DNA from: Bacteroidia bacterium
Lineage (GTDB): Bacteria > Bacteroidota > Bacteroidia > Bacteroidales > Prolixibacteraceae
Assembly (NCBI GenBank): GCA_026391655.1
Contig: JAPLDR010000017.1
Location: 36,915-100,914, forward strand
Length of the DNA: 64,000 nt
Direction: 5' to 3'
Part shown: positions 1 to 64,000 of the stretch, one piece after another
Position numbering within the stretch: position 1 is the stretch's first letter
How the letters are laid out: each line of letters opens with the position of its first letter
Notes under the pieces: model-generated
The model's input: only the letters and a program-made list of their open reading frames with translations
Told to the model about the DNA's origin: nothing
Database searches by the model: none
Made by a program: the position numbers and the translations under genes

Positions 1-1
1 A

Positions 2-184
2 TTTGTCAAGCAGATCATGGCAGGATTTGAGGAAGAGATGTCTGAACATTGCGTAGGAACTCTTTCTGAAGTATACGAAGGGAATCCTCCATTTACTGCC
101 CGGGGTGCTATTTCGCAAGCCTGGAATGTCAGCGGTGTTCTCAGTGCTTATTCGTTACTCGAAAAATTCGTTGAATCGCAGTAA
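2..184 (+). CDS. Glycogen debranching enzyme, C-terminal end (partial)
   Basis: An open frame enters from the left edge and stops at 182-184, giving the last 60 residues of a protein. The tail contains LSEVYEGNPPFTARGAISQAW, the pattern near the end of bacterial amylo-alpha-1,6-glucosidases of the GDE type, where the (alpha/alpha)6 barrel closes with an invariant 'G...A.AWS/N' segment. Family members hydrolyse alpha-1,6 branches of glycogen in the cytoplasm. The next two genes are a glycogen-synthase-like glycosyltransferase and a GH57 protein, the same three-gene order seen in other Bacteroidota glycogen operons, which supports the call. Only the 3' end is visible, so completeness cannot be judged. 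Confidence 0.72.
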   Translation, partial: FVKQIMAGFEEEMSEHCVGTLSEVYEGNPPFTARGAISQAWNVSGVLSAYSLLEKFVESQ

Positions 185-308
185 TTAGGTGGAAAACCAT
201 TTAATTGCCAGGTTATCAAGTTTTTATATTATATTCCGGTTCATTTGCGAACGGTTACAAAAATAGAATAAGGAGTAAAAAGGATTTTTCTCAACTCAGC
301 TTATAAGA

Positions 309-1619
309 ATGAAAGTTTTAATGTTTGGATGGGAGTTTCCCCCGCACATCAGCGGGGGGCTTGGTACAGCCAGTTACGGTTTAACCAAAGGACTGGCGCA
401 ATTAGATGATGTTGAGGTGCTTTTTGTCGTTCCAAAGGCTTATGGCGACGAAGATAATTCAGCGGTAAAGCAGATTATCGGGGCAAGTGATGTGTCAATT
501 ACACAGAAAAAGATCATCTTTAGTAACACAGAACGGACTTTCGATTCCCTCGAAGTTGAATCGAATCTTGTTCCCTATTCTACACCTGAGGAGTTTTGGA
601 AATTGACGGAACAGCGCGTCTCATCACAGACACGTTTTATCCAGACTGATTCGGAAGGAAAGCTCCCTTTTACGGGGAAATACGGTGCCAACCTGCTTAA
701 TGAAATTGCAAATTACGCTATTGTTGCTGAGTCGATCGGTAGAGAATACGACTTTGATGTCATCCATGCTCACGATTGGCTTGCCTACCCTGCCGGGATC
801 GCTGCAAAAAGAGTCAGTGGCAAACCATTGGTCATTCATGTACATGCGACCGATTTTGACCGGAGCGGTGGAAGCGTCAACCCAAGGGTTTATTCGATAG
901 AACGTGAAGGGATGGAAATTGCCGATCAGATTATTACAGTGAGTAACCTTACCCGTAATATCGTGATTGAAAAATACGGGATAGATCCCGCGAAAATTAC
1001 AACCGTTTATAATGCTGTTGAACCGGTCGAAAAAGGCGAAGACAGAGGCTTTTCCAAAGGAATCAATGAAAAAATTGTCACCTTTCTTGGTCGCATAACC
1101 ATGCAAAAAGGACCCGAATATTTCATCGAGGCTGCACACCAGGTTTTACGCCGGACAGACAATGTCCATTTCGTAATGGCAGGAAGTGGCGATATGATGG
1201 AAAAAATGATCCGGCGGGCTGCCCGTTTGGGAATTGCCGACCGATTTCATTTTACAGGATTCCTCCATGGCGACGATGTATTCGATATGTTCCGCATGAG
1301 CGATGTCTATGTGATGCCCTCAGTATCTGAGCCGTTTGGCATTTCACCTCTCGAAGCCATGATGTCAGACGTTCCGACCATTATATCGAAACAATCGGGT
1401 GTGGCCGAAATCCTTACACACGCTATTAAAGTTGACTTCTGGGACATTAATGCGATGGCTGATGCCATCTATGGAATCCTCAAATATCCTGCTCTATCAA
1501 TGATGTTTAGAAAATTTGGAAGAGAAGAGGTGGACAATTTGCAGTGGAAACATTCAGCTGCACATGTTCACAAAGTCTATTTATCCGCATTACGCAATAT
1601 TAATACAAAAGAGATATGA
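309..1619 (+). CDS. GT4-family glycosyltransferase, glycogen synthase-like
   Basis: A 436-residue GT-B glycosyltransferase. The N-terminus carries EFPPHISGGLGTASYGL (about residues 9-25), the glycine-rich acceptor/donor loop typical of bacterial starch and glycogen synthases, and HAHDW near residue 153. The C-terminal Rossmann domain begins around VTFLGRITMQKG (about residue 258) and contains SVSEPFGISPLEAM (about 338-351), the E-x7-E donor-binding motif of GT4/GT5. In Bacteroidota this protein sits between the debrancher and a GH57 protein and is taken to be the glycogen synthase, although GT4 sequence alone does not fix the acceptor. The start follows a 124-bp gap after the debrancher. The stop overlaps the next start as ATGA at 1616-1619, so the two are probably translationally coupled. 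Confidence 0.82.
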   Translation: MKVLMFGWEFPPHISGGLGTASYGLTKGLAQLDDVEVLFVVPKAYGDEDNSAVKQIIGASDVSITQKKIIFSNTERTFDSLEVESNLVPYSTPEEFWKLTEQRVSSQTRFIQTDSEGKLPFTGKYGANLLNEIANYAIVAESIGREYDFDVIHAHDWLAYPAGIAAKRVSGKPLVIHVHATDFDRSGGSVNPRVYSIEREGMEIADQIITVSNLTRNIVIEKYGIDPAKITTVYNAVEPVEKGEDRGFSKGINEKIVTFLGRITMQKGPEYFIEAAHQVLRRTDNVHFVMAGSGDMMEKMIRRAARLGIADRFHFTGFLHGDDVFDMFRMSDVYVMPSVSEPFGISPLEAMMSDVPTIISKQSGVAEILTHAIKVDFWDINAMADAIYGILKYPALSMMFRKFGREEVDNLQWKHSAAHVHKVYLSALRNINTKEI

Positions 1620-3025
1620 AAACAGTTTGCCTTAACTTTCAGATACATCAACCGTTCAGATACAGAAAATACCGTTTTTTCGACATTGGAAACGATGCCT
1701 ATTACTATGATGATTTTGCCAACGAAACCATCATGAGAAAAACTGCCGATCAGTGTTATTTGCCGGCCAATAAAATCATACTGGAACAAATAATCAAGCA
1801 GAAAGGCAAATTTAAGGTCACCTATTCATTGTCAGGTGTTGTTCTCGATCAATTCAAATTGTATGCGCCGGAAGTCATCGACTCTTTCAAACAACTGGCA
1901 GCTACAGGGTGCGTTGAGTTTCTATCCGAAACATATGCGAATTCGTTGGTCTCAATGGCAGACGGAACTTTATTCGAATCACAGGTCAAGGCACATGATG
2001 CGTTGATAGAAGAATTATTCGGACAGCGTCCTAAAGTATTCAGAAACACCGAATTAATTTACTCTGACGAAATTGGTGATCTTGTTCAGCGGATGGGCTA
2101 TGAGGCAATGATTACGGAAGGAGCCAGACATATCCTGGGATGGAAAAGTCCTAATTATTTGTATTGCAATGCATTAAATCCAAGACTAAAGGTTTTAATG
2201 CGCAATTTTCGTTTCAGTGACGATTTATCCTTCAGATTCTCTAATAAAGGATGGAATGAATTTCCGCTGACGGCTGAGAAATATGCCGGATGGATGTCCA
2301 GCCTTCCGAACGAAGAAGAAGTTGTTACCATATTCATCAACTACGAAACTTTTGGTCGGCTCCAACCCAAGAGCTCAGGAATATTTGATTTCTTAAAAAA
2401 TCTTCCTAACGCAATTTTAAAAACCGGCAAACTTAAATTTTCGACTCCTACCGAAGTTATTAATGATCTTCAACCGGTTTCTGCAATTCATGTACCCTAT
2501 CCCATTTCATGGGCTGACGAAGAGCGTGATCTCTCGGCATGGTTAGGAAATGAGCTGCAAAAAGAGGCTTTTGATAAACTTTACGAGCTCAAAGACCGGA
2601 TGAGGAGTTGTGCTGATTCAACGATGCTAAAAGATTGGGATTACCTCCAAACCAACGATCACTTTTACTATATGTGTACAAAGTTCTTTTCAGACGGTGA
2701 GGTTCATAAGTATTTCAACCCTTATAGCACTCCCTATGAGGCCTTTATCAACTATATGAATATATTGAGCGACTTCAAAATAAGGCTCAATGCCTTTGTC
2801 CCTAAAAACGCTAAAGATCAGGAAATTGCCAACCTCAAGGAGCTTGTTACTGAAAAATCCAGAAAGCTTGACCAGACAGAAAAAGAACTGAAGAAAGTCA
2901 AAAAAGAGATATCAGCAACAAAACTGTCTCAAAGCAAAATAGCGGCCACGACTAAAGTCGAAACTACGAAACCGTTAATAAAAGCAGCAGCCAAAAAACC
3001 AATAAAAAAAGGAAAAAACGTATAG
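1616..3025 (+). CDS. GH57-family alpha-amylase-like protein with a lysine-rich tail
   Basis: 469 residues. The N-terminus has NFQIHQPFR, the GH57 motif-1 histidine region, followed by a long (beta/alpha)7-barrel-type domain. NTELIYSD includes Glu146, the probable nucleophile region. The motif that normally reads DYETFG, whose Asp is the catalytic acid in GH57, reads NYETFG here, with Asn242 encoded by AAC at 2339-2341. The protein may therefore be inactive, altered, or use another acid. Residues about 395-469 form a charged coiled coil (KELVTEKSRKLDQTEKELKK) and a Lys/Ala-rich tail ending KKPIKKGKNV, outside the catalytic fold. It overlaps the glycosyltransferase by 4 bp and is the last gene of the glycogen operon. 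Family members act on alpha-glucans in the cytoplasm. Confidence 0.8.
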   Translation: MKTVCLNFQIHQPFRYRKYRFFDIGNDAYYYDDFANETIMRKTADQCYLPANKIILEQIIKQKGKFKVTYSLSGVVLDQFKLYAPEVIDSFKQLAATGCVEFLSETYANSLVSMADGTLFESQVKAHDALIEELFGQRPKVFRNTELIYSDEIGDLVQRMGYEAMITEGARHILGWKSPNYLYCNALNPRLKVLMRNFRFSDDLSFRFSNKGWNEFPLTAEKYAGWMSSLPNEEEVVTIFINYETFGRLQPKSSGIFDFLKNLPNAILKTGKLKFSTPTEVINDLQPVSAIHVPYPISWADEERDLSAWLGNELQKEAFDKLYELKDRMRSCADSTMLKDWDYLQTNDHFYYMCTKFFSDGEVHKYFNPYSTPYEAFINYMNILSDFKIRLNAFVPKNAKDQEIANLKELVTEKSRKLDQTEKELKKVKKEISATKLSQSKIAATTKVETTKPLIKAAAKKPIKKGKNV

Positions 3026-3198
3026 TCATAGCTTCATTATTCTGACCAGACCTGCAGATGACTTCCATGGCCATTGAATCAGAATATCTTTAATTAACTC
3101 AAATGGATTTTTTCCCAGGTTGTACCCAGTTTTTGACTGATTTCCGTAAAATCATCAAAAAGATTGTAATTTAGCTTCCTGCTTTAAGAATCCGGAAT

Positions 3199-6100
3199 AT
3201 GATTGCTGAGAAATTCACAAAAGGGGATAGAAAAACCTTTTCGATCAACAAGTGCGGAAATACTGTATTTCTGTTGCTAGGACTTCTGTTTTTTCTCTAC
3301 GCCTCAAAATCGATTGGTGCAGAAGTAGTTAACAATCTGAATTTTGATTTTTATTCGCAGGAAAACGGCCTCTCGAATAATCAGATACATTGTATTCATC
3401 AGGATAAAAAGGGTTGGATGTGGTTTGGTACTTCCCAGGGTGTCTGTCGGTTCGATGGTTATAAGTTTACCGTTTTTAAGAATGATCCTGATGATTCTAC
3501 AAGTTTAAAGGGTAATCTGGTTCGAACCATATTCGAAGACCGGAAAGGGCAACTGTGGTTTGGAACTGAAAATGGCGGACTCAACAAATTCAACCGTGAA
3601 AAGGAGAATTTTCAACAACTTTTTTATTCAGGCGATCAACCTATATTGAAAAATGCCACCGTTACCTCCATTAACGAAGATTCCTCGGAAAATTTATGGG
3701 TTGGTACAAATGCTCATCTTTATCTCATAGAAAACGAAAATAAGTTGTCGGAGATTAAGCCCTCTAATCGTAACGGTTTTTCTGAATATTTCAGGGTCAT
3801 ACAATCCGACCAAACAGGAAGAATCTGGTTGGGAACCAATACCGGACTTTACGTTTATAATCTTAAGGATAACAAGGTTCAAAAAATTAGTCTTCCGCAG
3901 AACTTGTTACTAAACCAGGAAATCTGGGCCATTTACAGGGATGACGATGCTATATTTTGGATCGGGACTTATGCCAGTGGCCTGTTCACGGTTAATCCGG
4001 TTACGCTCGAAGCCAGGCATGTGATTTTGGATCTCGAAAACGACCGAAGCCAGACAGTAAGGGCGGTTTCAAAAGACCGGAACGGAAAATACTGGATAGG
4101 AACCCGTGGCGGCTTGTATATTTATGAGAAAAGTACGGGTGCTACTGCCTTTTATTATCATGATGAGCGGGAGCCAAAGAGTTTGGTGAATAATTCGATC
4201 CAGTGTATTTCTCACGATATGAAGGGAGATGTTTGGATTGGCACACGTAATGGAATTAATTTTCTGATTGAAGAACGGCAGAACATTCAAGGTTTTAAAT
4301 CGATGCCCGGAGACAACCGTTATTTGAACAGCAGTGAGATCTATGCCTTTTGGGTTGATCCGAAGGGAGACATCTGGGCGGGCACCGAAAGTGGGGGAAT
4401 AAATATCCTGAACCGAACAACCGGACGTTTCAGGTATATGCTGCCGCAAAAGGATAATCCGAACTCGTTATCTCGTAATTGTATCAAAGCGCTGCTCGAC
4501 GATGGCAAAAACAACATCTGGATTGGTAATTTTCTCGGAGGGATTGATGTGATGAATCTGCAAACTGGTGTCTTTAAACATTACAGGAACGATCCGTCCA
4601 ACCCGTCGAGCCTCTCAGATAACCGCGTTTGGGCTTTGTTGCGCGACAGAAACAATGATATCTGGGTCGGCACCAGTTCCGGACTCGACAAGTTTGATCC
4701 GGGCACAGGTTCTTTTACTCATTACCCAAATCTGGTCGGAAATCAACAGGTCAACTGGCTGGTGGAGGACACCGATCATACCATTTGGATAGGCGCCGAT
4801 GAAATAGTGCTTTATGATCCAGAAAATCAGAGAGTAACGCGGATTCAGGAATCAACACGCTATATGCTTCATGATTCGAAGAACCGATTTTGGCTCGCAA
4901 CACCAAACCGGGGAATTGCTTTGTACTCGAAAGAGAAAGGCATCATTAAATATTATTCCGAAAAGAACGGTTTGTCGAATAACCAGACGCTTGCCATACT
5001 CGAGGACAATGAGCATTTTCTTTGGATCAGCACAACCAATGGCCTGTCGAAGTTTGATCCTGAAAGTGAACGGTTTCATAATTATTCATTGAAAAACGGC
5101 TTCCAGAACAACCAGTTTACTTATGGGGGCGCTTATAAAACAACTGAAGGAGAGCTCCTGTTTGGCGGTATTTCGGGATTTAATATTTTCAATCCTACCA
5201 AAATTAAATCGGGCGACTACTTTCCGCAAATTGTTCTGACAGACCTGAAAATTTTCAATAAATCGGTTAAAATCGGGGACAGGAAGAAGGATGTTTTGAC
5301 AAAATGTATTTCTGAAACAGAAAAAATAGAGTTGCAATATGACCTTAATTCAATTACGCTGGAGTTTGCCTCGTTTGATTATGCCAACAGTCTCGGAATT
5401 CAATATTCTTATTTTCTCGAAGGTTTCGACAAAGATTGGAACGAACCGTCGATTAGTCGTTCAGCAACTTATACCAACCTTGATCCCGGAGAGTATACCT
5501 TCCAGGTAAAAATGGTTTCGATCGACCGAAAAGAGAGCAATCCGGGACCAGTATTGAAAATTGTTGTGCTTTACCCCTATTGGAAAACATGGTGGTTCAG
5601 AAGCCTCCTTCTTCTCGCAGTTTCCGGCCTTTTTTACATGTTGATTACTTTTCTTCTTAATAAGGAAAAACTAAAGAATGACCTGAGACTTGAACGGCTG
5701 AATGCCAAAAAGCTCCATGAGCTTGACATGATGAAATTGCGCTTTTATACAAACATTTCGCACGAGATACGAACTCCGCTGACCTTGATACTCGGTCCGC
5801 TTGATAAAATGCGAAGCAATACCATTCCGGAGAATGAAATGAAGGGACATATTGAAGTGATGCACAGGAATGCCACTCAACTACATCAATTGATCAATCA
5901 GTTACTCGATTTCAGAAAACTGGAGACGGGCAACCTGAAACTGGCTTTGGCGTGCGGTGATATGGTTTCTTTCCTGGCAGAAATTGTAGGGTCGTTTGAT
6001 AAATATGCGGAAGAAAAAGAAATTAAGCTGAAATTTAATTCACTTAAAAAAGAGATCATCACCAACTTTGATGCCGACAAACTGGGCAAAATTATAAACA

Positions 6101-7308
6101 ACCTGCTGTCGAATGCATTCAAATTTACCGGGAAGGGTGGTAAAATATCAGTTAACCTGTCATTGGTTTTTGAATCGGATGAAAGTGAGTCGGTTGGCGA
6201 TTCCTCGGAGAAAAGATTGATCGAAATTACAGTGAAAGATACCGGAATCGGGATTGCAGATACGAATCTGGAAAAAATATTTATCCGTTTTTTCCAGGTC
6301 GACGATGGCGCCAAACAAACCGGAACCGGAATCGGGTTGGCTTTAACCAAAGAATTGGTCAAATTGCATAAAGGAAGTATTTCGGTACAAAGTAAACCGG
6401 GTAAAGGTTCGAAGTTTACTATTCACCTGCCATACGACGAAGTTTCCAGCAACCAACCTGTAGAAACTTTAAATGCGGAAAATTCAAACGAACAGGCAGT
6501 TAACCGGCACATTGAAGAATTTACGGGTGACACGATGCCGTCCGGTCGAAAAATTATGCTTTTGGTCGATGACAATTCGGATGTCAGGTATTTTATCAAG
6601 ACACATTTTAACTCAAATTATCAGGTATTAGAAGGTGAAAATGGGCTTGAAGGGTGGAACATAGCGCTGAAAACTATTCCGGATATCATCATTTGCGACG
6701 TGATGATGCCCGATATCGACGGCTTCGAATTTTGCCGTAAAATCAGGAAGGATGAACGAACCTCTCATATTCCGATCATCCTGGTCACTGCTCTCGGTTC
6801 ACGCGAACACGAGATTGAAGGATTGAGCTACGGTGCCGACGATTACATTACTAAACCTTTTGATCTGGTTATTCTACAGACTAAAGTTGAAAATATTCTG
6901 TCGGTCAGGCAATCGCTGAAACAAAAATACACAAGTGAGATGCTGCTTCAGCCGAAGAATATCATACTTAGCTCGCCAGACGAGCGGTTTCTGCAAAAAG
7001 CCATCGAAGTTGTAGAGAACAACATTTCGGATCCTGATCTCGACATCGAACGGTTTGCGGCTGAAATTGGTGTCAGCCGGATGCAGTTGTACCGTAAACT
7101 CGATGCCCTTACCGAAATGACTGTTAAAGAATTTGTCAGGAACATCCGATTAAAAAGGGCAGCCCAACTATTGGTTCAGAAAAAGCTAAATGTTTCGGAA
7201 GTAGCCTATGCTGTAGGCTTTAAAGATCTGTCGCATTTCCGTAAATGCTTTAAATTGGAGTTTGGAATGAGCGCTTCGGAGTATGTTGAAAAATACATCA
7301 CGCAATAA
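3199..7308 (+). CDS. Hybrid two-component system regulator (HTCS) of the pectin locus
   Basis: A 1369-residue single-protein two-component system. A signal anchor (about residues 22-41) is followed by a periplasmic double propeller made of Reg_prop repeats (recurring WIGT, WFGT, WVGT blades), then a Y_Y_Y domain near 705-785 and a membrane span near 798-820. In the cytoplasm there is a HisKA domain with His855 in SHEIRTP, a HATPase_c domain (NNLLSNAFKF; DTGIGI), a receiver with probable phospho-Asp1167 (CDVMMPDIDG), and an AraC-type double helix-turn-helix at about 1260-1366. Such proteins bind a specific oligosaccharide in the periplasm and activate the adjacent polysaccharide locus. Being first in the pectin cluster, it is the best candidate to bind the paired TTGGGAA sites at 7402, 19855 and 38877. 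All catalytic residues looked for are present. Confidence 0.95.
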   Translation: MIAEKFTKGDRKTFSINKCGNTVFLLLGLLFFLYASKSIGAEVVNNLNFDFYSQENGLSNNQIHCIHQDKKGWMWFGTSQGVCRFDGYKFTVFKNDPDDSTSLKGNLVRTIFEDRKGQLWFGTENGGLNKFNREKENFQQLFYSGDQPILKNATVTSINEDSSENLWVGTNAHLYLIENENKLSEIKPSNRNGFSEYFRVIQSDQTGRIWLGTNTGLYVYNLKDNKVQKISLPQNLLLNQEIWAIYRDDDAIFWIGTYASGLFTVNPVTLEARHVILDLENDRSQTVRAVSKDRNGKYWIGTRGGLYIYEKSTGATAFYYHDEREPKSLVNNSIQCISHDMKGDVWIGTRNGINFLIEERQNIQGFKSMPGDNRYLNSSEIYAFWVDPKGDIWAGTESGGINILNRTTGRFRYMLPQKDNPNSLSRNCIKALLDDGKNNIWIGNFLGGIDVMNLQTGVFKHYRNDPSNPSSLSDNRVWALLRDRNNDIWVGTSSGLDKFDPGTGSFTHYPNLVGNQQVNWLVEDTDHTIWIGADEIVLYDPENQRVTRIQESTRYMLHDSKNRFWLATPNRGIALYSKEKGIIKYYSEKNGLSNNQTLAILEDNEHFLWISTTNGLSKFDPESERFHNYSLKNGFQNNQFTYGGAYKTTEGELLFGGISGFNIFNPTKIKSGDYFPQIVLTDLKIFNKSVKIGDRKKDVLTKCISETEKIELQYDLNSITLEFASFDYANSLGIQYSYFLEGFDKDWNEPSISRSATYTNLDPGEYTFQVKMVSIDRKESNPGPVLKIVVLYPYWKTWWFRSLLLLAVSGLFYMLITFLLNKEKLKNDLRLERLNAKKLHELDMMKLRFYTNISHEIRTPLTLILGPLDKMRSNTIPENEMKGHIEVMHRNATQLHQLINQLLDFRKLETGNLKLALACGDMVSFLAEIVGSFDKYAEEKEIKLKFNSLKKEIITNFDADKLGKIINNLLSNAFKFTGKGGKISVNLSLVFESDESESVGDSSEKRLIEITVKDTGIGIADTNLEKIFIRFFQVDDGAKQTGTGIGLALTKELVKLHKGSISVQSKPGKGSKFTIHLPYDEVSSNQPVETLNAENSNEQAVNRHIEEFTGDTMPSGRKIMLLVDDNSDVRYFIKTHFNSNYQVLEGENGLEGWNIALKTIPDIIICDVMMPDIDGFEFCRKIRKDERTSHIPIILVTALGSREHEIEGLSYGADDYITKPFDLVILQTKVENILSVRQSLKQKYTSEMLLQPKNIILSSPDERFLQKAIEVVENNISDPDLDIERFAAEIGVSRMQLYRKLDALTEMTVKEFVRNIRLKRAAQLLVQKKLNVSEVAYAVGFKDLSHFRKCFKLEFGMSASEYVEKYITQ

Positions 7309-7401
7309 CTTTTTTGTATTTTGTTTACTTTTCCTTTGTGGTCTGATATACTGAGCATTATAATAAATCGCTTAGCACTTTGGTATTTCTGAACCCGCTT
7401 T

Positions 7402-7428
7402 TTGGGAATTTCAACCTCGTGTTGGGAA
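7402..7428 (+). promoter_or_regulatory. Paired TTGGGAA direct repeat, probable HTCS operator (site 1)
   Basis: TTGGGAA occurs at 7402-7408 and 7422-7428, 20 bp apart centre to centre, embedded in CCCGCTTTTTGGGAAT and GTTGGGAATTCC. The same arrangement recurs at 19855 and, with 22-bp spacing, at 38877. Direct repeats about two helical turns apart are what a dimeric AraC-family output domain would bind. Binding by the regulator encoded at 3199-7308 is inferred. Confidence 0.6.
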
Positions 7429-7480
7429 TTCCTGCTATCTTTCCTGATATTCTTCAGCAAATTTTTGATTTAGTTTGTTG

Positions 7481-7488
7481 TAGTTTTA
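7481..7488 (+). promoter_or_regulatory. Probable -7 promoter element (module 1)
   Basis: TAGTTTTA matches the Bacteroidota -7 consensus TAnnTTTG at 7 of 8 positions (the two n included). It lies 59 bp downstream of the second TTGGGAA and 35 bp upstream of the small peptide start. Both distances are identical in the second module (19934-19941). No canonical -33 TTTG is present at the usual distance, as expected for an activator-dependent promoter. Confidence 0.45.
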
Positions 7489-7515
7489 CACTACCATACT
7501 AGCGATTTATTATTC

Positions 7516-7620
7516 ATGGAAGACATCGTTAAAAAACTTAGAAGGGTTTCATTAAAAATTGTACTGATGACGATCTTACTGGCAATCATTCTAAGTTTTT
7601 TGATTATTATAAGTTTCTAA
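7516..7620 (+). CDS. Small basic single-span membrane peptide (34 aa), copy 1
   Basis: ATG at 7516, TAA at 7618-7620, encoding 34 residues: an acidic start, the basic stretch KKLRR, then a hydrophobic run of about 20 residues (IVLMTILLAIILSFLIII) ending in SF. A paralogue of equal length lies at 19969-20073. From codon 6 to the stop the two genes differ in 12 codons. Ten changes are synonymous and two conservative (Ala/Val, Ile/Leu), and even the stop codons differ (TAA/TGA). That pattern is expected of a selected protein, not of conserved DNA. It sits between the probable operator/promoter and the GH105-SusC-SusD genes, so it should be the first gene of that induced unit. I do not recognise the family. 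It may be a regulator or accessory of the transporter or sensor, but its function is unknown. Confidence 0.7.
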   Translation: MEDIVKKLRRVSLKIVLMTILLAIILSFLIIISF

Positions 7621-7671
7621 CGATAACCTGGTGTGACCGATTGCGATGTGTTTAACTGGCTATAATAACAA

Positions 7672-8871
7672 ATGCGAATGCAAAAACTTTGGATTCTCTT
7701 GTTTGGATTTCTGATTGTTTTCCAATCATGTCTGGCCCAGTCTCAAAAGAGACCAATCGGCGGGCTTGTAATGGCTGTGAAATTGGCTGATTCGGAGATA
7801 AAGCATTTTCCTGAACCCTGGACTGTTGACTTTAACCCCAAACCTGTATGGAACTACACCCAGGGCTTAATTGCCTCTGCTATGATCATGATATGGAAAG
7901 AAAACGGCAATGACTCATATTACAATTATGCGAGAACCTATGCCGATCATTTTATTAACGCCAACGGGAGTATTTCGGGATACAAAGCCGAAGATTATAA
8001 CATTGATGCTGTAAATTCCGGAAAGTTCCTTTTTGATGTGTACGAAAAAACCAAAGATGAACGTTACCTGAAAGCAATCAATCATTTACGTGATCAGCTT
8101 AAAACACAACCACGTACCTCTGAAGGCGGTTTCTGGCATAAGAAACGTTATCCTCATCAAATGTGGCTCGATGGCTTGTATATGGGGGCGCCTTTTTTGG
8201 CCCAATACGCTTTCGTTATGAAGGATGCTGCAATCTTCGATGATGTTGTGAAGCAATTTGTAATCGTTCACAAACACACCTATAATCCCAAAGTTGGGTT
8301 GAATTATCATGGCTGGGACGAAAGCAAAGAACAAAAGTGGGCCGATCCTAAAACGGGATGTTCTCCGAATTTCTGGGGCAGAGCGGAGGGCTGGTATGCT
8401 ATGGCTTTGGTCGATGTACTCGATTTTCTGCCGCTTGATCATCCCGGCCGTTCAAAACTTCTTGGAATATTGAATCAGGTAGCAATTGCCGTCAAAAAAT
8501 ATCAGGATCCGAAAACCGGACTTTGGTACCAGGTGCTTGATCAGGGCAGTCGTAAAGGAAATTACTTCGAAGCCACCGCTTCATCGATGTTTACCTACGC
8601 ATTGCTTAAGGGTTCCCGAAAAGGATATATTAGTGGTGATTACAAGGCAATCGCAATCAAAGCTTATAATGGAATCCTTAAAAATTTTATTCAGGATAAT
8701 GGTGATGGCACAATTAGTCTGACTAAATGCTGCGCTGTGGCTGGTCTTGGAGGAAACCCTTACCGGGATGGTTCTTATGAATACTATATTAAAGAAACGG
8801 TTCATGCTGATGATCCGAAAGGAGTTGGGCCGTTTATTATGGCTTGTTTGGAAATGAATGACTCAAAATAA
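7672..8871 (+). CDS. GH105 unsaturated rhamnogalacturonyl/galacturonyl hydrolase
   Basis: A 399-residue protein with the (alpha/alpha)6-barrel signature of GH105 (YteR/YesR type). It has an N-terminal secretion signal ending VFQSCLA, possibly lipoprotein-processed at Cys. It carries WNYTQGLIASAM, the central HQMWLDGLYMGAPF with Asp167 as probable general acid, FWGRAEGWYAMALVD, and GNYFEATASSMFTYAL. These enzymes hydrate and release the delta-4,5-unsaturated uronic acid from oligosaccharides made by pectin or rhamnogalacturonan lyases, normally in the periplasm. ATG at 7678 is an alternative start six bases downstream. The gene follows the small peptide and is followed 5 bp later by SusC, so it belongs to the first SusCD transcription unit. 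Confidence 0.9.
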   Translation: MRMQKLWILLFGFLIVFQSCLAQSQKRPIGGLVMAVKLADSEIKHFPEPWTVDFNPKPVWNYTQGLIASAMIMIWKENGNDSYYNYARTYADHFINANGSISGYKAEDYNIDAVNSGKFLFDVYEKTKDERYLKAINHLRDQLKTQPRTSEGGFWHKKRYPHQMWLDGLYMGAPFLAQYAFVMKDAAIFDDVVKQFVIVHKHTYNPKVGLNYHGWDESKEQKWADPKTGCSPNFWGRAEGWYAMALVDVLDFLPLDHPGRSKLLGILNQVAIAVKKYQDPKTGLWYQVLDQGSRKGNYFEATASSMFTYALLKGSRKGYISGDYKAIAIKAYNGILKNFIQDNGDGTISLTKCCAVAGLGGNPYRDGSYEYYIKETVHADDPKGVGPFIMACLEMNDSK

Positions 8872-8876
8872 ATCTA

Positions 8877-11800
8877 ATGAAAAAAAGTATGAATGATTTA
8901 AAAATTAAAATTGGAAATCTTTCAGGCCATCAAAGTTATGGCTTGAAAATCCGGATGGTTGTCATTCTCGCCTTATTGGCGACATTTGGAATGGCTCAGA
9001 ATGTTTTGGTTAAAGGGAAAGTAACCGAAGCAGGAACCGGAGTAACTATCCCGGCTGCTAACGTAGTGGTAAAGGGTACTACTATCGGAATAGCTACCGA
9101 CAATGATGGAAATTACAGCCTTACGGTACCTGCAAACGGGACGTTGGTGTTTTCTTTTCTTGGTTACAAACCGATCGAAGTACCGGTAGCCGGTAAAAAA
9201 GAAATCAACGTTTCCTTAACTGCCAATGCTGTTGAATTGGAAGAATTTGTAACTATTGGCTATGGCACCCAGCGCCGGACAGACTTGACCGGTGCAGTAG
9301 GATCTGTATCAGGTAAAGAGTTAGAGAAAAATCCGGTCGTAAGTGTTGCCCAGGCACTCACAGGGAAAATTGCCGGTGTACAGAGTACAACAACCGATGG
9401 TTCGCCCGATGCTGAATATGTGATCAGGGTACGCGGAGGGGGTTCTGTAACCCAGGATAACTCCCCGCTTTTTATTGTGGATGGTTTCCCGGTGAATACA
9501 ATCAGCAATATTCCTCCTTCTGACGTCGAAAACGTTGATGTACTGAAAGATGCTGCCTCTTCTGCTATTTATGGTGCACGTGGTGCCAATGGTGTTATTA
9601 TCATCACCACAAAAAGTGCAAAAGCCGGAAAAACTACAATTTCTTATAATTACTATCTTCAGGCCAAAACAATGGCAAAAAAACTTGACGTGCTTTCGCC
9701 CTACGAATTTGTACTTGCACAATACGAATATGCTTCTTTGCGTGGCGGTACCGATTTGTCCAATTTCAATACTAATTTTGGCGTTTACGATGATTTGGAA
9801 CTTTATAAATACCAAAAAGGCACCGATTGGCAGGATGAACTTTGGGGACGAAACATCTTCTCAAAATTCCATAACCTGAGTATTATGGGAGGAAATGAAA
9901 AAACCAAATTTACGCTAAGCGGAACCTACAACAGCGATGAAGGATTACTGGTTGGATCGGGCTTTACGCGATTTGCCCTCAATTTCAAACTGAACCACGA
10001 AATATCTAAAAAACTGCAGCTTGATTTATCCGCGCGTTTTTCGGATACAAAAGTAGATGGTGCCGGAACTGCTGGTGCAGCAAACCTTCGGGTAACAGAT
10101 GGTTTAACAGCCCGCCCCGTAAACGGACTGCTTGATGTGCTTGATCTTGACCCTAATCAAGCCGCCGAAGACTATGCTACCTTTTCCAGCTCGCTTATTA
10201 ATCCAAAACAATTGGCTGCCCAGGACTGGCGTAATCGTAAAACCCAGGCGCTGAACGTCAATGTCGGTCTCACATGGAAAATTATTAAAGACTTGTCTTT
10301 CAGATCAGAAGTTGGTTACGATAAATCATTTGAAGACCTCAAGCGCTATTATGGACCACTTACAACAACATCAAAAAATGAGGGTGGAAATCTACCACTG
10401 GGTGAGCTGACAACCACCACATCACCACGTTACAGAGTGGCCAATACCCTTACATACAACTTTAAACCGGGGCAAAAACATGAATTAAACCTTATGGCAG
10501 GTCAGGAAATCATTTCAGGGAACAGTGTTCAGTACTTTCAGCGGGCAAAATATTTTTCAGAAACACTTTCCCCTGAAAAAATGTTTGCCAACATGGCGTT
10601 GGGTACTGTCGACCGAATCTCGACCAATGTAGGCACAGATGATAAACTGGCTTCCTTTTTCGGACGTGCTATTTATCAGTACGATAAGCGCTACCTGGCA
10701 ACTTTTACGATTCGTGCCGACGGTTCCAGTAAATTTGCACCGGGAAACCGCTGGGGTTTCTTCCCCGCCGCTGCACTGGGTTGGAGAATTTCGGAAGAAG
10801 AGTTTATGAAAGGTAAAACTTCCTTTTCGAACCTGAAGCTGCGTGTCAGCGTAGGCGAGGCAGGGAATAACCGAATTGGAAGTGATTTGTGGAAACGATC
10901 ATATGCTATTAGTAATACGCGCACTTATGGGTTAGGCGATGTGGCCAACCCTTATTATGCACCAGCCTCGAGCTTGCTTGTTAACCCCGATCTGAAGTGG
11001 GAAACTACTATCACGCGAAATGCCGGACTCGATTTTGGCCTTTTCCATAACAAATTATCTGGAACATTAGATCTTTATTGGAATACGACCAAAGACCTCC
11101 TTGTTGAATCGGATATCCCTTCGTACCTCGGTTATTCGAAACAGATGCGTAATATAGGACAGACCTCCAACAAGGGAGCTGAACTTACACTGAATGGTCA
11201 TATTATTGAGAAAAAAGATTTCTCGTTATCTGCCTCATTTAACATTGGTATCAATAAATCGAATATCGACGAATTGGATGGCGTTAACGAAAAGACCTTT
11301 TCCTCAAACTGGTCCAGTACTGATCTGAAAAACCAGGATGATTACCGGTTAAGGGTGGGTCAAACCGTAGGTTTGATGTACGGATATGTAACCGATGGTT
11401 TTTATTCAGTTGACGATTTTTCATCTTACGATGCAGTTAAAAATCTTTATGTCAGAAAAGATGGTGTTCCTTTTACAGGATTATACGGCGGAACAATTGG
11501 AATAAGACCGGGAACGCTGAAACTTAAAGATATATCGGGACCAAATGGTGTTCCGGACGGTGTGATTGACGGACTTGACCGTACGGTAATCGGAAATGCA
11601 ACCCCGAAAAACACAGGTGGATTTGGTCTTGAAATCAGATACAAACAGTTCGACCTGACTGCAACCTTCAACTGGGTATATGGTAACGATATTTACAATG
11701 CGAATAAAATTGCTGCGAGTCAAAACTATCGTACTACTTATGGTAATATGCTTAACACCATGAACTACGCCAGCCGATTCAAATATATCAATGATGCCGG

Positions 11801-12173
11801 AACTGTGGTAACTGATCTTGAGCAGTTGCGGGCAATAAACCATAATGCAAACATATGGTCGCCGTTCTCATTCGGAAGTGCTGTAACCGTAATCCATTCC
11901 TGGGCTATTGAAGATGGTTCTTTTCTTCGCCTCAATAACCTCACACTGGGATATACACTTCCTAAACGATTGTCGCAGAAAATAGGAATGTCAAACCTCC
12001 GTTTTTATGCAACCGGCACTAATCTTTGGATATGGACCAACTATACGGGATACGATCCCGAAGTAAGTTCGACTGTCAGAAACAGTTCTTACAATGCACT
12101 TACTCCCGGCGTTGATTTTTCAGCTTATCCGAAAAGCCGTTCAATTACTGTTGGCGTTAATGTAACATTTTAA
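8877..12173 (+). CDS. SusC-family TonB-dependent outer-membrane transporter 1
   Basis: 1098 residues. A rather long N-terminal segment precedes the signal sequence (VVILALLATFGMA). Then come a carboxypeptidase-D-like domain (about residues 43-118: KGKVTEAGTGVTIPAANVV, TDNDGNYSLTVP), a TonB-box-like ELEEFVTIGYG, the plug domain (GKIAGVQSTT; RVRGGGSVTQDNSPLFIVDG; VLKDAASSAIYGARGANGV) and a beta-barrel ending in an aromatic VNVTF. SusC proteins import oligosaccharides delivered by the lipoprotein SusD partner, which follows 29 bp downstream. The enzymes around it point to pectin or rhamnogalacturonan oligosaccharides. The length is typical and no disruption was seen, unlike the second SusC of this locus. 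Confidence 0.95.
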   Translation: MKKSMNDLKIKIGNLSGHQSYGLKIRMVVILALLATFGMAQNVLVKGKVTEAGTGVTIPAANVVVKGTTIGIATDNDGNYSLTVPANGTLVFSFLGYKPIEVPVAGKKEINVSLTANAVELEEFVTIGYGTQRRTDLTGAVGSVSGKELEKNPVVSVAQALTGKIAGVQSTTTDGSPDAEYVIRVRGGGSVTQDNSPLFIVDGFPVNTISNIPPSDVENVDVLKDAASSAIYGARGANGVIIITTKSAKAGKTTISYNYYLQAKTMAKKLDVLSPYEFVLAQYEYASLRGGTDLSNFNTNFGVYDDLELYKYQKGTDWQDELWGRNIFSKFHNLSIMGGNEKTKFTLSGTYNSDEGLLVGSGFTRFALNFKLNHEISKKLQLDLSARFSDTKVDGAGTAGAANLRVTDGLTARPVNGLLDVLDLDPNQAAEDYATFSSSLINPKQLAAQDWRNRKTQALNVNVGLTWKIIKDLSFRSEVGYDKSFEDLKRYYGPLTTTSKNEGGNLPLGELTTTTSPRYRVANTLTYNFKPGQKHELNLMAGQEIISGNSVQYFQRAKYFSETLSPEKMFANMALGTVDRISTNVGTDDKLASFFGRAIYQYDKRYLATFTIRADGSSKFAPGNRWGFFPAAALGWRISEEEFMKGKTSFSNLKLRVSVGEAGNNRIGSDLWKRSYAISNTRTYGLGDVANPYYAPASSLLVNPDLKWETTITRNAGLDFGLFHNKLSGTLDLYWNTTKDLLVESDIPSYLGYSKQMRNIGQTSNKGAELTLNGHIIEKKDFSLSASFNIGINKSNIDELDGVNEKTFSSNWSSTDLKNQDDYRLRVGQTVGLMYGYVTDGFYSVDDFSSYDAVKNLYVRKDGVPFTGLYGGTIGIRPGTLKLKDISGPNGVPDGVIDGLDRTVIGNATPKNTGGFGLEIRYKQFDLTATFNWVYGNDIYNANKIAASQNYRTTYGNMLNTMNYASRFKYINDAGTVVTDLEQLRAINHNANIWSPFSFGSAVTVIHSWAIEDGSFLRLNNLTLGYTLPKRLSQKIGMSNLRFYATGTNLWIWTNYTGYDPEVSSTVRNSSYNALTPGVDFSAYPKSRSITVGVNVTF

Positions 12174-12202
12174 ATGCGTGTTAATTAAAAAAATATAGCA
12201 AT

Positions 12203-14038
12203 ATGAAAAAAGTAATAATATATACGCTGGCTGCTGTGGCAATACTGGTTACTGCGTGTAACAAATTTCTCACAACTGATTCGCCATCAGCTTTTACAGA
12301 TACTTATATCTTCGCGAACGAAACCGATGCCCAAAAGGCCGTGATGAGCGTTTATGCGCTGTTTAATCAGGATGCGTTTACGTCGAGAATTTCTAACGTT
12401 TTCACAGGAAATTCCGATATCGAATGTGGCGCCCCAAGTGCTGCTCCTGATAACTCCCGCAGGGATGTCTGGTCGCTTGAGGCCAAATTATCACCTTCGT
12501 TTGTTGATTTTAAAACCATCTGGAACAATACCTATAATGCGATCAATCGCGCCAACGAGTGTATCGAGGGCATTAAGGCAAGTCCTATATCCCAGAATCC
12601 TGGAATGAAACAGTTGTTGGGTGAGGCCGTTACACTTCGGGCCTACTGGTACTATATTCTGCAAAATTTCTTTGCCGATGTGCCTTATAAAACTACTGGT
12701 ACTAAAGCTGGTGACGAATTTTATCTTCCACGGATGGACCGCGATACAATTCTCACTAATTCGATAAACGATTTGATTAAAATTGAACCCGATATGATGT
12801 GGGCCGATCAGTTGACAGGTGGTATCGAACGGATCAACCGCGAATTTGTAATCGGGATGATTTCGCGCCTGGCGCTTACCCGTGCCGGCTATTCAATGCG
12901 CGTCGACGGAACCATGCAACGCAAAAGCGATTATGCCGATTATTATAAAATTGCCCGCGATTATGCCAAAAAATTGATGGATTTAAAAGATCGGCCGCTG
13001 AATCCCAATTTCATGACAATATTTATGAATGAATGTAAAAATGTTACTCCGGTTAACGATGATGTACTTTACGAAGTCGCCTTCCAGGCAGGATTTGGTG
13101 ATGTGGCGTGGAATCATGGTATTCGTGTTGATGCCGGAACCCATTCTTATGGTGCCGGATCGGCTTACTTGTGTTTACCAATCACCTATATGTACTCGTT
13201 CGACAAAGCTGATAAAAGATTTCCTGTTACCTGCTCTATCATTTATTACGACAAAGACCTGAAACAGCAGCCAACCGGGCCAATGGGCATCTCACCGGGA
13301 AAATGGTGCCGCCTTTGGCTAACCACTCCTCCCGGAGCCTCATCGGCAAAAGGAACTGGTATAAACTGGCCGATGATGCGTTATTCGGATGTTTTATTGA
13401 TGTTTGCCGAAGCAGATAACGAACTTAACGGACCCACGGCTGATGCAAAAGCTGCTCTTCAGAGGGTTCGCCAAAGAGCTTTCGATTCATCGGATTGGCC
13501 TGTAAAAGTAACTAATTACATTAGCACTGTTTCGGCAAGTAAAGCAAGTTTTTTTAATGCAATTGTTGACGAACGTGCATGGGAGTTTGGTGGTGAATGT
13601 ATGCGTAAATTCGACCTCATCCGGTGGAACCTGTATGGTAAGAAAATTGCTGATGTACGGAGTAAACTTACCCAAATGGGGATTGACGCCAATAAAGGAA
13701 CGGGCATTTACTCAACGCTTCCAAACTATCTTTATTACAAAGTAAATGCTGACTTTACCCTTAGTTTTTATGATTTCTGGAGTAAACCGGCAGTTGCACC
13801 ACCTGTAAAAGACTATCCAAGTATTGGTGACAATCCTACTGGTTATTCCCGGACAAGTTGGGCGCTTTCGATGATCAACACAACCACGCTGGAGCCTGCC
13901 ACTTATGTGACATACATGTATAGAGGCTACACCGATAATTCGGGAGTGGCTCCTGCACCTTATGTTTTGCCCATTCAAAGCGAAATTATTATCAGCAGTT
14001 TGGGTATTCTTACAAATGACGGTTACGGTTTAAAATAA
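12203..14038 (+). CDS. SusD-family surface glycan-binding lipoprotein 1
   Basis: 611 residues, beginning with a lipoprotein signal (AVAILVTACNKF, lipid-modified Cys about residue 19). The N-terminal SusD-like helical repeats are followed by the RagB/SusD C-terminal domain with RYSDVLLMFAEADNEL and VDERAWEFGGECMRKFDLIRW, both characteristic. The protein caps the SusC barrel at the cell surface and presents oligosaccharide to it. It is longer than the usual 500-550 residues, as often seen for SusD proteins of pectin loci. It lies directly after SusC (29-bp gap) and 12 bp before the next lipoprotein gene. Confidence 0.94.
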   Translation: MKKVIIYTLAAVAILVTACNKFLTTDSPSAFTDTYIFANETDAQKAVMSVYALFNQDAFTSRISNVFTGNSDIECGAPSAAPDNSRRDVWSLEAKLSPSFVDFKTIWNNTYNAINRANECIEGIKASPISQNPGMKQLLGEAVTLRAYWYYILQNFFADVPYKTTGTKAGDEFYLPRMDRDTILTNSINDLIKIEPDMMWADQLTGGIERINREFVIGMISRLALTRAGYSMRVDGTMQRKSDYADYYKIARDYAKKLMDLKDRPLNPNFMTIFMNECKNVTPVNDDVLYEVAFQAGFGDVAWNHGIRVDAGTHSYGAGSAYLCLPITYMYSFDKADKRFPVTCSIIYYDKDLKQQPTGPMGISPGKWCRLWLTTPPGASSAKGTGINWPMMRYSDVLLMFAEADNELNGPTADAKAALQRVRQRAFDSSDWPVKVTNYISTVSASKASFFNAIVDERAWEFGGECMRKFDLIRWNLYGKKIADVRSKLTQMGIDANKGTGIYSTLPNYLYYKVNADFTLSFYDFWSKPAVAPPVKDYPSIGDNPTGYSRTSWALSMINTTTLEPATYVTYMYRGYTDNSGVAPAPYVLPIQSEIIISSLGILTNDGYGLK

Positions 14039-14050
14039 AAAGATAACATC

Positions 14051-15655
14051 ATGAATAGAAAATATTTAAATTTTAAAACAATCCTGGCAACCCTGTTTTT
14101 GGGGATTATCCTTGTGGTAAGTTGTCAAAAAGAAGAAACGCTTCAGGAAGCACCACGCCTTTTCAGACCAGTAGTCAGTGGCGACCTTCTCGGAGCAGGT
14201 AACTGGCTGGGTGCTGAATGGACAAGAGTTAAAGGAGCGACCTCTTATACTGCTGAAATCAGTCTCGACACGTTTAAAACTGTAGTAAAATCTGTGGCGG
14301 TAGATACCAATATAGTAGTTTTCCAAAACCTCGAGTGGCTTACACTTTATCAGATTCATGTACGGGCTAATGCTGCTGTTGAAACCAAAAACTCGGGATT
14401 CTCTCTTCTCGGAGCACGAAAAACTGAGAAATTTCCTTCCATTATGGCAACTCCGACCTCGCAGGAAATTTTGGATAAAGCGGTTCTGATGCATTGGACG
14501 AATACAGGTGCTGCTGTAACCAACATTAAAGTTACACTCAAAACAGGAGGAACCCTCGTGAAAGATGTTCCTCTGGTTGCCGCAGACATCACCAACCAGT
14601 ATAAGGTAATCAGCGGTTTGACTCCCCTGACCACTTATGTTGTTACACTTTACAGCGGCACTACAGTTCGGGGTTACGAGACGATCACTACTGTTGCACA
14701 AATAATTACGGGAACTAATATTGTTGATCTTTCGCAGGGAACCGATGCAGATGTACTTACAAGTGCCTACTTTACCTCATTAACAAGTGGCACATTGATC
14801 ATCCTGAAACGCGGTATGACTTACAATGTCACAGGAACAGTCAATTTCGACAAACCGGTTTCATTTGTCAGCGAAGTAACTTTCTTCGCACCACCTGCAA
14901 AACTTAACCTGGTTGGTAACTTTAACTTTGCTTCCAGCAGCAATGTCTCTGAAATATCATTCAAAACGGTTGACCTTATCGGTTCAGTAGCAGATGGATA
15001 TGGCAGCCGTTATGTTTTCAATATCAATGTTGTCAGCACAATTGCAAAAATCACATTTGAGGATTGCAAGATTAAAGCATTACGTGGTATTCTTCGAGCT
15101 CAGGCTGGTCCGCAAATCAATACAGTTTCTTTCAATAAGTGTCTGATCGACAGCATTTCGAACTATGGAGTAGTAAACTGTGACAATGCTGCTTCAGGTA
15201 TTCAGAATGTTATTCTGACCAATTCAACAGTATCAGCTACGGAAAAATTAATGACGAGCAAATCGAATCTGACTTCGCTTCTGATTAATAACTGTACCTT
15301 CTATGCTGTGCCAATGAGTGCAAACTACTTTCTGGATTATAATACATTCACTGTCAGTGGTGGCGTTACTATTAATAACAGCATCTTTAGTGTTGGAAAA
15401 CCTTCGGCAGCTACTCCACCAGTATATTTGGTTAATGGCTTCCGGCCAGCTACCGTCAGCTTTACGACAGCCGGAAATTTCAAAACCTCTGACCTCGCGT
15501 GGGCTGGAACCGGAACTACAGCGCTTCCCGGTCTTACTGATTATACCGGGGTTGCAACTGCCTTGTTTAAAGATCCGGTTAATGATGATTTTACCATTAT
15601 AGACAGCAAATTTGCCGGCAAGAGTACGGCAGGGGACCCCAGGTGGAGACCTTAA
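14051..15655 (+). CDS. SusE-position surface lipoprotein with Fn3-like and beta-helix domains (DUF4957/DUF5123 type)
   Basis: 534 residues with a lipoprotein signal (ILVVSCQKEE). Residues about 30-215 contain two beta-sandwich, fibronectin-III-like segments (WTRVKGATSYTAEISLD; HWTNTGAAVTNIKVTL). Residues about 225-530 have the repetitive Asn/Ser-rich pattern of a right-handed beta-helix (VSEISFKTVDLIG, ITFEDCKIKAL, NTVSFNKCLIDSIS, NVILTNSTVSA). Proteins of this layout occupy the SusE/F place after SusD in pectin loci and are thought to be surface glycan-binding proteins; the DUF names are from memory. No lyase or esterase catalytic motif was found. It is the last gene before the terminator at 15692. 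Confidence 0.75.
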   Translation: MNRKYLNFKTILATLFLGIILVVSCQKEETLQEAPRLFRPVVSGDLLGAGNWLGAEWTRVKGATSYTAEISLDTFKTVVKSVAVDTNIVVFQNLEWLTLYQIHVRANAAVETKNSGFSLLGARKTEKFPSIMATPTSQEILDKAVLMHWTNTGAAVTNIKVTLKTGGTLVKDVPLVAADITNQYKVISGLTPLTTYVVTLYSGTTVRGYETITTVAQIITGTNIVDLSQGTDADVLTSAYFTSLTSGTLIILKRGMTYNVTGTVNFDKPVSFVSEVTFFAPPAKLNLVGNFNFASSSNVSEISFKTVDLIGSVADGYGSRYVFNINVVSTIAKITFEDCKIKALRGILRAQAGPQINTVSFNKCLIDSISNYGVVNCDNAASGIQNVILTNSTVSATEKLMTSKSNLTSLLINNCTFYAVPMSANYFLDYNTFTVSGGVTINNSIFSVGKPSAATPPVYLVNGFRPATVSFTTAGNFKTSDLAWAGTGTTALPGLTDYTGVATALFKDPVNDDFTIIDSKFAGKSTAGDPRWRP

Positions 15656-15691
15656 TAGTTTTTAAGTATCTGTAATTTAGAATAATACAAT

Positions 15692-15730
15692 AAACCTGAC
15701 AGGTGCATTTTACCTGTCAGGTTTGTTTTT
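15692..15730 (+). terminator. Rho-independent terminator after the first SusCD unit
   Basis: A perfect 13-bp stem (AAACCTGACAGGT at 15692-15704 with its complement at 15712-15724), 7-nt loop, followed by a T-rich tract. It lies 37 bp after the SusE-position gene and separates this unit from the lyase operon. Confidence 0.85.
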
Positions 15731-15835
15731 ATTTTAATTGAAATATAGAGATTCAGATGGTTGTAGAATAAAACTCTATAGTCTTGTAAGCCTAATATTC
15801 ACTCTGCCGACAGTAACAGTTAATACAGAAATGTA

Positions 15836-15843
15836 TAATTTTG
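15836..15843 (+). promoter_or_regulatory. -7 promoter element of the PL10-GH78-CE12 unit
   Basis: TAATTTTG matches the Bacteroidota consensus TAnnTTTG exactly, 18 bp before the pectate lyase start and after the terminator at 15692. No TTGGGAA pair lies upstream, so this unit may be constitutive or use another activator. Confidence 0.5.
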
Positions 15844-15861
15844 GAAATTCAATAAACGAAA

Positions 15862-17067
15862 ATGGCAAAGATTCAATCTATTATCAGGAAACTGGTGATC
15901 ATTCTGTTGGCTGTGTTTTTACACAACAGCATGTTTGCACAAGCTAAGGAACAAACCAAGGTATTTGCTCCGATCAGCATGGAACCTTTTGGTGACAGTA
16001 TGCGCCACTGGTATGGCATTCATGATGATGGGAATATCATTCAACCAAAATTCAATCAGCCCAAATATAAAGAAACGAAAATCACAGAGATTGCAGACAA
16101 CATTCTGATTTATCAGCGTAATAACGGCGGGTGGCCAAAAAACTACGATATGATGGCCATCTTAACAAATACGCAAATAGATAGTTTAGTGAAAACCAAA
16201 AATAAGTTTCACACCACATTCGATAATTCGACGACCTATACCCATATTGAATATCTGACTCAGGTTTATACACTTACTCATATCGAAAAATACAAAGAAG
16301 CTTGTCTTAAAGGAATCAGTTTTGTAATATCTGCCCAATTCCCGAATGGAGGCTGGCCTCAATATTTCCCTTTGGAAGATAATTACAGCCGTAGAATCAC
16401 CTACAATGATGGCGCCTACATTGGAATTATGAAAATGCTGAAAAAAATTGTTGACAACAATCCAGATTATTCGTTTATAGGAAATGAGGTCCGGGGAAAC
16501 GTTAAGCTGGCTTTTGAAAAAGGAATGAACTGTATCATCAAAACACAGATTGTCGATAAAGGCAAACTCACTGCGTGGTGCCAGCAACACAATGAAATTA
16601 ACCTTCAGCCTGCCTGGGCAAGAGCTTTTGAACCACCAAGTATCTGTAATGGAGAGAGTTCAGATATTGTTTTATTTCTGATGAAAATTGACCATCCGGA
16701 CGCAAGAATCATCAAATCAATCCAAAGTGCTGTGAAATGGTTTGATGATTCAAAGATTTATCATACGAAAGTTAATATAGTTCCGGCTCCACCCGAAAAG
16801 TCGCAATGGAAAACAACTTATTACGACAGGGTAGTGGTAACTGATTCTCTCGCTCCCCCAATCTGGACCCGCTATTATGAACTCGGAACTGAGAAACCTT
16901 TATTCTGCGATCGTAACAATAAGTTTCTCTTTTCTTTGGCTGAAGTAAGCCGTGAGCGACGCAGCGGATATGGCTGGTACACTTATTCACCTCAGGAAGT
17001 GCTGGATAAATACCCCGAATGGCAGAAAAAATGGGCGCCTGGGAAAAATGTTTTGAAACCGGAATAA
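15862..17067 (+). CDS. Pectate lyase, PL10 family
   Basis: 401 residues with a cleavable signal (about residues 10-27, ending SMFAQA). It shows the PL10 (alpha/alpha)3-toroid signatures: RNNGGWPKNYDM, TTFDNSTTYTHIEYL, FPNGGWPQYFPL, YNDGAYIGIMKML, LTAWCQQHNEINLQPAWARAFEPPS. PL10 enzymes cleave unesterified homogalacturonan by calcium-dependent beta-elimination, leaving unsaturated ends for the GH105. It starts a three-gene unit with the GH78-type protein (39 bp downstream) and CE12. A second, longer PL10-like protein lies at 26559. Confidence 0.88.
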   Translation: MAKIQSIIRKLVIILLAVFLHNSMFAQAKEQTKVFAPISMEPFGDSMRHWYGIHDDGNIIQPKFNQPKYKETKITEIADNILIYQRNNGGWPKNYDMMAILTNTQIDSLVKTKNKFHTTFDNSTTYTHIEYLTQVYTLTHIEKYKEACLKGISFVISAQFPNGGWPQYFPLEDNYSRRITYNDGAYIGIMKMLKKIVDNNPDYSFIGNEVRGNVKLAFEKGMNCIIKTQIVDKGKLTAWCQQHNEINLQPAWARAFEPPSICNGESSDIVLFLMKIDHPDARIIKSIQSAVKWFDDSKIYHTKVNIVPAPPEKSQWKTTYYDRVVVTDSLAPPIWTRYYELGTEKPLFCDRNNKFLFSLAEVSRERRSGYGWYTYSPQEVLDKYPEWQKKWAPGKNVLKPE

Positions 17068-17106
17068 TTAAGTTTGAAATATTAATTCGTTTTAATTTCT
17101 GCCAAG

Positions 17107-18894
17107 ATGAAATTTCTGATACTTATTGCTGTTGTTCTCCTGAATTTGGAACTGAAAGCTCAGGTTCCTCCGGTTTTTGGGGTTGATCTTCAATCTAAAA
17201 TTCAAAAAGACGAGCTTTCCAGATATTATCTGGCGCCACAGCGTATTGTCTGGCAATCGGATAACTCCGGGAAAAAGATAGTACATCCGGAGATTTTGCT
17301 GAACAAGGGTGATGGGCAGGCCTGGTTTGGTATAAAGAAAGAAAATGTTTGTTCAATCACCAATGAAACAGGTGATTCCACGGGCCTGGTTCTCGATTTC
17401 GGGAAAGAAATACAAGGGGGTATCCAGATCACAACTTCCTCGAGTAATAGGGTAACCCGAAAAGTGCGGATTCGTTTTGGCGAGTCAGTCAGCGAAACAA
17501 TGAGCCGTGTGATTGGCGATGGCACAACCGGTAAAGAGGGCGGGGCTACCAACCACCATGCCATGCGTGATTTTGTGGTCGTATTACCTGGTTACGGAAC
17601 GCTCGAAGTCGGGAAATCGGGGTTCCGTTTCGTCCGGATCGATCTGGTTGATCCCGATTGTTCTATTGCCATCAAGGAAATCAGGGCGGTGGCAACCCTT
17701 CGCGATATTCCTTATCTCGGTTCATTCTCCTGCAACGATGAACGGTTGAACCAGATTTGGCTGACTGGCGCCTACACTGTCCATCTGAACATGCAGGATT
17801 ATTTGTGGGACGGCATCAAACGCGACCACATGGTGTGGATCGGGGACATGCACCCGGAAGTGATGACGATAAATATGGTTTTCGGCAATCAGAATATTGT
17901 CCCGAAAAGTCTGGATTTTGTTCGCGACCACACTCCGCTTCCTGCCTGGATGAACGGCATAAGTGCGTATTCAATGTGGTGGGTGGTGATGCAATACGAC
18001 TGGTATTACTATCAAGGCAACTTAGAATATTTGAAACAGCAAAAGAGCTATCTGCTGGCTTTGCTTGATTTGCTGACAACCAAAGTCGATTCGTCAGGAA
18101 AAGAAAACCTTAATGGCTTCGGCATGCGCTTTCTCGACTGGCCTTCGAGCGGGAACAAACAAGGTGTTCATGCCGGCCTTCAGGCGCTCATGGTGATGAC
18201 ATTTGAAAAGGGTGCCGAATTGTGTTCCTTCCTGAATGAAGATCAGAAAGCATTAGTATATAGACAACTGTCTGCAAAAATGAAAGGATATATCCCCGAT
18301 CCGAACGGGTGCAAACAGGCTGCTTCGCTGATGTCGCTTGCCGGAATTATTTCTCCGGTGAAAGCGAATGACGAAGTTATTTCGGTTGGAGGGGCAAAGA
18401 ATTTTTCAACATTCTATGGCTATTACATGCTTCAGGCACAAGCCAAAGCAGGTGCTTATCAGGCAGCCATTGATAATATCCGCCAGTTTTGGGGCGCAAT
18501 GCTCGATTTGGGCGCTACCACATTCTGGGAAGATTTTAACCTCGACTGGACGATTAACGCGGCACGGATTGATGAGGTGGTGCCGCCCGGCAAAAAAGAT
18601 ATCCACCGCGATTACGGTGCCTATAGTTACATCGGTCTTCGCCACAGTTTATGCCATGGCTGGTCGTCAGGACCTACTACATGGTTGTCGCAATATGTTC
18701 TGGGGATTCAGGTCGCAGAGCCCGGTTGTAAAACGCTCCGTATAGAACCACATCTGGGTGATCTGAAATGGGCAAAAGGAACATTTCCGACCCCATTCGG
18801 ACTAGTTACAGTTTCGCACCTAAAGAATTCAGATGGTACGATCAAATCAGTTATTGATGCGCCAAAAGGAGTTCATATCATTCAATCAAAATAA
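17107..18894 (+). CDS. Alpha-L-rhamnosidase-like glycoside hydrolase (GH78 type)
   Basis: 595 residues with a signal peptide (about 1-18, ending LKAQV). A beta-sandwich N-terminal part (LVLDFGKEIQGGIQI, RIRFGESVSE) precedes an (alpha/alpha)6 barrel with LWDGIKRDHMVWIGDMHPE near residue 233. This is the GH78 segment equivalent to D-x3-R-D-x3-W-x-GD, which supplies the general acid and rhamnose-binding residues. A C-terminal all-beta domain ends in ATTFWEDF through PGCKTLRIEPHLGDL. It is shorter than classical GH78 proteins of 800-1000 residues because it lacks the extra carbohydrate-binding modules. Its expected substrate is rhamnosyl ends of rhamnogalacturonan-I oligosaccharides in the periplasm. 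Its stop shares one base with the next start (TAATG). Confidence 0.78.
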   Translation: MKFLILIAVVLLNLELKAQVPPVFGVDLQSKIQKDELSRYYLAPQRIVWQSDNSGKKIVHPEILLNKGDGQAWFGIKKENVCSITNETGDSTGLVLDFGKEIQGGIQITTSSSNRVTRKVRIRFGESVSETMSRVIGDGTTGKEGGATNHHAMRDFVVVLPGYGTLEVGKSGFRFVRIDLVDPDCSIAIKEIRAVATLRDIPYLGSFSCNDERLNQIWLTGAYTVHLNMQDYLWDGIKRDHMVWIGDMHPEVMTINMVFGNQNIVPKSLDFVRDHTPLPAWMNGISAYSMWWVVMQYDWYYYQGNLEYLKQQKSYLLALLDLLTTKVDSSGKENLNGFGMRFLDWPSSGNKQGVHAGLQALMVMTFEKGAELCSFLNEDQKALVYRQLSAKMKGYIPDPNGCKQAASLMSLAGIISPVKANDEVISVGGAKNFSTFYGYYMLQAQAKAGAYQAAIDNIRQFWGAMLDLGATTFWEDFNLDWTINAARIDEVVPPGKKDIHRDYGAYSYIGLRHSLCHGWSSGPTTWLSQYVLGIQVAEPGCKTLRIEPHLGDLKWAKGTFPTPFGLVTVSHLKNSDGTIKSVIDAPKGVHIIQSK

Positions 18895-19721
18895 TGAAAT
18901 CTTTTTATATAAAAATGAAAATGAAAAAAATTGTAGTTGTATTGTTCGTATTGATGACAGTCACCTGTGGTGTTAACGGTAAAAGAAAGTCTGACGCCAA
19001 AAAACCGGTAAAAGTATATTTGATTGGAGACTCTACCGTTGCCGATTATACCCTCGATGATAACTACCAAACCACAAAGTACCCGATTACTGGTTGGGGT
19101 CAGGTTCTTCAACCTTTTTTGAGTAAAGATAGTCTGTCTAAAGTGGCTGGTCTAATCAAGGCTGACAGTGTCAAAGTTGACGACCGGGCCAAAGGAGGAC
19201 GCAGTACCCGGACTTTTTTTCAGGAAGGTCGCTGGCGTACAATTTATGACGAATTGCAACCGGGTGATCTTGTGCTCATCCAATTTGGACATAACGATGC
19301 CGCCGAAAGTAAACCTGAACGCTACGTAAATATTGAAGGGTACAAGGAATTTTTACGTCTTTATGTTTTTCAAGCCCGTCAAAAGGGTGGTATTCCGGTT
19401 TTACTAACACCGGTAAATTGCAATTATCCCTGGGAAGACGGTGTGCTAAAGAATGTACATGGTGAATATCCGCAAGCGATGAAGGACATTGCAGCTGAAA
19501 TGAACGTTTTTCTTATTGATCTGACCCAAATTTCATGCGACTTTTTTACCTTGAAGGGAAAGGACTTTGTCACCGAAAAGTATTTTATGAATTTACCAGC
19601 CGGCGTTTATACAGCATATCCCGATGGGCAAAAGGACAATACTCATTTTCAGCCCGAAGGAGCAAAAGCGGTCGCCCAACTGATTTTTAACGGATTGAAG
19701 TCCATAAAGCTAAAACAATAA
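18894..19721 (+). CDS. Rhamnogalacturonan acetylesterase, CE12 (SGNH hydrolase)
   Basis: 275 residues. The secretion signal is best read from the internal ATG at 18915 (MKMKKIVVVLFVLMTVTCG), so the listed start may be 21 bases long. SGNH blocks are clear: IGDSTVADY with catalytic Ser47, DRAKGGRSTRTF (oxyanion Gly), LIQFGHNDA (Asn), and DNTHFQPEGA with the Asp/His pair. Residues PITGWGQVL and the overall length fit CE12. Members remove acetyl groups from galacturonate of rhamnogalacturonan-I, opening the backbone to lyases and hydrolases. It overlaps the rhamnosidase by one base and ends the unit; no hairpin terminator was seen after it. Confidence 0.87.
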   Translation: MKSFYIKMKMKKIVVVLFVLMTVTCGVNGKRKSDAKKPVKVYLIGDSTVADYTLDDNYQTTKYPITGWGQVLQPFLSKDSLSKVAGLIKADSVKVDDRAKGGRSTRTFFQEGRWRTIYDELQPGDLVLIQFGHNDAAESKPERYVNIEGYKEFLRLYVFQARQKGGIPVLLTPVNCNYPWEDGVLKNVHGEYPQAMKDIAAEMNVFLIDLTQISCDFFTLKGKDFVTEKYFMNLPAGVYTAYPDGQKDNTHFQPEGAKAVAQLIFNGLKSIKLKQ

Positions 19722-19854
19722 TTTGTCTGATACTTACAATCCTTCTTCCAATTAGCTACTGATAGTTCCCTTATTCAATAGGTTTTATTATATATGTGAT
19801 ATACTGCGTATTGAAGTTTATCTCCCGTATTCTTGTTATTTCCATACCCGCTTT

Positions 19855-19881
19855 TTGGGAATATTAACCTCCGGTTGGGAA
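19855..19881 (+). promoter_or_regulatory. Paired TTGGGAA direct repeat, probable HTCS operator (site 2)
   Basis: TTGGGAA at 19855-19861 and 19875-19881 (20-bp spacing), in the same flanks as site 1 (CCCGCTTTTTGGGAAT, AACCTC, GTTGGGAATTCC). A further shared block, TGATATACTG, lies 58 bp upstream of the first half-site in both modules (7344 and 19797). Confidence 0.6.
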
Positions 19882-19933
19882 TTCCAGCCCCCTTTCTGAT
19901 ACGCATTCATTGCCAATTTGATCCCCTTTAACG

Positions 19934-19941
19934 TATTTTTA
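19934..19941 (+). promoter_or_regulatory. Probable -7 promoter element (module 2)
   Basis: TATTTTTA, 7 of 8 positions of TAnnTTTG, exactly 59 bp after the second TTGGG and 35 bp before the peptide start, as in module 1. Confidence 0.45.
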
Positions 19942-19968
19942 CATTTCCAAACTAAAAAAATACCACCA

Positions 19969-20073
19969 ATGGACAATACAATAAAAAAACTAAGAAGAGT
20001 TTCGCTAAAAATTGTTCTGATGACGATCTTGCTCGTGATCATCCTGAGTTTTTTGATTATTCTGTCTTTCTGA
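19969..20073 (+). CDS. Small basic single-span membrane peptide (34 aa), copy 2
   Basis: ATG at 19969, TGA at 20071-20073. The core KKLRRVSLKIVLMTILL is identical in both copies, followed by a hydrophobic stretch ending LSFLIILSF. Only the first five residues and two later positions differ from the copy at 7516, while ten further codons differ silently. Upstream, operator, promoter-like element and start keep the spacing of copy 1. Downstream, a short block (CTATAA and an ATG about 37-50 bp after the stop) is also similar to copy 1, where that ATG is the GH105 start; here that ATG is followed at once by a stop. The next real gene is the second SusC, 173 bp on. Function unknown. Confidence 0.7.
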   Translation: MDNTIKKLRRVSLKIVLMTILLVIILSFLIILSF

Positions 20074-20246
20074 CAAACTGTTGTAACGAATTGTTAAGCA
20101 ATTAACCGACTATAAAAACTAATGTACTAACAATCACTGTGAATTTTCAAACCGGATTTCATTTAATTTCAAAATCAATATAACTCAAAGCTTTATACTA
20201 ATAACAACTACTTTTTTAATTTAATAATCAAATTTAATAATTATCT

Positions 20247-23200
20247 ATGATGAAAATGAAGCAAAGTTTTCTTGGAAAGGTTTGCCTGTTAGCACTGCTG
20301 TTAATTTGTACTGGTGCGCAACTTTTCGCCCAGAAAGTTACGGGTGTGGTGGTTGATGATTCAAACACTCCGATACCAGGCGTTACAATTGTTATAAAAG
20401 GAACCAACAAAGGCGTAATTACCAATAATGATGGTAGTTATTCAATTACTCCGGGCGATGCTCTGAAAGATGTCCTGGCTTTCTCATTTGTTGGTTTTGA
20501 AACAAAAGAGATAAAGATCAGCGGTGAAAAGGTGATTAATGTACAACTAAAAAGCAGTACCCTCGAAATTGAAGAGGTTGTGGCTATTGGTTACGGTACA
20601 GTTAAAAAACGCGATGTAACAGGTTCTGTTGCATCAGTTACCGGAAAACAACTTACTGCCATTCCTGTTGCCAACGTGGCACAAGCCCTTCAGGGACGTC
20701 TTGCCGGGGTGAATGTTATTTCTCAGGACGGACGACCAGATGCGACCATTTCGATTCGCGTTCGCGGCGGTGGTTCCATCTCACAAAGCAACGACCCACT
20801 TATTTTAATTGACGGTGTCCCGGGCAACATCAGTGATGTTCCATCCGAAATGGTTGAAAGCATAGACGTGCTTAAGGATGCCTCCTCCACGGCTATTTTT
20901 GGTGCCCGCGGTGCCAACGGCGTTATCCTCATTACAACCAAAAGGGGAAAATCAGGCGACGTTACGGTTAGTTACAGCGGTTATGGAAAATTCAACACCC
21001 CAACCGGATATCTTGCCACCTTAAACCCATACGATTATTTATCCTTCAAATGGGGGCTACTTGATACCTATTTTGGATCAACTTACACCACACCATTCCA
21101 AAAGTTGTTCGGAATAGGTGCTTACACCGGAAGTAACTCGGCAGGCTTGGATGCATACAAAAATGTGGATCAATACAACATTCAAAAGGATGTATACAAC
21201 AGTTCATTCTCGCAGAACCATGACTTGACCATTACGGGTGGAACTGATAAAACAAAAGTTATTTTAGGATTGGGCTACCTCGACGAAGATGGTATGAAAT
21301 TGAACTCCTATTCCAAAAGAACTGTAGCATCGTTCAAGTTGGATCAAAAACTAAGTGATAACCTGAACTTCAACTTAGACTTGCAGTACACAGATAAAAA
21401 TTCGATGGGTAATGAAGGTACAACCAGCGGTTACGGTTCTTCCCTCTCCGGATCATATCGTTTCCGGCCTATTGCCAAAAGTGATATAAAAGGTGATCTG
21501 TCTTTCCTGGGTGATGCTTCTTTGGGCGAAGAGATGTTTGTCATGGACGATATGTACAATCCGGTTAATGTGATCAAAGACCGGCAAAACCTGTTATTGA
21601 CTCAGTCGATTCGAAGTACTGCAGGTTTGAACTGGAAAATTATCAAAGGTTTAAACTATCACTCTGAATTGACCCTGGCCCGCAATTATACGCAAAATAA
21701 AATTTGGAGAGGTCCTACCCCTGCCAGTGGTAACGAGGTAAACTACAAGAACAGTGATGGAACACTTCAATATTCCGGCGATGCTGACTTTAGAAAGAAC
21801 GAAGCCAAGTCTTCACGATGGGTGAACACCCTGGCGTATGAATTAAAGCTGAAAGAGATTCACAGGCTCAGTTTTTTGGTTGGTCAGGAAATAACCAACT
21901 GGAAATAACCAACTCGGGCGGAACCAGCATGCGCATCTCAGGGCAAAAATATCCTGCCAATTTTACCATGGATAATGCTTTCGCCATGATCTCGCAATAT
22001 GGTGCAAACCTGGTAATTTCTTCGGGTGTGAGTACACCAAACCGTCTTCAGTCATATTTCGGCAGGGCAAATTACTCGCTTTTGGATAAGTATATGTTTG
22101 CCGCTACCTTCCGTGCTGACGGTTCTTCCAACTTCTCTCCGGAACATCGGTGGGGATACTTCCCTGCCGGTTCAATTGCGTGGCGCATTTCGCAGGAATC
22201 TTTCATGAAAAGCATTAAAAATCTCGATGATTTGAAACTTCGCGTATCTTACGGTGAGGTTGGAAACGATGCCATCAGTGCTGACCAGTGGTCGCAATTG
22301 TGGGCAGCCACCAGTGACACCCGCTGGCAGTATGGCCTGAATAAGTTACTTCAGCCTTCCTACGATCTGGCTTCCGCTCAATTGGCCAACCGCGATTTAA
22401 AATGGGAAACCACCATTACACGCAACATCGGTCTTGACTTTTCGCTATATAACCGTCGTTTGACTGGTACTGTCGATGTATACCAAAATAGTACAAAAGA
22501 CTTGTTAATGCTGACCGACATTCCGTCAATCACCGGATTTACGACCAGTTACGCGAATATCGGGCAAACCAGCAACAAAGGGGTGGAAATCTCATTATCA
22601 GGCACGATCCTGAGGAACAAGGATTGGAGCATAACGGCCAGCGCTAACATCAACTTCAACAGGGGTAACATCGACAAACTCGCTGACGGGATGCAAAGCG
22701 CATACGGAACTCAATTCCTGCAATCGGGGATTCCAAATGCTGACTACAAATTGTTGGTAGGCAAACCTGTTGGTATCGTAATGGGTTACCAAAGGGATGG
22801 TAAAGGATTCTATACACCCGATGATTTCGATTTCAATTCTACAACAGGAATGTACACTTTAAAAACTGGTGTTGCAGATCTTTCAAAAGCATTCGTCGCC
22901 TATCGTGCCGGATTGGTTCCCGGTTCCCAGCAAGCTTATCCTGGTTTGCCGAAATTTGTAGATAATGTTAAGGATGACGTAATTGACGATAAAGACATGG
23001 TCGAAATCGGTAATACGAATCCAAAAAGCACAGGTGGTTTCAACCTCAATGTTATATACAAGAGCTTCGATCTTGGCATGTATTTCAACTGGAGCTACGG
23101 CAATGATATTTACAATGCCAATAAGTTGGCAACGCTCTATAACATCAACAAAGGTGGTGGTTTGTATGGTAATAAGCTGGCTATCGTGAAAGACTCCTAT

Positions 23201-23593
23201 ACGAATTACCAAATTCAGAGCGGGAATCTGGTAAAGTTGACCACACCCGACCAGTTGAATGCCGCCAACACAAATGCGACCGTACCGTCAACCTTCCTGC
23301 AACAAGGCTATGTTTCCGATATCGGTATCGAAGATGGTTCATACCTACGTCTCAATACGGTGACCTTGGGCTATACCTTGCCAAAACAGGTGTTAAGCAA
23401 GATAAAGATAAGCAACATGCGCATCTATGGGTCCATCTACAATGCATTTACCCTGACGGGTTACTCAGGACTTGACCCTGATGTCAATACGAGTCAAAAC
23501 GTAAATAGCTCGCGTTATCCGACTCCCGGGCTTGATTGGGGAACCTATCCCCGTGCCCGTCAGTTTGTGATAGGCTTAAATGTTACTTTCTAA
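20247..23593 (+). pseudogene. SusC-family transporter 2, frameshifted by a 14-bp tandem duplication
   Basis: Two adjacent frames together make one SusC. The first (20247-21908) has the signal peptide, carboxypeptidase-D-like domain, TonB-box-like EIEEVVAIGYG, plug (RVRGGGSISQSNDPLILIDG) and part of the barrel, then ends FLVGQEITNWK. The second (about 21910-23593) carries the rest of the barrel to the terminal GLNVTF. At the junction GGAAATAACCAACT is present twice in tandem (21887-21900, 21901-21914). Deleting one copy gives QEITNSGGTSMRISGQ in one frame and a protein of about 1110 residues, normal for SusC. All other parts look intact, so the lesion is recent, reversible by slippage, or an assembly error. 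As written, no functional barrel can form from one frame. Confidence 0.88.
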
Positions 23594-23631
23594 ATCGTAT
23601 AAATGGTAATCATCTTTAAAGAAAAACAATT

Positions 23632-25683
23632 ATGAAAAAAATAGTAATCTATATATTTTTGGCACTTTTACCGTTCATGTTTTCGGGGTGCAAAGACTAT
23701 TTGGATGTTACGAATGCAGGCCAGTCCGACGATAACTTTGTTATGTCGAGTCCAGGCGAGGCATTTAAAGCACTATCGTGGGTTTATGCTGAATATCGCA
23801 CCAATGCGGCGGCCGGAGGAAACTACAACTGGCAAGACCCATTGGGATCTGATGCTGAATATATGAGCGAATATCCTTCCGTCAACAATGTTATTGCAAG
23901 ATTGCAACCCGGTGCAACAACTGTAAATACCGATATGGGCATTTACAATAGTTTAAACGTAGCGCTTGCCCGCGCTTCCCGTGTTGCCGATTTGATAGGA
24001 GCAAAAGCTGAATACCAATCTGATGTAAAAGGCAGTGTTCCTACCAGTTGGACACAACTTTATGGTGAAGCCAAAACCTTAAGGGCTTATTTAGCCTGGG
24101 AGTTGGTTCGCCATTTTGGTGATGTTCCTTATGGTTATGAAAATCAGGTGGTGACAACCTACACACTGACATCACGCTTCGAAATCATGGATAAGATTAT
24201 AGCAGATGTTAAAGCCGTAGAGGGTAAAATGTTTGTATTAGGCCAAGGCGGAATTACAGCTGAACGAATCAGCCGCACTTTTGCCAATGCACTGATTGGC
24301 GAAATTGCGTTACACGCAGGAAGCTGGCAAACCATTCGTACCGATATTATAGGATTGTATGGTACTGTACAGTTTGATACTAAGGGTGCTGATGACGCAT
24401 TGTGCGTATATGCACGTCGTAAAGATTACATTGAGTATATTAAAGTGGCTGAACAATACTTGGGTGCAGCTGTAAACACCCAGAGCGGAACTGCAAAGTT
24501 GATTACATCCGATACCCGGTCAGTCAATAATCCTTTCCAAAAACATTGGCAGGAAATTAACTCCAGGCGAATTAGTCCGGAATCTCTCTTTGAAATTGGT
24601 TGCGTAGCAGGCATTGGAAACGCAGAGTATGGATACAGTATGGCACGCCCCGGCTCCAATAGTTCTGTCAATTCTTACCTAAATACTTTTGCAGCCATCC
24701 GTATTATTCCTTCGTTCTTCTACAATTCTTACGAAACCGGCGACATGCGTCGTGATGTCAGTATGGTAATATCCGGAAGCAATGCTGCAACCGGACAGGA
24801 AAACCTGATTCCGCTCGGCGTGGGTACACGTATAGGCGGAGGGGGACCAAGTATCAATAAATGGGACAAGAACAGGGGAGATGTCCCCTTATACACCAAT
24901 GCAACCTTCCGTTCATCAGGTATCAACTACGTCATTTTGAGAATGGCCGATGTGATGCTTTTACTTGCTGAGGCAAAGGCGGACTTAGGAAGCGACAATG
25001 CGGGTGCGCTTACGTTGGTAAACCAAATTCGTACAAGGGCTTTTGGTAATTCAAGCAAAAACCTTTCCGGACTATCGGGCGATGCTTTGTTGGATGCGAT
25101 CTATAATGAGCGCAAATTGGAACTATTGGGCGAAGGGGCTATTCGCTGGGACATGATTCGTTCAGGTAAATTCAACGAAAGAGCCATTGCGATCCGCAAG
25201 GAAATGGCAGATATGACGGCAGGCCTTCAAGCTAGCGGATACTACACTTTCCCTAGCGGCAGAACCATCTCCAATTACGTTTGGACTAAATATGTCCAAA
25301 TAGGTGGCAATGTTGCAACAGTTACACAAACTCCTGTCGATACTGATCCGGCACAATACCCGGGTTGGCGCGGTATCTACAATTGGGGGATTGCAGCCTA
25401 CACTGCTACAGCCAGAAATCTTGCTATTCAAGGCTTGTATACCTACATTGATCCTGCCGGAACCGCTGCAACAGCGTTGGTAGCCAGCGGTTATACAAGA
25501 GCGAATTGGGGTATCACGGTTTGGAATGATGCAAATGCCAAAGCGATGCTAAATGCTGCCATTTTGGACGGCGTAGTAGGCCGCGAAAATAATGCACCTC
25601 GCTATTTTCACCCGATGCCTCTTACTGTAATTGACCAATCGAAAGGGAAGGTAACGAATGGTTACGGATTGCCCAATAAGTAA
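23632..25683 (+). CDS. SusD-family surface glycan-binding lipoprotein 2
   Basis: 683 residues with a lipoprotein signal (LPFMFSGCKDYLDV, Cys about residue 20). SusD/RagB features include EAKTLRAYLAWELVRHFGDVPY, VILRMADVMLLLAEAKADLG and NERKLELLGEGAIRWDMIR. It is about 130 residues longer than a typical SusD, with an extended C-terminal insert rich in Tyr/Thr/Ala (about 545-640). It follows the frameshifted SusC by 38 bp and is itself intact, which suggests either that the SusC lesion is recent or that the partner is still made. A strong terminator follows. Confidence 0.93.
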   Translation: MKKIVIYIFLALLPFMFSGCKDYLDVTNAGQSDDNFVMSSPGEAFKALSWVYAEYRTNAAAGGNYNWQDPLGSDAEYMSEYPSVNNVIARLQPGATTVNTDMGIYNSLNVALARASRVADLIGAKAEYQSDVKGSVPTSWTQLYGEAKTLRAYLAWELVRHFGDVPYGYENQVVTTYTLTSRFEIMDKIIADVKAVEGKMFVLGQGGITAERISRTFANALIGEIALHAGSWQTIRTDIIGLYGTVQFDTKGADDALCVYARRKDYIEYIKVAEQYLGAAVNTQSGTAKLITSDTRSVNNPFQKHWQEINSRRISPESLFEIGCVAGIGNAEYGYSMARPGSNSSVNSYLNTFAAIRIIPSFFYNSYETGDMRRDVSMVISGSNAATGQENLIPLGVGTRIGGGGPSINKWDKNRGDVPLYTNATFRSSGINYVILRMADVMLLLAEAKADLGSDNAGALTLVNQIRTRAFGNSSKNLSGLSGDALLDAIYNERKLELLGEGAIRWDMIRSGKFNERAIAIRKEMADMTAGLQASGYYTFPSGRTISNYVWTKYVQIGGNVATVTQTPVDTDPAQYPGWRGIYNWGIAAYTATARNLAIQGLYTYIDPAGTAATALVASGYTRANWGITVWNDANAKAMLNAAILDGVVGRENNAPRYFHPMPLTVIDQSKGKVTNGYGLPNK

Positions 25684-25713
25684 TCCAGGTAATTATACTT
25701 ACAAATAGAATTG

Positions 25714-25750
25714 AATAACCCGTCATTTTTCTGACGGGTTATTTCTTTTG
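25714..25750 (+). terminator. Rho-independent terminator after the second SusCD unit
   Basis: A perfect 12-bp stem (AATAACCCGTCA at 25714-25725, complement at 25732-25743), 6-nt loop, then TCTTTT. It lies 30 bp after the second SusD stop. Confidence 0.85.
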
Positions 25751-25807
25751 TAATATTTTTTCCGCACATTTAAGTGATATAGAACTCCTTAAGTTTACTT
25801 CTTCAAT

Positions 25808-26488
25808 ATGATCCGATTTAAACCTTTGTGTTTGTTTTGTTTGTTTTTCCCTATTCTCGCTGACGGACAACTCATTAAAAGTGAAACAACCTCCATAAGA
25901 TCAAATGCAATCGAATGGAAAATGAGCGAATTGATTCGTTCAAAAAATGTTGGAAATTGCATTGATGGTGACCCCCAACTCATTGACTGTAAATATGGAA
26001 AAGCACTTCTCTTTAACGGTGCTTCCGATGGAATTTTTTTAGATCTTATGCCACTTGCCAGACTGAAGCAATTTACGATCGAAGCCATTATAAAGCCTGA
26101 TAGTGGAGGAAACTTCGAACAACGCTTCTTCCATTGTGGTGAAATCCGTGGAAACAGGGTCTTGATGGAATTGCGGTCAGTCCAAACCAATTGGTATTTC
26201 GATGCCTTTATTAAATCGGGAGATCAGCAAAAAACCTTAATCGATTCAACCAGACTGCATCCTCTTAACCAGTGGTATCATATTGCTTTTGTGATTGATA
26301 ATGGGAAACAGGTAACCTACATTAATGGAAAAAAAGAGCTTGAAAGTGCGATTGAAATTGTCCCTCTTGCAGAGGGAAAAACATCCATCGGGGTGAGACA
26401 AAATGAGCAATCGTGGTTTAAAGGGGCAATTTACAAAATCAGGATTTCGCCTGAGGCTTTGAATCCGGTTAATTTTATGAAAGACTGA
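25808..26488 (+). CDS. Secreted LamG/concanavalin-like jellyroll protein
   Basis: 226 residues: a signal peptide (CLFCLFFPILADG, about residues 7-20) and one LamG-like beta-sandwich. Characteristic strands are ALLFNGASDGIFLDL, FTIEAIIKPDSGG, RVLMELRS, LNQWYHIAFVIDNGKQVTYINGKKEL and TSIGVRQNEQSWFKGAIYKIRIS. Such folds bind sugars or act as lyases and hydrolases. No catalytic motif is evident, so a carbohydrate-binding accessory is the simplest reading. It lies between the second SusCD terminator and the large PL10-like gene and is the first gene after that terminator. Confidence 0.7.
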   Translation: MIRFKPLCLFCLFFPILADGQLIKSETTSIRSNAIEWKMSELIRSKNVGNCIDGDPQLIDCKYGKALLFNGASDGIFLDLMPLARLKQFTIEAIIKPDSGGNFEQRFFHCGEIRGNRVLMELRSVQTNWYFDAFIKSGDQQKTLIDSTRLHPLNQWYHIAFVIDNGKQVTYINGKKELESAIEIVPLAEGKTSIGVRQNEQSWFKGAIYKIRISPEALNPVNFMKD

Positions 26489-26558
26489 CAGCAATAAAAC
26501 CAAAATCTACCTAAATTAGCCACACAATCGGAACATTATTATTCTAATAAAACAATTC

Positions 26559-28157
26559 ATGAAAATTATTAAAATCAGTCTTTGGTTTGTATTAATTATA
26601 TTCATCGCGAAACAGCCATTATCAGCTCAAACCGGTAAATTAGTTCAGGAAGCAGAACAAACCATGTTGCGTGCCACTCAATTCATGGTCGAAAAGGCAA
26701 GTACAAACGGCGGATATGTGTGGTATTATTTGCCCGATTTCTCACGGAAGTGGGGCGAAATGGAAGCCTATAAAACCATGATCTGGCTGCAAAGTCCTGG
26801 TACTGTAAGTATGGGGCACCTTTTTCTGGAGGCTTATCATGCGACAGGCAACGAATATTACTATCAGGCTGCTGCAAAAGCTGCATCGGCAATTATCTGG
26901 GGACAAAGTCACGAAGGTGGTTGGAATTATATGATTGACTTTGCAGGCGACAAATCATTAAAACAGTGGTACAATACAATCGGTAAAAATGGCTGGCGGC
27001 TCGAAGAATTTCAGCATTATTACGGGAACTCAACTTTTGATGATGATATCACTTCGAATGCTGCACGATTTCTGCTGAGAATGTACGTCGAAAAATTGGA
27101 CCCGGTCTACAAACCGGCACTTGACAAAGCAATCAACTTCATCATCGAAAGCCAATATCCAATCGGAGGATGGCCACAACGTTATCCTTTGAAATATGAC
27201 TTCAATAAGCAAGGTCACCCTGATTATACTTCCTTTTATACCTTCAATGACGATGTAATTTGGGAAAACATCCATTTTCTTATTCAATGTTATCAGGTGT
27301 TGGGGGAGGAACGTTTTCTTGATCCGATTCAGCGCGGTATGAATTTTTACCTTACCTCACAGGATGGTTGCGGTGCATGGGGTTATCAAATGAACCTCGC
27401 CATGGAAACCGCAGGAGCAAGAACCTATGAACCGGCAGCTTTTATGCCTGCCCCAACCTTCGCCAATGCCATGCTTTTGCTGAAATTTTACCAATATACA
27501 GGCGATAGAAAATTTCTTATTCATGTCCCGGATGCGATTCGCTGGCTTGAAGCAACCAAACTACCTGCAAACGAATTTGATGGACGCGGCACTCATCCAA
27601 CTTTTGTTGAGATGGGAACAAACAAGGCGCTTTATGTACACCGAAAAGGTTCAAATGTGAAATACGGATACTATTACACCGATTATAAGAACGATCATCT
27701 GTTAGGACATTACAGCGGGAAGCGCTTTGTCCCGGTTGAAGAACTGAAAAAAGAGTTCCAAAGGCTATCTGCCCTTTCACTGGAAGAGGTAACAAAAGAT
27801 TCTCCGTTAAAGGTTGAACAGTTCACCAGTCAAGGTACTCCTCAACAATTTTATGATTTGAATAAGAATGAATTTTCCTTTTCAGCAAGCGAGGCAATGG
27901 TAAAAGGAATTATCCATTCGCTCGATATCCAGGGTCGCTGGATGGTCAAACATGCCATGTTTAGCAATCCATATATTGGTGATGGTCAGAAACAAGAACC
28001 TACTGATCAATATGGTTCTACCAGTGTAGGAGACGAGACCGACACTTCACCTTTCCGCGATCCTTCTGATCAGGAATATATTGCTACTCCGGAATATATC
28101 CGGAATATGCAACTGCTCATCAATTATTTAAAATCGAATAATCCAACGAAGAAATAA
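26559..28157 (+). CDS. Long PL10-like pectate lyase family protein
   Basis: 532 residues with a signal peptide (about 7-24, ending PLSAQ). It carries PL10-related toroid motifs in order: NGGYVWYYLPDFSRKWGE, QSHEGGWNYMIDFAG, STFDDDITSNAARFL, YPIGGWPQRYPL, YTFNDDVIWENIHFL, GCGAWGYQMNLAMETAGARTYEPAA (a shorter excerpt is ARTYEPAA). Compared with the 401-residue PL10 at 15862 it has about 130 extra C-terminal residues. The region after residue 370 (GTHPTFVEMGTNKALYVHRK onward) has no counterpart there. It probably cleaves polygalacturonate by beta-elimination, but exact specificity is unproven. It starts a tight run: 3 bp to the next gene, then 19 bp and 23 bp. Confidence 0.75.
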   Translation: MKIIKISLWFVLIIFIAKQPLSAQTGKLVQEAEQTMLRATQFMVEKASTNGGYVWYYLPDFSRKWGEMEAYKTMIWLQSPGTVSMGHLFLEAYHATGNEYYYQAAAKAASAIIWGQSHEGGWNYMIDFAGDKSLKQWYNTIGKNGWRLEEFQHYYGNSTFDDDITSNAARFLLRMYVEKLDPVYKPALDKAINFIIESQYPIGGWPQRYPLKYDFNKQGHPDYTSFYTFNDDVIWENIHFLIQCYQVLGEERFLDPIQRGMNFYLTSQDGCGAWGYQMNLAMETAGARTYEPAAFMPAPTFANAMLLLKFYQYTGDRKFLIHVPDAIRWLEATKLPANEFDGRGTHPTFVEMGTNKALYVHRKGSNVKYGYYYTDYKNDHLLGHYSGKRFVPVEELKKEFQRLSALSLEEVTKDSPLKVEQFTSQGTPQQFYDLNKNEFSFSASEAMVKGIIHSLDIQGRWMVKHAMFSNPYIGDGQKQEPTDQYGSTSVGDETDTSPFRDPSDQEYIATPEYIRNMQLLINYLKSNNPTKK

Positions 28158-28160
28158 GTC

Positions 28161-30710
28161 ATGCCTAAGAAATTTCTAGCTGAAATTTTTTTCCTGACCA
28201 CCATATTATTCCTTTGGGGTCAGCTTGTGACATCTGCTCAAACCGGAAAGGGAAAATCTAATGAAACCCCGGTTTTTTGTGGTGATAACATCGTTTATCA
28301 GGGCAAAAAAATTGCACTAGGCACAAAAGCTTTCTATATCGACGGACAACTCTCCGATCAGGAAGCGGCAAAGTATAGTTTTGTATATAACTCTGTAAAT
28401 GAGGCAGCAAAACATCTGACAGATGGTACAGAGGAATCTCCTATGGTGCTATATATTGCACCTTATGTCTATTGGATTGATAATCCGGATGATCCGGCTA
28501 TTCGTCTTCCGAAGTCCGGGGGAACTCCTTTTGGACTCGAAATCAAATGTGAATGGCTTAAATTTTTCGGACTTTCAGATGATGCACGTAATGTGGTCCT
28601 TGCTTGCAACAGGGGTCAAACAATGGGTGCAAAGGGAAATTTTACCATGTTCAATATTTCAGGGCAAGGTACAAGTGCTGAAAATATTACCTTCGGAAAT
28701 TATTGCAATATTGACCTCGAATATCCTCTAAAACCTGAATTAGGCAGAGTAAAGAGAGGATCAGCCATTGTTCAGGCACAGCTTGTTTTCTGTGACGGCG
28801 ATAAACTAGTTGCCCGAAATGCGCGTTTTGTCAGCCGACTTAATTTGTGCCCGTTCTTCGGAATTAAACGTACACTTTTCGATCATTGTCACTTTGAGTG
28901 TACTGACGATGCCTTGAACCCTACAGCTGTTTATTTGAATTGCACCTTCGATTTTTACAGTGGAAAACCCTTTGGGGGTACTTTTGCTACTGGTGCGATA
29001 ATTTTAAATTGTGACATCAGATCGTTTACCCGGGGAGAACAATATTTCACAAAAATGGGTGGTCAAGTCGCGGCTTTGGATACCCGTTTTGTGTCTGAAA
29101 CAGCAACTTATCTGGGTTGGAGAGATTTTCCGGCAAAAGAATCACGCCACTACCAATACAATATTCAAATGAATGGAAAACCTGTCGTTATTGGTACACA
29201 TCATCTTCAGTCAACAGTTGATATGAACGGTAAAGCCGTTCTCGATGCCTATCGACTGGTTTACAAGGATAAGGTAATTTACAATACCTACAATCTTCTG
29301 CGCGGTGACGACGACTGGGATCCGATGGGAATTAAAAGCATGATTTTAGCAGCCGAAAAAGAAAGTGGTAAATCTTTTACCAATCTTGCAACCCAACTAT
29401 TGATTTCACCGACACAGAGAACGATTGAAACCGGAAAAGAAAGTGTCGTATTGCGGGCCAAAGTGAATAAATTCGGTAATTATGAGTTGAAAGGAGAAAA
29501 AATAACCTGGACATTAGCGTCTGAATACGAATCTCTTATTGATTTAAAAATCAATGATGATGGTACTTGCGAAGTAATTCCAACCAACGAAAACGACGAA
29601 ACCAAGGAGGTAATTATTAAAGCCTCAACACAAACCGGTCTTGAATCAGCAAGTGTTCTATACATTTCTCCATCAGTTTTGGAGGCCCCAAAATTCAGCT
29701 CACCCCCTAAGATCACAAAAAGTGTCGCTGGTATGCTTTCTGTTGATTATAAATTGAACATGAGATTCAAAGACCAATCTCAGGTAAGTTGGTATCGCTG
29801 CAGTGATATAAAAGGCAGTAATCCGATAGAAATCGCCGTCTCGCGATTCAATGAACCAAAACTCGAATACCGGCTTTCGGCAGGCGATATTGGTTATTAC
29901 ATTCTGGTAAAAGTGATGCCGAAACATCTTCGCTGTCAGGCAGGAAAGGCAGTTGAGGCAATAACCGGCGGGCCTGTTTCAGTTAAAGATGTAAAAGCTG
30001 ATAACAAAATATTAAAGGTGGATTTAAGGAGTCTGTCAACGAAATATCAACCAGAAGTCAAACCTGGATTTTGGACGCTTGATTGTTATGCGCCAGCCGA
30101 CACCAAAGAGCAGGATTGGACAGCTGACAACAGTCGTGATCCGTGGTATTTTGGAGCAGGCGAAGATGGTGCGGCAAAGGATACTGGTCTTGTACAGGCA
30201 AACAAAGGAGCCAGGGTGCGTTATACTCCTGTTGGTAACGAGTTCGGGGATATGAAGATTAGTTTTACTGCAGTTCCCTCAAAAACCGCCGGACAGGGAT
30301 TCAGCAGTGCCAGAGCACAATATATGGATGTATTCATCAAATTTGACACTGAAACGCTAAATGGTTACGCTTTGCGTCTGATTCGGACAACCAAATACGG
30401 TGATGCAATCGATTTTGTGTTGATGAAATACGAAAATGGGATTGCTGTGGCAATTAGCAAGCCGGTATCCGCCACATGTTACAGGCCGAACTGCTACATT
30501 ACAATAGAAGTTAAAGGCAACAAACTGATCGTTCACGCCGAATCGCCTGCAGCATATTATATTGTACCCGACAGACCTGAAGTTGTTCAGGTAGTTGATA
30601 TGGAGACTGAAATATCTCCAAATAAGTTTGGAGGCATTGGCTTTCAGCATACTGGAACAGTCAGAGGCGGTGCTACTTTGATTAAAGATTTAAAAATTGA
30701 ATGGAAATAA
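28161..30710 (+). CDS. Large secreted beta-helix protein, pectinesterase-like fold
   Basis: 849 residues with a signal peptide (about 7-27, ending VTSAQ). Residues about 60-410 show right-handed parallel beta-helix repeats reminiscent of CE8 pectinesterases (FNISGQGTSAENITFGNYCN, ARNARFVSRLNLCPFFG, FDHCHFECTDDALNPTAVYLNCTF in part). The usual CE8 signatures QDTL, DFIFG and LGRPW are absent. The middle part (about 415-620) looks like bacterial Ig-like domains (RAKVNKFGNYELKGEKITWTL; FSSPPKITKSVAGML). The C-terminal 200 residues look like a jellyroll binding module (WFGAGEDGAAKD; DVFIKFDTETLNGYALRL). Other pectin loci carry proteins of this layout, but I cannot name a reaction. It starts 3 bp after the PL10-like gene and is surely co-transcribed with it. 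Confidence 0.6.
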   Translation: MPKKFLAEIFFLTTILFLWGQLVTSAQTGKGKSNETPVFCGDNIVYQGKKIALGTKAFYIDGQLSDQEAAKYSFVYNSVNEAAKHLTDGTEESPMVLYIAPYVYWIDNPDDPAIRLPKSGGTPFGLEIKCEWLKFFGLSDDARNVVLACNRGQTMGAKGNFTMFNISGQGTSAENITFGNYCNIDLEYPLKPELGRVKRGSAIVQAQLVFCDGDKLVARNARFVSRLNLCPFFGIKRTLFDHCHFECTDDALNPTAVYLNCTFDFYSGKPFGGTFATGAIILNCDIRSFTRGEQYFTKMGGQVAALDTRFVSETATYLGWRDFPAKESRHYQYNIQMNGKPVVIGTHHLQSTVDMNGKAVLDAYRLVYKDKVIYNTYNLLRGDDDWDPMGIKSMILAAEKESGKSFTNLATQLLISPTQRTIETGKESVVLRAKVNKFGNYELKGEKITWTLASEYESLIDLKINDDGTCEVIPTNENDETKEVIIKASTQTGLESASVLYISPSVLEAPKFSSPPKITKSVAGMLSVDYKLNMRFKDQSQVSWYRCSDIKGSNPIEIAVSRFNEPKLEYRLSAGDIGYYILVKVMPKHLRCQAGKAVEAITGGPVSVKDVKADNKILKVDLRSLSTKYQPEVKPGFWTLDCYAPADTKEQDWTADNSRDPWYFGAGEDGAAKDTGLVQANKGARVRYTPVGNEFGDMKISFTAVPSKTAGQGFSSARAQYMDVFIKFDTETLNGYALRLIRTTKYGDAIDFVLMKYENGIAVAISKPVSATCYRPNCYITIEVKGNKLIVHAESPAAYYIVPDRPEVVQVVDMETEISPNKFGGIGFQHTGTVRGGATLIKDLKIEWK

Positions 30711-30729
30711 CGAAAAAACTTATTGACTT

Positions 30730-32229
30730 ATGAAAAAATATATCTTGCTTTTGGTTCTCGCTGGCGGATTTGTGCTATGGAGTAGTCAAACAAAATGCCA
30801 AAATGCAGGCTACTACCAAAACCCGGTTTTGGGCGGCGATTATCCTGATCCTTCTGTCTTGAGGGTAGGTAAGGATTATTACATGACCCATTCTTCATTT
30901 GAATATAATCCTGGATTGCTGGTTTGGCATTCAACAGACCTCATCCATTGGGAACGAATTGGTTTTGCACTTACCCAGTATGTTGGCTCCGTTTGGGCAC
31001 CCGATCTGGTCAAGTATGGCGACAAGTTTTACATTTATTTCCCGGCAGGGAGAAAGAACTGGGTGGTTTCGGCCTCTTCTCCGGAAGGTCCCTGGTCTGC
31101 TCCGGTCGATCTTAAATTACAGGGATTTATTGATCCCGGACATGTGGTGGATGCCGAAGGAAACCGATATTTGTACTTATCACACGGATACACAGTTAAA
31201 TTAGCAAAAGATGGACTTTCAGCTGTTGGCGAACCTGTATTTTCCTATTCCGGATGGCAATTCCCCAAAGATTGGAGTACCGAATGTTTTTGTCTGGAAT
31301 CGCCCAAATCAACTGTGAAAGACGGATATTTTTACCAGACTGTTGCCGAAGGTGGAACAGCTGGTCCAGCCACAGCACATATGGTAGTGTCGGCCCGGTC
31401 GAAGTCGCCTTTTGGACCCTGGGAAAATTCACCGTTTAATCCGATCATTCATACCAACAACCGCAGTGAGCTTTGGTGGTGCCAGGGCCATGGAACTCTG
31501 ATTGATGATGTGAACGGCAACTGGTGGATCATGTACCACAGCTACGAAAAATACTTTCAGACTTTAGGCCGTCAAACCTTGATGCTGCCTATCGAATGGA
31601 CTAAAGACAATTGGTTTAAGGTCCCTGAAGGAGTAGGTAGCAGCGACCCTATCGTTAAACCTGCCGGCAAATCAATTGTTGTTGCAGACAAACTTTCAGA
31701 CGATTTTTCAGGAGACAAACTTGGACTTCAATGGCAATTTTTTAAGCAATTTGTACCCGATCGTTTTGAATTGAAAAACGGGGAACTTTTCCTGCGTGCT
31801 GAAGGAAATTCGTTTACCAATAGCTCTCCGGTTCTGGTAAATTCTGCCGATCGCAAATATGAGGTTCAGGTAGAATACACCCTTGACTCAGGCGTAACGG
31901 CTGGTATATGCTTGTTTTATAACGAACAGGCAAATATGCGTATTTCTGTTGATGCCAATCAGTTTACTGTTTTTAATCAGCAGAATGCCAAAATCAGGGC
32001 AAAAAATGAACTTGGTAGCCACGGTTACTTGCGGATACTGAATGATGAAAATGAAATCAGTTTCTATTACAGCAGCGATGGAAAAGCCTGGAACCGCCTG
32101 GAGCGGAGCATCGATGCAACCGGCTTTAACCATAACGTGTTTGGCGGATTTATGAGTCTTCGGGCTGGTTTGTTTGCTTTCGGCGAAGGCAAGGTTAAGT
32201 TTGACAATTTCGTGTATCGTAAACTCTAA
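30730..32229 (+). CDS. GH43-family glycosidase with C-terminal beta-sandwich (1)
   Basis: 499 residues with a signal peptide (about 5-22). Five-bladed propeller motifs of GH43 are present: NPVLGGDYPDPSVLRVGKDY with the catalytic base Asp, VWAPDLVKYGDKFYIYF, FIDPGHVVDAEGNRYLYLSHG (transition-state Asp), and a CLESPK segment with the probable general acid Glu. Residues about 310-499 form the concanavalin-like domain common in long GH43 xylosidase/arabinofuranosidase proteins (LSDDFSGDKLGLQWQFF). Likely activity is on arabinosyl, galactosyl or xylosyl side chains of pectin. The subfamily, and so the sugar, cannot be read from sequence alone. It lies in the tight 26559-33122 gene run. Confidence 0.85.
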   Translation: MKKYILLLVLAGGFVLWSSQTKCQNAGYYQNPVLGGDYPDPSVLRVGKDYYMTHSSFEYNPGLLVWHSTDLIHWERIGFALTQYVGSVWAPDLVKYGDKFYIYFPAGRKNWVVSASSPEGPWSAPVDLKLQGFIDPGHVVDAEGNRYLYLSHGYTVKLAKDGLSAVGEPVFSYSGWQFPKDWSTECFCLESPKSTVKDGYFYQTVAEGGTAGPATAHMVVSARSKSPFGPWENSPFNPIIHTNNRSELWWCQGHGTLIDDVNGNWWIMYHSYEKYFQTLGRQTLMLPIEWTKDNWFKVPEGVGSSDPIVKPAGKSIVVADKLSDDFSGDKLGLQWQFFKQFVPDRFELKNGELFLRAEGNSFTNSSPVLVNSADRKYEVQVEYTLDSGVTAGICLFYNEQANMRISVDANQFTVFNQQNAKIRAKNELGSHGYLRILNDENEISFYYSSDGKAWNRLERSIDATGFNHNVFGGFMSLRAGLFAFGEGKVKFDNFVYRKL

Positions 32230-32252
32230 AATTACAGGGAGACAAATTTAGG

Positions 32253-33122
32253 ATGAAACATTTACAACAAAATAATATAATTATGAAAGCAAAATGCATT
32301 TTTCATTTTTTTATATTGTTCGCAATATCATTTTCAGTGCAGGCTCAAAATCAGGTTGTGAAAATCTGGCCAACCCTTGCACCCGGGTCTGAAAACCTGG
32401 AGAACAAAGAGGAATGGACGGAAGGCAAAAATGTTTCAAATGTTTATCAGCCTGATCTTACTATATTTTTACCCGAGCATCAGGCTATACCAGCACCTGC
32501 GGTAGTTGTTTTTCCAGGAGGCGGATATACAAAAATAGTAATGGAGAAAGAAGGCTATAAAGTTGCTCGATGGTTGAATGAAAATGGTATTGTGGCTTTT
32601 GTATTAAAATATCGGTTAAACCGCGATGAGGCCTTACGCGACGCGCAAAGAGCTGTTAGTGTGATACGTAAAGATGCCGGGAAATACGGCATTGACAAAA
32701 ATAAAATTGGGGTTATCGGGTTTTCAGCAGGAGCGCATCTTGCATGCAATCTGGTAATGAATAATCAAGATCGTGAAAACTACGACGCAATAGATACGGT
32801 ATCATCCAGACCCGATTTCTGGATCGGCGTGTATGGAGTCTATAGTGGTATTGATGGGGTCTTAGGAAAATCCAGATTTATAGTGAATACACCGCCAGCA
32901 TTTTTAGTTCATGCCGGTAACGATTCTAAAGTTCCGGTGCTGTCAAGCGTTGAATTGTACATTGACCTTAAGAATAAAGGAGTCCCCGCAGAGTTGCATG
33001 TTTATGAACAGGGCGAACATGGTTTTGCGCTGGAAGAAGGCCGGGGGGCAGCAATAAAGAGTACGGTTACTGATTGGTCAAAACGTTGCATCGAGTGGCT
33101 AAAGTTGAGAGGTATTTTATAA
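32253..33122 (+). CDS. Secreted alpha/beta-hydrolase esterase
   Basis: 289 residues. The internal ATG at 32283 fits a signal peptide better (MKAKCIFHFFILFAISF), so the first 10 residues may not be translated. The esterase/lipase fold shows VVVFPGGGYTKI (oxyanion hole), GVIGFSAGAHLACNL with nucleophile Ser, an Asp near HAGNDSKVPV, and GEHGFAL with catalytic His. This pattern is common in acetylxylan/pectin acetylesterase-like proteins of Bacteroidota loci. Removing O-acetyl groups from pectic oligosaccharides is inferred from context. The gene is followed by a 91-bp gap that may hold a new promoter. Confidence 0.72.
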   Translation: MKHLQQNNIIMKAKCIFHFFILFAISFSVQAQNQVVKIWPTLAPGSENLENKEEWTEGKNVSNVYQPDLTIFLPEHQAIPAPAVVVFPGGGYTKIVMEKEGYKVARWLNENGIVAFVLKYRLNRDEALRDAQRAVSVIRKDAGKYGIDKNKIGVIGFSAGAHLACNLVMNNQDRENYDAIDTVSSRPDFWIGVYGVYSGIDGVLGKSRFIVNTPPAFLVHAGNDSKVPVLSSVELYIDLKNKGVPAELHVYEQGEHGFALEEGRGAAIKSTVTDWSKRCIEWLKLRGIL

Positions 33123-33213
33123 GTCACAGAAAAAGCATTCCTGAATTATGTCCTGATATTGATTGTCAGATGATATCAGAAGGTAATTTTTAATATTAAA
33201 ACAATTATTAAAG

Positions 33214-34542
33214 ATGAAAAGTATCGGTTTATGTATAATTTGTGTTTTGGGATTTACTCTGCAAAACTGGTCTCAAGAAAAAAGAAATGAATTCTTCCCG
33301 GATGGAACAAAAATACCAAATTGGTTTTCAGAGGTGACAAAAATAAAATTGGAAAACCTGGGCAAAACGTTTAACATTAAAGACTTTGGGGCAGTTGAGG
33401 ATAGTACGATAATACAAACTTCTATCATTCAAAAGACGATTGATAAAGCCAACAGTCAGGGTGGTGGAGTAATTATTATACCCAAAGGAACTTTCCTGAG
33501 CGGGGCTTTGTTTTTCAAACCAAATACCCACCTGTATGTATCTGAAGGAGCTGTTTTAAAAGGCTCAACCAATATAGCTGACTATCCTTATTTACCGTCA
33601 AGAATCGAAGGTCAGAGTATCAATTATTTCTCGGCCCTCGTAAATGCTTATGGTGTAGATGGCTTCACTATTTCGGGAGAAGGAACAATAGACGGAAACG
33701 GGTTAAAATATTGGGAAGCTTTCTGGCAAAGACGAAAAGAAAATCCTAAATGTACTAATCTGGAAGTTTCCAGACCTCGTTTGGTGTTTATCCGGAATTC
33801 TGATCATGTTCAAGTACAAGATGTAAAACTCATTAATTCAGGATTTTGGAGCAGCCATTATTACCAATGCAATCATGTCAGGATTTTGAATGTGCGCATT
33901 TCATCCCCACACGAACTGGTAAAAGCGCCAAGTACCGATGCCATCGATATTGATGTATGCTCCAATGTACTGATTAAAGGTTGCTACATGTCTGTTAATG
34001 ATGATGCCATTGCCTTAAAAGGCGGGAAAGGTCCCTGGGCAGATAAAGATTCTACGAATGGCGAAAATACCAATATCATCATTGAAGATTGCGAATTTGG
34101 ATTCTGTCATTCTGCTTTAACTTGTGGAAGCGAATCAATTCACAACAAGAATATCATTATGCGAAATTGTCATATAAATGAAGCCATGAGGCTCTTGTGG
34201 TTAAAAATGAGGCCTGATACACCTCAGAAATATGAATATATTACAGTTGAAAACATTAAAGGCCAGGCACATAGTATGGTTTATGTGAAACCATGGACGC
34301 AGTTTTTTGACTTAAAAGGAAGAAAAGATGTTCCCTTGTCCTATTCTGAAAACATCACTTTAAAAAATATTGAACTCGACTGTGAAGTTTTTTTTGATAT
34401 TGCCATTGGTGAATATGATCGGCTATCTGATTTTACTTTCGACAATTTAAAAATCAAGGCGAAAAATGCTGATTATAATAAAGGATTGATAAAAGGATTG
34501 ACCCTTTCAAATGTGATAGTTAATGGCAAATTAATTGAATAA
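33214..34542 (+). CDS. GH28-family polygalacturonase-like protein (1, divergent)
   Basis: 442 residues with a signal peptide (about 1-20). Right-handed beta-helix of GH28: FNIKDFGAVEDS, GGGVIIIPKGTFLSG, GFTISGEGTIDGNGLKYW. The catalytic Asp cluster is STDAIDIDVC and NDDAIALKGG. The His block reads CHSALTCGSES in place of the usual GHGGVTVGSE, and the RxK motif has become LLWLKM, so the arginine is replaced by Trp. Compare the second GH28 at 42637, which keeps canonical GHG and RFKSN. The changes suggest an altered +1 subsite and a substrate other than plain polygalacturonate, for example rhamnogalacturonan or a capped oligomer. It lies 3 bp before the bicupin gene. Confidence 0.82.
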   Translation: MKSIGLCIICVLGFTLQNWSQEKRNEFFPDGTKIPNWFSEVTKIKLENLGKTFNIKDFGAVEDSTIIQTSIIQKTIDKANSQGGGVIIIPKGTFLSGALFFKPNTHLYVSEGAVLKGSTNIADYPYLPSRIEGQSINYFSALVNAYGVDGFTISGEGTIDGNGLKYWEAFWQRRKENPKCTNLEVSRPRLVFIRNSDHVQVQDVKLINSGFWSSHYYQCNHVRILNVRISSPHELVKAPSTDAIDIDVCSNVLIKGCYMSVNDDAIALKGGKGPWADKDSTNGENTNIIIEDCEFGFCHSALTCGSESIHNKNIIMRNCHINEAMRLLWLKMRPDTPQKYEYITVENIKGQAHSMVYVKPWTQFFDLKGRKDVPLSYSENITLKNIELDCEVFFDIAIGEYDRLSDFTFDNLKIKAKNADYNKGLIKGLTLSNVIVNGKLIE

Positions 34543-34545
34543 AAT

Positions 34546-35316
34546 ATGAAAATACTATTAGGCAGCATTTTATGCGTTTTTGCATTGGCAACTTATGCAC
34601 AATTGGAGCCCGTGAAGTCAGGAGCTTATCACTGGGCTGATTACCCTGCGAAGGTCGGAGAGGATAGAGAGTCCAGAAATTTCCTTGCAGGAACATCTGC
34701 TAATCTGGAATATATAAAAATTCATGCTACCACCCAATATCCAGGCGCCAAACCAAGGCCGCCACATGCCAATAAAGAGACTGAAGAATTGGTTATAGTT
34801 AAAGAGGGTACAATGAAAGTGACCATTGAAGGTAAGAGCGCGATTCTTGGTGCCGGTGGTGTAGTTTTAATAATGCCTCAACAAATGCAGTCTTTTGAAA
34901 ATATTGGAAACGGCAAGCTTACCTACTATGCCATGCAGTATAGATCGAAAAACCCGATGAATATCGGGCGGGGAATTGCTGGTGGAGGATCGATGATGTT
35001 AAATGCCGACTCCCTGAAATTCAAACCAAGCGAAAAAGGTGGAGGTCGTCCTTATTTCGATAGACCCACTGCAATGTGTGAAAGGATGGAAATGCACGTC
35101 ACACAATTAAATAAAAAAGGACCAAGTCATAATCCTCATTCTCATATAGAACCCGAAATAATTCTGGTAATATCGGGTGAAACAGAAATGACAATTGATG
35201 GGAAGGAATACAAAGCAGGAGTTGGCGATTTTTATTTTGTAAATTCTGAATTGTTTCATGGCCTGAGCAATGCAAGTGATGAACCTTGTTCCTATTTTGC
35301 CTTCAAGTGGAAATGA
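34546..35316 (+). CDS. Secreted bicupin
   Basis: 256 residues: a signal peptide (about 1-18, ending ATYAQ) and two cupin barrels. The first (about 60-135) has PPHANKETEELVIVKEGTMKVTI but ends MPQQMQSF, so one metal histidine is missing. The second (about 185-250) keeps HNPHSHIEPEIILVISGETEMTIDG in pieces (HSHIEPE) and a final FHGL, a complete HxH...E...H metal site. Single cupins of the KdgF type convert unsaturated uronate into the linear keto-deoxy form after pectin lyase action. A similar chemistry here is possible, but a secreted bicupin is not KdgF itself. It follows the GH28 by 3 bp and so is translated with it. Confidence 0.7.
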   Translation: MKILLGSILCVFALATYAQLEPVKSGAYHWADYPAKVGEDRESRNFLAGTSANLEYIKIHATTQYPGAKPRPPHANKETEELVIVKEGTMKVTIEGKSAILGAGGVVLIMPQQMQSFENIGNGKLTYYAMQYRSKNPMNIGRGIAGGGSMMLNADSLKFKPSEKGGGRPYFDRPTAMCERMEMHVTQLNKKGPSHNPHSHIEPEIILVISGETEMTIDGKEYKAGVGDFYFVNSELFHGLSNASDEPCSYFAFKWK

Positions 35317-35422
35317 TCAAAAACGTGAATGATGAAACGAGCCATGAGAGAAAATCTCATACACAGAGGGATGATTGTAATGGCGAGTTCCATGTGGCAA
35401 TTAAAAAACAAATTATAAACAC

Positions 35423-38400
35423 ATGAAATTTAAAATAATTGCTTTTGTTTTGATTTTATTTGGCTACGGACAGCATGCGTTTTCGCATTTTAAAACCACT
35501 CCTGACTCACCGATTCACATCACGGCAGACGGTAAATTAGTATACAAGGCAGATGCAAATGGCGACAGGGTTCCCGATTTTTCATACTGCGGCTACATGT
35601 CTTCCGAAATGCCCATTCCCGATGTCGCAGTAAAAGTTATTGTTCCGACCATGGAGGGTAATGCTACTGAATATATTCAAAATGCCATTAACTATGTATC
35701 TTCTTTGCCATTAGATAAGAACGGTTTCCGGGGAACTATCCTTTTGGAGAAAGGGACTTTTAAGGTTGCCGGAGGATTAATCATTCAGGCATCGGGTGTT
35801 GTTTTACGCGGAACCGGCTGTAACAACGATGGAACAATACTGATTGGGACGGGAGTTGATCGTGAAACGCTGATCCGGATTACGGGGGTCAACAACCGAA
35901 AAATTGAAGCTCGGGTACAGCTGGCTGACAAGTACTTTCCGGTGAATTCAACCATCCTGACTTTCAAAAACGGACATTCGTTCAAAGTTGGTGATCAGGT
36001 GATTGTAAACCGCCCGTCAACTAAAGAATGGCTCGAAAAAATCGGCACTGACAAAATTGGCATTTATGTAGATTACACACTTACCAAATGGGATGCCGGT
36101 GATTTTGACCAGAACTGGGATCGCAGAGTTATAGCGATTACGCCGGAATCAATCACAATTGATGTCCCGATAACCAATTCGCTGGATCCTCAATTTGGTG
36201 GTGGAAATGTGGCAAAGTACACCTGGAATGGGCGAATCAGTAATGTCGGTATTGAAAATATAAAGTGTATTTCTTCTTTTGATTCATCCAATGTTAAAGA
36301 TGAAAACCACCGCTGGATGGCAATCACAATGGACAATGTTACTGATTCGTGGGTACGCAGAGTCGTAGCCGAACATTTTGTGAGCTCTGCAGTAGCAGTA
36401 TGGGGAACAGCCCGGCGCATCACCGTTGAGGATTGTAAATCATTGGCACCTGTTGGTGAAATAGGAAATTACCGGCGATATTCATTTCATACACTCGGAC
36501 AGCAGGTGTTATTCCAACGTTGCTATGCCGAATATGGCTATCATGCCTTTTCGGTTGGGTTTACGGCCTCGGGTCCAAATGCATTTGTTCAGTGCTATTC
36601 ATACCTGCCTTATAATTTTAGCGGAGCAATCGGCGGCTGGGCAACAGGAGTTCTGTTCGACAAGATGACTGTTGATGGAGGTATCATCAGTCTGGCATAC
36701 CGCGATGTGGATGGGCAAGGCGGCGGATGGAGCGCAGCCAACTCTCTTTGCTGGCAATGCCGGGCCGCGCAAATTCATTTACCCGCACCTCCAACTGCTC
36801 AGAATTGGGCTTATGCCAGTTGGGCACAGGGCTATGGAAACGGGCATCATGAATTGCAACACACTTTTGTAAAACCTGAAAGTATCTACTATGCTGAATC
36901 CAGTGAAACCACCGCACCCTCCATTGAATTATCTGCGATAATGAGTGAACGGTCAAAAACACCTGACCTGATTATGGATGAATGGATAGACCAGATGATT
37001 GATCGATTTCCAATCATTTCAAATATTTCAGGTGCTAAAAAATTATCCGACACTGGTTATAGTATATCATCTAAAGAAGCTCAGAAATCTCCATCTTTTT
37101 CAATCAAAAACGGATGGATTGTCAAAGGCAATCAGGTTATAACAGGGAAAAAGAACCGCACTTCGATGTGGAGAGGCACAACCAGACCGGGTGAATTGGT
37201 AAAACCGGCACCTAACCTTGTCCGCTTTGTTCCGGGTCGTATAGGACGAGGGCTGACTGATGATCTGGACACGCTTGCCAATGATATGATCAGGAACAAT
37301 GTCGTCGTTATGCAAAATTTTCCGGCCTTATGGTATGAACGCCGGCGCGATGACCATGCGCGCACACGCCGGGCCAACGCTGATGTATGGGCGCCGTTTT
37401 ATGAACAACCTTTTAGCCGCAGCGGGCAAGGCGAGGCATTCGACCGGTTAAGTAAGTACGACCTAACCAAATGGAATACCTGGTACTGGCTTCGGCTCAA
37501 AAAATTTGCCGATCTGGCCGATCAAAAAGGATTGCTTTTTTTGCAGGAGCATTACCTTCAACACAATATTATTGAGGAAGGGGCGCACTGGGCCGACTAT
37601 CCGTGGCGTACAGCAAATAATATCAATAACACAGGATTTGCTGAAAATCCGCACTTTGCAGGAGACAAACGCGTTTATATGGGTGTCGAATTTTACGATA
37701 CAACAAACACAGTTCGAAATCAGTTTCACCGCGCATACATCCGGAAAAGTCTCGATAATTTTAAAGACAATATCAATATTATCCACCACCTCGGAATGGA
37801 ATATACAGGACCTTTACATTTTGTGAAGTTCTGGCTTGATGTGATTGGTGAGTGGGAAAAAGAAAATAACAGGCATGTGCTGGTCATGCTTCCGGGAACC
37901 AAAGATGTTCAGGATTCAATTCTGGCTGACCCGAAACGATCAGCACTGGTTGATATTATTGATGTGATTCAATGGCAATACCGGAAGGATAGCAGTTTAT
38001 ATGCACCTGTTGGGGGGGTGAGCCTTGCCCCCCGGCAATATGAACGGATCATTGAGGTTGGTGAAACTTCGTTTGACCAAATCTACCACGCGGTAAACGA
38101 GTACCACACCAAATATCCTGAAAAGGCGATTGTATATTCAAGGCCCGGAACCAAATTTTCGGACTGGGCTGTATTTATGGCAGGAGGATCATTTGCATCG
38201 CTTCCGAAAATTGAAAATTATTCTTTTTTTGAGAACGCCACAGAAATGTCCGTAGTCAGCATGAAAAATCCACCGACAAATGAATACGTGCTTGGCAGGA
38301 AAGGAACCGGATATATCATCTTTTCAGAATCAGGGAATATCAAAATTGATTTATCAAACGACAAGTACAATTATAGTCTCAAATGGATCAACCCATCAAC

Positions 38401-38503
38401 AGGAGCTATAGTCGCTACTCAAAACCGGTTATCCGGAGGAGTTGCAACTTCAATAAATGCTCCTTCTGAAGGTGCTGTAGTTTTGTGGTTAAGCAAAGAA
38501 TAA
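35423..38503 (+). CDS. Two-part giant: beta-helix plus C-terminal putative glycosidase barrel (possibly DUF6298)
   Basis: 1026 residues with a signal peptide (about 1-21). Residues about 60-480 are a pectate-lyase-superfamily beta-helix (TEYIQNAINYVSSLP, TILLEKGTFKVAGGLII, VGIENIKCISSFDSS, WVRRVVAEHFVSSAVAVWG, VLFQRCYAEYGYHAFSVG). Residues about 590-930 look like a separate (beta/alpha)-type domain (RGLTDDLDTLANDMIRNNVV, RLKKFADLADQKGLLFL, WLDVIGEWEKENNRHVLVML, DVIQWQYRKDS), with acidic residues in GMEYTGP and GEWEKE. A C-terminal beta domain (KIDLSNDKYNYSLKWINPSTG) resembles the tail domain of glycosidases. I do not recognise a characterised member. The context predicts action on a pectic structure. 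Confidence 0.6.
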   Translation: MKFKIIAFVLILFGYGQHAFSHFKTTPDSPIHITADGKLVYKADANGDRVPDFSYCGYMSSEMPIPDVAVKVIVPTMEGNATEYIQNAINYVSSLPLDKNGFRGTILLEKGTFKVAGGLIIQASGVVLRGTGCNNDGTILIGTGVDRETLIRITGVNNRKIEARVQLADKYFPVNSTILTFKNGHSFKVGDQVIVNRPSTKEWLEKIGTDKIGIYVDYTLTKWDAGDFDQNWDRRVIAITPESITIDVPITNSLDPQFGGGNVAKYTWNGRISNVGIENIKCISSFDSSNVKDENHRWMAITMDNVTDSWVRRVVAEHFVSSAVAVWGTARRITVEDCKSLAPVGEIGNYRRYSFHTLGQQVLFQRCYAEYGYHAFSVGFTASGPNAFVQCYSYLPYNFSGAIGGWATGVLFDKMTVDGGIISLAYRDVDGQGGGWSAANSLCWQCRAAQIHLPAPPTAQNWAYASWAQGYGNGHHELQHTFVKPESIYYAESSETTAPSIELSAIMSERSKTPDLIMDEWIDQMIDRFPIISNISGAKKLSDTGYSISSKEAQKSPSFSIKNGWIVKGNQVITGKKNRTSMWRGTTRPGELVKPAPNLVRFVPGRIGRGLTDDLDTLANDMIRNNVVVMQNFPALWYERRRDDHARTRRANADVWAPFYEQPFSRSGQGEAFDRLSKYDLTKWNTWYWLRLKKFADLADQKGLLFLQEHYLQHNIIEEGAHWADYPWRTANNINNTGFAENPHFAGDKRVYMGVEFYDTTNTVRNQFHRAYIRKSLDNFKDNINIIHHLGMEYTGPLHFVKFWLDVIGEWEKENNRHVLVMLPGTKDVQDSILADPKRSALVDIIDVIQWQYRKDSSLYAPVGGVSLAPRQYERIIEVGETSFDQIYHAVNEYHTKYPEKAIVYSRPGTKFSDWAVFMAGGSFASLPKIENYSFFENATEMSVVSMKNPPTNEYVLGRKGTGYIIFSESGNIKIDLSNDKYNYSLKWINPSTGAIVATQNRLSGGVATSINAPSEGAVVLWLSKE

Positions 38504-38566
38504 TCAGCTAATTTTAAAGAAGTCAGGATTTGATACAAAATAAAATGAAAATAACCACGTATTTGA

Positions 38567-38710
38567 TACAAAGAATTGATGTTTTTACCTTGTATTTACA
38601 CCGAAGTTCTTACGGTTATTGGTACACCTCATCCGTTCTGGCTTTTCCATCCGTGGTTTGAACCAACAGTTATGTATATGGTTGATTTTCTGAATAAAAT
38701 TTTGAAATAA
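38567..38710 (+). pseudogene. C-terminal remnant of an alpha/beta-hydrolase-type carbohydrate esterase
   Basis: An open stretch of 47 codons ending at TAA 38708-38710. Its product includes IGTPHPFWLFHPWFEPTV followed by a helix ending DFLNKILK. The segment PHPFWLFHPWFEPT resembles the extreme C-terminus of esterases often found in Bacteroidota polysaccharide loci (the His belongs to the catalytic triad); this is pattern recognition from memory. No upstream part of such a gene exists in any frame, so only a tail remains. It lies between the giant beta-helix gene and the third operator, suggesting a gene was deleted when this unit was joined to the locus. Confidence 0.5.
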
Positions 38711-38876
38711 GGTATATGGATGAGAAATATCTGTTAATTTATGAACGAATACTTAATTCAGTGACTACTGGGGTTAAATTTGCATGTCACTGGTAACAAG
38801 ACTTAAAACAGTAACATGGACTTCTTGTTCCGGCAAAGGGAAGATTAACATCGTATTTTGGGAGGAATAACCCTTT

Positions 38877-38905
38877 TTGGGAATCTTGACCATTTAGGTT
38901 GGGAA
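38877..38905 (+). promoter_or_regulatory. Paired TTGGGAA direct repeat, probable HTCS operator (site 3)
   Basis: TTGGGAA at 38877-38883 and 38899-38905, 22 bp apart. The context CCTTTTTGGGAATCTTGACC and GGTTGGGAACCCCG matches sites 1 and 2 apart from two extra bases between half-sites. A TATTTTCG -7-like element follows at 38937-38944, 38 bp after the second TTGGG. This is 21 bp (two helical turns) closer than in the other two modules. Confidence 0.55.
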
Positions 38906-38936
38906 CCCCGGTAATAGTTTTTATTATAATTCATTG

Positions 38937-38944
38937 TATTTTCG
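38937..38944 (+). promoter_or_regulatory. Probable -7 element of the pectinesterase unit
   Basis: TATTTTCG, 7 of 8 positions of TAnnTTTG, 36 bp before the ATG at 38980 and on the same face of the helix relative to the paired TTGGGAA as in the other modules (38 versus 59 bp). Confidence 0.4.
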
Positions 38945-38979
38945 TAACTGAATGACCTAAGATTAAATTATTGAGAAAA

Positions 38980-39969
38980 ATGAAAAGAGTATGTAATCTG
39001 ATAATTCTGGTTTTACTTCTTTTGTCTTTTGGGCATTTAACAATGGCAGCAAACTACGATTTTGTCGTTGCCCAGGATGGAAGTGGTAATTTCACCTCCA
39101 TTCAGAAAGCCATCGATGCCTGCAAGGCATTTCCGGATACACGCGTTTCCATATTTGTGAAAAACGGAGTCTATAAAGAAAAGCTTCAGGTTCCTTCGTG
39201 CAATACCCAGCTATCGATTGTCGGCGAAAGTGCCGAAAAAACGATCATCTCGTATGACGACTTTTTTAATAAAATCAACCGGGGACGAAACAGCACTTTT
39301 TATACTTACACTTTGTTGGTTCAAGCCAACGATTTTAGACTGGAAAATATTACCGTTGAAAATATAGCCGGAGCCGTTGGGCAAGCTGTTGCTTTGCATG
39401 TTGAGGGCGACCGTTGTGTGTTTCGCAATTGCCGGTTTTTAGGCAATCAGGATACTGTTTATGCAGCAGGAAGATTCAGCCAGATGTTCTTTACAAATTG
39501 TTATATTGAAGGAACGACCGATTTTATATTTGGTGAGGCAACTGCGTTGTTTGAACACTGTACTATCCACTGCAAGAGCGATTCGTATATTACCGCAGCC
39601 AGCACTCCCGAAGGAAAACCTTTTGGTTTTGTTTTTAGAGAATGTAAACTCACCGCATCCGATGGTGTAAAAAAAGTGTATCTTGGTCGTCCATGGCGCA
39701 GTTATGCCAGGGTTGCTTTCCTCAATTGTGAAATGGGTTCATTTGTCCGCCCCGAAGGATGGGACAACTGGTCGAAACCCGAAAATGAAAAAACGACTGT
39801 GTATACCGAGTATAACAATTCCGGTTTGGGAGCTGATACGCATCAACGCGTCGGGTGGTCAAAAAAATTGAATGATAATGAAGCTTCAAAATATAATAAA
39901 GAGGATATATTTGTATCATCCGGATGGGAAATTCCGTCAGGTACAAAATGGTACAATTCCAATTTATAA
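38980..39969 (+). CDS. Pectin methylesterase, CE8 (1)
   Basis: About 329 residues from ATG 38980; the frame is also open from a TTG at 38971, but the ATG gives a normal signal peptide (MKRVCNLIILVLLLLSFGH). CE8 beta-helix motifs are complete: DGSGNFTSIQKAIDA, GNQDTVYAAG (Gln and acid Asp), GTTDFIFGEATALF (nucleophile Asp), ITAASTPEGKPFGFVF and YLGRPWRSYARV (Arg). It removes methyl esters from homogalacturonan so that PL10 and GH28 enzymes can act. It is the first gene of the unit PME-GH43-PME-GH28 behind the third TTGGGAA pair, with 21 bp to the GH43 start. Confidence 0.92.
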   Translation: MKRVCNLIILVLLLLSFGHLTMAANYDFVVAQDGSGNFTSIQKAIDACKAFPDTRVSIFVKNGVYKEKLQVPSCNTQLSIVGESAEKTIISYDDFFNKINRGRNSTFYTYTLLVQANDFRLENITVENIAGAVGQAVALHVEGDRCVFRNCRFLGNQDTVYAAGRFSQMFFTNCYIEGTTDFIFGEATALFEHCTIHCKSDSYITAASTPEGKPFGFVFRECKLTASDGVKKVYLGRPWRSYARVAFLNCEMGSFVRPEGWDNWSKPENEKTTVYTEYNNSGLGADTHQRVGWSKKLNDNEASKYNKEDIFVSSGWEIPSGTKWYNSNL

Positions 39970-39990
39970 TTGATTAATAAAACATTGAAG

Positions 39991-41619
39991 ATGAAACTAA
40001 TCCGGTTAATCTGCTTTCTGCCTTTGTGTGTGGTTTTTTTCAACCAGGTTTTAGCCCAAAAAACTAATGGAATTTCCAAAGTTTGGGTGGCTGACAACGG
40101 CGACGGAACCTACACAAATCCGGTATTGTATGCCGATTATTCCGATCCGGATGCCATCCGTGTAGGCGATGATTTTTACATGGTGGCTTCCTCGTTTAAC
40201 TGCGTTCCCGGTCTGCCTGTTCTCCATTCGCGCGACCTGGTCAATTGGGAACTCATCAGTCACGCACTTCCAAAGCAACCACCTTTTGATGTTTTCGATA
40301 AGGTCCAGCATGGTAATGGCGTTTGGGCTCCGTGCATCCGCTACAATAAGAACGAATTTTATATTTATTATCCCGACCCCGATTTCGGTATATACATGAT
40401 CAAAGCTTCCAGGCCCATTGGTCCATGGTCGGAGCCTTTGCTGGTTCAGGCCGGGAAAGGAATGATTGACCCTTCCCCACTCTGGGATGCTGACGGAAAA
40501 GCGTACCTGGTTTATGCTTTTGCCGGAAGCCGTGCCGGTGTAAAAAGTGTAGTGATGATCAGCCGGATGAATCCGGAAGGGACCAAACTGCTCGGAAACA
40601 GTGTAATGCTTCTCGATGGACATAAGGATCAACCAACAGTTGAAGGACCTAAAATCTACAAGCGAAACAGCTATTATTACATTTTTGCCCCGGCTGGCGG
40701 TGTTCCGGCTGGTTGGCAGATGGTAATGCGCTCAAAAAACATTTTCGGCCCTTACGAAATTAAAATTGTAATGGCTCAGGGTAAAACCGACATCAATGGC
40801 CCGCATCAGGGAGGCTGGGTCGATACCAAAACCGGAGAAAACTGGTTCCTGAATTTTCAGAATTTAGGCCCTTACGGAAGAGTTGTTCACCTGAATCCGA
40901 TGAAATGGATCAACGACTGGCCCGTTATAGGAGTTGATGAGGATGGGGATGGTACAGGAGAACCTGTACGCACCTATAAAAAGCCAAATGTTGGTAATAC
41001 TTATTCAAAAATGACTCCTCCCGAAAGTGATGAGTTCAATGCCAGTGATCTGGGTTTACAATGGCAGTGGCAGGCTAATTATCAGACTACGTGGGGTTAT
41101 CCTTCCGGGAACATGGGATTTTTCAGGCTGAATTGTATTCCACGACCAGCCGATGCAATCAGCTTATGGAATTTTCCCAATTTATTGTTGCAGAAATTTC
41201 CTGCTCCGGAATTTACTGCAACTGCCAAACTTACTTTTGATGCCAGGTTCGATGGCGAGGAAGTTGGCCTTGTTGTAATGGGTATGGATTACGGAACCCT
41301 TTCGCTGAAAAGAAGCAATACCAAATCCGAAGTCCAAACAGCTTTTTGTAAACAAGCAGAAAAGGCCGGGAAAGAGGATATTACAGAAACAAAACCTTTC
41401 GATTCATCAACCGTCTATTTCCGTGTTCAGGTTCGAAAAGGTGCCGAATGCAGTTTTAGTTACAGTAGCGATGGCGGGTCGTTCACATCGATTGGAAAAT
41501 CCTTCAAAGCTCGCGAAGGTCGCTGGATTGGCGCAAAAGTAGGCTTCTTTGCCCTTCGTAACGGCGTGATTAACGACGCAGGATCAGCCGATATCGATTG
41601 GTTCAGGATTGAGAAATAA
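39991..41619 (+). CDS. GH43-family glycosidase with C-terminal beta-sandwich (2)
   Basis: About 542 residues from ATG 39991, chosen because it begins a clear signal peptide (MKLIRLICFLPLCVVFF); an upstream TTG only adds residues without a signal. Propeller motifs: NPVLYADYSDPDAIRVGDDFYM (catalytic Asp, in part), VWAPCIRYNKNEFYIYYPDPD, MIDPSPLWDADGKAYLVYAFAGS (cut here), and VEGPKIYKRNSYYYIF with the general acid Glu of the canonical EGP motif. The C-terminal concanavalin-like domain starts near SDEFNASDLGLQWQW. It differs clearly from the GH43 at 30730, which has CLESPK, so the two probably act on different side-chain linkages. It is followed 7 bp later by the second pectinesterase. Confidence 0.87.
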   Translation: MKLIRLICFLPLCVVFFNQVLAQKTNGISKVWVADNGDGTYTNPVLYADYSDPDAIRVGDDFYMVASSFNCVPGLPVLHSRDLVNWELISHALPKQPPFDVFDKVQHGNGVWAPCIRYNKNEFYIYYPDPDFGIYMIKASRPIGPWSEPLLVQAGKGMIDPSPLWDADGKAYLVYAFAGSRAGVKSVVMISRMNPEGTKLLGNSVMLLDGHKDQPTVEGPKIYKRNSYYYIFAPAGGVPAGWQMVMRSKNIFGPYEIKIVMAQGKTDINGPHQGGWVDTKTGENWFLNFQNLGPYGRVVHLNPMKWINDWPVIGVDEDGDGTGEPVRTYKKPNVGNTYSKMTPPESDEFNASDLGLQWQWQANYQTTWGYPSGNMGFFRLNCIPRPADAISLWNFPNLLLQKFPAPEFTATAKLTFDARFDGEEVGLVVMGMDYGTLSLKRSNTKSEVQTAFCKQAEKAGKEDITETKPFDSSTVYFRVQVRKGAECSFSYSSDGGSFTSIGKSFKAREGRWIGAKVGFFALRNGVINDAGSADIDWFRIEK

Positions 41620-41626
41620 AGTTGAA

Positions 41627-42604
41627 ATGATAAAACAATTATTAAAATATTTTTTGGAGGTTGCTTGTATTGCCTTGCTTCTGCTTTCTACCATTCAGGT
41701 GATGGCCGGTGATTACGATTTTGTGGTGGTTGCCGATGGAACAGGTAATTTTCGAACTGTTCAGGAGGCAATTAACGCAGTACCCGATTTCAGGAAGAAT
41801 GAAACCAGGATATTCATAAAAAAGGGGACCTACAAGGAAAAACTGGTTTTGGCAGGTAGTAAAACAAATGTGGTTTTTATTGGTGAAGACCGCGAAACAA
41901 CGGTATTGACATTCGATGACTTTGCTTCGAGGAAGAACCGTTTTGACGAAGAAATCGGAACAACTGGTTCCACCTCTTTTTTTGTTTTTGGTGACGGTTT
42001 TCGCGCCGAGAACATCACCTTTGAAAATTCCGCTGGTCCGGTCGGCCAGGCTGTAGCAGTACGCATTGATGGCGATCAGGTTACTTTCATTAACTGCCGT
42101 TTCTCCGGATTTCAGGATACACTTTATCCACATGGAGAAAAGAGTCACCAGTATTACCGTAACTGTATCATCGAAGGAACTGTCGATTTCATCTTCGGCT
42201 GGTCAACTGCTGTTTTCGATCGGTGTATGATCTTTTGTAAAGATCACGGTTTTATTACAGCACCCTCAACCAATGAAGGAACTCCTTATGGTTTTGTCTT
42301 TCTCGATTGCAAAATTACGGGAAGCGCTCCTGAAGCATCATTTTACCTGGGACGCCCGTGGCGACCATTCGGGAAATCGGCTTTTTTGCGATGCGAGCTG
42401 GGGAAAATGATTAAACCTGAAGGTTGGCATAACTGGAACAAACTGGATGCTGAAAGAACAACTTTTTTTGCAGAGTATAAAAATATAGAATCCGAAGCTT
42501 CGATAAGTCAACGTGTAATCTGGTCGCATCAGTTATCCGGTGATGAAGCTTCGGATTATACACCTGAAAATATTCTGGGTGATTGGGTTTCAAAATACAA
42601 GTAA
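41627..42604 (+). CDS. Pectin methylesterase, CE8 (2)
   Basis: About 325 residues from ATG 41627, 7 bp after the GH43 stop; an in-frame TTG at 41609 lies inside the GH43 gene and is less likely. Signal peptide near residues 8-25. CE8 motifs: DGTGNFRTVQEAINAVPD, SGFQDTLYPHGEKS, GTVDFIFGWSTAVFDRC, ITAPSTNEGTPYGFVF, YLGRPWRPFGKSAF and PEGWHNW. All catalytic residues are present. It differs from the first CE8 in its substrate loops (FASRKNRFDEEIGTTGS), so the pair may prefer different methylation patterns or chain positions. Confidence 0.92.
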   Translation: MIKQLLKYFLEVACIALLLLSTIQVMAGDYDFVVVADGTGNFRTVQEAINAVPDFRKNETRIFIKKGTYKEKLVLAGSKTNVVFIGEDRETTVLTFDDFASRKNRFDEEIGTTGSTSFFVFGDGFRAENITFENSAGPVGQAVAVRIDGDQVTFINCRFSGFQDTLYPHGEKSHQYYRNCIIEGTVDFIFGWSTAVFDRCMIFCKDHGFITAPSTNEGTPYGFVFLDCKITGSAPEASFYLGRPWRPFGKSAFLRCELGKMIKPEGWHNWNKLDAERTTFFAEYKNIESEASISQRVIWSHQLSGDEASDYTPENILGDWVSKYK

Positions 42605-42636
42605 TTTTTAATTCGTAATTTTTAATTCAAAAATAT

Positions 42637-44271
42637 ATGATCCTTCGAAAATCAGCTTTCATGCTACTAACTGTAGCGCTATACGCTGCCAGTGCTGTTG
42701 CACAGCCAGCTGCTAAAACCAGTCAATCTGATGATCTGTATAAGGGCATTGAATTTCAGATGCCACGCGTAAAAGAACCCGTAATTCCGGCAAATACAGT
42801 CTCGATTATCAACTTTGGTGCTCAAAGCGGCGGACAGGCTCTGTGCACGCGTGCATTTGCAGGGGCCATCGATGCTGTTTCGAAGAAAGGTGGTGGCAAA
42901 GTAGTTGTTCCGCGCGGAATCTGGCTTACCGGCCCCATTACCCTTAAAAGCAACATCGAAATTTATACTGAAACCGGTGCACTGGTTATTTTCAGTACCG
43001 ATAAAAGTTTGTATCCTTTGGTTGAAACCAATTTTGAAGGTTTTAATACCTACCGGTGTATGTCACCCGTAAACGGACGTAACCTGGAAAATGTAGCCAT
43101 CACGGGAGAAGGTGTTTTTGATGGATCAGGCGAAGTCTGGCGGGTGGTGAACGAAAACGGTAAAACATGGTATCCCTCACAACAATTCATCAATGGTGAA
43201 AAAGTTGCAGAGATGAATGTTCCCCGAAGCTTAAAAACCAAAGCGGAATTCGAACAAGTCAAAGATTTTCTGCGCCCGGTGATGATCAGTCTGATTTCGT
43301 GTAAAAAAGTACTGATCGATGGTCCTACTTTTCAGAATTCACCCGCCTGGTGCATTCATCCGCTCCTATGCGAAGACTTTACCATGCGAAATACAACTGT
43401 CCGCAATCCATGGTTTTCTCAGAATGGCGATGGGATTGACATTGAATCGTGCAAAAACAGCATCATTCACGACAGCAATTTCGATGTGGGCGACGACGCA
43501 ATCTGTATCAAATCAGGCAAGGACAAGGAAGGACGCGATCGCGGAAAACCAAACGAAAACCTGATTGTAAAAAACTGTATTGTCTATCACGGTCATGGCG
43601 GAGTTACAGTCGGAAGCGAAATGTCGGGTGGTGTACGCAACCTGCATGTTTCGAATTGTATTTTCATCGGAACTGATGTTGGTCTCCGGTTTAAGAGCAA
43701 CCGGGGCAGAGGCGGAGTGGTTGAGAATATTTATATTTCTAATGTTGGAATGATAAATATTCCAGCGCAGGCCATATCGTTTGACCTCTATTACGGCGGA
43801 AGATCAGCTTCAGAGGAAATGGAAAGCGGAAGTACCAAAACAATTGAAAAACTAATGCCGGTTACTGAAGAAACCCCTCAGTTTAAAAATATATTTATCC
43901 GTGATGTGAACTGTAAGGGAGCATTTCAAGGGATATATCTGCAAGGTTTGCCGGAGATGAAGCTCGAAAACATCCTGCTCGAAAATATCCGGATGGAGTC
44001 TGATTATGGGATGATTTGTACGGACGCCAAAAATGTAAAAATCAAAAACCTGTTCCTCAAGACAAAGAAAACACCCGTGATTGACCTCAGGAACAGCACC
44101 GATGTCTCGATTGATAGTCTTGTTATTACAAACGAAAGTTTACCTCTCGTTCGTGTATCGGGTTCAAGAACCGGAATAACGGTATTTAAAAATGCAGGAA
44201 TCACCAATCGTGAAAATCAGGTAGTGATAGAAAAAGAGGTAGCAAAAAACATGTTTCAATTCGTCAAATAA
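42637..44271 (+). CDS. GH28-family polygalacturonase (2, canonical)
   Basis: 544 residues with a signal peptide (about 1-23, ending SAVAQ). Canonical GH28 signatures are all visible: NGDGIDIESC, VGDDAICIKSGKD, YHGHGGVTVGSEMSGG and LRFKSNRGRGG, with three catalytic Asp, His and the RxK pair. FQMPRVKEPVIPANTVSIINFGAQSGG opens the beta-helix (shorter motif INFGAQ). Long insertions (about 155-215 and 390-410) are typical of exo-acting periplasmic members. It releases galacturonate from homogalacturonan oligomers. It is the last intact gene of the pectin locus, and its stop touches the open frame of an unrelated TolC-family remnant. Confidence 0.92.
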   Translation: MILRKSAFMLLTVALYAASAVAQPAAKTSQSDDLYKGIEFQMPRVKEPVIPANTVSIINFGAQSGGQALCTRAFAGAIDAVSKKGGGKVVVPRGIWLTGPITLKSNIEIYTETGALVIFSTDKSLYPLVETNFEGFNTYRCMSPVNGRNLENVAITGEGVFDGSGEVWRVVNENGKTWYPSQQFINGEKVAEMNVPRSLKTKAEFEQVKDFLRPVMISLISCKKVLIDGPTFQNSPAWCIHPLLCEDFTMRNTTVRNPWFSQNGDGIDIESCKNSIIHDSNFDVGDDAICIKSGKDKEGRDRGKPNENLIVKNCIVYHGHGGVTVGSEMSGGVRNLHVSNCIFIGTDVGLRFKSNRGRGGVVENIYISNVGMINIPAQAISFDLYYGGRSASEEMESGSTKTIEKLMPVTEETPQFKNIFIRDVNCKGAFQGIYLQGLPEMKLENILLENIRMESDYGMICTDAKNVKIKNLFLKTKKTPVIDLRNSTDVSIDSLVITNESLPLVRVSGSRTGITVFKNAGITNRENQVVIEKEVAKNMFQFVK

Positions 44272-44599
44272 CCAGGATCAAGCCAAATCGGCTATCCGAA
44301 CGAATGATCAGGAGACAGAAATTGCCCGTCGTAATATTGTGAATGAGGTGGTCGAATCGGAGGCCAATGTGAAAGCATCGCAAAAGAAAGTAGATCAGTC
44401 GAAACTTCAACTGCTACAGGCAACACAGGCATATACATTGGGTAAGGTACGTTTCGAATCAGGCGTAATCACCAATCTCGAACTGCTCGACGGATCAACC
44501 ACGGTTTCCGAAAGTCGTCTGATGCTGCTAAAGGCTAAAATCGAATATACAGTAAACCTCTATAAACTGAAATCAGCGATTGGGGAAAGGCTTTACTAG
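44272..44599 (+). pseudogene. Outer-membrane efflux (TolC/OMF family) C-terminal remnant
   Basis: From immediately after the GH28 stop to TAG 44597-44599, one frame encodes about 108 residues of helical coiled coil with AKSAIRTNDQETEIARRNIV, VKASQKKVDQSKLQLLQATQAYTLGKVRFESGV (in part) and TNLELLDGSTTVSESRLMLLKAKIEY. This is the typical last third of TolC-like outer-membrane factors (GxxTxLELLDA...). About three quarters of the gene, including the signal peptide and first repeat, is missing. The only start-like codon is an internal GTG at 44339. The sharp junction with the GH28 gene marks a recombination boundary at the right end of the pectin locus. Confidence 0.75.
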
Positions 44600-44730
44600 C
44601 AAGAAGGTTGGAGGTAAAAGTTGGGTGGCAAAAGAACGGTACTACAGGTATATGAGTTGTAGACTTAACGTAGCATCCTTACCAATGGAACGAGACAATC
44701 CGGAGACAAAACTGGATTTGAATTCAAATG

Positions 44731-44832
44731 GGGAGTCATTCAAATTCTGACTGATATCCTAATATAAACAAGTGTTTAAAGAATTATTTTTTGAAATACA
44801 ATTATCCTTGAACGAACTCCCCCTTTGCCTAA
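44731..44832 (+). repeat. 103-bp direct repeat, copy A
   Basis: Starts GGGAGTCATTCAAATTCTGA and ends CTCCCCCTTTGCCTAAA. Copy B lies at 45436-45538 with about five mismatches. Copy A stops abruptly at a palindromic insertion, whereas copy B continues into GGGGGAACACATGGGGGATT. Confidence 0.85.
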
Positions 44833-44886
44833 ATATCCATGAGTTTCCAGACATGTTTATTTAATTAATCAAACTTCATGGATATT
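44832..44886. repeat. Inverted repeat interrupting repeat copy A
   Basis: Arms AATATCCATGAGTTT and AAACTTCATGGATATT pair over 16 positions with one bulge around a 23-base A/T-rich centre. It sits exactly where copy A of the direct repeat diverges from copy B. Confidence 0.6.
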
Positions 44887-45170
44887 CTCCCGATTGGGCG
44901 GGACAGGTTCTCTGTCCTTTAAAAAATAAAAGTATTCAGATAAAAGGGGGACACGTTCACAATTAGTCTGATATCCGAAGGAATTAATTGCTAAAACATT
45001 CATATTTAAAACAATATTTTTTCTTTGAATGAACTCCCCCTTTCACTAAAGGGGGAACACAAGGGGGATTTGCTGTTGGTGTATGCAATCAAATTTGATG
45101 ATGAAAACCTTACAACCTTATTTTCCAAAGGGAACCTTAGTAGCCATGGTCGATGAATCAACAACCAAAC

Positions 45171-45233
45171 GGCGCAACTACAAAGGATGAAAAAAATGCA
45201 ACCCATCTATGCGCCGAAAGAATCGAAACTAAT
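45171..45233 (+). repeat. Dispersed GGCGCAAC...TGCGCCGAAAGA element, copy 1
   Basis: GGCGCAACTACAAAGGATGA at one end and ATGCGCCGAAAGAATCGAAA at the other; related copies lie at 52465-52520 and 52873-52935. The ends GGCGCA/TGCGCC can pair. Confidence 0.65.
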
Positions 45234-45435
45234 GTTGTAGTAAGTGAGGGTCTGACTTGTTGATGACCTGAACAATTTAAGCCTTCACCCGTTCCATTCC
45301 CATAACCTTTTCCGGTGCATATTGACCCCTTCATTATTGATTTTTCAAAATATTTAAATACGAATTCAATTTTTATAAGGATGTCAATCAGTTGAATTTT
45401 TATAAATCCCCCTTGTATTCCCCCTTTTTCCAAGG

Positions 45436-45538
45436 GGGAGTCATTCAAATTCTGACTGATATCCTAATATAAACAGATGTTTAAAGAAATATTTTTTGAC
45501 ATACAATTATCCTTGAACGAACTCCCCCTTTGCCTAAA
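45436..45538 (+). repeat. 103-bp direct repeat, copy B
   Basis: Same ends as copy A (44731), about 95 percent identical by eye, and followed by the G-rich complement AAAGGGGGAACACATGGGGG so that the C-rich and G-rich tracts can form a hairpin. Confidence 0.85.
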
Positions 45539-45590
45539 GGGGGAACACATGGGGGATTTTCTATAAATTGGTACAGACATTTTTTTTGTA

Positions 45591-45637
45591 AGTGATAGCC
45601 TGACTTGTCCATGACCTGAACAAGTCAGGCTATCACT
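45591..45637. repeat. Perfect 18-bp-arm hairpin
   Basis: AGTGATAGCCTGACTTGT at 45591-45608 and its exact complement at 45620-45637 around an 11-base loop. A degenerate relative (GTGAGGGTCTGACTTGTTGA) lies at about 45243. It could act as a terminator or be a short mobile palindrome; no T tract of terminator quality follows. Confidence 0.8.
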
Positions 45638-45967
45638 ATTTTACACAACCAGTTACTTCCTTTTATTGTTGACATTTGTTTCGCTCCATATAATGATCGG
45701 GAAGCAATAAATGCATATTTATTCAAAATAATGATGCAAATGTTTGTGTTGATGTTTTTTTATGTTTTACTTTGGTAGATAGAAGGGAGTGTTTAAATAA
45801 ACCTAATAATCACAACCGGATGAAAAAACCAAATAGAACATCAAAAACCAATTTAATAAGTTGGCTAATTAGTATACCTTTTCAATCCAAGGCAGAAATA
45901 AATAACCCACAAATAGGACATTTGGTATTCTCCAATCGAGTATTGTTAAACCAAATACTAAATCGAT

Positions 45968-47830
45968 ATGTATCTATTCAACATCAAATTATGGAATTTT
46001 AGAAAATTCGGGTCAGTAAATGGTATAGACTTAAATAACCCAAATTTAGACTTAAACTTCACTAATGGACTCAATGTACTTATTGGAGAAAATGACTCTG
46101 GAAAAACTGGAATAATCGATGCAATAAAACTTGTCCTAAAAACACATAGTTATGATTGGCTAAAAACAACTCATGAAGATTTTTTCAACGATTCAGCTCG
46201 CATACGAATTGAGTTAATATTTAAAGATTTGTTTGATGAGGAAGCAAAAAATTTTACAGAATGGCTTGGATGGGAGGAAAAAATATTAGAGAATGATGGG
46301 GCTACAGAAAAGGTTCAAGTACCTTACTTGAGATTAATTTATGATGTTTCACGAAATTTAAAAGATTATTATATTTTCCCAACGGATATAAAAGCTGGAG
46401 TTGATGAATCAGGGTATCCGCTCACTGCAGAAGCAAGAGAATATTTAAAAGTAACATATCTTAAACCTTTAAGAGATGCAAAAGAAGAATTGATACCACG
46501 GAAAAATTCAAGGTTATCTCAAATTTTACAAGGTCATGATGCATTTAAAGGGAAAGAAGAAACTCATATTCTAGTTGGAATATTTCGAGAATTTAATACT
46601 TCAGTTGAAAAATATTTTGTAGGAAAAGATAAAGATGATCAACCTTTACCTGAACCAAATCAAAAAGGGAAAGAACTTAAAGATGAAATAGATAGATTCA
46701 TTAAAGCATTTTATAGTACCGAAAAGGAATCAAATTTTGGAGTAGTTGGAAGTAATTTAAAAAATATATTAGAAAAACTTGAATTGTCACTTAAAGATGA
46801 AATAAATCCAGGTTTAGGCACATTGAATCGTTTATTTATGTCTTCTGAATTACTTCATCTTCAAAAGAAAAACTGGAATGGAATACGACTTGGATTAATT
46901 GAAGAATTAGAAGCGCACTTGCATCCGCAGGCTCAAATGAAAATAATTGAATCTTTACAACAAGAAAATAATATACAATTAATACTAACAACACATAGCC
47001 CTAATTTAGGATCAAAAATTAAATTAGAAAATTTAATACTTTGCAACTCAAGTTCGGCTTTTCCACTAGGCTTAGACTACACAAAACTAGCAGAAGAAGA
47101 TTATATCTTTCTTGAAAGATTCCTTGATGTTACTAAAGCAAATCTGTTTTTTGCAAAGGGTGTTATTATGGTCGAAGGTTGGGCTGAGGAAATTTTGCTT
47201 CCGGCATTAGCTAAGAAGCTAAAATCTCAAAATATTATTTCAAAAAACTTAACCGATTCAGGTGTATCAATTGTAAATATAGGCAATACAGCTTTCTTAA
47301 AATATTCGAAGATATTTCTAAGGAAAAAGGAAGGTGAAGTTTTGGATATCCCTATTTCGGTAATTACTGATGTTGATATTCCGGAATATGAAAAGACCCC
47401 AAGGGTTGATGATGATGGGAAAGTTATTAAAAATACAAGGGGTAAAACGGAATACATTTATGAAAAAAGAGAATCTGAGATTTTAATTCAAGAAACGACA
47501 GATAAAAAAGCAACTATTATATCAAAATTAAAAGGTCAAAAGGTTGACGTTTTTGTGGCACCTAATTGGACTCTAGAATATTCCATTTTAAAATCGACAT
47601 CTTTAGGCACCAAATTCTGTGAAGTCTTTAAAAAAATTCATCCAGATATAGATGAAATGGACTTTGAAAAAGAATTAGCAACTAAATTGATTAATAAAGG
47701 ACTTAATAAAACAGAAATAGCCTATGAATTGGCTCAAGCATTGGAAAGCACACCTGATTTGGTATTAGACGAAACCGATGCAGGAATAAAGTATATAATT
47801 GATGCCATAAAATATGTTTGCAATGATTAA
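45968..47830 (+). CDS. gajA: OLD-family ATP-dependent endonuclease, GajA-like
   Basis: 620 residues. The N-terminal ABC-type ATPase has IGENDSGKTG (Walker A, Gly40-Thr47), IEELEAHLHPQAQ (Walker B) and LTTHSPNLGS (switch His). The C-terminal TOPRIM domain has IMVEGWAEEILLP with Glu403 and ITDVDIPEYE with Asp468/Asp470. This is a class 2 OLD nuclease, as it is followed by a UvrD-like helicase with a 17-bp overlap. OLD plus UvrD is the Gabija anti-phage system, in which the complex cuts DNA when phage replication depletes nucleotides. The gene is strikingly A/T-rich compared with the pectin locus, which suggests acquisition. It is slightly longer than the about 580 residues I recall for the reference GajA. 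All catalytic acids are present. Confidence 0.85.
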   Translation: MYLFNIKLWNFRKFGSVNGIDLNNPNLDLNFTNGLNVLIGENDSGKTGIIDAIKLVLKTHSYDWLKTTHEDFFNDSARIRIELIFKDLFDEEAKNFTEWLGWEEKILENDGATEKVQVPYLRLIYDVSRNLKDYYIFPTDIKAGVDESGYPLTAEAREYLKVTYLKPLRDAKEELIPRKNSRLSQILQGHDAFKGKEETHILVGIFREFNTSVEKYFVGKDKDDQPLPEPNQKGKELKDEIDRFIKAFYSTEKESNFGVVGSNLKNILEKLELSLKDEINPGLGTLNRLFMSSELLHLQKKNWNGIRLGLIEELEAHLHPQAQMKIIESLQQENNIQLILTTHSPNLGSKIKLENLILCNSSSAFPLGLDYTKLAEEDYIFLERFLDVTKANLFFAKGVIMVEGWAEEILLPALAKKLKSQNIISKNLTDSGVSIVNIGNTAFLKYSKIFLRKKEGEVLDIPISVITDVDIPEYEKTPRVDDDGKVIKNTRGKTEYIYEKRESEILIQETTDKKATIISKLKGQKVDVFVAPNWTLEYSILKSTSLGTKFCEVFKKIHPDIDEMDFEKELATKLINKGLNKTEIAYELAQALESTPDLVLDETDAGIKYIIDAIKYVCND

Positions 47831-49841
47831 TGTAACTGACGCAGACATTACCTATGCCGAAAAAATCTTGTTAAAAGAAGGGCAATCCTTTGATGATGAA
47901 AGAAGAGCTTTCATAAAGGATTTAACAACACTTGATTTACAGGCTGTACCTGGAAGCGGTAAAACAACAGCTCTTCTTGCGAAACTTTTAATTTTGGAAA
48001 AGTATATGCCATTAAAGAATGGTGTTGGAGTTCTTGTTTTATCCCATACTAATGCTGCTGTTGATGAGATATATTCGAAAATAGGAAAATATGCACCTAA
48101 ACTTTTTCGTTATCCTAATTTTATTGGAACGATTCAGAGTTTTGTTGATACCTTTCTTGCTATTCCTTATTATTCCAACAAACACAAAAAGAAACCCTAC
48201 CGAATAGATAATGAAATCTATAATGAAAAAATAGAAAAATGCCTTAGTAATCTTTGGTATTATAAATATGATTTACCAAAGGATACATTAAAGCACATTG
48301 CTCACATTAAAAATGCTAATGAATCAGTATTCTATAATTACAGATTTCAAATTGATGAGGATAGGGTATTTTTAACTAAAGCACTAAATGAGGCTGAACT
48401 TCAAATAAATAAACCAAGAGGCAATACCAAAAAACAAAATTACCAAGACTATTCTGTTGTTGAAAAGAAAAATATATATGAGTGGTTTAAACGATTTAAA
48501 GTAGGCATTCTAGTAAAAGAGGAAGTTCTTCATTTTGACGATGCATATTTCTTGGCAAAACTTCATATAAAACGCCATCCAAACATTGTCAACCTTTTAC
48601 AAAAAAGATTCCATTTTACTTTTGTTGATGAAATGCAAGACATGGATATTCATCAACATGATTTATTAGAAAGTATTTTCTTTGAAAATGGTGCTTCATC
48701 TTCAATATTTCAACGTATTGGAGATATAAATCAAGCTATATACAATGGGAATTCTGTTCACATTAATGAAATTTGGAGTCAAAGAACAAATACACTGCAA
48801 ATAAGAGGTAGTCATAGAATTAATAATCGCCTAGCTCCAATTATTGAGCGTTTAGGTCTAACATCTTATGAAATATTAGGACTCAATAAAAATGATGATG
48901 GCACAGAAATAGATATTAAACCGCATATATTAGTCTTTGATGATAGCACAAAAGAAAATGTAATTCCAAGATTTGCAGAAATAATAATCCAACTTCAGGC
49001 TGAAGGTAAAATTCCCTCTCCATCAAAACATAAGTTCATGGCAATTGCCTGGCGCAAAGAACATGAAGATAGTGATAAACTAGGACTTTCCGATTATTGG
49101 AACAATTATTCAGTTTCAAACTTAAAAACTAAAATTGATTACAAAGTTTTAAAAGATTACCTACTTTTTTATGATCGGACAAAAGATACACTGGAGTCTA
49201 TAAGGAAACAGGTACTTAATGCTCTATTAAAAATCTTACGATTGGAAAGTATCTTTGATGATAATAACCGAGTCTATTCAAAACAAAAACTTTTAAATGA
49301 TTTAAAAGAGCATCATAATGAGGAATCTGAGAATTTAAAGCTTCTTATTTATAAGTGGTCAATCTCATGTATAAATGACAAGATTGAAGATGTTTATTTA
49401 TCAATTAAAGAATATGTTCCAAATTTTCTATCCCTGTTCGGAAAAACAATGATAAATTCACAGGAATTCATTGATGGAGCATCTGCTATTAACATAGAAC
49501 AAATAGAGATTATTGAACATTCAAACTTCTATGAAACAGATGATATAAGAATTGAGATTGGAACTGTTCATTCAGTTAAAGGGAAAACTCATACAGCAAC
49601 TCTTTATTTGGAAACATTTTTTCAAGGGAAATATGAATCCGAATATTTGAAAAATATGTTTTTAAATAACTCAATAAATAAAAATGGTGTTTACATTAAA
49701 CAAGCAATGAAAATGTGCTATGTGGGATTTTCAAGACCAACTCATTTGCTATGTGTTGCAATCCATATGGAAAGATTTGAAAGAGTTTTAGCGGATATTG
49801 ACAGGGGAATGTGGGAGATTATAGATTTATCTACCACTTAA
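47814..49841 (+). CDS. gajB: UvrD/Rep-like helicase, GajB-like
   Basis: 675 residues with superfamily 1A motifs: QAVPGSGKTTALLAK (motif I, about residues 44-58), LVLSHTNAAVDEI (Ia), FTFVDEMQDMDIHQHD (motif II, Asp272-Glu273, DEMQD instead of DEAQD), RIGDINQAIYNG (III), LQIRGSHRIN (IV-like), TVHSVKGKTHTATLYLET (V) and CYVGFSRPTHLLCVA (VI). It overlaps the OLD nuclease gene by 17 bp, with a second possible start at 47823 (also overlapping). It is clearly longer than the roughly 500 residues I recall for the reference GajB; the extra length lies between motifs I and II (about 90-260) and around 400-560. Its likely role is as partner or sensor of the nuclease in phage defence. Confidence 0.83.
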   Translation: MFAMINVTDADITYAEKILLKEGQSFDDERRAFIKDLTTLDLQAVPGSGKTTALLAKLLILEKYMPLKNGVGVLVLSHTNAAVDEIYSKIGKYAPKLFRYPNFIGTIQSFVDTFLAIPYYSNKHKKKPYRIDNEIYNEKIEKCLSNLWYYKYDLPKDTLKHIAHIKNANESVFYNYRFQIDEDRVFLTKALNEAELQINKPRGNTKKQNYQDYSVVEKKNIYEWFKRFKVGILVKEEVLHFDDAYFLAKLHIKRHPNIVNLLQKRFHFTFVDEMQDMDIHQHDLLESIFFENGASSSIFQRIGDINQAIYNGNSVHINEIWSQRTNTLQIRGSHRINNRLAPIIERLGLTSYEILGLNKNDDGTEIDIKPHILVFDDSTKENVIPRFAEIIIQLQAEGKIPSPSKHKFMAIAWRKEHEDSDKLGLSDYWNNYSVSNLKTKIDYKVLKDYLLFYDRTKDTLESIRKQVLNALLKILRLESIFDDNNRVYSKQKLLNDLKEHHNEESENLKLLIYKWSISCINDKIEDVYLSIKEYVPNFLSLFGKTMINSQEFIDGASAINIEQIEIIEHSNFYETDDIRIEIGTVHSVKGKTHTATLYLETFFQGKYESEYLKNMFLNNSINKNGVYIKQAMKMCYVGFSRPTHLLCVAIHMERFERVLADIDRGMWEIIDLSTT

Positions 49842-49936
49842 ACCAAAAACATTGGAAATTCGCTCTATCAATTGTTAATCCAAAACATACCAAAGAGTAT
49901 GTCTTGCACAATAATATACCTTGTTTTAATGAGGGA

Positions 49937-49964
49937 TTAGTTGTCAGTCGTTTTTAACGATAAA
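49937..49964 (+). repeat. 28-bp dispersed repeat, copy 1 (inverted relative to 63227)
   Basis: TTAGTTGTCAGTCG followed by TTTTTAACGATAAA. The reverse complement occurs at 63227-63254 with one mismatch in 28. It begins 96 bp after the helicase stop. Confidence 0.7.
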
Positions 49965-49998
49965 CCCAAAATCATAATCTCCCCTTTAATCAGGTATT

Positions 49999-50027
49999 GT
50001 ATAGACAAGGCAATGCCTTGTCTATAC
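49999..50027. repeat. 29-bp near-perfect palindrome
   Basis: GTATAGACAAGGCA, one A, then its exact reverse complement. The element belongs to the AGACAAGGCA...TGCCTTGTCT type of short palindromes, and a similar kind follows at 50128. Confidence 0.75.
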
Positions 50028-50127
50028 GCGGGTTTCCCTCTTTTATATCCCTAATCGTCAACCCGTTTACCCTTTGTTTATCTTTAATAAATGGTTGCAT
50101 TTGATGTGATGTGCAATATTGTCACGT

Positions 50128-50157
50128 TGTAAAGACGCATAATTATGCGTCTCTACA
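50128..50157. repeat. 30-bp palindrome centred on AATT
   Basis: GACGCATAATTATGCGTC (50134-50151) is perfectly self-complementary and extends to TGTAAA/TCTACA with one mismatch. It is typical of short palindromic repeats scattered between genes. The rest of the 49842-50296 gap shows no gene. Confidence 0.75.
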
Positions 50158-50296
50158 CGGAACGGTTATATGGCCTTGTGCAATTGGAATATGGCGTGAC
50201 CATCCGAAAATCTATTTGATAATTCCGGTTCAAATGGAACCATTTGTTAAAAACCGGATGTAAAATAAAACCCAATCACCAGACTCCGACAAATTT

Positions 50297-50920
50297 CTAC
50301 GCCACAGTGAACATGATAGGATCACAGAAGGCGGAAGTACCTTGCGCCATTATTGGCGCAACACGAAACCAGTATTTCGTTACAGAATTCAAACCTTGGA
50401 TCACAAAACTTGACATTCCAGAGGCTCCGGCATAGATCCAATCCGAATCGTTTTCAGGCAATACACCAACACAATATTGCCAGAGGTAAGCCCTGGCACC
50501 TGGATAAGCTTTCCTTTTTAGCAAAACCGATCCCCTCATTTCACCAGCCTGAACGCTAAACTCAGGACGTAATGCCGGCGTGGGTTGCCTTGAAATGTTG
50601 AAACCTGTACTTAAAATTGCCGCTTCGTCACCATCGGCAATTCGGTCAACATACAACGCCTCTTTACGCATCAACTTATCCCAGGCCTTTTCATTCTGGT
50701 GCATCGTAGCGGTATCTTCCGGATTTCTGTTCTGCGCAAGTACATAGCTATCTTCGAGCGCATCTGTTGCAGCTTTTAAGGCTGGTATTGTTACATCCGG
50801 AGTGGAAAATCTCGCATTTCCTGTCAGTCCAGCCTCGATATTCCTCCCCTTTATAATCTTTAAGGGAATCGAAAGCCGAATAAAATCTAGTAAAACCTTT
50901 ACTTTCTTCATATTATTCAA
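50297..50920 (-). CDS. Fibronectin-III-like protein of about 200 residues
   Basis: 207 residues (204 if it starts at the second Met, 50911). There is no signal peptide or membrane span. The N-terminal half is helical (PALKAATDALEDSYVLAQNRN; DKLMRKEALYVDRIADGDEAAIL). The C-terminal half is one fibronectin-III-like sandwich (ARAYLWQYCVGVLPENDSDWIYAG; VIQGLNSVTKYWFRVAPI). The same layout is seen in small Bacteroidota proteins of unknown role. It stands alone, on the strand opposite to its neighbours, between the Gabija operon and the 21-bp satellite. Its base composition is again like the pectin locus, so the A/T-rich island ends before it. Confidence 0.75.
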   Translation of the reverse strand: MNNMKKVKVLLDFIRLSIPLKIIKGRNIEAGLTGNARFSTPDVTIPALKAATDALEDSYVLAQNRNPEDTATMHQNEKAWDKLMRKEALYVDRIADGDEAAILSTGFNISRQPTPALRPEFSVQAGEMRGSVLLKRKAYPGARAYLWQYCVGVLPENDSDWIYAGASGMSSFVIQGLNSVTKYWFRVAPIMAQGTSAFCDPIMFTVA

Positions 50921-51018
50921 ATTAAATTTAAGTTTTTAAAAATCAACTTAATCCTATTGAATTCTTCGCCTGATGACCGGGTTTATTTTTATTGTCAAAC
51001 TGTCAATGAACTTTGGAA

Positions 51019-51414
51019 TATTTCACGGAAAAAGTCATGCATTTCCATTTTGCAAGGTCATATTTCGGCAACACGAATTCACATTGTCGCTTTGCAAGCT
51101 TACATTCCGGTAATGCGAATTAGCATTACCATTTTGCAAGCTGACATTACAGTAATGCGAATTAGCGTTGCCCCTTTGCTAATTGGCATTGCCATGATGC
51201 GTATTGACATTAACGTAATGCGTATTAGCATTGCCATGATGCGAATTAGCATTGCTCCTTTGTAAGCTTACATTACTGTAATGCGTATTAGCATGGTCAT
51301 GATGCGAACTTGCATTACAGCAAAGTGAGTTTGCAAAATCATGAAACAAGCTTGTTTTGTTATAATGCGAACTTGATTTATCATGATATGAGCTTATAAT
51401 GTAATATTACGGGC
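51019..51414. repeat. 21-bp tandem repeat array, about 19 divergent units without indels
   Basis: From 51019 to 51414 the sequence divides into 21-base units, most starting CATT. Two sub-types partly alternate, one with TAATGCGAATTAG or ATGATGCG and one with TTTGCAAGCT. Example unit starts are 51040, 51103, 51145, 51187, 51229, 51271 and 51313. Units differ from each other by several bases, yet the phase is never lost. One forward frame from a TTG at 50957 to 51265 reads this as 7-residue repeats (ITVMRIS, IAMMRIS), but it has no ATG start and the units continue past its stop. It could be protein-binding DNA, decayed heptad-coding sequence or structural satellite. Confidence 0.85.
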
Positions 51415-51580
51415 CTTTTCCGGTCAATGAACTATTTTGATCAAATAATATTTATGCGTGATTTATGATTTGTATTTAATTTCTTATTTAAATCAAGTTG
51501 ATATGAAACGGTTAAGTATCCTGAAACTTCAAATAATGTAAATCTTTTACAAATATAATTTCATAAGAAAGTGAAATCAA

Positions 51581-51605
51581 TACACCAAAAGGTGTATTTT
51601 TACAC
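51581..51605. promoter_or_regulatory. Operator-like nested inverted repeat before the PAS-LuxR gene
   Basis: TACACCAAAAGGTGTA (51581-51596) is followed by a second overlapping symmetry, GTGTATTTTTACAC (51592-51605). A TATTTTTA -7-like element (51595-51602) lies inside, 24 bp before the start codon at 51629. This is the position expected for autoregulation by a dimeric LuxR protein; that role is inferred. Confidence 0.45.
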
Positions 51606-51628
51606 TTTAAATATTAATTATCTGAAGT

Positions 51629-52324
51629 ATGGATATGGATTTTATCGACCAGGAAATTGCAATTGGCCTGGCAAAACATGAAGCAAGATTCCATAAAATT
51701 ATCGTTGAAGAACTTCCGGCCATTGTATACGTCAATCGTATTGAACGTCCCGGTGATATTACTTCCATCCATAATATGTTTATGAATCAGCGCGGACTCG
51801 ATTTTCTCGGTACAACAAGTTCTGAACTCTGTAGTCGGAGGATTGATTTTTTCATGGAGATTATTCATCCTTCCGATCTGGAACTTATGGCTGTTAGTTT
51901 AAAAACTGTTTATCCTGCCGGATCAAGTCAGTTCTTTGTACCAATGCTACGCGTAAAACCGAAGGGTCGTGCCGATTACAGCTTGTTTTGTTGTTCAAAA
52001 GTTGTAATGGATACCTTCGCCGACGGGACGTTGAAAATGGTAATGGTAACTGCCATGCAAATTACACCTCCCGATCATCTTCTGCCTTCAGGCTTGCCTG
52101 AGAAGAACCGGTTAGAATGTGATATTAAACTTAGCAAGCTTACTAATCGTGAAACGGAGGTTCTGGGTTTGATTGTAAAAGGGGTGACCACCAAAAAAAT
52201 GGCCGGCAAATTATGCATCAGTTATTCAACAGCCAAGACACACCGCCACAATATATATCAAAAAACAGGGGCGAAGAATTCTGCCGAACTTACGGCGCTG
52301 GCCGTTGAAAGCGGGACGTTTTGA
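51629..52324 (+). CDS. PAS-LuxR transcription regulator
   Basis: 231 residues. The N-terminal about 150 residues look like a PAS sensor (ELPAIVYVNRIERPGDITSIH, NQRGLDFLGTTSSEL, EIIHPSDLELM, DGTLKMVMVTAMQI). Residues about 165-228 are a LuxR/GerE helix-turn-helix (LSKLTNRETEVLGLIVKGVTTKKMA in part, SYSTAKTHRHNIYQKTGAKNSAEL). There is no receiver Asp site, so it is probably a ligand- or redox-responsive one-component regulator, common in Bacteroidota. It stands alone between the satellite array and repeat-rich DNA. A nested inverted repeat just upstream may be its own operator. The target is not evident from neighbours. Confidence 0.82.
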   Translation: MDMDFIDQEIAIGLAKHEARFHKIIVEELPAIVYVNRIERPGDITSIHNMFMNQRGLDFLGTTSSELCSRRIDFFMEIIHPSDLELMAVSLKTVYPAGSSQFFVPMLRVKPKGRADYSLFCCSKVVMDTFADGTLKMVMVTAMQITPPDHLLPSGLPEKNRLECDIKLSKLTNRETEVLGLIVKGVTTKKMAGKLCISYSTAKTHRHNIYQKTGAKNSAELTALAVESGTF

Positions 52325-52385
52325 AAAACAAACAATTCGACAATTCGACAATGTGCTAATATGCCAATGGGTTAATGTGCTAATT

Positions 52386-52525
52386 GGAATGAAGTCAATG
52401 TTTTGAGATAACCCTGTAAGGGTGAAATATTTGTAGCCCGGGATAAATGATGAAAGAAGAAACCGGCGCAACCACAAAGGTGAATTGAAATGGAAATCTT
52501 CTATGCGCCGAAACATCGAAACCCC
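52386..52525 (+). repeat. Composite dispersed repeat, copy A
   Basis: Modules in order: GGAATGAAGTCAATGTTTTG, AAATATTTGTAGCCCGGG, AACCGGCGCAACCACAAAGG, and ATGCGCCGAAACATCG. Copy B at 52757-52935 has the same order. A related first module lies at about 53855-53920 and an inverted relative at 56463-56612. Short tandem ACAATTCG and TGCTAAT words lie just before it. Confidence 0.7.
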
Positions 52526-52756
52526 GAAATAATGATTTATTTTATCATCTACCTTATCTTTTGCGGCGCATACCACCTTTTCTCTTTATTTAACCTTTCA
52601 AGATGCGCCTTTTGTCGTTGGGTATCATCTTTTTCTATAAATATGTCGCACCTATGGTGCTTTTGAATGTGCTAAAAAATTGTTTCGATTTCCGGGATAA
52701 AAGTTGTTGGATTTAGAAGTAATGATATCATTACGAACTCTATTCTTCAAACAAAA

Positions 52757-52935
52757 GGTTAATTGGAATGAAATCATTGTTTTTAGAACACTCCGGAGGA
52801 GTGAGATATTTGTAGCCCGGGGTAAGAGACCGAAGGGAACGCAACCCCGGGTAAAAGATGAAAGATAAAACCGGCGCAACCACAAAGGAGAATTGAAATG
52901 AAGATCCTCTTTGCGCCGAAAGAGACGAAACTAAT
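52757..52935 (+). repeat. Composite dispersed repeat, copy B with internal CCCGGG hairpin
   Basis: Same modules as copy A plus an insertion containing GACCGAAGGGAACGCAACC flanked by AGCCCGGGGT and CCCCGGGT, which pair. Copies A and B together fill much of the 766-bp gap between the LuxR and TPR genes; the remainder (about 52530-52756) shows another GCGGCGCAT...ATGCGCC palindromic element and no gene. Confidence 0.7.
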
Positions 52936-53091
52936 GGAATCTACATATGGTCAATATAAAAACGTTTACAAAAAATAAATTTCAATTCAATGACTTGTGA
53001 AAAATGCATTACTTTTATAATGTAAATCTGAAGTTTGTTTTAACTATAATTGTTGACCTTAATTGAATAACTACGACTAACCTTTAGTAAT

Positions 53092-53781
53092 ATGATGCTT
53101 AAACGAATTCTGTTATTTAGTTTTTTACTCCTTCAGTTTGATGCTTTTAGCCAGGTTTATAATGTGTCTGTTGATGACAGAAATAAAGCCATCGATCTGA
53201 CAAATCTGGCATTAAAAAAAATAGAGGGAAACAAATTAGATGATGCAATTTCTTTTTTAGTTAAGGCGATATCCATTGATTCAGTATTTCGACCCACCTA
53301 TTTACAACTTTATAAAATCTGTTTGTTAAATAACGAATACTCAAAAACGCTCATCCCGTATATAAAGAAAGGGCAAAGAGTTTTTATGGAAGACGATGAG
53401 TTATCCTATTATCTTGGAGAAATATACAGAATAAACTCAGATCTGAAGAATGCACTATTGGAATATAATGCGGCCATTAGCTATAGTAAAACAAACGGAG
53501 AGGATTTTCATTTGGTTCATTATTATTACTTTAACAGAGGGAATTGTTATTATAAAGCGGATTTACTTGATTCGGCTATTGTTGACTATTCCTATGCTTT
53601 AAAACTAAAACCTGATTATTCATTTGCTTATTTGAACAGAGGCATTTGTTTATACAGAAGAGGAAAACCAAAAGAGGCTTGTGTTGACTGGCAAAAATCT
53701 GACGAGCTTGGATGTGCTTCAGCAATGGAATATCTTGAGAAATATTGTAAGAATAACAACTCAAAGCCTGACAAACAATGA
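53092..53781 (+). CDS. Secreted TPR-repeat protein
   Basis: 229 residues with a signal peptide (RILLFSFLLLQFDAFSQ, about residues 4-20). About four to five tetratricopeptide units follow: AIDLTNLALKKIEGNKLDDAI (in part), ELSYYLGEIYRINSDLKNAL, YYFNRGNCYYKADLLDSAI and FAYLNRGICLYRRGKPKEAC. The last unit ends in GDKLGCASAMEYL-like sequence (DELGCASAMEYLEKYC). TPR proteins of this size are periplasmic or outer-membrane scaffolds. There are no operon partners, and repeat DNA lies on both sides. Specific role unknown. Confidence 0.75.
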   Translation: MMLKRILLFSFLLLQFDAFSQVYNVSVDDRNKAIDLTNLALKKIEGNKLDDAISFLVKAISIDSVFRPTYLQLYKICLLNNEYSKTLIPYIKKGQRVFMEDDELSYYLGEIYRINSDLKNALLEYNAAISYSKTNGEDFHLVHYYYFNRGNCYYKADLLDSAIVDYSYALKLKPDYSFAYLNRGICLYRRGKPKEACVDWQKSDELGCASAMEYLEKYCKNNNSKPDKQ

Positions 53782-53854
53782 AAATAATCCAATATCTCTG
53801 AATCTATATTCTGGTTGCGCCTCTTGTTGCTGGGTATCTTTGTTTCGGCAATGA

Positions 53855-53920
53855 GAAAATGTGTTAATACGCCAATGTGTTAATATGCTAATCGGAATAG
53901 CGTCAATGTTTTGAAATGTC
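53855..53920 (+). repeat. Dispersed repeat module resembling 52346-52410
   Basis: AATGTGTTAATACGCCAATG through GTCAATGTTTTGA parallels 52346-52410 (AATGTGCTAATATGCCAATG). GCGCCTCTTGTTGCTGGGTA just upstream parallels 52607-52628. Confidence 0.6.
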
Positions 53921-53923
53921 ACT

Positions 53924-54123
53924 TTAAGGGTTTATTAAAAAACAGCTGCCCTCACGATGGTATAGATCATTGTCGCTCATTTGCTGATAGGTTGCAATTA
54001 AAGATCCAAACCGTTTGTAGAAAGGGAATGAATCGGGGTGACTTGAATTGATATAGATGTGTTTATATCCCTTTTGCGTATGAATTGTGTTCTGCCTCTT
54101 CGTTGTTGCAGGCAGATTATCTT
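53924..54123 (-). pseudogene. Possible acetyltransferase (GNAT) C-terminal remnant
   Basis: On the minus strand a frame of about 65 codons, ending at 53924-53926, encodes KGYKHIYINSSHPDSFPFY and KRFGSLIATYQQMSDND. This resembles the last strand-helix-strand part of GNAT acetyltransferases ('GY..iyI.S...s..FY.r.G'). No start or acetyl-CoA loop is present. It directly abuts the 3' end of the ABC ATPase gene on the same strand. The assignment is pattern recognition only; it may be chance coding-like sequence. Confidence 0.35.
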
Positions 54124-54809
54124 ACATTAAAATAATTCTCCAGTTCATCCAGCGTCTCGGCATTCGTATTCTTGTCTTTTACAATAATACCATTCTCGAT
54201 CAGCAATATCCGGCTGCAAATATCGGTAACATGTTTTAAATCGTGACTTGAAATGATGATCGTAACACCATCGTCATTCATTTTTTTCAACTTCGATTTA
54301 AGCCACGATTGTGAACTGGGATCAAGATTTGCAAAAGGTTCATCGAGAATCAGGATTTCAGGTTTAGAGAGCATGGAAGCCAATATCCCGACTTTGTTTT
54401 TATTACCGGACGAAAGTTCACGGATATATTTCTTCGCCGTGATATCTTCGGCATAAAAGGACGCATTCTCTGTTAAAAAGGCTTTTATATCGGCACTGTT
54501 TAATCCATGCAATTTCCCGATAAACTCCAGGAATTCCATGGGTGTCAGGAAGGGGATTAAGAATCCTTCATTTAAATACGAACCTGTATAATTCTTCCAG
54601 TCATCTGTCTTCGAAACCAGTTGATCTTTTGATTGAACCGTTCCAGTAGATGGTTTGATTAAATCTAGAATCAAACTAAGCATTGTCGTTTTTCCGGCTC
54701 CGTTGTTTCCGACTATTCCGACAAGTTCGAGTGCATTAATGGTGAGATCGTCGATTGAAAGAACAATCTTTTTCCCGTAAGCCTTCTTAAGGTTATTAAT
54801 TTTTATCAT
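54117..54809 (-). CDS. ABC transporter ATP-binding protein (partner of DUF5687 permease)
   Basis: 230 residues, complete ABC ATPase: GIVGNNGAGKTTMLSL (Walker A, about residues 33-48), a Q-loop region near TGSYLNEGF, IRELSSGNKNKVGILASML (signature, SSGNKNK variant of LSGGQ), EILILDEPFANLDPSSQ (Walker B/D-loop) and IIISSHDLKH (switch His). It forms an operon with the upstream membrane protein (6-bp gap), which is translated first. The substrate is unknown. The compact size and exporter-type signature suggest export of a small molecule or lipid, or membrane maintenance. Confidence 0.88.
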   Translation of the reverse strand: MIKINNLKKAYGKKIVLSIDDLTINALELVGIVGNNGAGKTTMLSLILDLIKPSTGTVQSKDQLVSKTDDWKNYTGSYLNEGFLIPFLTPMEFLEFIGKLHGLNSADIKAFLTENASFYAEDITAKKYIRELSSGNKNKVGILASMLSKPEILILDEPFANLDPSSQSWLKSKLKKMNDDGVTIIISSHDLKHVTDICSRILLIENGIIVKDKNTNAETLDELENYFNVR

Positions 54810-54815
54810 TTCGTT

Positions 54816-56279
54816 TTAAATTTGTCTGAAACCTACAGCCATTTTATATTTCCTTTTTACAAATTGTCTGGCCACCATTTGTAACAGGTATTTGTTGAAT
54901 ACAATCGCAACAGCCCCTAAAAGTCCCAAGGTAAAAATGCTATATTGCGGTAAATCAAAATATTTAAACAATAAATAAACGATTACAGGAAAACCCGCGA
55001 CCGGAATTACCGATAAAAATTGTGTGAATCCCGTTCCCTGGTAATTCATAAACTGACTTCTTCCCAAATCAATGCGCGAGGTATTGTAAGTACAGAATAG
55101 CAACAAAATGATTGATGATATCCCGACATTATACAACAGCATAGCTGCATTAATAAAGGCAATTTTATAACTTATAATGGCATATGGTAAAGTAATCATG
55201 AAGCAGAAAAGACTTGTAACTGCAAAAAGTAAATATTTCGACTTAACGTAATTGAAAGGAGAGATCTTGTTTGCAATATAACTGTCAAAGTAAGAGCTTT
55301 CCCATGAAAATGAATACTGACCGTAAGTAATTCCAAAGGCAGATGTCAGGAAAAATCCTACGAAAATCAGAATCAGGTAATTGTCAATATTCCGATTCTG
55401 ATAGAATATAAATCCATAGGCCAAAAATATCGTACTGACGTATAACAGCGATTTAGGCCTTTTATTCCGTAGGATCATTTTTATTTCGGTCCTTATTAAA
55501 TTCCCGATTTCTCCATAACGGGTTAAAAAAGAGAGGCTGCCCGCATTTGTTCGCTGACTTGTTTGTGTGTCCTCGATATAAGCATTCTTTTTGAGCAGGG
55601 AATACCCAAGATAATAGGAAATAGCAGCAATTATTAAGGGAATTATGACAAGAGATTGGGTATAGGCTATCCGAAATAAACCGCGGGAAAAGTATCTTGA
55701 AAATGGAATAACCCTGGTTTTATCCAAATAAATGATCAGTCCTACAATTGCCAATAAAAACAGGATGAATAACGGTCGTTTTGAGAAGTATTTCTTCAAT
55801 GAAAAATTCAGAAAGTTATTCGTGGCAACCAATGAAAACACCGTAATGAACCAGGCTAAACAAAATAAAGGGGTCTCAGTGACGCAAATTACCTTTACAA
55901 AAAAAGGGAGGATTAATAGTAAGGCAACAAGATTAATAAAGTCGGGAACACTCTTTATTAACGGATAATGCAACAATTTGCTCTTTTTAACAGGAAGCGT
56001 AAGGTAGGGTTGAATAGATAAAGTGGGAACTTGCTGTACTAAAAACCGAAAGATCAGGTCGAATGCAAAGTAATAAAACAGAAGTCGTGTAAATGTTTCA
56101 ACAACATCCGTACTTGCGAATATTTTCTTCAGAATTACATCGGCAAAGTATGCGATAAAAACAATATTCAGTAACAGATAGATTCCTAAAATTCCCAATA
56201 CGATATTAAGCCAGATGCTCTTTTGCCAAAACGGAGATCGTATTTTTTCTTTCCATTGATGAATCAATAACTCTATCAT
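54816..56279 (-). CDS. DUF5687-type ABC transporter membrane subunit
   Basis: 487 residues with about 10-12 hydrophobic spans (for example SIWLNIVLGILGIYLLLNIVF, VALLLILPFFVKVI, LFILFLLAIVGLII, AVTSLFCFMITLPYAII, IFTLGLLGAVAIVF). It opens LIHQWKEKIRSPFWQKS and carries PYLTLPVKKSKLLHYPLIKS, both features of the Bacteroidota DUF5687 family (name from memory), which always pairs with a small ABC ATPase as here. It is probably the permease of an ABC-2-like exporter of unknown substrate. The upstream 375 bp (56280-56655) contain an inverted repeat element and no supported gene. Confidence 0.8.
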   Translation of the reverse strand: MIELLIHQWKEKIRSPFWQKSIWLNIVLGILGIYLLLNIVFIAYFADVILKKIFASTDVVETFTRLLFYYFAFDLIFRFLVQQVPTLSIQPYLTLPVKKSKLLHYPLIKSVPDFINLVALLLILPFFVKVICVTETPLFCLAWFITVFSLVATNNFLNFSLKKYFSKRPLFILFLLAIVGLIIYLDKTRVIPFSRYFSRGLFRIAYTQSLVIIPLIIAAISYYLGYSLLKKNAYIEDTQTSQRTNAGSLSFLTRYGEIGNLIRTEIKMILRNKRPKSLLYVSTIFLAYGFIFYQNRNIDNYLILIFVGFFLTSAFGITYGQYSFSWESSYFDSYIANKISPFNYVKSKYLLFAVTSLFCFMITLPYAIISYKIAFINAAMLLYNVGISSIILLLFCTYNTSRIDLGRSQFMNYQGTGFTQFLSVIPVAGFPVIVYLLFKYFDLPQYSIFTLGLLGAVAIVFNKYLLQMVARQFVKRKYKMAVGFRQI

Positions 56280-56462
56280 TCTAATCAGGATTTGTTTATG
56301 GATGCAAACTCAAAGGAAATAATAAAAAATAGATTTGCAATAATAAATGACATTATTCAACCAAATATTTATTTGGGAAATGCAAACATCCTTTTACCTA
56401 AGTTAAATGCTCCTGAAATGATTGATTGTTTTATCCTTTGTGAACAAATTGGCAAATCATTT

Positions 56463-56612
56463 CTTTTCCGATGCGTCAATTTTGCGGCGCATAGAGCGTG
56501 CGTTTTTTTTTTTTTCTTTCTTGATGCGCCGCATTGTTATCGATTCGTTGACCGTGGGTTGCACTCCCTTCGGTCGTTTACCCACGGTTATTCACATTTA
56601 ACCCCTCCGGGG
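56463..56612 (-). repeat. Inverted relative of the composite dispersed repeat
   Basis: Read on the minus strand it contains CCCCGGAGGGGTTAAATG, GACCGAAGGGAGTGCAACC between CGTGGGT and ACCCACG, and a GCGGCGCATC...ATGCGCCGC pair around a long A tract. This is the same order as copy B at 52757-52935. Confidence 0.6.
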
Positions 56613-56655
56613 TATTGATCGCACATGGAATTAGTTATGATGATGTTATTATTTT

Positions 56656-57213
56656 TCAAACTTTTGGAAGCCAGTTTTTATCAAACTTTCTTGCCCAAAA
56701 CCCGATATTCCCATAGTTAACTGTTACCGTATTTCCTTCGCGGTCGTCGCTTGCGAAATTGTCGATAATTAAACAGAAGGCGATCAACAGATCAACGTCA
56801 CACTCTTTATCGGCAATAATTTTATAATTGTCACCTGCAAACCATGTTACAGATTGCTTATCCCAAAATGCAACCTGACTATTATTTTTGAAGATCGAAT
56901 ATTTTCTCCCTTTATGTCCATAAATGTCGTAGGTGTCGGAACCATTGTGACATTGATAATGCAATTTCCAAAATGATATGGTCCTGAATTCTATGATATT
57001 ACTATCCCAACGCGTAATATCGTATTTTGCTTTAATCCCCGAAAACCTTTTATTAATTTTCAATTTTGCTTTTACGGTACCAATTTCAAAAAGGTCAATG
57101 ACTGGCAATAACTTAAAAAGCTCTTTTGAAGCAACATGTGTCTGCTGACCATTGATGAAGATTTGATATTTGTCACCAATTGATATTTTCTTCTGATTAA
57201 TGTCTATTTCCAT
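56656..57213 (-). CDS. Tubby-like/LURP-one-related beta-barrel protein
   Basis: 185 residues, cytoplasmic (no signal). Regular short strands (ISIGDKYQIFINGQQTHVASK, RTISFWKLHYQCHNGSDTYDI, YSIFKNNSQVAFWDKQSVTW, NYKIIADKECDVDLLIAF in parts) and a final hydrophobic helix region LLIAFCLIIDNF resemble the tubby C-terminal/LURP-one fold found in small bacterial proteins. Such proteins may bind phospholipids; nothing specific is known here. It stands alone on the minus strand with about 200 bp upstream that show no other gene. Confidence 0.55.
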   Translation of the reverse strand: MEIDINQKKISIGDKYQIFINGQQTHVASKELFKLLPVIDLFEIGTVKAKLKINKRFSGIKAKYDITRWDSNIIEFRTISFWKLHYQCHNGSDTYDIYGHKGRKYSIFKNNSQVAFWDKQSVTWFAGDNYKIIADKECDVDLLIAFCLIIDNFASDDREGNTVTVNYGNIGFWARKFDKNWLPKV

Positions 57214-57418
57214 TGCGATAGGTGTTTATGGTTGTTACTCACTCATTGATAAACGCGAAGAAACTTTCTTAATGCCTGTTGACTTTACTGATGATAGCCA
57301 GTTGCCAGTTTAATCCATGTAAACTTACATAGATTTCCACGATTCCAAATCATTAAACGGGCATTATTTCAAAGATATTATGGATTCGAATGTAATATTT
57401 TGTGAAACTCTTTAATTG

Positions 57419-57874
57419 TTATTGCCTCAGGAAGTCAAATCCCCCTTTTCTTAAGTTTATTCCATATTCGAGGTATGCTTTTAGACAGGCCAGAAAATTT
57501 GCCCAACCTTCTGTGTTTCCCATTAACCATTTGATCCCTTCTTCATCATTATTTTTACTCTTTTCGGTTATTGTCATTAGGGTAGAGTTGTCTTCCCGGG
57601 GTGTAAGTGTCATTTCGACTAAAAGTTCCTGATCGCCAACAGTCCAATAATAGGAAATGTATTTGTCCTGCACTATCTTACCAACCCTGATTGGAATATC
57701 AATATCAAATTCCGGGAAATTCCAAATGAGATTATTCCCTTCTTCCATTCGTCCCGTACTTTTCGAAATGAAATAGTTGCTCATTTTTTGCTGGTCAACA
57801 ATTGCTTCAAAAACTTCTGCAGATGTTTTTTGAATTTGAAGTGCTGTTTTGATTTCAAGTGTTTGTGGTGTCAT
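57419..57874 (-). CDS. SRPBCC/AHSA1-domain protein
   Basis: 151 residues. The helix-grip fold of the AHSA1 branch is recognisable: IQKTSAEVFEAIVDQQKMSNYF near the start, GRMEEGNNLIWNFPEFDIDIPIRVG (cut), YYWTVGDQELLVEMTLTPRE, TMITEKSK-like strand (LMTITEKSK) and the C-terminal helix GWANFLACLKAYLEYGI. The family binds small hydrophobic ligands or acts as stress-related accessory; specific ligand unknown. It is a single gene; the DNA before its start holds GGGCGAACAC repeats. Confidence 0.82.
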   Translation of the reverse strand: MTPQTLEIKTALQIQKTSAEVFEAIVDQQKMSNYFISKSTGRMEEGNNLIWNFPEFDIDIPIRVGKIVQDKYISYYWTVGDQELLVEMTLTPREDNSTLMTITEKSKNNDEEGIKWLMGNTEGWANFLACLKAYLEYGINLRKGGFDFLRQ

Positions 57875-57903
57875 ATTTATTTGTTTTCATGTTGTTATCT
57901 ACC

Positions 57904-57983
57904 TGGGGGCAAATACATAGGGAACAATCCGGGGGCGAATAGTAGGGCGAACACATAGGGCGAACACGTAGGTTCGCCCGTAC
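57904..57983. repeat. GGGCGAACAC(A/G)TAG short tandem/inverted repeat
   Basis: GGGGGCAAATACATAGGG, GGGGGCGAATAGTAGGG and two copies of GGGCGAACACRTAGG in succession, then the inverted TAGGTTCGCCC. It is a short palindrome-forming repeat between two minus-strand genes. Confidence 0.65.
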
Positions 57984-58007
57984 TATATGGAGGCAATGCC
58001 ATCTTAT

Positions 58008-58745
58008 TCATTCCGTATCCTTTAGCGTCAGGGAAGCAAGAACAAGCAGTCCGAATATATATCCCGTAAGGATTCCAAAATCAACAAATGTGTCTGTAAT
58101 CTTATATTCCGGTTTGATAATTTCGTTAATGATATTCACTGCATAATGAAGCGGCAAACACTTGCCAATGATTTGTGCCCAAACAGGAAGTCCGCCTGGT
58201 TCGATGATGAGTCCGGTCAAAAAAACGGATGGAAGAATGATGAGCGGAATAAACGGTAAAACATGTGCTTCCTGTTTGGCAAAAGTAGAAATAAAAATTC
58301 CCAGCATAACCGAAACAATGGCAAGCAGCCAGATGACAATGAACATCAATACCACAGTTTTGGTGTCGTAACTAAGTTTGAAAAGCCAGATAGATTCTGT
58401 CAGAACAGAGATTGCCTGTACAGTAGCAAGACCGAAGTATCCGAGTGTATATCCTCCAATAATCGAAGTTTTTGAAAATCCACCGATCATCATTCGCTCC
58501 AAAGTTCCCCTGGTTCGTTCCTGAACGAGAAGTATCGCGCACAAAATAAAACTCAAAAAATGTACGATGAAGGCACAGATCGGGATTGTGAAACTTTTCA
58601 CATCGACCATGGGTGGAAATGTTTCGAACAAAAGTTTAAGAAAATAAATGATGATGAGTGGTCCAATGATCGAGAGGGCAAGAAAACGCCTGTCGCCTTT
58701 AAGCTGGGCCAGTACACGCTGCGCGATGATGAAGGTATGTCTCAT
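58008..58745 (-). CDS. ABC-2 type transporter permease
   Basis: 245 residues with six predicted spans (FLALSIIGPLIIIYFLKLLF, IPICAFIVHFLSFILCAILL, LVQERTRGTLERMM between spans, VLMFIVIWLLAIVSVMLGIF, FIPLIILPSVFLTGLII, FGILTGYIFGLLVLASL). RTRGTLERMMIGGFSK is the ABC-2 permease loop and VFLTGLIIEPGGLPVWAQ the late re-entrant segment. It overlaps the ATPase gene by 4 bp (58742-58745), which is upstream and translated first. The pair forms a typical DrrAB/NodIJ-like exporter of unknown substrate. Confidence 0.88.
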   Translation of the reverse strand: MRHTFIIAQRVLAQLKGDRRFLALSIIGPLIIIYFLKLLFETFPPMVDVKSFTIPICAFIVHFLSFILCAILLVQERTRGTLERMMIGGFSKTSIIGGYTLGYFGLATVQAISVLTESIWLFKLSYDTKTVVLMFIVIWLLAIVSVMLGIFISTFAKQEAHVLPFIPLIILPSVFLTGLIIEPGGLPVWAQIIGKCLPLHYAVNIINEIIKPEYKITDTFVDFGILTGYIFGLLVLASLTLKDTE

Positions 58746-59602
58746 GATTTCACCTCCTTCACTTTTTCATTCATGATAGAAAGAATAATGTCTTCAATAT
58801 TATCCGCATGAAGTTCTACCGATGAAATATTCTTTTCAAGGCCGAATTTTTTAAGTGCATCAGCGAGATTTTCTGCGGTAGAATCAATAACAGCGGTTTT
58901 TTCTTCATTGTTTACAATGATTTTCAATTTTGATTTCCCCCGTTGTAATATGTTTTGAGGCGTATCAACGGCAAGGATTTCACCGTTGCGCAGAATTGTT
59001 ACTTTATCGCAAAGCATTGCTTCATCCATCTGATGTGTGCTCACAAAAATGGTCACCCCACTCTGTGCCAGTTTTCGAAAGAGAATCCACATCTGCATTT
59101 TCAGATGTGGGTCAACAGCCGCAGTTGGCTCATCAAGGAAGATAATTTTTGGATTATGAATCAATGAACAACAGAAGGAAACTCTTTTTTTCATCCCTCC
59201 TGAAAAAGTTCTGACCGCATCATCCGCCCTTGATGTAAGTTCGGCAAATGAAAGGATATCATCCACTTTCCTTTGCAAATCGGGTACATCATGACCCTTT
59301 CCATAAAACAGGATGTTGTTGCGTGCGGAGAGGTCATCATACAAGGCAGGTGATTGTGGCATGTAGCCTATTTGCTTACGGAGTTTCCATTTGTCTTTGA
59401 GCGGATCGAGCCCAAGAACTTTAGTAAAACCGGAATTGGGACGCAATGATCCAACCAAAGCTTTTATAAGCGTGGTTTTTCCGGCTCCATTCGGACCAAC
59501 TAATCCATAAATTGTCCCTTCGGGAACATCGAGGCTCATATTATTGAGTGCACATATTTTCCCGTAATTTTTAGTGAGGTTTACAATTTCAATAGCATTC
59601 AC
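58742..59602 (-). CDS. ABC transporter ATP-binding protein (ABC-2 exporter)
   Basis: 286 residues: YGLVGPNGAGKTTLIKAL (Walker A, about residues 33-50), IGYMPQSPALYDDL (Q-loop), VRTFSGGMKKRVSFCCSLI (signature), KIIFLDEPTAAVDPHLK (Walker B) and IFVSTHQMDEAMLC (switch His). The C-terminal about 70 residues (KLKIIVNNEEKTAVIDS) form the small beta domain common in DrrA/CcmA-type exporters. The permease follows with a 4-bp overlap. The substrate is unknown; multidrug or lipid export is the usual role. Confidence 0.9.
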   Translation of the reverse strand: MNAIEIVNLTKNYGKICALNNMSLDVPEGTIYGLVGPNGAGKTTLIKALVGSLRPNSGFTKVLGLDPLKDKWKLRKQIGYMPQSPALYDDLSARNNILFYGKGHDVPDLQRKVDDILSFAELTSRADDAVRTFSGGMKKRVSFCCSLIHNPKIIFLDEPTAAVDPHLKMQMWILFRKLAQSGVTIFVSTHQMDEAMLCDKVTILRNGEILAVDTPQNILQRGKSKLKIIVNNEEKTAVIDSTAENLADALKKFGLEKNISSVELHADNIEDIILSIMNEKVKEVKS

Positions 59603-59828
59603 CCGAATAAATTTAGATTAACGTGCTTAAATTTTAATGCCCGATTCGTGTGGAACCCTTATAGATTTTATTTATCTCTTTTTGTGAACGAAAATCAATG
59701 AGGGTTTCATAAAGTAAAAGTACAAAAATGATTTTTACTTTTGTTCCCATTTATTTTTGTCTTTGTGAAAACCTACTTCCGGAATCATCTCTGAGCAACA
59801 TTTAAATTCTGCAGATTTTTTTTTGTAA

Positions 59829-62483
59829 CTAGATTGAGAACCAATAATTAAACTTGATCAGGAAAATATTGTTTGGAACTGCATTTGATAAACGGCTTAG
59901 TGCATTGTGAAGTGGTTCATTACCCGGATTTAGCCAATCGGTCCTTTCGTTCGACCATACCAAAAAGATTTGCGAACCGGGTTTATATTCCCATCGAAAT
60001 ACAAGGTTCGAACGGAACTGGTTAAAGTTAAAGTCGGGTTTTCTAAAACTGTAATCTACCATCTTATAAGTATCGCCATTTACAAGAACAGGATTAATGA
60101 TCTTAAAACGGTTGTTAAAATCATTGTCTCTTGCATTCGTAATCTCTTTAAAATTACTGTACTGACCCAGCGTTGCAAAAGGACTTCCATAATATTGAAT
60201 GGATATTTCGGGTGTAATATTATAATCGATCCGGAATGTTAATCCCAGTGTTTCCTGGTTCAGCTGACCAAGCAGATACCGGTTCTGGGAGTTATATACT
60301 TTTGTATCGACATATTGTAGTTTATCAACTTTGGTCGAATAATCGATGTTCATCGATAGAAGGAAGTTATTGGCGGGACGAACTGATATTCCGGCAGAAT
60401 ATTCATTGAAATTGTAGGAGTGCTCACCCGAAAAAGAGGCAGTAGTCGAAAAGTTTAGGTTCACTTTCTTCGACGCATCGGTTCGTATAGTGAAAGATTC
60501 CGTCCAGTTTGAAGGAGTGAGCATTGCATTCCCTCCGCGCAGAATCCGGTTATCAAGGGCTTCGTTCACATATCTCAGGTTGTTTGAAAGACTCCATTTG
60601 TTTTTAAATTCTGCATAGATATTTAATGCAAAATCGGAAGAGAGGTATTGCCTGCTAAAATCCCAGTTGTTACCTTGTGCCAATCCAATCGTGTAAGTAC
60701 GGAAAATAGATTTCGGTTTGTTTATAAAATAAGAGAGCATATTTTTCTGACGAATCAAATCGGCTGTTTGCAGATATCCAATATCATTCAGATCCAATCC
60801 CGGCGAACGCCACCCTATTTCCGTGGAATATTTCCATAATCCCTTGCTTCCTTTGCCTATTTTTATCCTACCTCCGTAACCTGAAAGAGAGGTTAAGGTA
60901 CTGTCGTAATTAAGATGACCGGCATCGGGTCGCTGATAATAGCGCGCTGACGAAAGCTGCAGATCGCGAATTGCATTCACATCACCCTGAATATCGCTTC
61001 CGATGACTTTTGCTTCGAGAAAGTATTCTTTTTCTTTCCAATAATGCATCAGATCCAATCCACCAGTATAAGCTCCTTTATTTAGAAAATTAAGATCGGG
61101 GTTGTTGATATTCCGGTTTACAGATGTGAAAATTCCTCCAAACATCGTGTTACTCTGATTGAAATCCTGCTGAATACGCACAACCGCATAACTTGTGAAT
61201 GGTTCAACACTTACCTTACGATCGCCCGAAGGAGAATTGATGGTTGCCTTTTCGTTTGCTGTAAAGCTTTGTAGCGCACCAACCGATAACCCTTTTGCAG
61301 TTTTACCGCTAAATTTAACTGCGCTTAATATCGTGGTATTATCGGGAGCCTTGATGTATTCCTGATCCTTTAGCGATGGTTGAAACGATGGTGAATGCCC
61401 TATACGCCGGCTATAAAATACACTCGCATCGTCCATATCAAAATTAAAGATGCTTTTCCCTTCAAGAAAGAAAGGGCGTTTTTCCTCGTAGAAAGTTTCA
61501 AAAGCAGTTAGATTCATCACGGAAGGATCCGATTCAACTTGTCCGAAATCGGGATTCACCGTCATATCTACCGTGAAATTACTTCCTATTCCAATCTTCG
61601 CATCCAATCCTATATTCCCCATAAACCGATGCCCGCTACTGGCAAATGGATTTCCGGGTTCTTTTCTGAATGTTTTTAATTCTCCGAGTGTATAAGGCAT
61701 CAGCTCGATGCGTTGCGATTTCTTTAATCCTTTTATTCCTCGCAGTTCTCCAAAAAGATAGAGTACCCCAGGTCCAGTTAATGATTGTTTTTCCCAATCA
61801 TTCTCTTCCTGCAAACGGTCAATCCACCTCCACACATGCATCCCCCATACCTGTTCGTCTTTGTTGCTGTATCGCAACTGACTCAACGGTATTTCCATTT
61901 CAGTTGTCCATGCTGAATCCTCATTAGCAACTTTGCCATACCACACCGCATTCCAATTCAAGTCCCACGCCATGGGATTGGTAAGAATTAAATCAAGTTT
62001 TTGCCCGGCGGCACTCATATCAAACTCAAAACCTGTACGATGATCGTGATAACTATCAAAAGTAATGCCCGTCATATCGCCAATCAATTCATCTCTTCTA
62101 CCCGCTTTACGAATAATCTTATTGGGTTCTTTGTCAATTGCCTTGATCGCCACATAAATATTTTTATCGTCGTACAAAATTTTCACAAAAGTAGGCTGAG
62201 ATGGTTTACCTCCTTCATTGGGGATAAACTGGGTGAAATCGCCAGCCCAGGTTCCTGTTTTCCAGCAGGCATCATCCAAAACACCATTGATGATTGGCTT
62301 AGGAGTACTTAACCTTTCGGTAGTATAAACTCTCAGCTCTTTCTTCGGAGGATTGGTTTTTATGGTATCGCCGCTTAAATCATTACCTGCGAATGAAAGT
62401 GCGGGACATAAAAATAATCCGGCGATAATAATAGCTGCCATATAAATGCCTTTAGATCTCATTGTTAAGTTTGAAATTCGCAT
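59829..62483 (-). CDS. DUF5916-type outer-membrane protein with N-terminal CBM9-like domain
   Basis: 884 residues with a signal peptide (IYMAAIIIAGLFLCPALSFAG, about residues 13-32); the second Met at about residue 8 is an alternative start. Residues about 50-235 look like a CBM9 domain (TPKPIINGVLDDACWKTGTW, FVKILYDDKNIYVAIKAIDKEP in parts, WTTEMEIPLSQLRY). The rest has the alternating aromatic pattern of an outer-membrane beta-barrel and ends FNYWFSI. DFGQVESDPSVMNLTAFETFYEEKRPFFLEG (cut) is the hallmark central motif of DUF5916 proteins. Function is unproven; suggested roles include surface glycan or peptide handling. Single gene, own promoter region upstream. Confidence 0.82.
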   Translation of the reverse strand: MRISNLTMRSKGIYMAAIIIAGLFLCPALSFAGNDLSGDTIKTNPPKKELRVYTTERLSTPKPIINGVLDDACWKTGTWAGDFTQFIPNEGGKPSQPTFVKILYDDKNIYVAIKAIDKEPNKIIRKAGRRDELIGDMTGITFDSYHDHRTGFEFDMSAAGQKLDLILTNPMAWDLNWNAVWYGKVANEDSAWTTEMEIPLSQLRYSNKDEQVWGMHVWRWIDRLQEENDWEKQSLTGPGVLYLFGELRGIKGLKKSQRIELMPYTLGELKTFRKEPGNPFASSGHRFMGNIGLDAKIGIGSNFTVDMTVNPDFGQVESDPSVMNLTAFETFYEEKRPFFLEGKSIFNFDMDDASVFYSRRIGHSPSFQPSLKDQEYIKAPDNTTILSAVKFSGKTAKGLSVGALQSFTANEKATINSPSGDRKVSVEPFTSYAVVRIQQDFNQSNTMFGGIFTSVNRNINNPDLNFLNKGAYTGGLDLMHYWKEKEYFLEAKVIGSDIQGDVNAIRDLQLSSARYYQRPDAGHLNYDSTLTSLSGYGGRIKIGKGSKGLWKYSTEIGWRSPGLDLNDIGYLQTADLIRQKNMLSYFINKPKSIFRTYTIGLAQGNNWDFSRQYLSSDFALNIYAEFKNKWSLSNNLRYVNEALDNRILRGGNAMLTPSNWTESFTIRTDASKKVNLNFSTTASFSGEHSYNFNEYSAGISVRPANNFLLSMNIDYSTKVDKLQYVDTKVYNSQNRYLLGQLNQETLGLTFRIDYNITPEISIQYYGSPFATLGQYSNFKEITNARDNDFNNRFKIINPVLVNGDTYKMVDYSFRKPDFNFNQFRSNLVFRWEYKPGSQIFLVWSNERTDWLNPGNEPLHNALSRLSNAVPNNIFLIKFNYWFSI

Positions 62484-62565
62484 GATTGAATAAGTCAGCA
62501 GTAAATAAAATAAGCACGCAAGATAGTATTTTGATTTTGGATGAAGGTTATGTAATCATTGGAAT

Positions 62566-63156
62566 TTATTTCAATCCCAGTTTTTTATTCTCTTTTAATA
62601 ATTCAATCGATTCATTCAGCCTTTTACGAATTGTTTCTTCCCCTTTGGCGTTTGTAATCCAAAGTATATAATGTCGCTTATAAGTAGGGGCGAGGTTATT
62701 GAAATTTATTAAAGCGGGCTCATTTTTGGCAAAATTCTCCACAATGAAACCGGGAATATCAAACTCTTTTGTTTCTTTTTCTTTAGCTCTTGTGATTTCC
62801 CATTCAACCTTTCCTGCCTTCAAATAACTATCAATTTTCTGAATGCCGATTTCTGTCATTTCGCCATTATTGATTAACTCAACCACTTTCTTCTTATTTA
62901 CCTCTGACCATTTTTTGATATTTGTTCTTGGCGTAAATTTCCGGACATATTTATCATCGTCAATCTTTTTTACAATGCTGTCAATCCACCCGAAACAAAG
63001 CGCCTGTTCCAATGCATCATTGTATTTTATAGAGGAAATATCCCGGTGTGTTTTGTAAAAGATCATCCATATACCTGGACTCTTATCATGATTCGTCAGC
63101 AGCCAGTTTCGAAAGGCTTGTTTACTGCTAAAATGGATAGATTCAAGTTCTTTCAT
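62566..63156 (-). CDS. YdeI/OmpD-associated-like protein
   Basis: 196 residues, cytoplasmic. Characteristic family segments: FSSKQAFRNWLLTNHDKSPGIW (in part), ALEQALCFGWIDSIVKKIDDDKY, FTPRTNIKKWSEVNKKKVVELI and a C-terminal helix region AKGEETIRKRLNESIELL. The family (YdeI-like, also called bacteriocin-protection-like) is widespread, and its biochemical role is not established. It lies 82 bp upstream of the DUF5916 gene on the same strand, with no sign that the functions are linked. Confidence 0.82.
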   Translation of the reverse strand: MKELESIHFSSKQAFRNWLLTNHDKSPGIWMIFYKTHRDISSIKYNDALEQALCFGWIDSIVKKIDDDKYVRKFTPRTNIKKWSEVNKKKVVELINNGEMTEIGIQKIDSYLKAGKVEWEITRAKEKETKEFDIPGFIVENFAKNEPALINFNNLAPTYKRHYILWITNAKGEETIRKRLNESIELLKENKKLGLK

Positions 63157-63226
63157 CCGTATTATTCTTCACGTAAATATACCTGGTTTTTCACAAACCA
63201 AATCATTAATGATCTTTAATTCTGTT

Positions 63227-63254
63227 TTTATCGTTATAAACGACTGACAACTAA
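63227..63254 (-). repeat. 28-bp dispersed repeat, copy 2 (inverted relative to 49937)
   Basis: TTTATCGTTATAAA followed by CGACTGACAACTAA; 27 of 28 bases match the reverse complement of 49937-49964. It lies just downstream of a gene end in both places. Confidence 0.7.
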
Positions 63255-63275
63255 GCTTGCCGTTATGCGAAATAA

Positions 63276-64000
63276 TTACTCTCCTAAATTTTTCATCAAA
63301 TCCTTAAATTTGATTGTTGCTAATTCACTTTGTTGTCCTTTCCGGCAAAAATCCATTTCTGCTAATTGCCTGTTAGGGTTTTCAATAATCATTTTCCCAT
63401 TGATGAGTTTTTTATTAAGCTGAATTAAAGCTTCCCTGAATCGTTTGTCGTTCTGAGCTTTCTTAAAAAACGATAAGGTATAACAATAGTAAAACAGATT
63501 GTATCTGAAAAATGGAAATTCTGTTTTCATAAACAGTGAGCCGATTCCATAATGGCAAGGTCCGGTCGGTTTTTTTATTTCCCAATGCCATAAAAGAAAA
63601 TCAACGGCTTTATCCAATCGCTTATCTGTATTAAGTAAACCTGTAAATCTAAAAGCGTCTAATGCTTCCAATGTTGGTCCCGGATTCGAATACTTTGTTT
63701 CGGATCCTTTTCCAAAACTGAATTTATTGCACATCCAGCCTCCATCCTCTTGTTGTGTTTCCAATAAATGCTCAAATGTTTTTTTAATCCTGTTATCAGC
63801 TGAATATCCCAAATAACAAAGAACCCTGGCGGCTCCAATTGTATGACAGGGATAGATTGCTCCGGAAGGGGAAATCCTGAAACGTCCATCTGATTTCCAG
63901 GCACTAAAAATAAGGTCGGCAATGTCCTGAATAATCGTATCTTTTTTAGTGAATCCCAATTCCGAAAGCATTAATGCAACATCTCTTGTATCAAAGGGAC
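63276..64000 (-). CDS. Prenyltransferase/squalene-cyclase-repeat protein (partial)
   Basis: The frame is open from the right edge of the window (PFDTRDVALMLSELG...) to the stop at 63276-63278, so the Met at 63971 is internal and the N-terminus lies outside. The visible about 240 residues show alpha/alpha-toroid repeats of the prenyltransferase/squalene oxidase type: HTIGAARVLCYLGY, ETQQEDGGWMCNKFSFGKG (QQxDGGW), PGPTLEALDAFRFTGL and KAVDFLLWHWEIKKPTGPCH. The catalytic DxDD motif of cyclases is not seen in this part. Proteins like this in Bacteroidota are of unknown function and unlikely to be true terpene cyclases. Confidence 0.72.
   Translation of the reverse strand, partial: PFDTRDVALMLSELGFTKKDTIIQDIADLIFSAWKSDGRFRISPSGAIYPCHTIGAARVLCYLGYSADNRIKKTFEHLLETQQEDGGWMCNKFSFGKGSETKYSNPGPTLEALDAFRFTGLLNTDKRLDKAVDFLLWHWEIKKPTGPCHYGIGSLFMKTEFPFFRYNLFYYCYTLSFFKKAQNDKRFREALIQLNKKLINGKMIIENPNRQLAEMDFCRKGQQSELATIKFKDLMKNLGE

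Follow-up and report, generated by a model that had tools for sequence, protein, structure and literature searches.

At the head of each of two pectin-degradation operons in an uncultured Bacteroidota genome lies a gene for a membrane peptide of 34 residues. Much of the glycan use of Bacteroidota is under the control of hybrid two-component systems (HTCS), which current models depict with one protein per system. Computational analysis places the peptide gene behind an operator and in first position, finds it under selection, and assigns it to a family that is linked with one HTCS clade, of which the peptide is very probably a component. The window (the whole stretch of DNA analysed, 64 kb) contains an HTCS-controlled polysaccharide utilisation locus, in which the HTCS gene adjoins SusC/SusD and glycan enzymes (Pfam). 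Its features are as follows.

3199..7308, + strand: HTCS regulator of 1369 aa (Pfam)
7344..7353, + strand: TGATATACTG, module 1; common to both modules and otherwise present only in a few near relatives
7393..7450, + strand: putative HTCS operator, module 1; half-sites CCCGCTTTTTGGGAA, CCTCGTGTTGGGAA, and TTTCCTGATAT about 20 bp apart
7481..7488, + strand: -7 promoter element TAGTTTTA, module 1; consensus TAnnTTTG, ATG 35 bp downstream
7516..7620, + strand: 34-aa membrane peptide gene, copy 1; MEDIVKKLRRVSLKIVLMTILLAIILSFLIIISF, stop TAA
7672..8871, + strand: GH88/GH105 family hydrolase (Pfam), 51 bp past the peptide stop
8877..12173, + strand: SusC-like TonB-dependent transporter, unit 1 (Pfam)
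12203..14038, + strand: SusD-like protein, unit 1 (Pfam)
19797..19806, + strand: TGATATACTG, module 2
19846..19903, + strand: putative HTCS operator, module 2; three half-sites (PWM)
19934..19941, + strand: -7 promoter element TATTTTTA, module 2; consensus TAnnTTTG
19969..20073, + strand: 34-aa membrane peptide gene, copy 2; MDNTIKKLRRVSLKIVLMTILLVIILSFLIILSF, stop TGA
20247..23593, + strand: SusC-like transporter, unit 2, in two frames (20247-21908 and 21929-23593)
23632..25683, + strand: SusD-like protein, unit 2
38856..38905, + strand: third operator-like repeat cluster, with TTGGG at 38858, 38877, and 38899

The regulator consists of Reg_prop repeats, Y_Y_Y, HisKA, HATPase, REC, and an AraC-type HTH (Pfam), with one TM at about residues 798-821. 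The two frames of the unit 2 SusC result from a 14-bp tandem duplication near 21889-21916.

Each peptide gene is the last part of a module of 277 bp (7344-7620 and 19797-20073). An earlier sequence-only reading of this DNA had claimed identical spacing in the two modules and no indel over their length, and the comparison bears this out. The modules align without indels at 68% identity (62% upstream of the ATG, 78% in the ORF, and 54% in the linker), while the next-best ungapped match to module 1 within the window reaches 39%. In both, TGATATACTG lies at offset 0, TTGGG at 58 and 78, TAGTTTTA or TATTTTTA at 137, and the ATG at 172, with the stop codon extending to 277. As a general part of the module, TGATATACTG was rejected, since exact matches occur only in the two window modules and at two further loci (L105 and L330).

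The TTGGG repeats, putative parts of the operator, are spaced by 20 bp in the two modules as well as in relatives. A third half-site, additional to those of the sequence-only reading, follows them as CTGATAT (7444-7450) in module 1 and CTGATAC (19897-19903) in module 2. HTCS operators described for Bacteroides are direct repeats, on average 21 bp apart, located before SusCD/pectinase operons (PMC3878776), and the repeat structure of these putative sites matches such motifs. The PWM for the operator was built partly from both window sites and their relatives. The third repeat cluster, which the earlier reading did not contain, precedes a pectinesterase and has no peptide ORF. The -7 boxes follow a described promoter consensus, TAnnTTTG (PMC7366714). 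The peptide gene comes after operator and -7 box and probably opens the mRNA as its first ORF.

From codon 6 on, the two copies differ at 15 nucleotides, which fall into exactly the ten synonymous codons and two conservative changes (A/V and I/L) counted before. When 15 changes were placed at random, an average of 10.2 amino-acid changes resulted, and two or fewer occurred in 0 of 20,000 draws. For this pair dS is 1.07 and dN 0.12 (dN/dS about 0.11), pN is below pS in all 231 of the 231 pairs formed by 22 peptide ORFs, and entropy across the ORFs peaks at codon position 3. Selection together with genome distribution rules out a chance hydrophobic ORF. The peptide ORF is almost certainly a real translated gene, and the earlier claim of a selected, undescribed small membrane protein is upheld by purifying selection, homologues, and near-constant length.

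It is fairly improbable that the ORF acts as a translated leader, which would couple or attenuate downstream translation or transcription while the peptide matters little beyond being made. Such a role would suit an ORF that is probably the first of its mRNA, 51 bp ahead of GH105, and long 5′ UTRs of Bacteroides thetaiotaomicron are reported to contain sORFs reminiscent of leader peptides (PMC7366714). In the close clade, the RNA of the ORF also exceeds synonymous shuffles in self-complementarity (mean z -1.4 to -1.5, compared with -0.3 for control genes). However, 28 distant members do not show this signal (z -0.3) and no consensus fold was found, for which reasons a conserved RNA element in place of the peptide was likewise rejected. 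Moreover, the peptide has kept its amino-acid sequence, its length, and the heptad stripe while synonymous sites are near saturation, and purifying selection is strong across the whole ORF, unlike in a weakly constrained attenuator peptide. The ORF has no run of regulatory codons, no intrinsic terminator-like site lies between peptide and next gene, and the downstream folding energy is ordinary.

Divergent relatives of 33-36 residues open SusCD/GH105/GH43 operons under HTCS control in about 52 of 140 Prolixibacteraceae genomes and likewise in three or more further families of Bacteroidales. The length stays within this range while identity to the window peptide drops to about 20%, and the peptide stands at the operon head in all 20 of 20 freshly cut loci. 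Homologues outside the window, which the sequence-only reading had proposed as a check, were found with a synonymous excess; the gene directly follows an HTCS operator and precedes SusC or GH105. Of the grounds for refutation which that reading had named, those that can be computed, a lack of homologues or equal rates at synonymous and nonsynonymous sites, were not observed. A sample of 203 genomes from the class yielded no peptide beyond the order. In the order-wide searches, hits outside the family fell mostly within long ORFs and are chance TM matches. No family in Pfam, NCBIfam, or PDB covers the peptide (42 members searched against Pfam/NCBIfam), and a word search of open-licence literature, which can miss one, returned no earlier description.

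Among the 140 Prolixibacteraceae genomes, the peptide occurs in 51 of the 56 with an HTCS of the clade vs. 1 of the 84 without (Fisher 4e-31, a nominal p value as the genomes are related). The single exception, G081, has the peptide without a clade HTCS, but HTCS fragments adjoin the peptide; it is also the only one with a peptide among the 32 Prolixibacteraceae genomes with only other HTCS types. On the HTCS tree, 28 of 28 peptide-less loci lie across one 99% branch; many of the peptide-bearing loci came from the peptide search, and those found through the HTCS only, which are fewer, show the same split. Two loci (L106 and L118) have the HTCS away from the operon, and there the peptide stays with operator and operon. 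The association is with the regulator and not with the kind of operon. Since the peptide is near-confined to genomes with one HTCS branch, it is probably part of the sensing circuit. Three clade loci (L330, L332, and L335) retain operator and SusC/GH105 and have lost the peptide, so the circuit does not strictly need it. Any other role peculiar to these PULs would be compatible with the clade link as well.

Bacteroidales HTCS loci at greater distance (below 46% identity), among them those of Bacteroides and Phocaeicola MAGs, have no peptide; about 50 HTCS-downstream regions in this range rule it out as a general HTCS feature. The earlier description of the peptide as the first product of HTCS-induced SusCD units is thus to be narrowed to one HTCS clade, in Prolixibacteraceae and a few sister families, and fails for HTCS units generally. 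Behind two of the distant HTCS genes (loci L279 and L328), unrelated-looking basic TM small ORFs were observed.

AF2 models the peptide as a single helix (residues 2-33, pLDDT 91). Members of the family are built of a basic N-terminus and one TM helix and end right after the TM, without a periplasmic part; insertion into the membrane is predicted to be N-in/C-out. I15, L22, and L29 are near-invariant and, with L8, are spaced exactly seven apart. Read post hoc, this heptad stripe suggests a specific helix interface, while the helical periodicity of conservation over all peptide positions is not significant (P 0.15). Type I toxins and antimicrobial peptides typically have this size and combine basic with hydrophobic residues, and a similar hydrophobic frame is readable on the antisense strand in a few genomes. 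Even so, it is very improbable that the peptide is an antimicrobial or the small hydrophobic toxin in a type I toxin-antitoxin pair, given the fixed place behind the HTCS operator at operon heads and the co-inheritance with the HTCS clade. The antisense frame is accounted for by self-complementary K-rich and F-rich codons, and an antisense ORF was rejected as a candidate.

As the leading mechanism, by analogy with known small regulators, we propose that an HTCS-induced inner-membrane peptide feeds back on its HTCS sensor, a reading for which the case is evenly balanced. A single-pass inner-membrane peptide of 33-36 residues would be the product of the co-inherited family. A pectic glycan would activate the HTCS, which would then bind the tandem operator and turn the promoter on. 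From a transcript start predicted about 20-25 nt before the ATG, the peptide would be the first product of each operon. Inserted as predicted, the single helix may pack against the HTCS dimer in the membrane, with its basic N-terminal helix beside the juxtamembrane linker of the HTCS, and would tune signalling as a feedback regulator. The sign of this effect is presumed: negative feedback, as exerted by MgrB on PhoQ, seems somewhat likelier than positive feedback. In its divergence the peptide tracks the HTCS as a whole (r 0.74). Correlation with the TM segment of the HTCS adds no more than 0.20, and therefore co-evolution points to no contact site.

An unlikely alternative to feedback is an accessory subunit of the KdpF/AcrZ/CydX kind that leaves the HTCS alone and stabilises or tunes an inner-membrane complex on which these PULs depend, such as a sugar importer, the TonB-ExbBD that energises SusC, or a complex for export to the envelope. 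Like kdpF in kdpFABC, the peptide gene comes first in a TCS-controlled transport operon, and it usually precedes SusC or GH105 plus SusC. The next gene is sometimes GH43 or one for an unnamed protein, however, which does not favour a link with SusC as such. Furthermore, the peptide tracks one HTCS clade, whereas SusC and TonB are general, and SusC/SusD are outer-membrane proteins, whereas the peptide ends after its membrane helix. Other HTCS-linked roles, for example positioning the HTCS near operon products or shielding it from proteolysis, share the association evidence for feedback and have nothing specific in their favour; they are improbable.

A conserved small membrane protein that is produced first at HTCS-driven promoters and passed on with one HTCS clade would add a missing HTCS component, offer a handle on sensor tuning or reset, and, if feedback on the sensor is correct, be the first small-protein regulator of an HTCS. 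The libraries searched contain no curated model of the family, although more than a third of the Prolixibacteraceae genomes sampled carry it, and the finding supplies loci for testing, with single-contig genomes among them. Tentatively, and short of an even balance, we suggest that this HTCS clade has a dedicated 34-residue membrane partner, encoded first in the operons under its control, which would relay the state of the operon to the sensor by contact between helices within the membrane and would have evolved independently of MgrB and SafA.

SafA/B1500, the EvgS-PhoQ connector of E. coli, is a small membrane protein; one sensor controls its gene, and the protein acts on a sensor kinase. It joins two different systems, is larger than the window peptide, and no sequence relation between the two was found. 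KdpF (about 30 aa) is, like the window peptide, tiny, hydrophobic, and encoded by the first gene of a transport operon; it is TCS-induced and binds KdpD in two-hybrid assays (PMC3618439). Its primary role is supposed to be in the KdpABC complex, and Kdp involves neither an HTCS nor an outer-membrane transporter. No peptide member matches the KdpF model, and the operon is SusCD/GH105 rather than kdpABC. HTCS PULs of Bacteroides share the direct-repeat HTCS operator with the window; unlike for the window operons, a small membrane peptide is not mentioned in the sections of that account considered here (Ravcheev et al. 2013, PMC3878776). MgrB, the 47-aa PhoQ inhibitor of Enterobacteriaceae, is a small single-pass inner-membrane protein from the sensor's own regulon, and its TM region and N-terminal lysines act on PhoQ (PMC8404706). 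None of the 42 peptide members matched the MgrB family in Pfam or NCBIfam. To function, MgrB requires its periplasmic part, whereas the window peptide stops after the TM and, unlike MgrB, heads transport/enzyme operons. In common with MgrB-type regulators, the peptide is a small single-TM protein with a basic N-terminus, cytosolic by predicted insertion (sequence and AF2); the conserved parts are this N-terminus and the TM. The gene lies behind the putative operator associated with the HTCS clade and may be expressed from the sensor's regulon.

The window is a pectin locus with two units, in which the peptide open reading frame (ORF) is preceded in each module by an operator and a -7 box:

3199-7308, gene for the hybrid two-component system sensor/regulator (HTCS)
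7344-7620, module 1, with peptide ORF copy 1 at 7516-7620
19797-20073, module 2, with peptide ORF copy 2 at 19969-20073
Unit 1, gene order: HTCS (3199-7308), module 1, GH105, SusC, SusD, DUF5123 protein, pectate lyase, rhamnosidase-like protein, then GDSL esterase
Unit 2, gene order: module 2, SusC, SusD, lectin-fold protein, pectate lyase, GH43, GH28, others

The module coordinates, spacing and peptide lengths of the sequence-only reading were correct in every detail checked (277 bp, 34 residues). Spacing is identical base by base over the 277 bp and the modules share 68% identity; the next-best ungapped placement of module 1 within the window reaches 39%. Each ORF encodes 34 residues, of which 6-22 are common to both peptides. 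Across codons 6-34, the copies differ by ten synonymous and two conservative changes, whereas randomly placed changes would give about ten amino-acid changes. The selected small protein proposed from the sequence was borne out, and its basis is now a family of some 50 loci. Several genomes, like the window's, hold two peptide genes at the heads of two operons: G183 (loci L172, L238), G045 (L234, L178), G073 (L176/L341), and G065 (L231, L340).

A single-peptide query found relatives in 14/199 genomes, its own genome counted, and a 15-row profile gave about two dozen convincing relatives within Prolixibacteraceae. Weaker matches were judged by genomic place rather than score; in their loci, a peptide of 34-36 residues is encoded between the HTCS gene and the gene for SusC, GH105, or an unnamed protein. 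Locus L121, missed by the first profile, has a peptide of exactly 34 residues in the usual place. A 29-row profile matched 55 of the 140 family genomes, 52 of which were accepted on a short open frame and place, and the peptide stood at the operon head in 20/20 further loci. At L221, L225, L228, and L231, the ORF was called longer, from an upstream ATG. Outside the family, members occur in three other Bacteroidales families (genomes G183 and G399 in one, G360, and G274); a class-wide sample of 203 genomes gave none besides the window's own. No family in Pfam, NCBIfam, or PDB fits the peptide, and two PDB matches cover the N-terminal 12 residues only, in entries named sc-apCC, which we take to be designed coiled coils. 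In three loci, the protein encoded directly after the peptide had no Pfam match at 1e-4:

L182, 1481-2887
L183, 4039-5448, minus strand
L238, 3953-4918, minus strand

A typical member reads M-[EDKS]-x-I-x-[KR]-x-L-[KR]-[KR]-x-[SN]-x-x-I, followed by ~20 hydrophobic residues to the C-terminus, and the AF2 model is one helix. The positive-inside rule predicts an N-in/C-out topology. Besides M1, the most conserved positions (weighted, 42 rows) are I15 (96%), L22 (93%), and L29 (89%), then L8 (76%); read post hoc, L8/I15/L22/L29 form a stripe at an exact spacing of seven.

The peptide is tied to a regulator clade, not to any downstream gene. When the 140 family genomes were searched by HTCS, not by peptide, HTCS genes fell into two groups, with ≥50% or ≤44% identity to the window's HTCS. 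The peptide was present in 51/56 genomes with a ≥50%-identity HTCS versus 1/84 without, and in that single exception HTCS fragments adjoin the peptide. Across Bacteroidales, regions downstream of HTCS genes below 46% identity were without the peptide. Thus, a peptide serving as general first product of HTCS units, as first read from the sequence, was too wide a claim. On a FastTree tree of 77 HTCS proteins, many of whose peptide-positive members were retrieved through the peptide, all 28 peptide-less ones lie across one 99% branch. Three clade loci with the operator and SusC or GH105 lack the peptide (L330, L335, L332) and are losses. At L106 and L118, the HTCS is located elsewhere and the peptide remains with the target operon. 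Basic single-TM small ORFs also occur behind non-clade HTCS genes, at L279 346-453 (35 codons, MNRPRAFKKHFRLNPVEFIFILILVALTLFIIYII) and, before SusC, at L328 (37 codons, MKHAPGIRNRKRISVTEILLMVMFVAVVTLLIVALLR); the same device may have evolved independently in these cases.

Among named relatives of the window's HTCS that share 70-85% identity with it, most come from MAGs assigned to Prolixibacteraceae (or Bacteroidota, Mariniphaga, Tangfeifania), which makes Prolixibacteraceae the most likely family of the window's genome. A second HTCS in the window's genome (G000:C115:1846-4296), whose gene runs off the contig end, is 76% identical to that of the window over residues 14-831. The unit 2 SusC is in two frames at 21880-21930 through a 14-bp tandem duplication (GGAAATAACCAACT twice), which either arose by mutation recently or reflects misassembly of the draft genome.

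The putative operator has three half-sites ~20 bp apart, in relatives CCCGCTTTTTGGGAA, CCYGCTnnTGGKAMG, and CCTTCCTGATATG, and the first TTTGGG lies 111-116 bp upstream of the ATG in most of 50 upstream regions. Published HTCS motifs are direct repeats with an average spacing of 21 bp (PMC3878776). Motif form and co-occurrence suggest that the HTCS binds this operator. Three TTGGG repeats 19-22 bp apart, with no peptide ORF, lie upstream of a pectinesterase gene at 38856-38905, possibly a third target of the window's HTCS. The TAnnTTTG-like box 35 bp upstream of the ATG matches the -7 consensus of Bacteroidota (PMC7366714); the 5′ UTR would therefore be only ~20-25 nt. No terminator-like site was found between the peptide and the next gene.

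Only in the close clade does the self-complementarity of the ORF RNA rise above that of synonymously shuffled sequences. Close-clade ORFs, including 7516-7620, are quasi-palindromic (register i+j=100) beyond the protein's needs, so that a similar peptide can be read from the antisense strand; distant family members examined lack this. A leader role for the ORF is a less likely alternative to a function of the peptide itself.

Once the HTCS is activated, the peptide is probably its first product. Mirror-tree analysis gave r 0.74 between peptide and whole HTCS, the extra term for the HTCS TM being small (0.20). A KdpF-like role is less likely than feedback on the sensor. Feedback on the HTCS, through a contact and with a sign of effect that we infer, would be the best guess, at roughly even chances, since the peptide is clade-tied, probably made first, and built like known small sensor-kinase regulators. 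We found no description in the open-licence literature of a small-membrane-protein component in HTCS systems. The build of the peptide resembles that of known small regulators of sensor kinases, and these peptides make up a new protein family whose type is already familiar from other systems, the small membrane proteins of two-component regulons.
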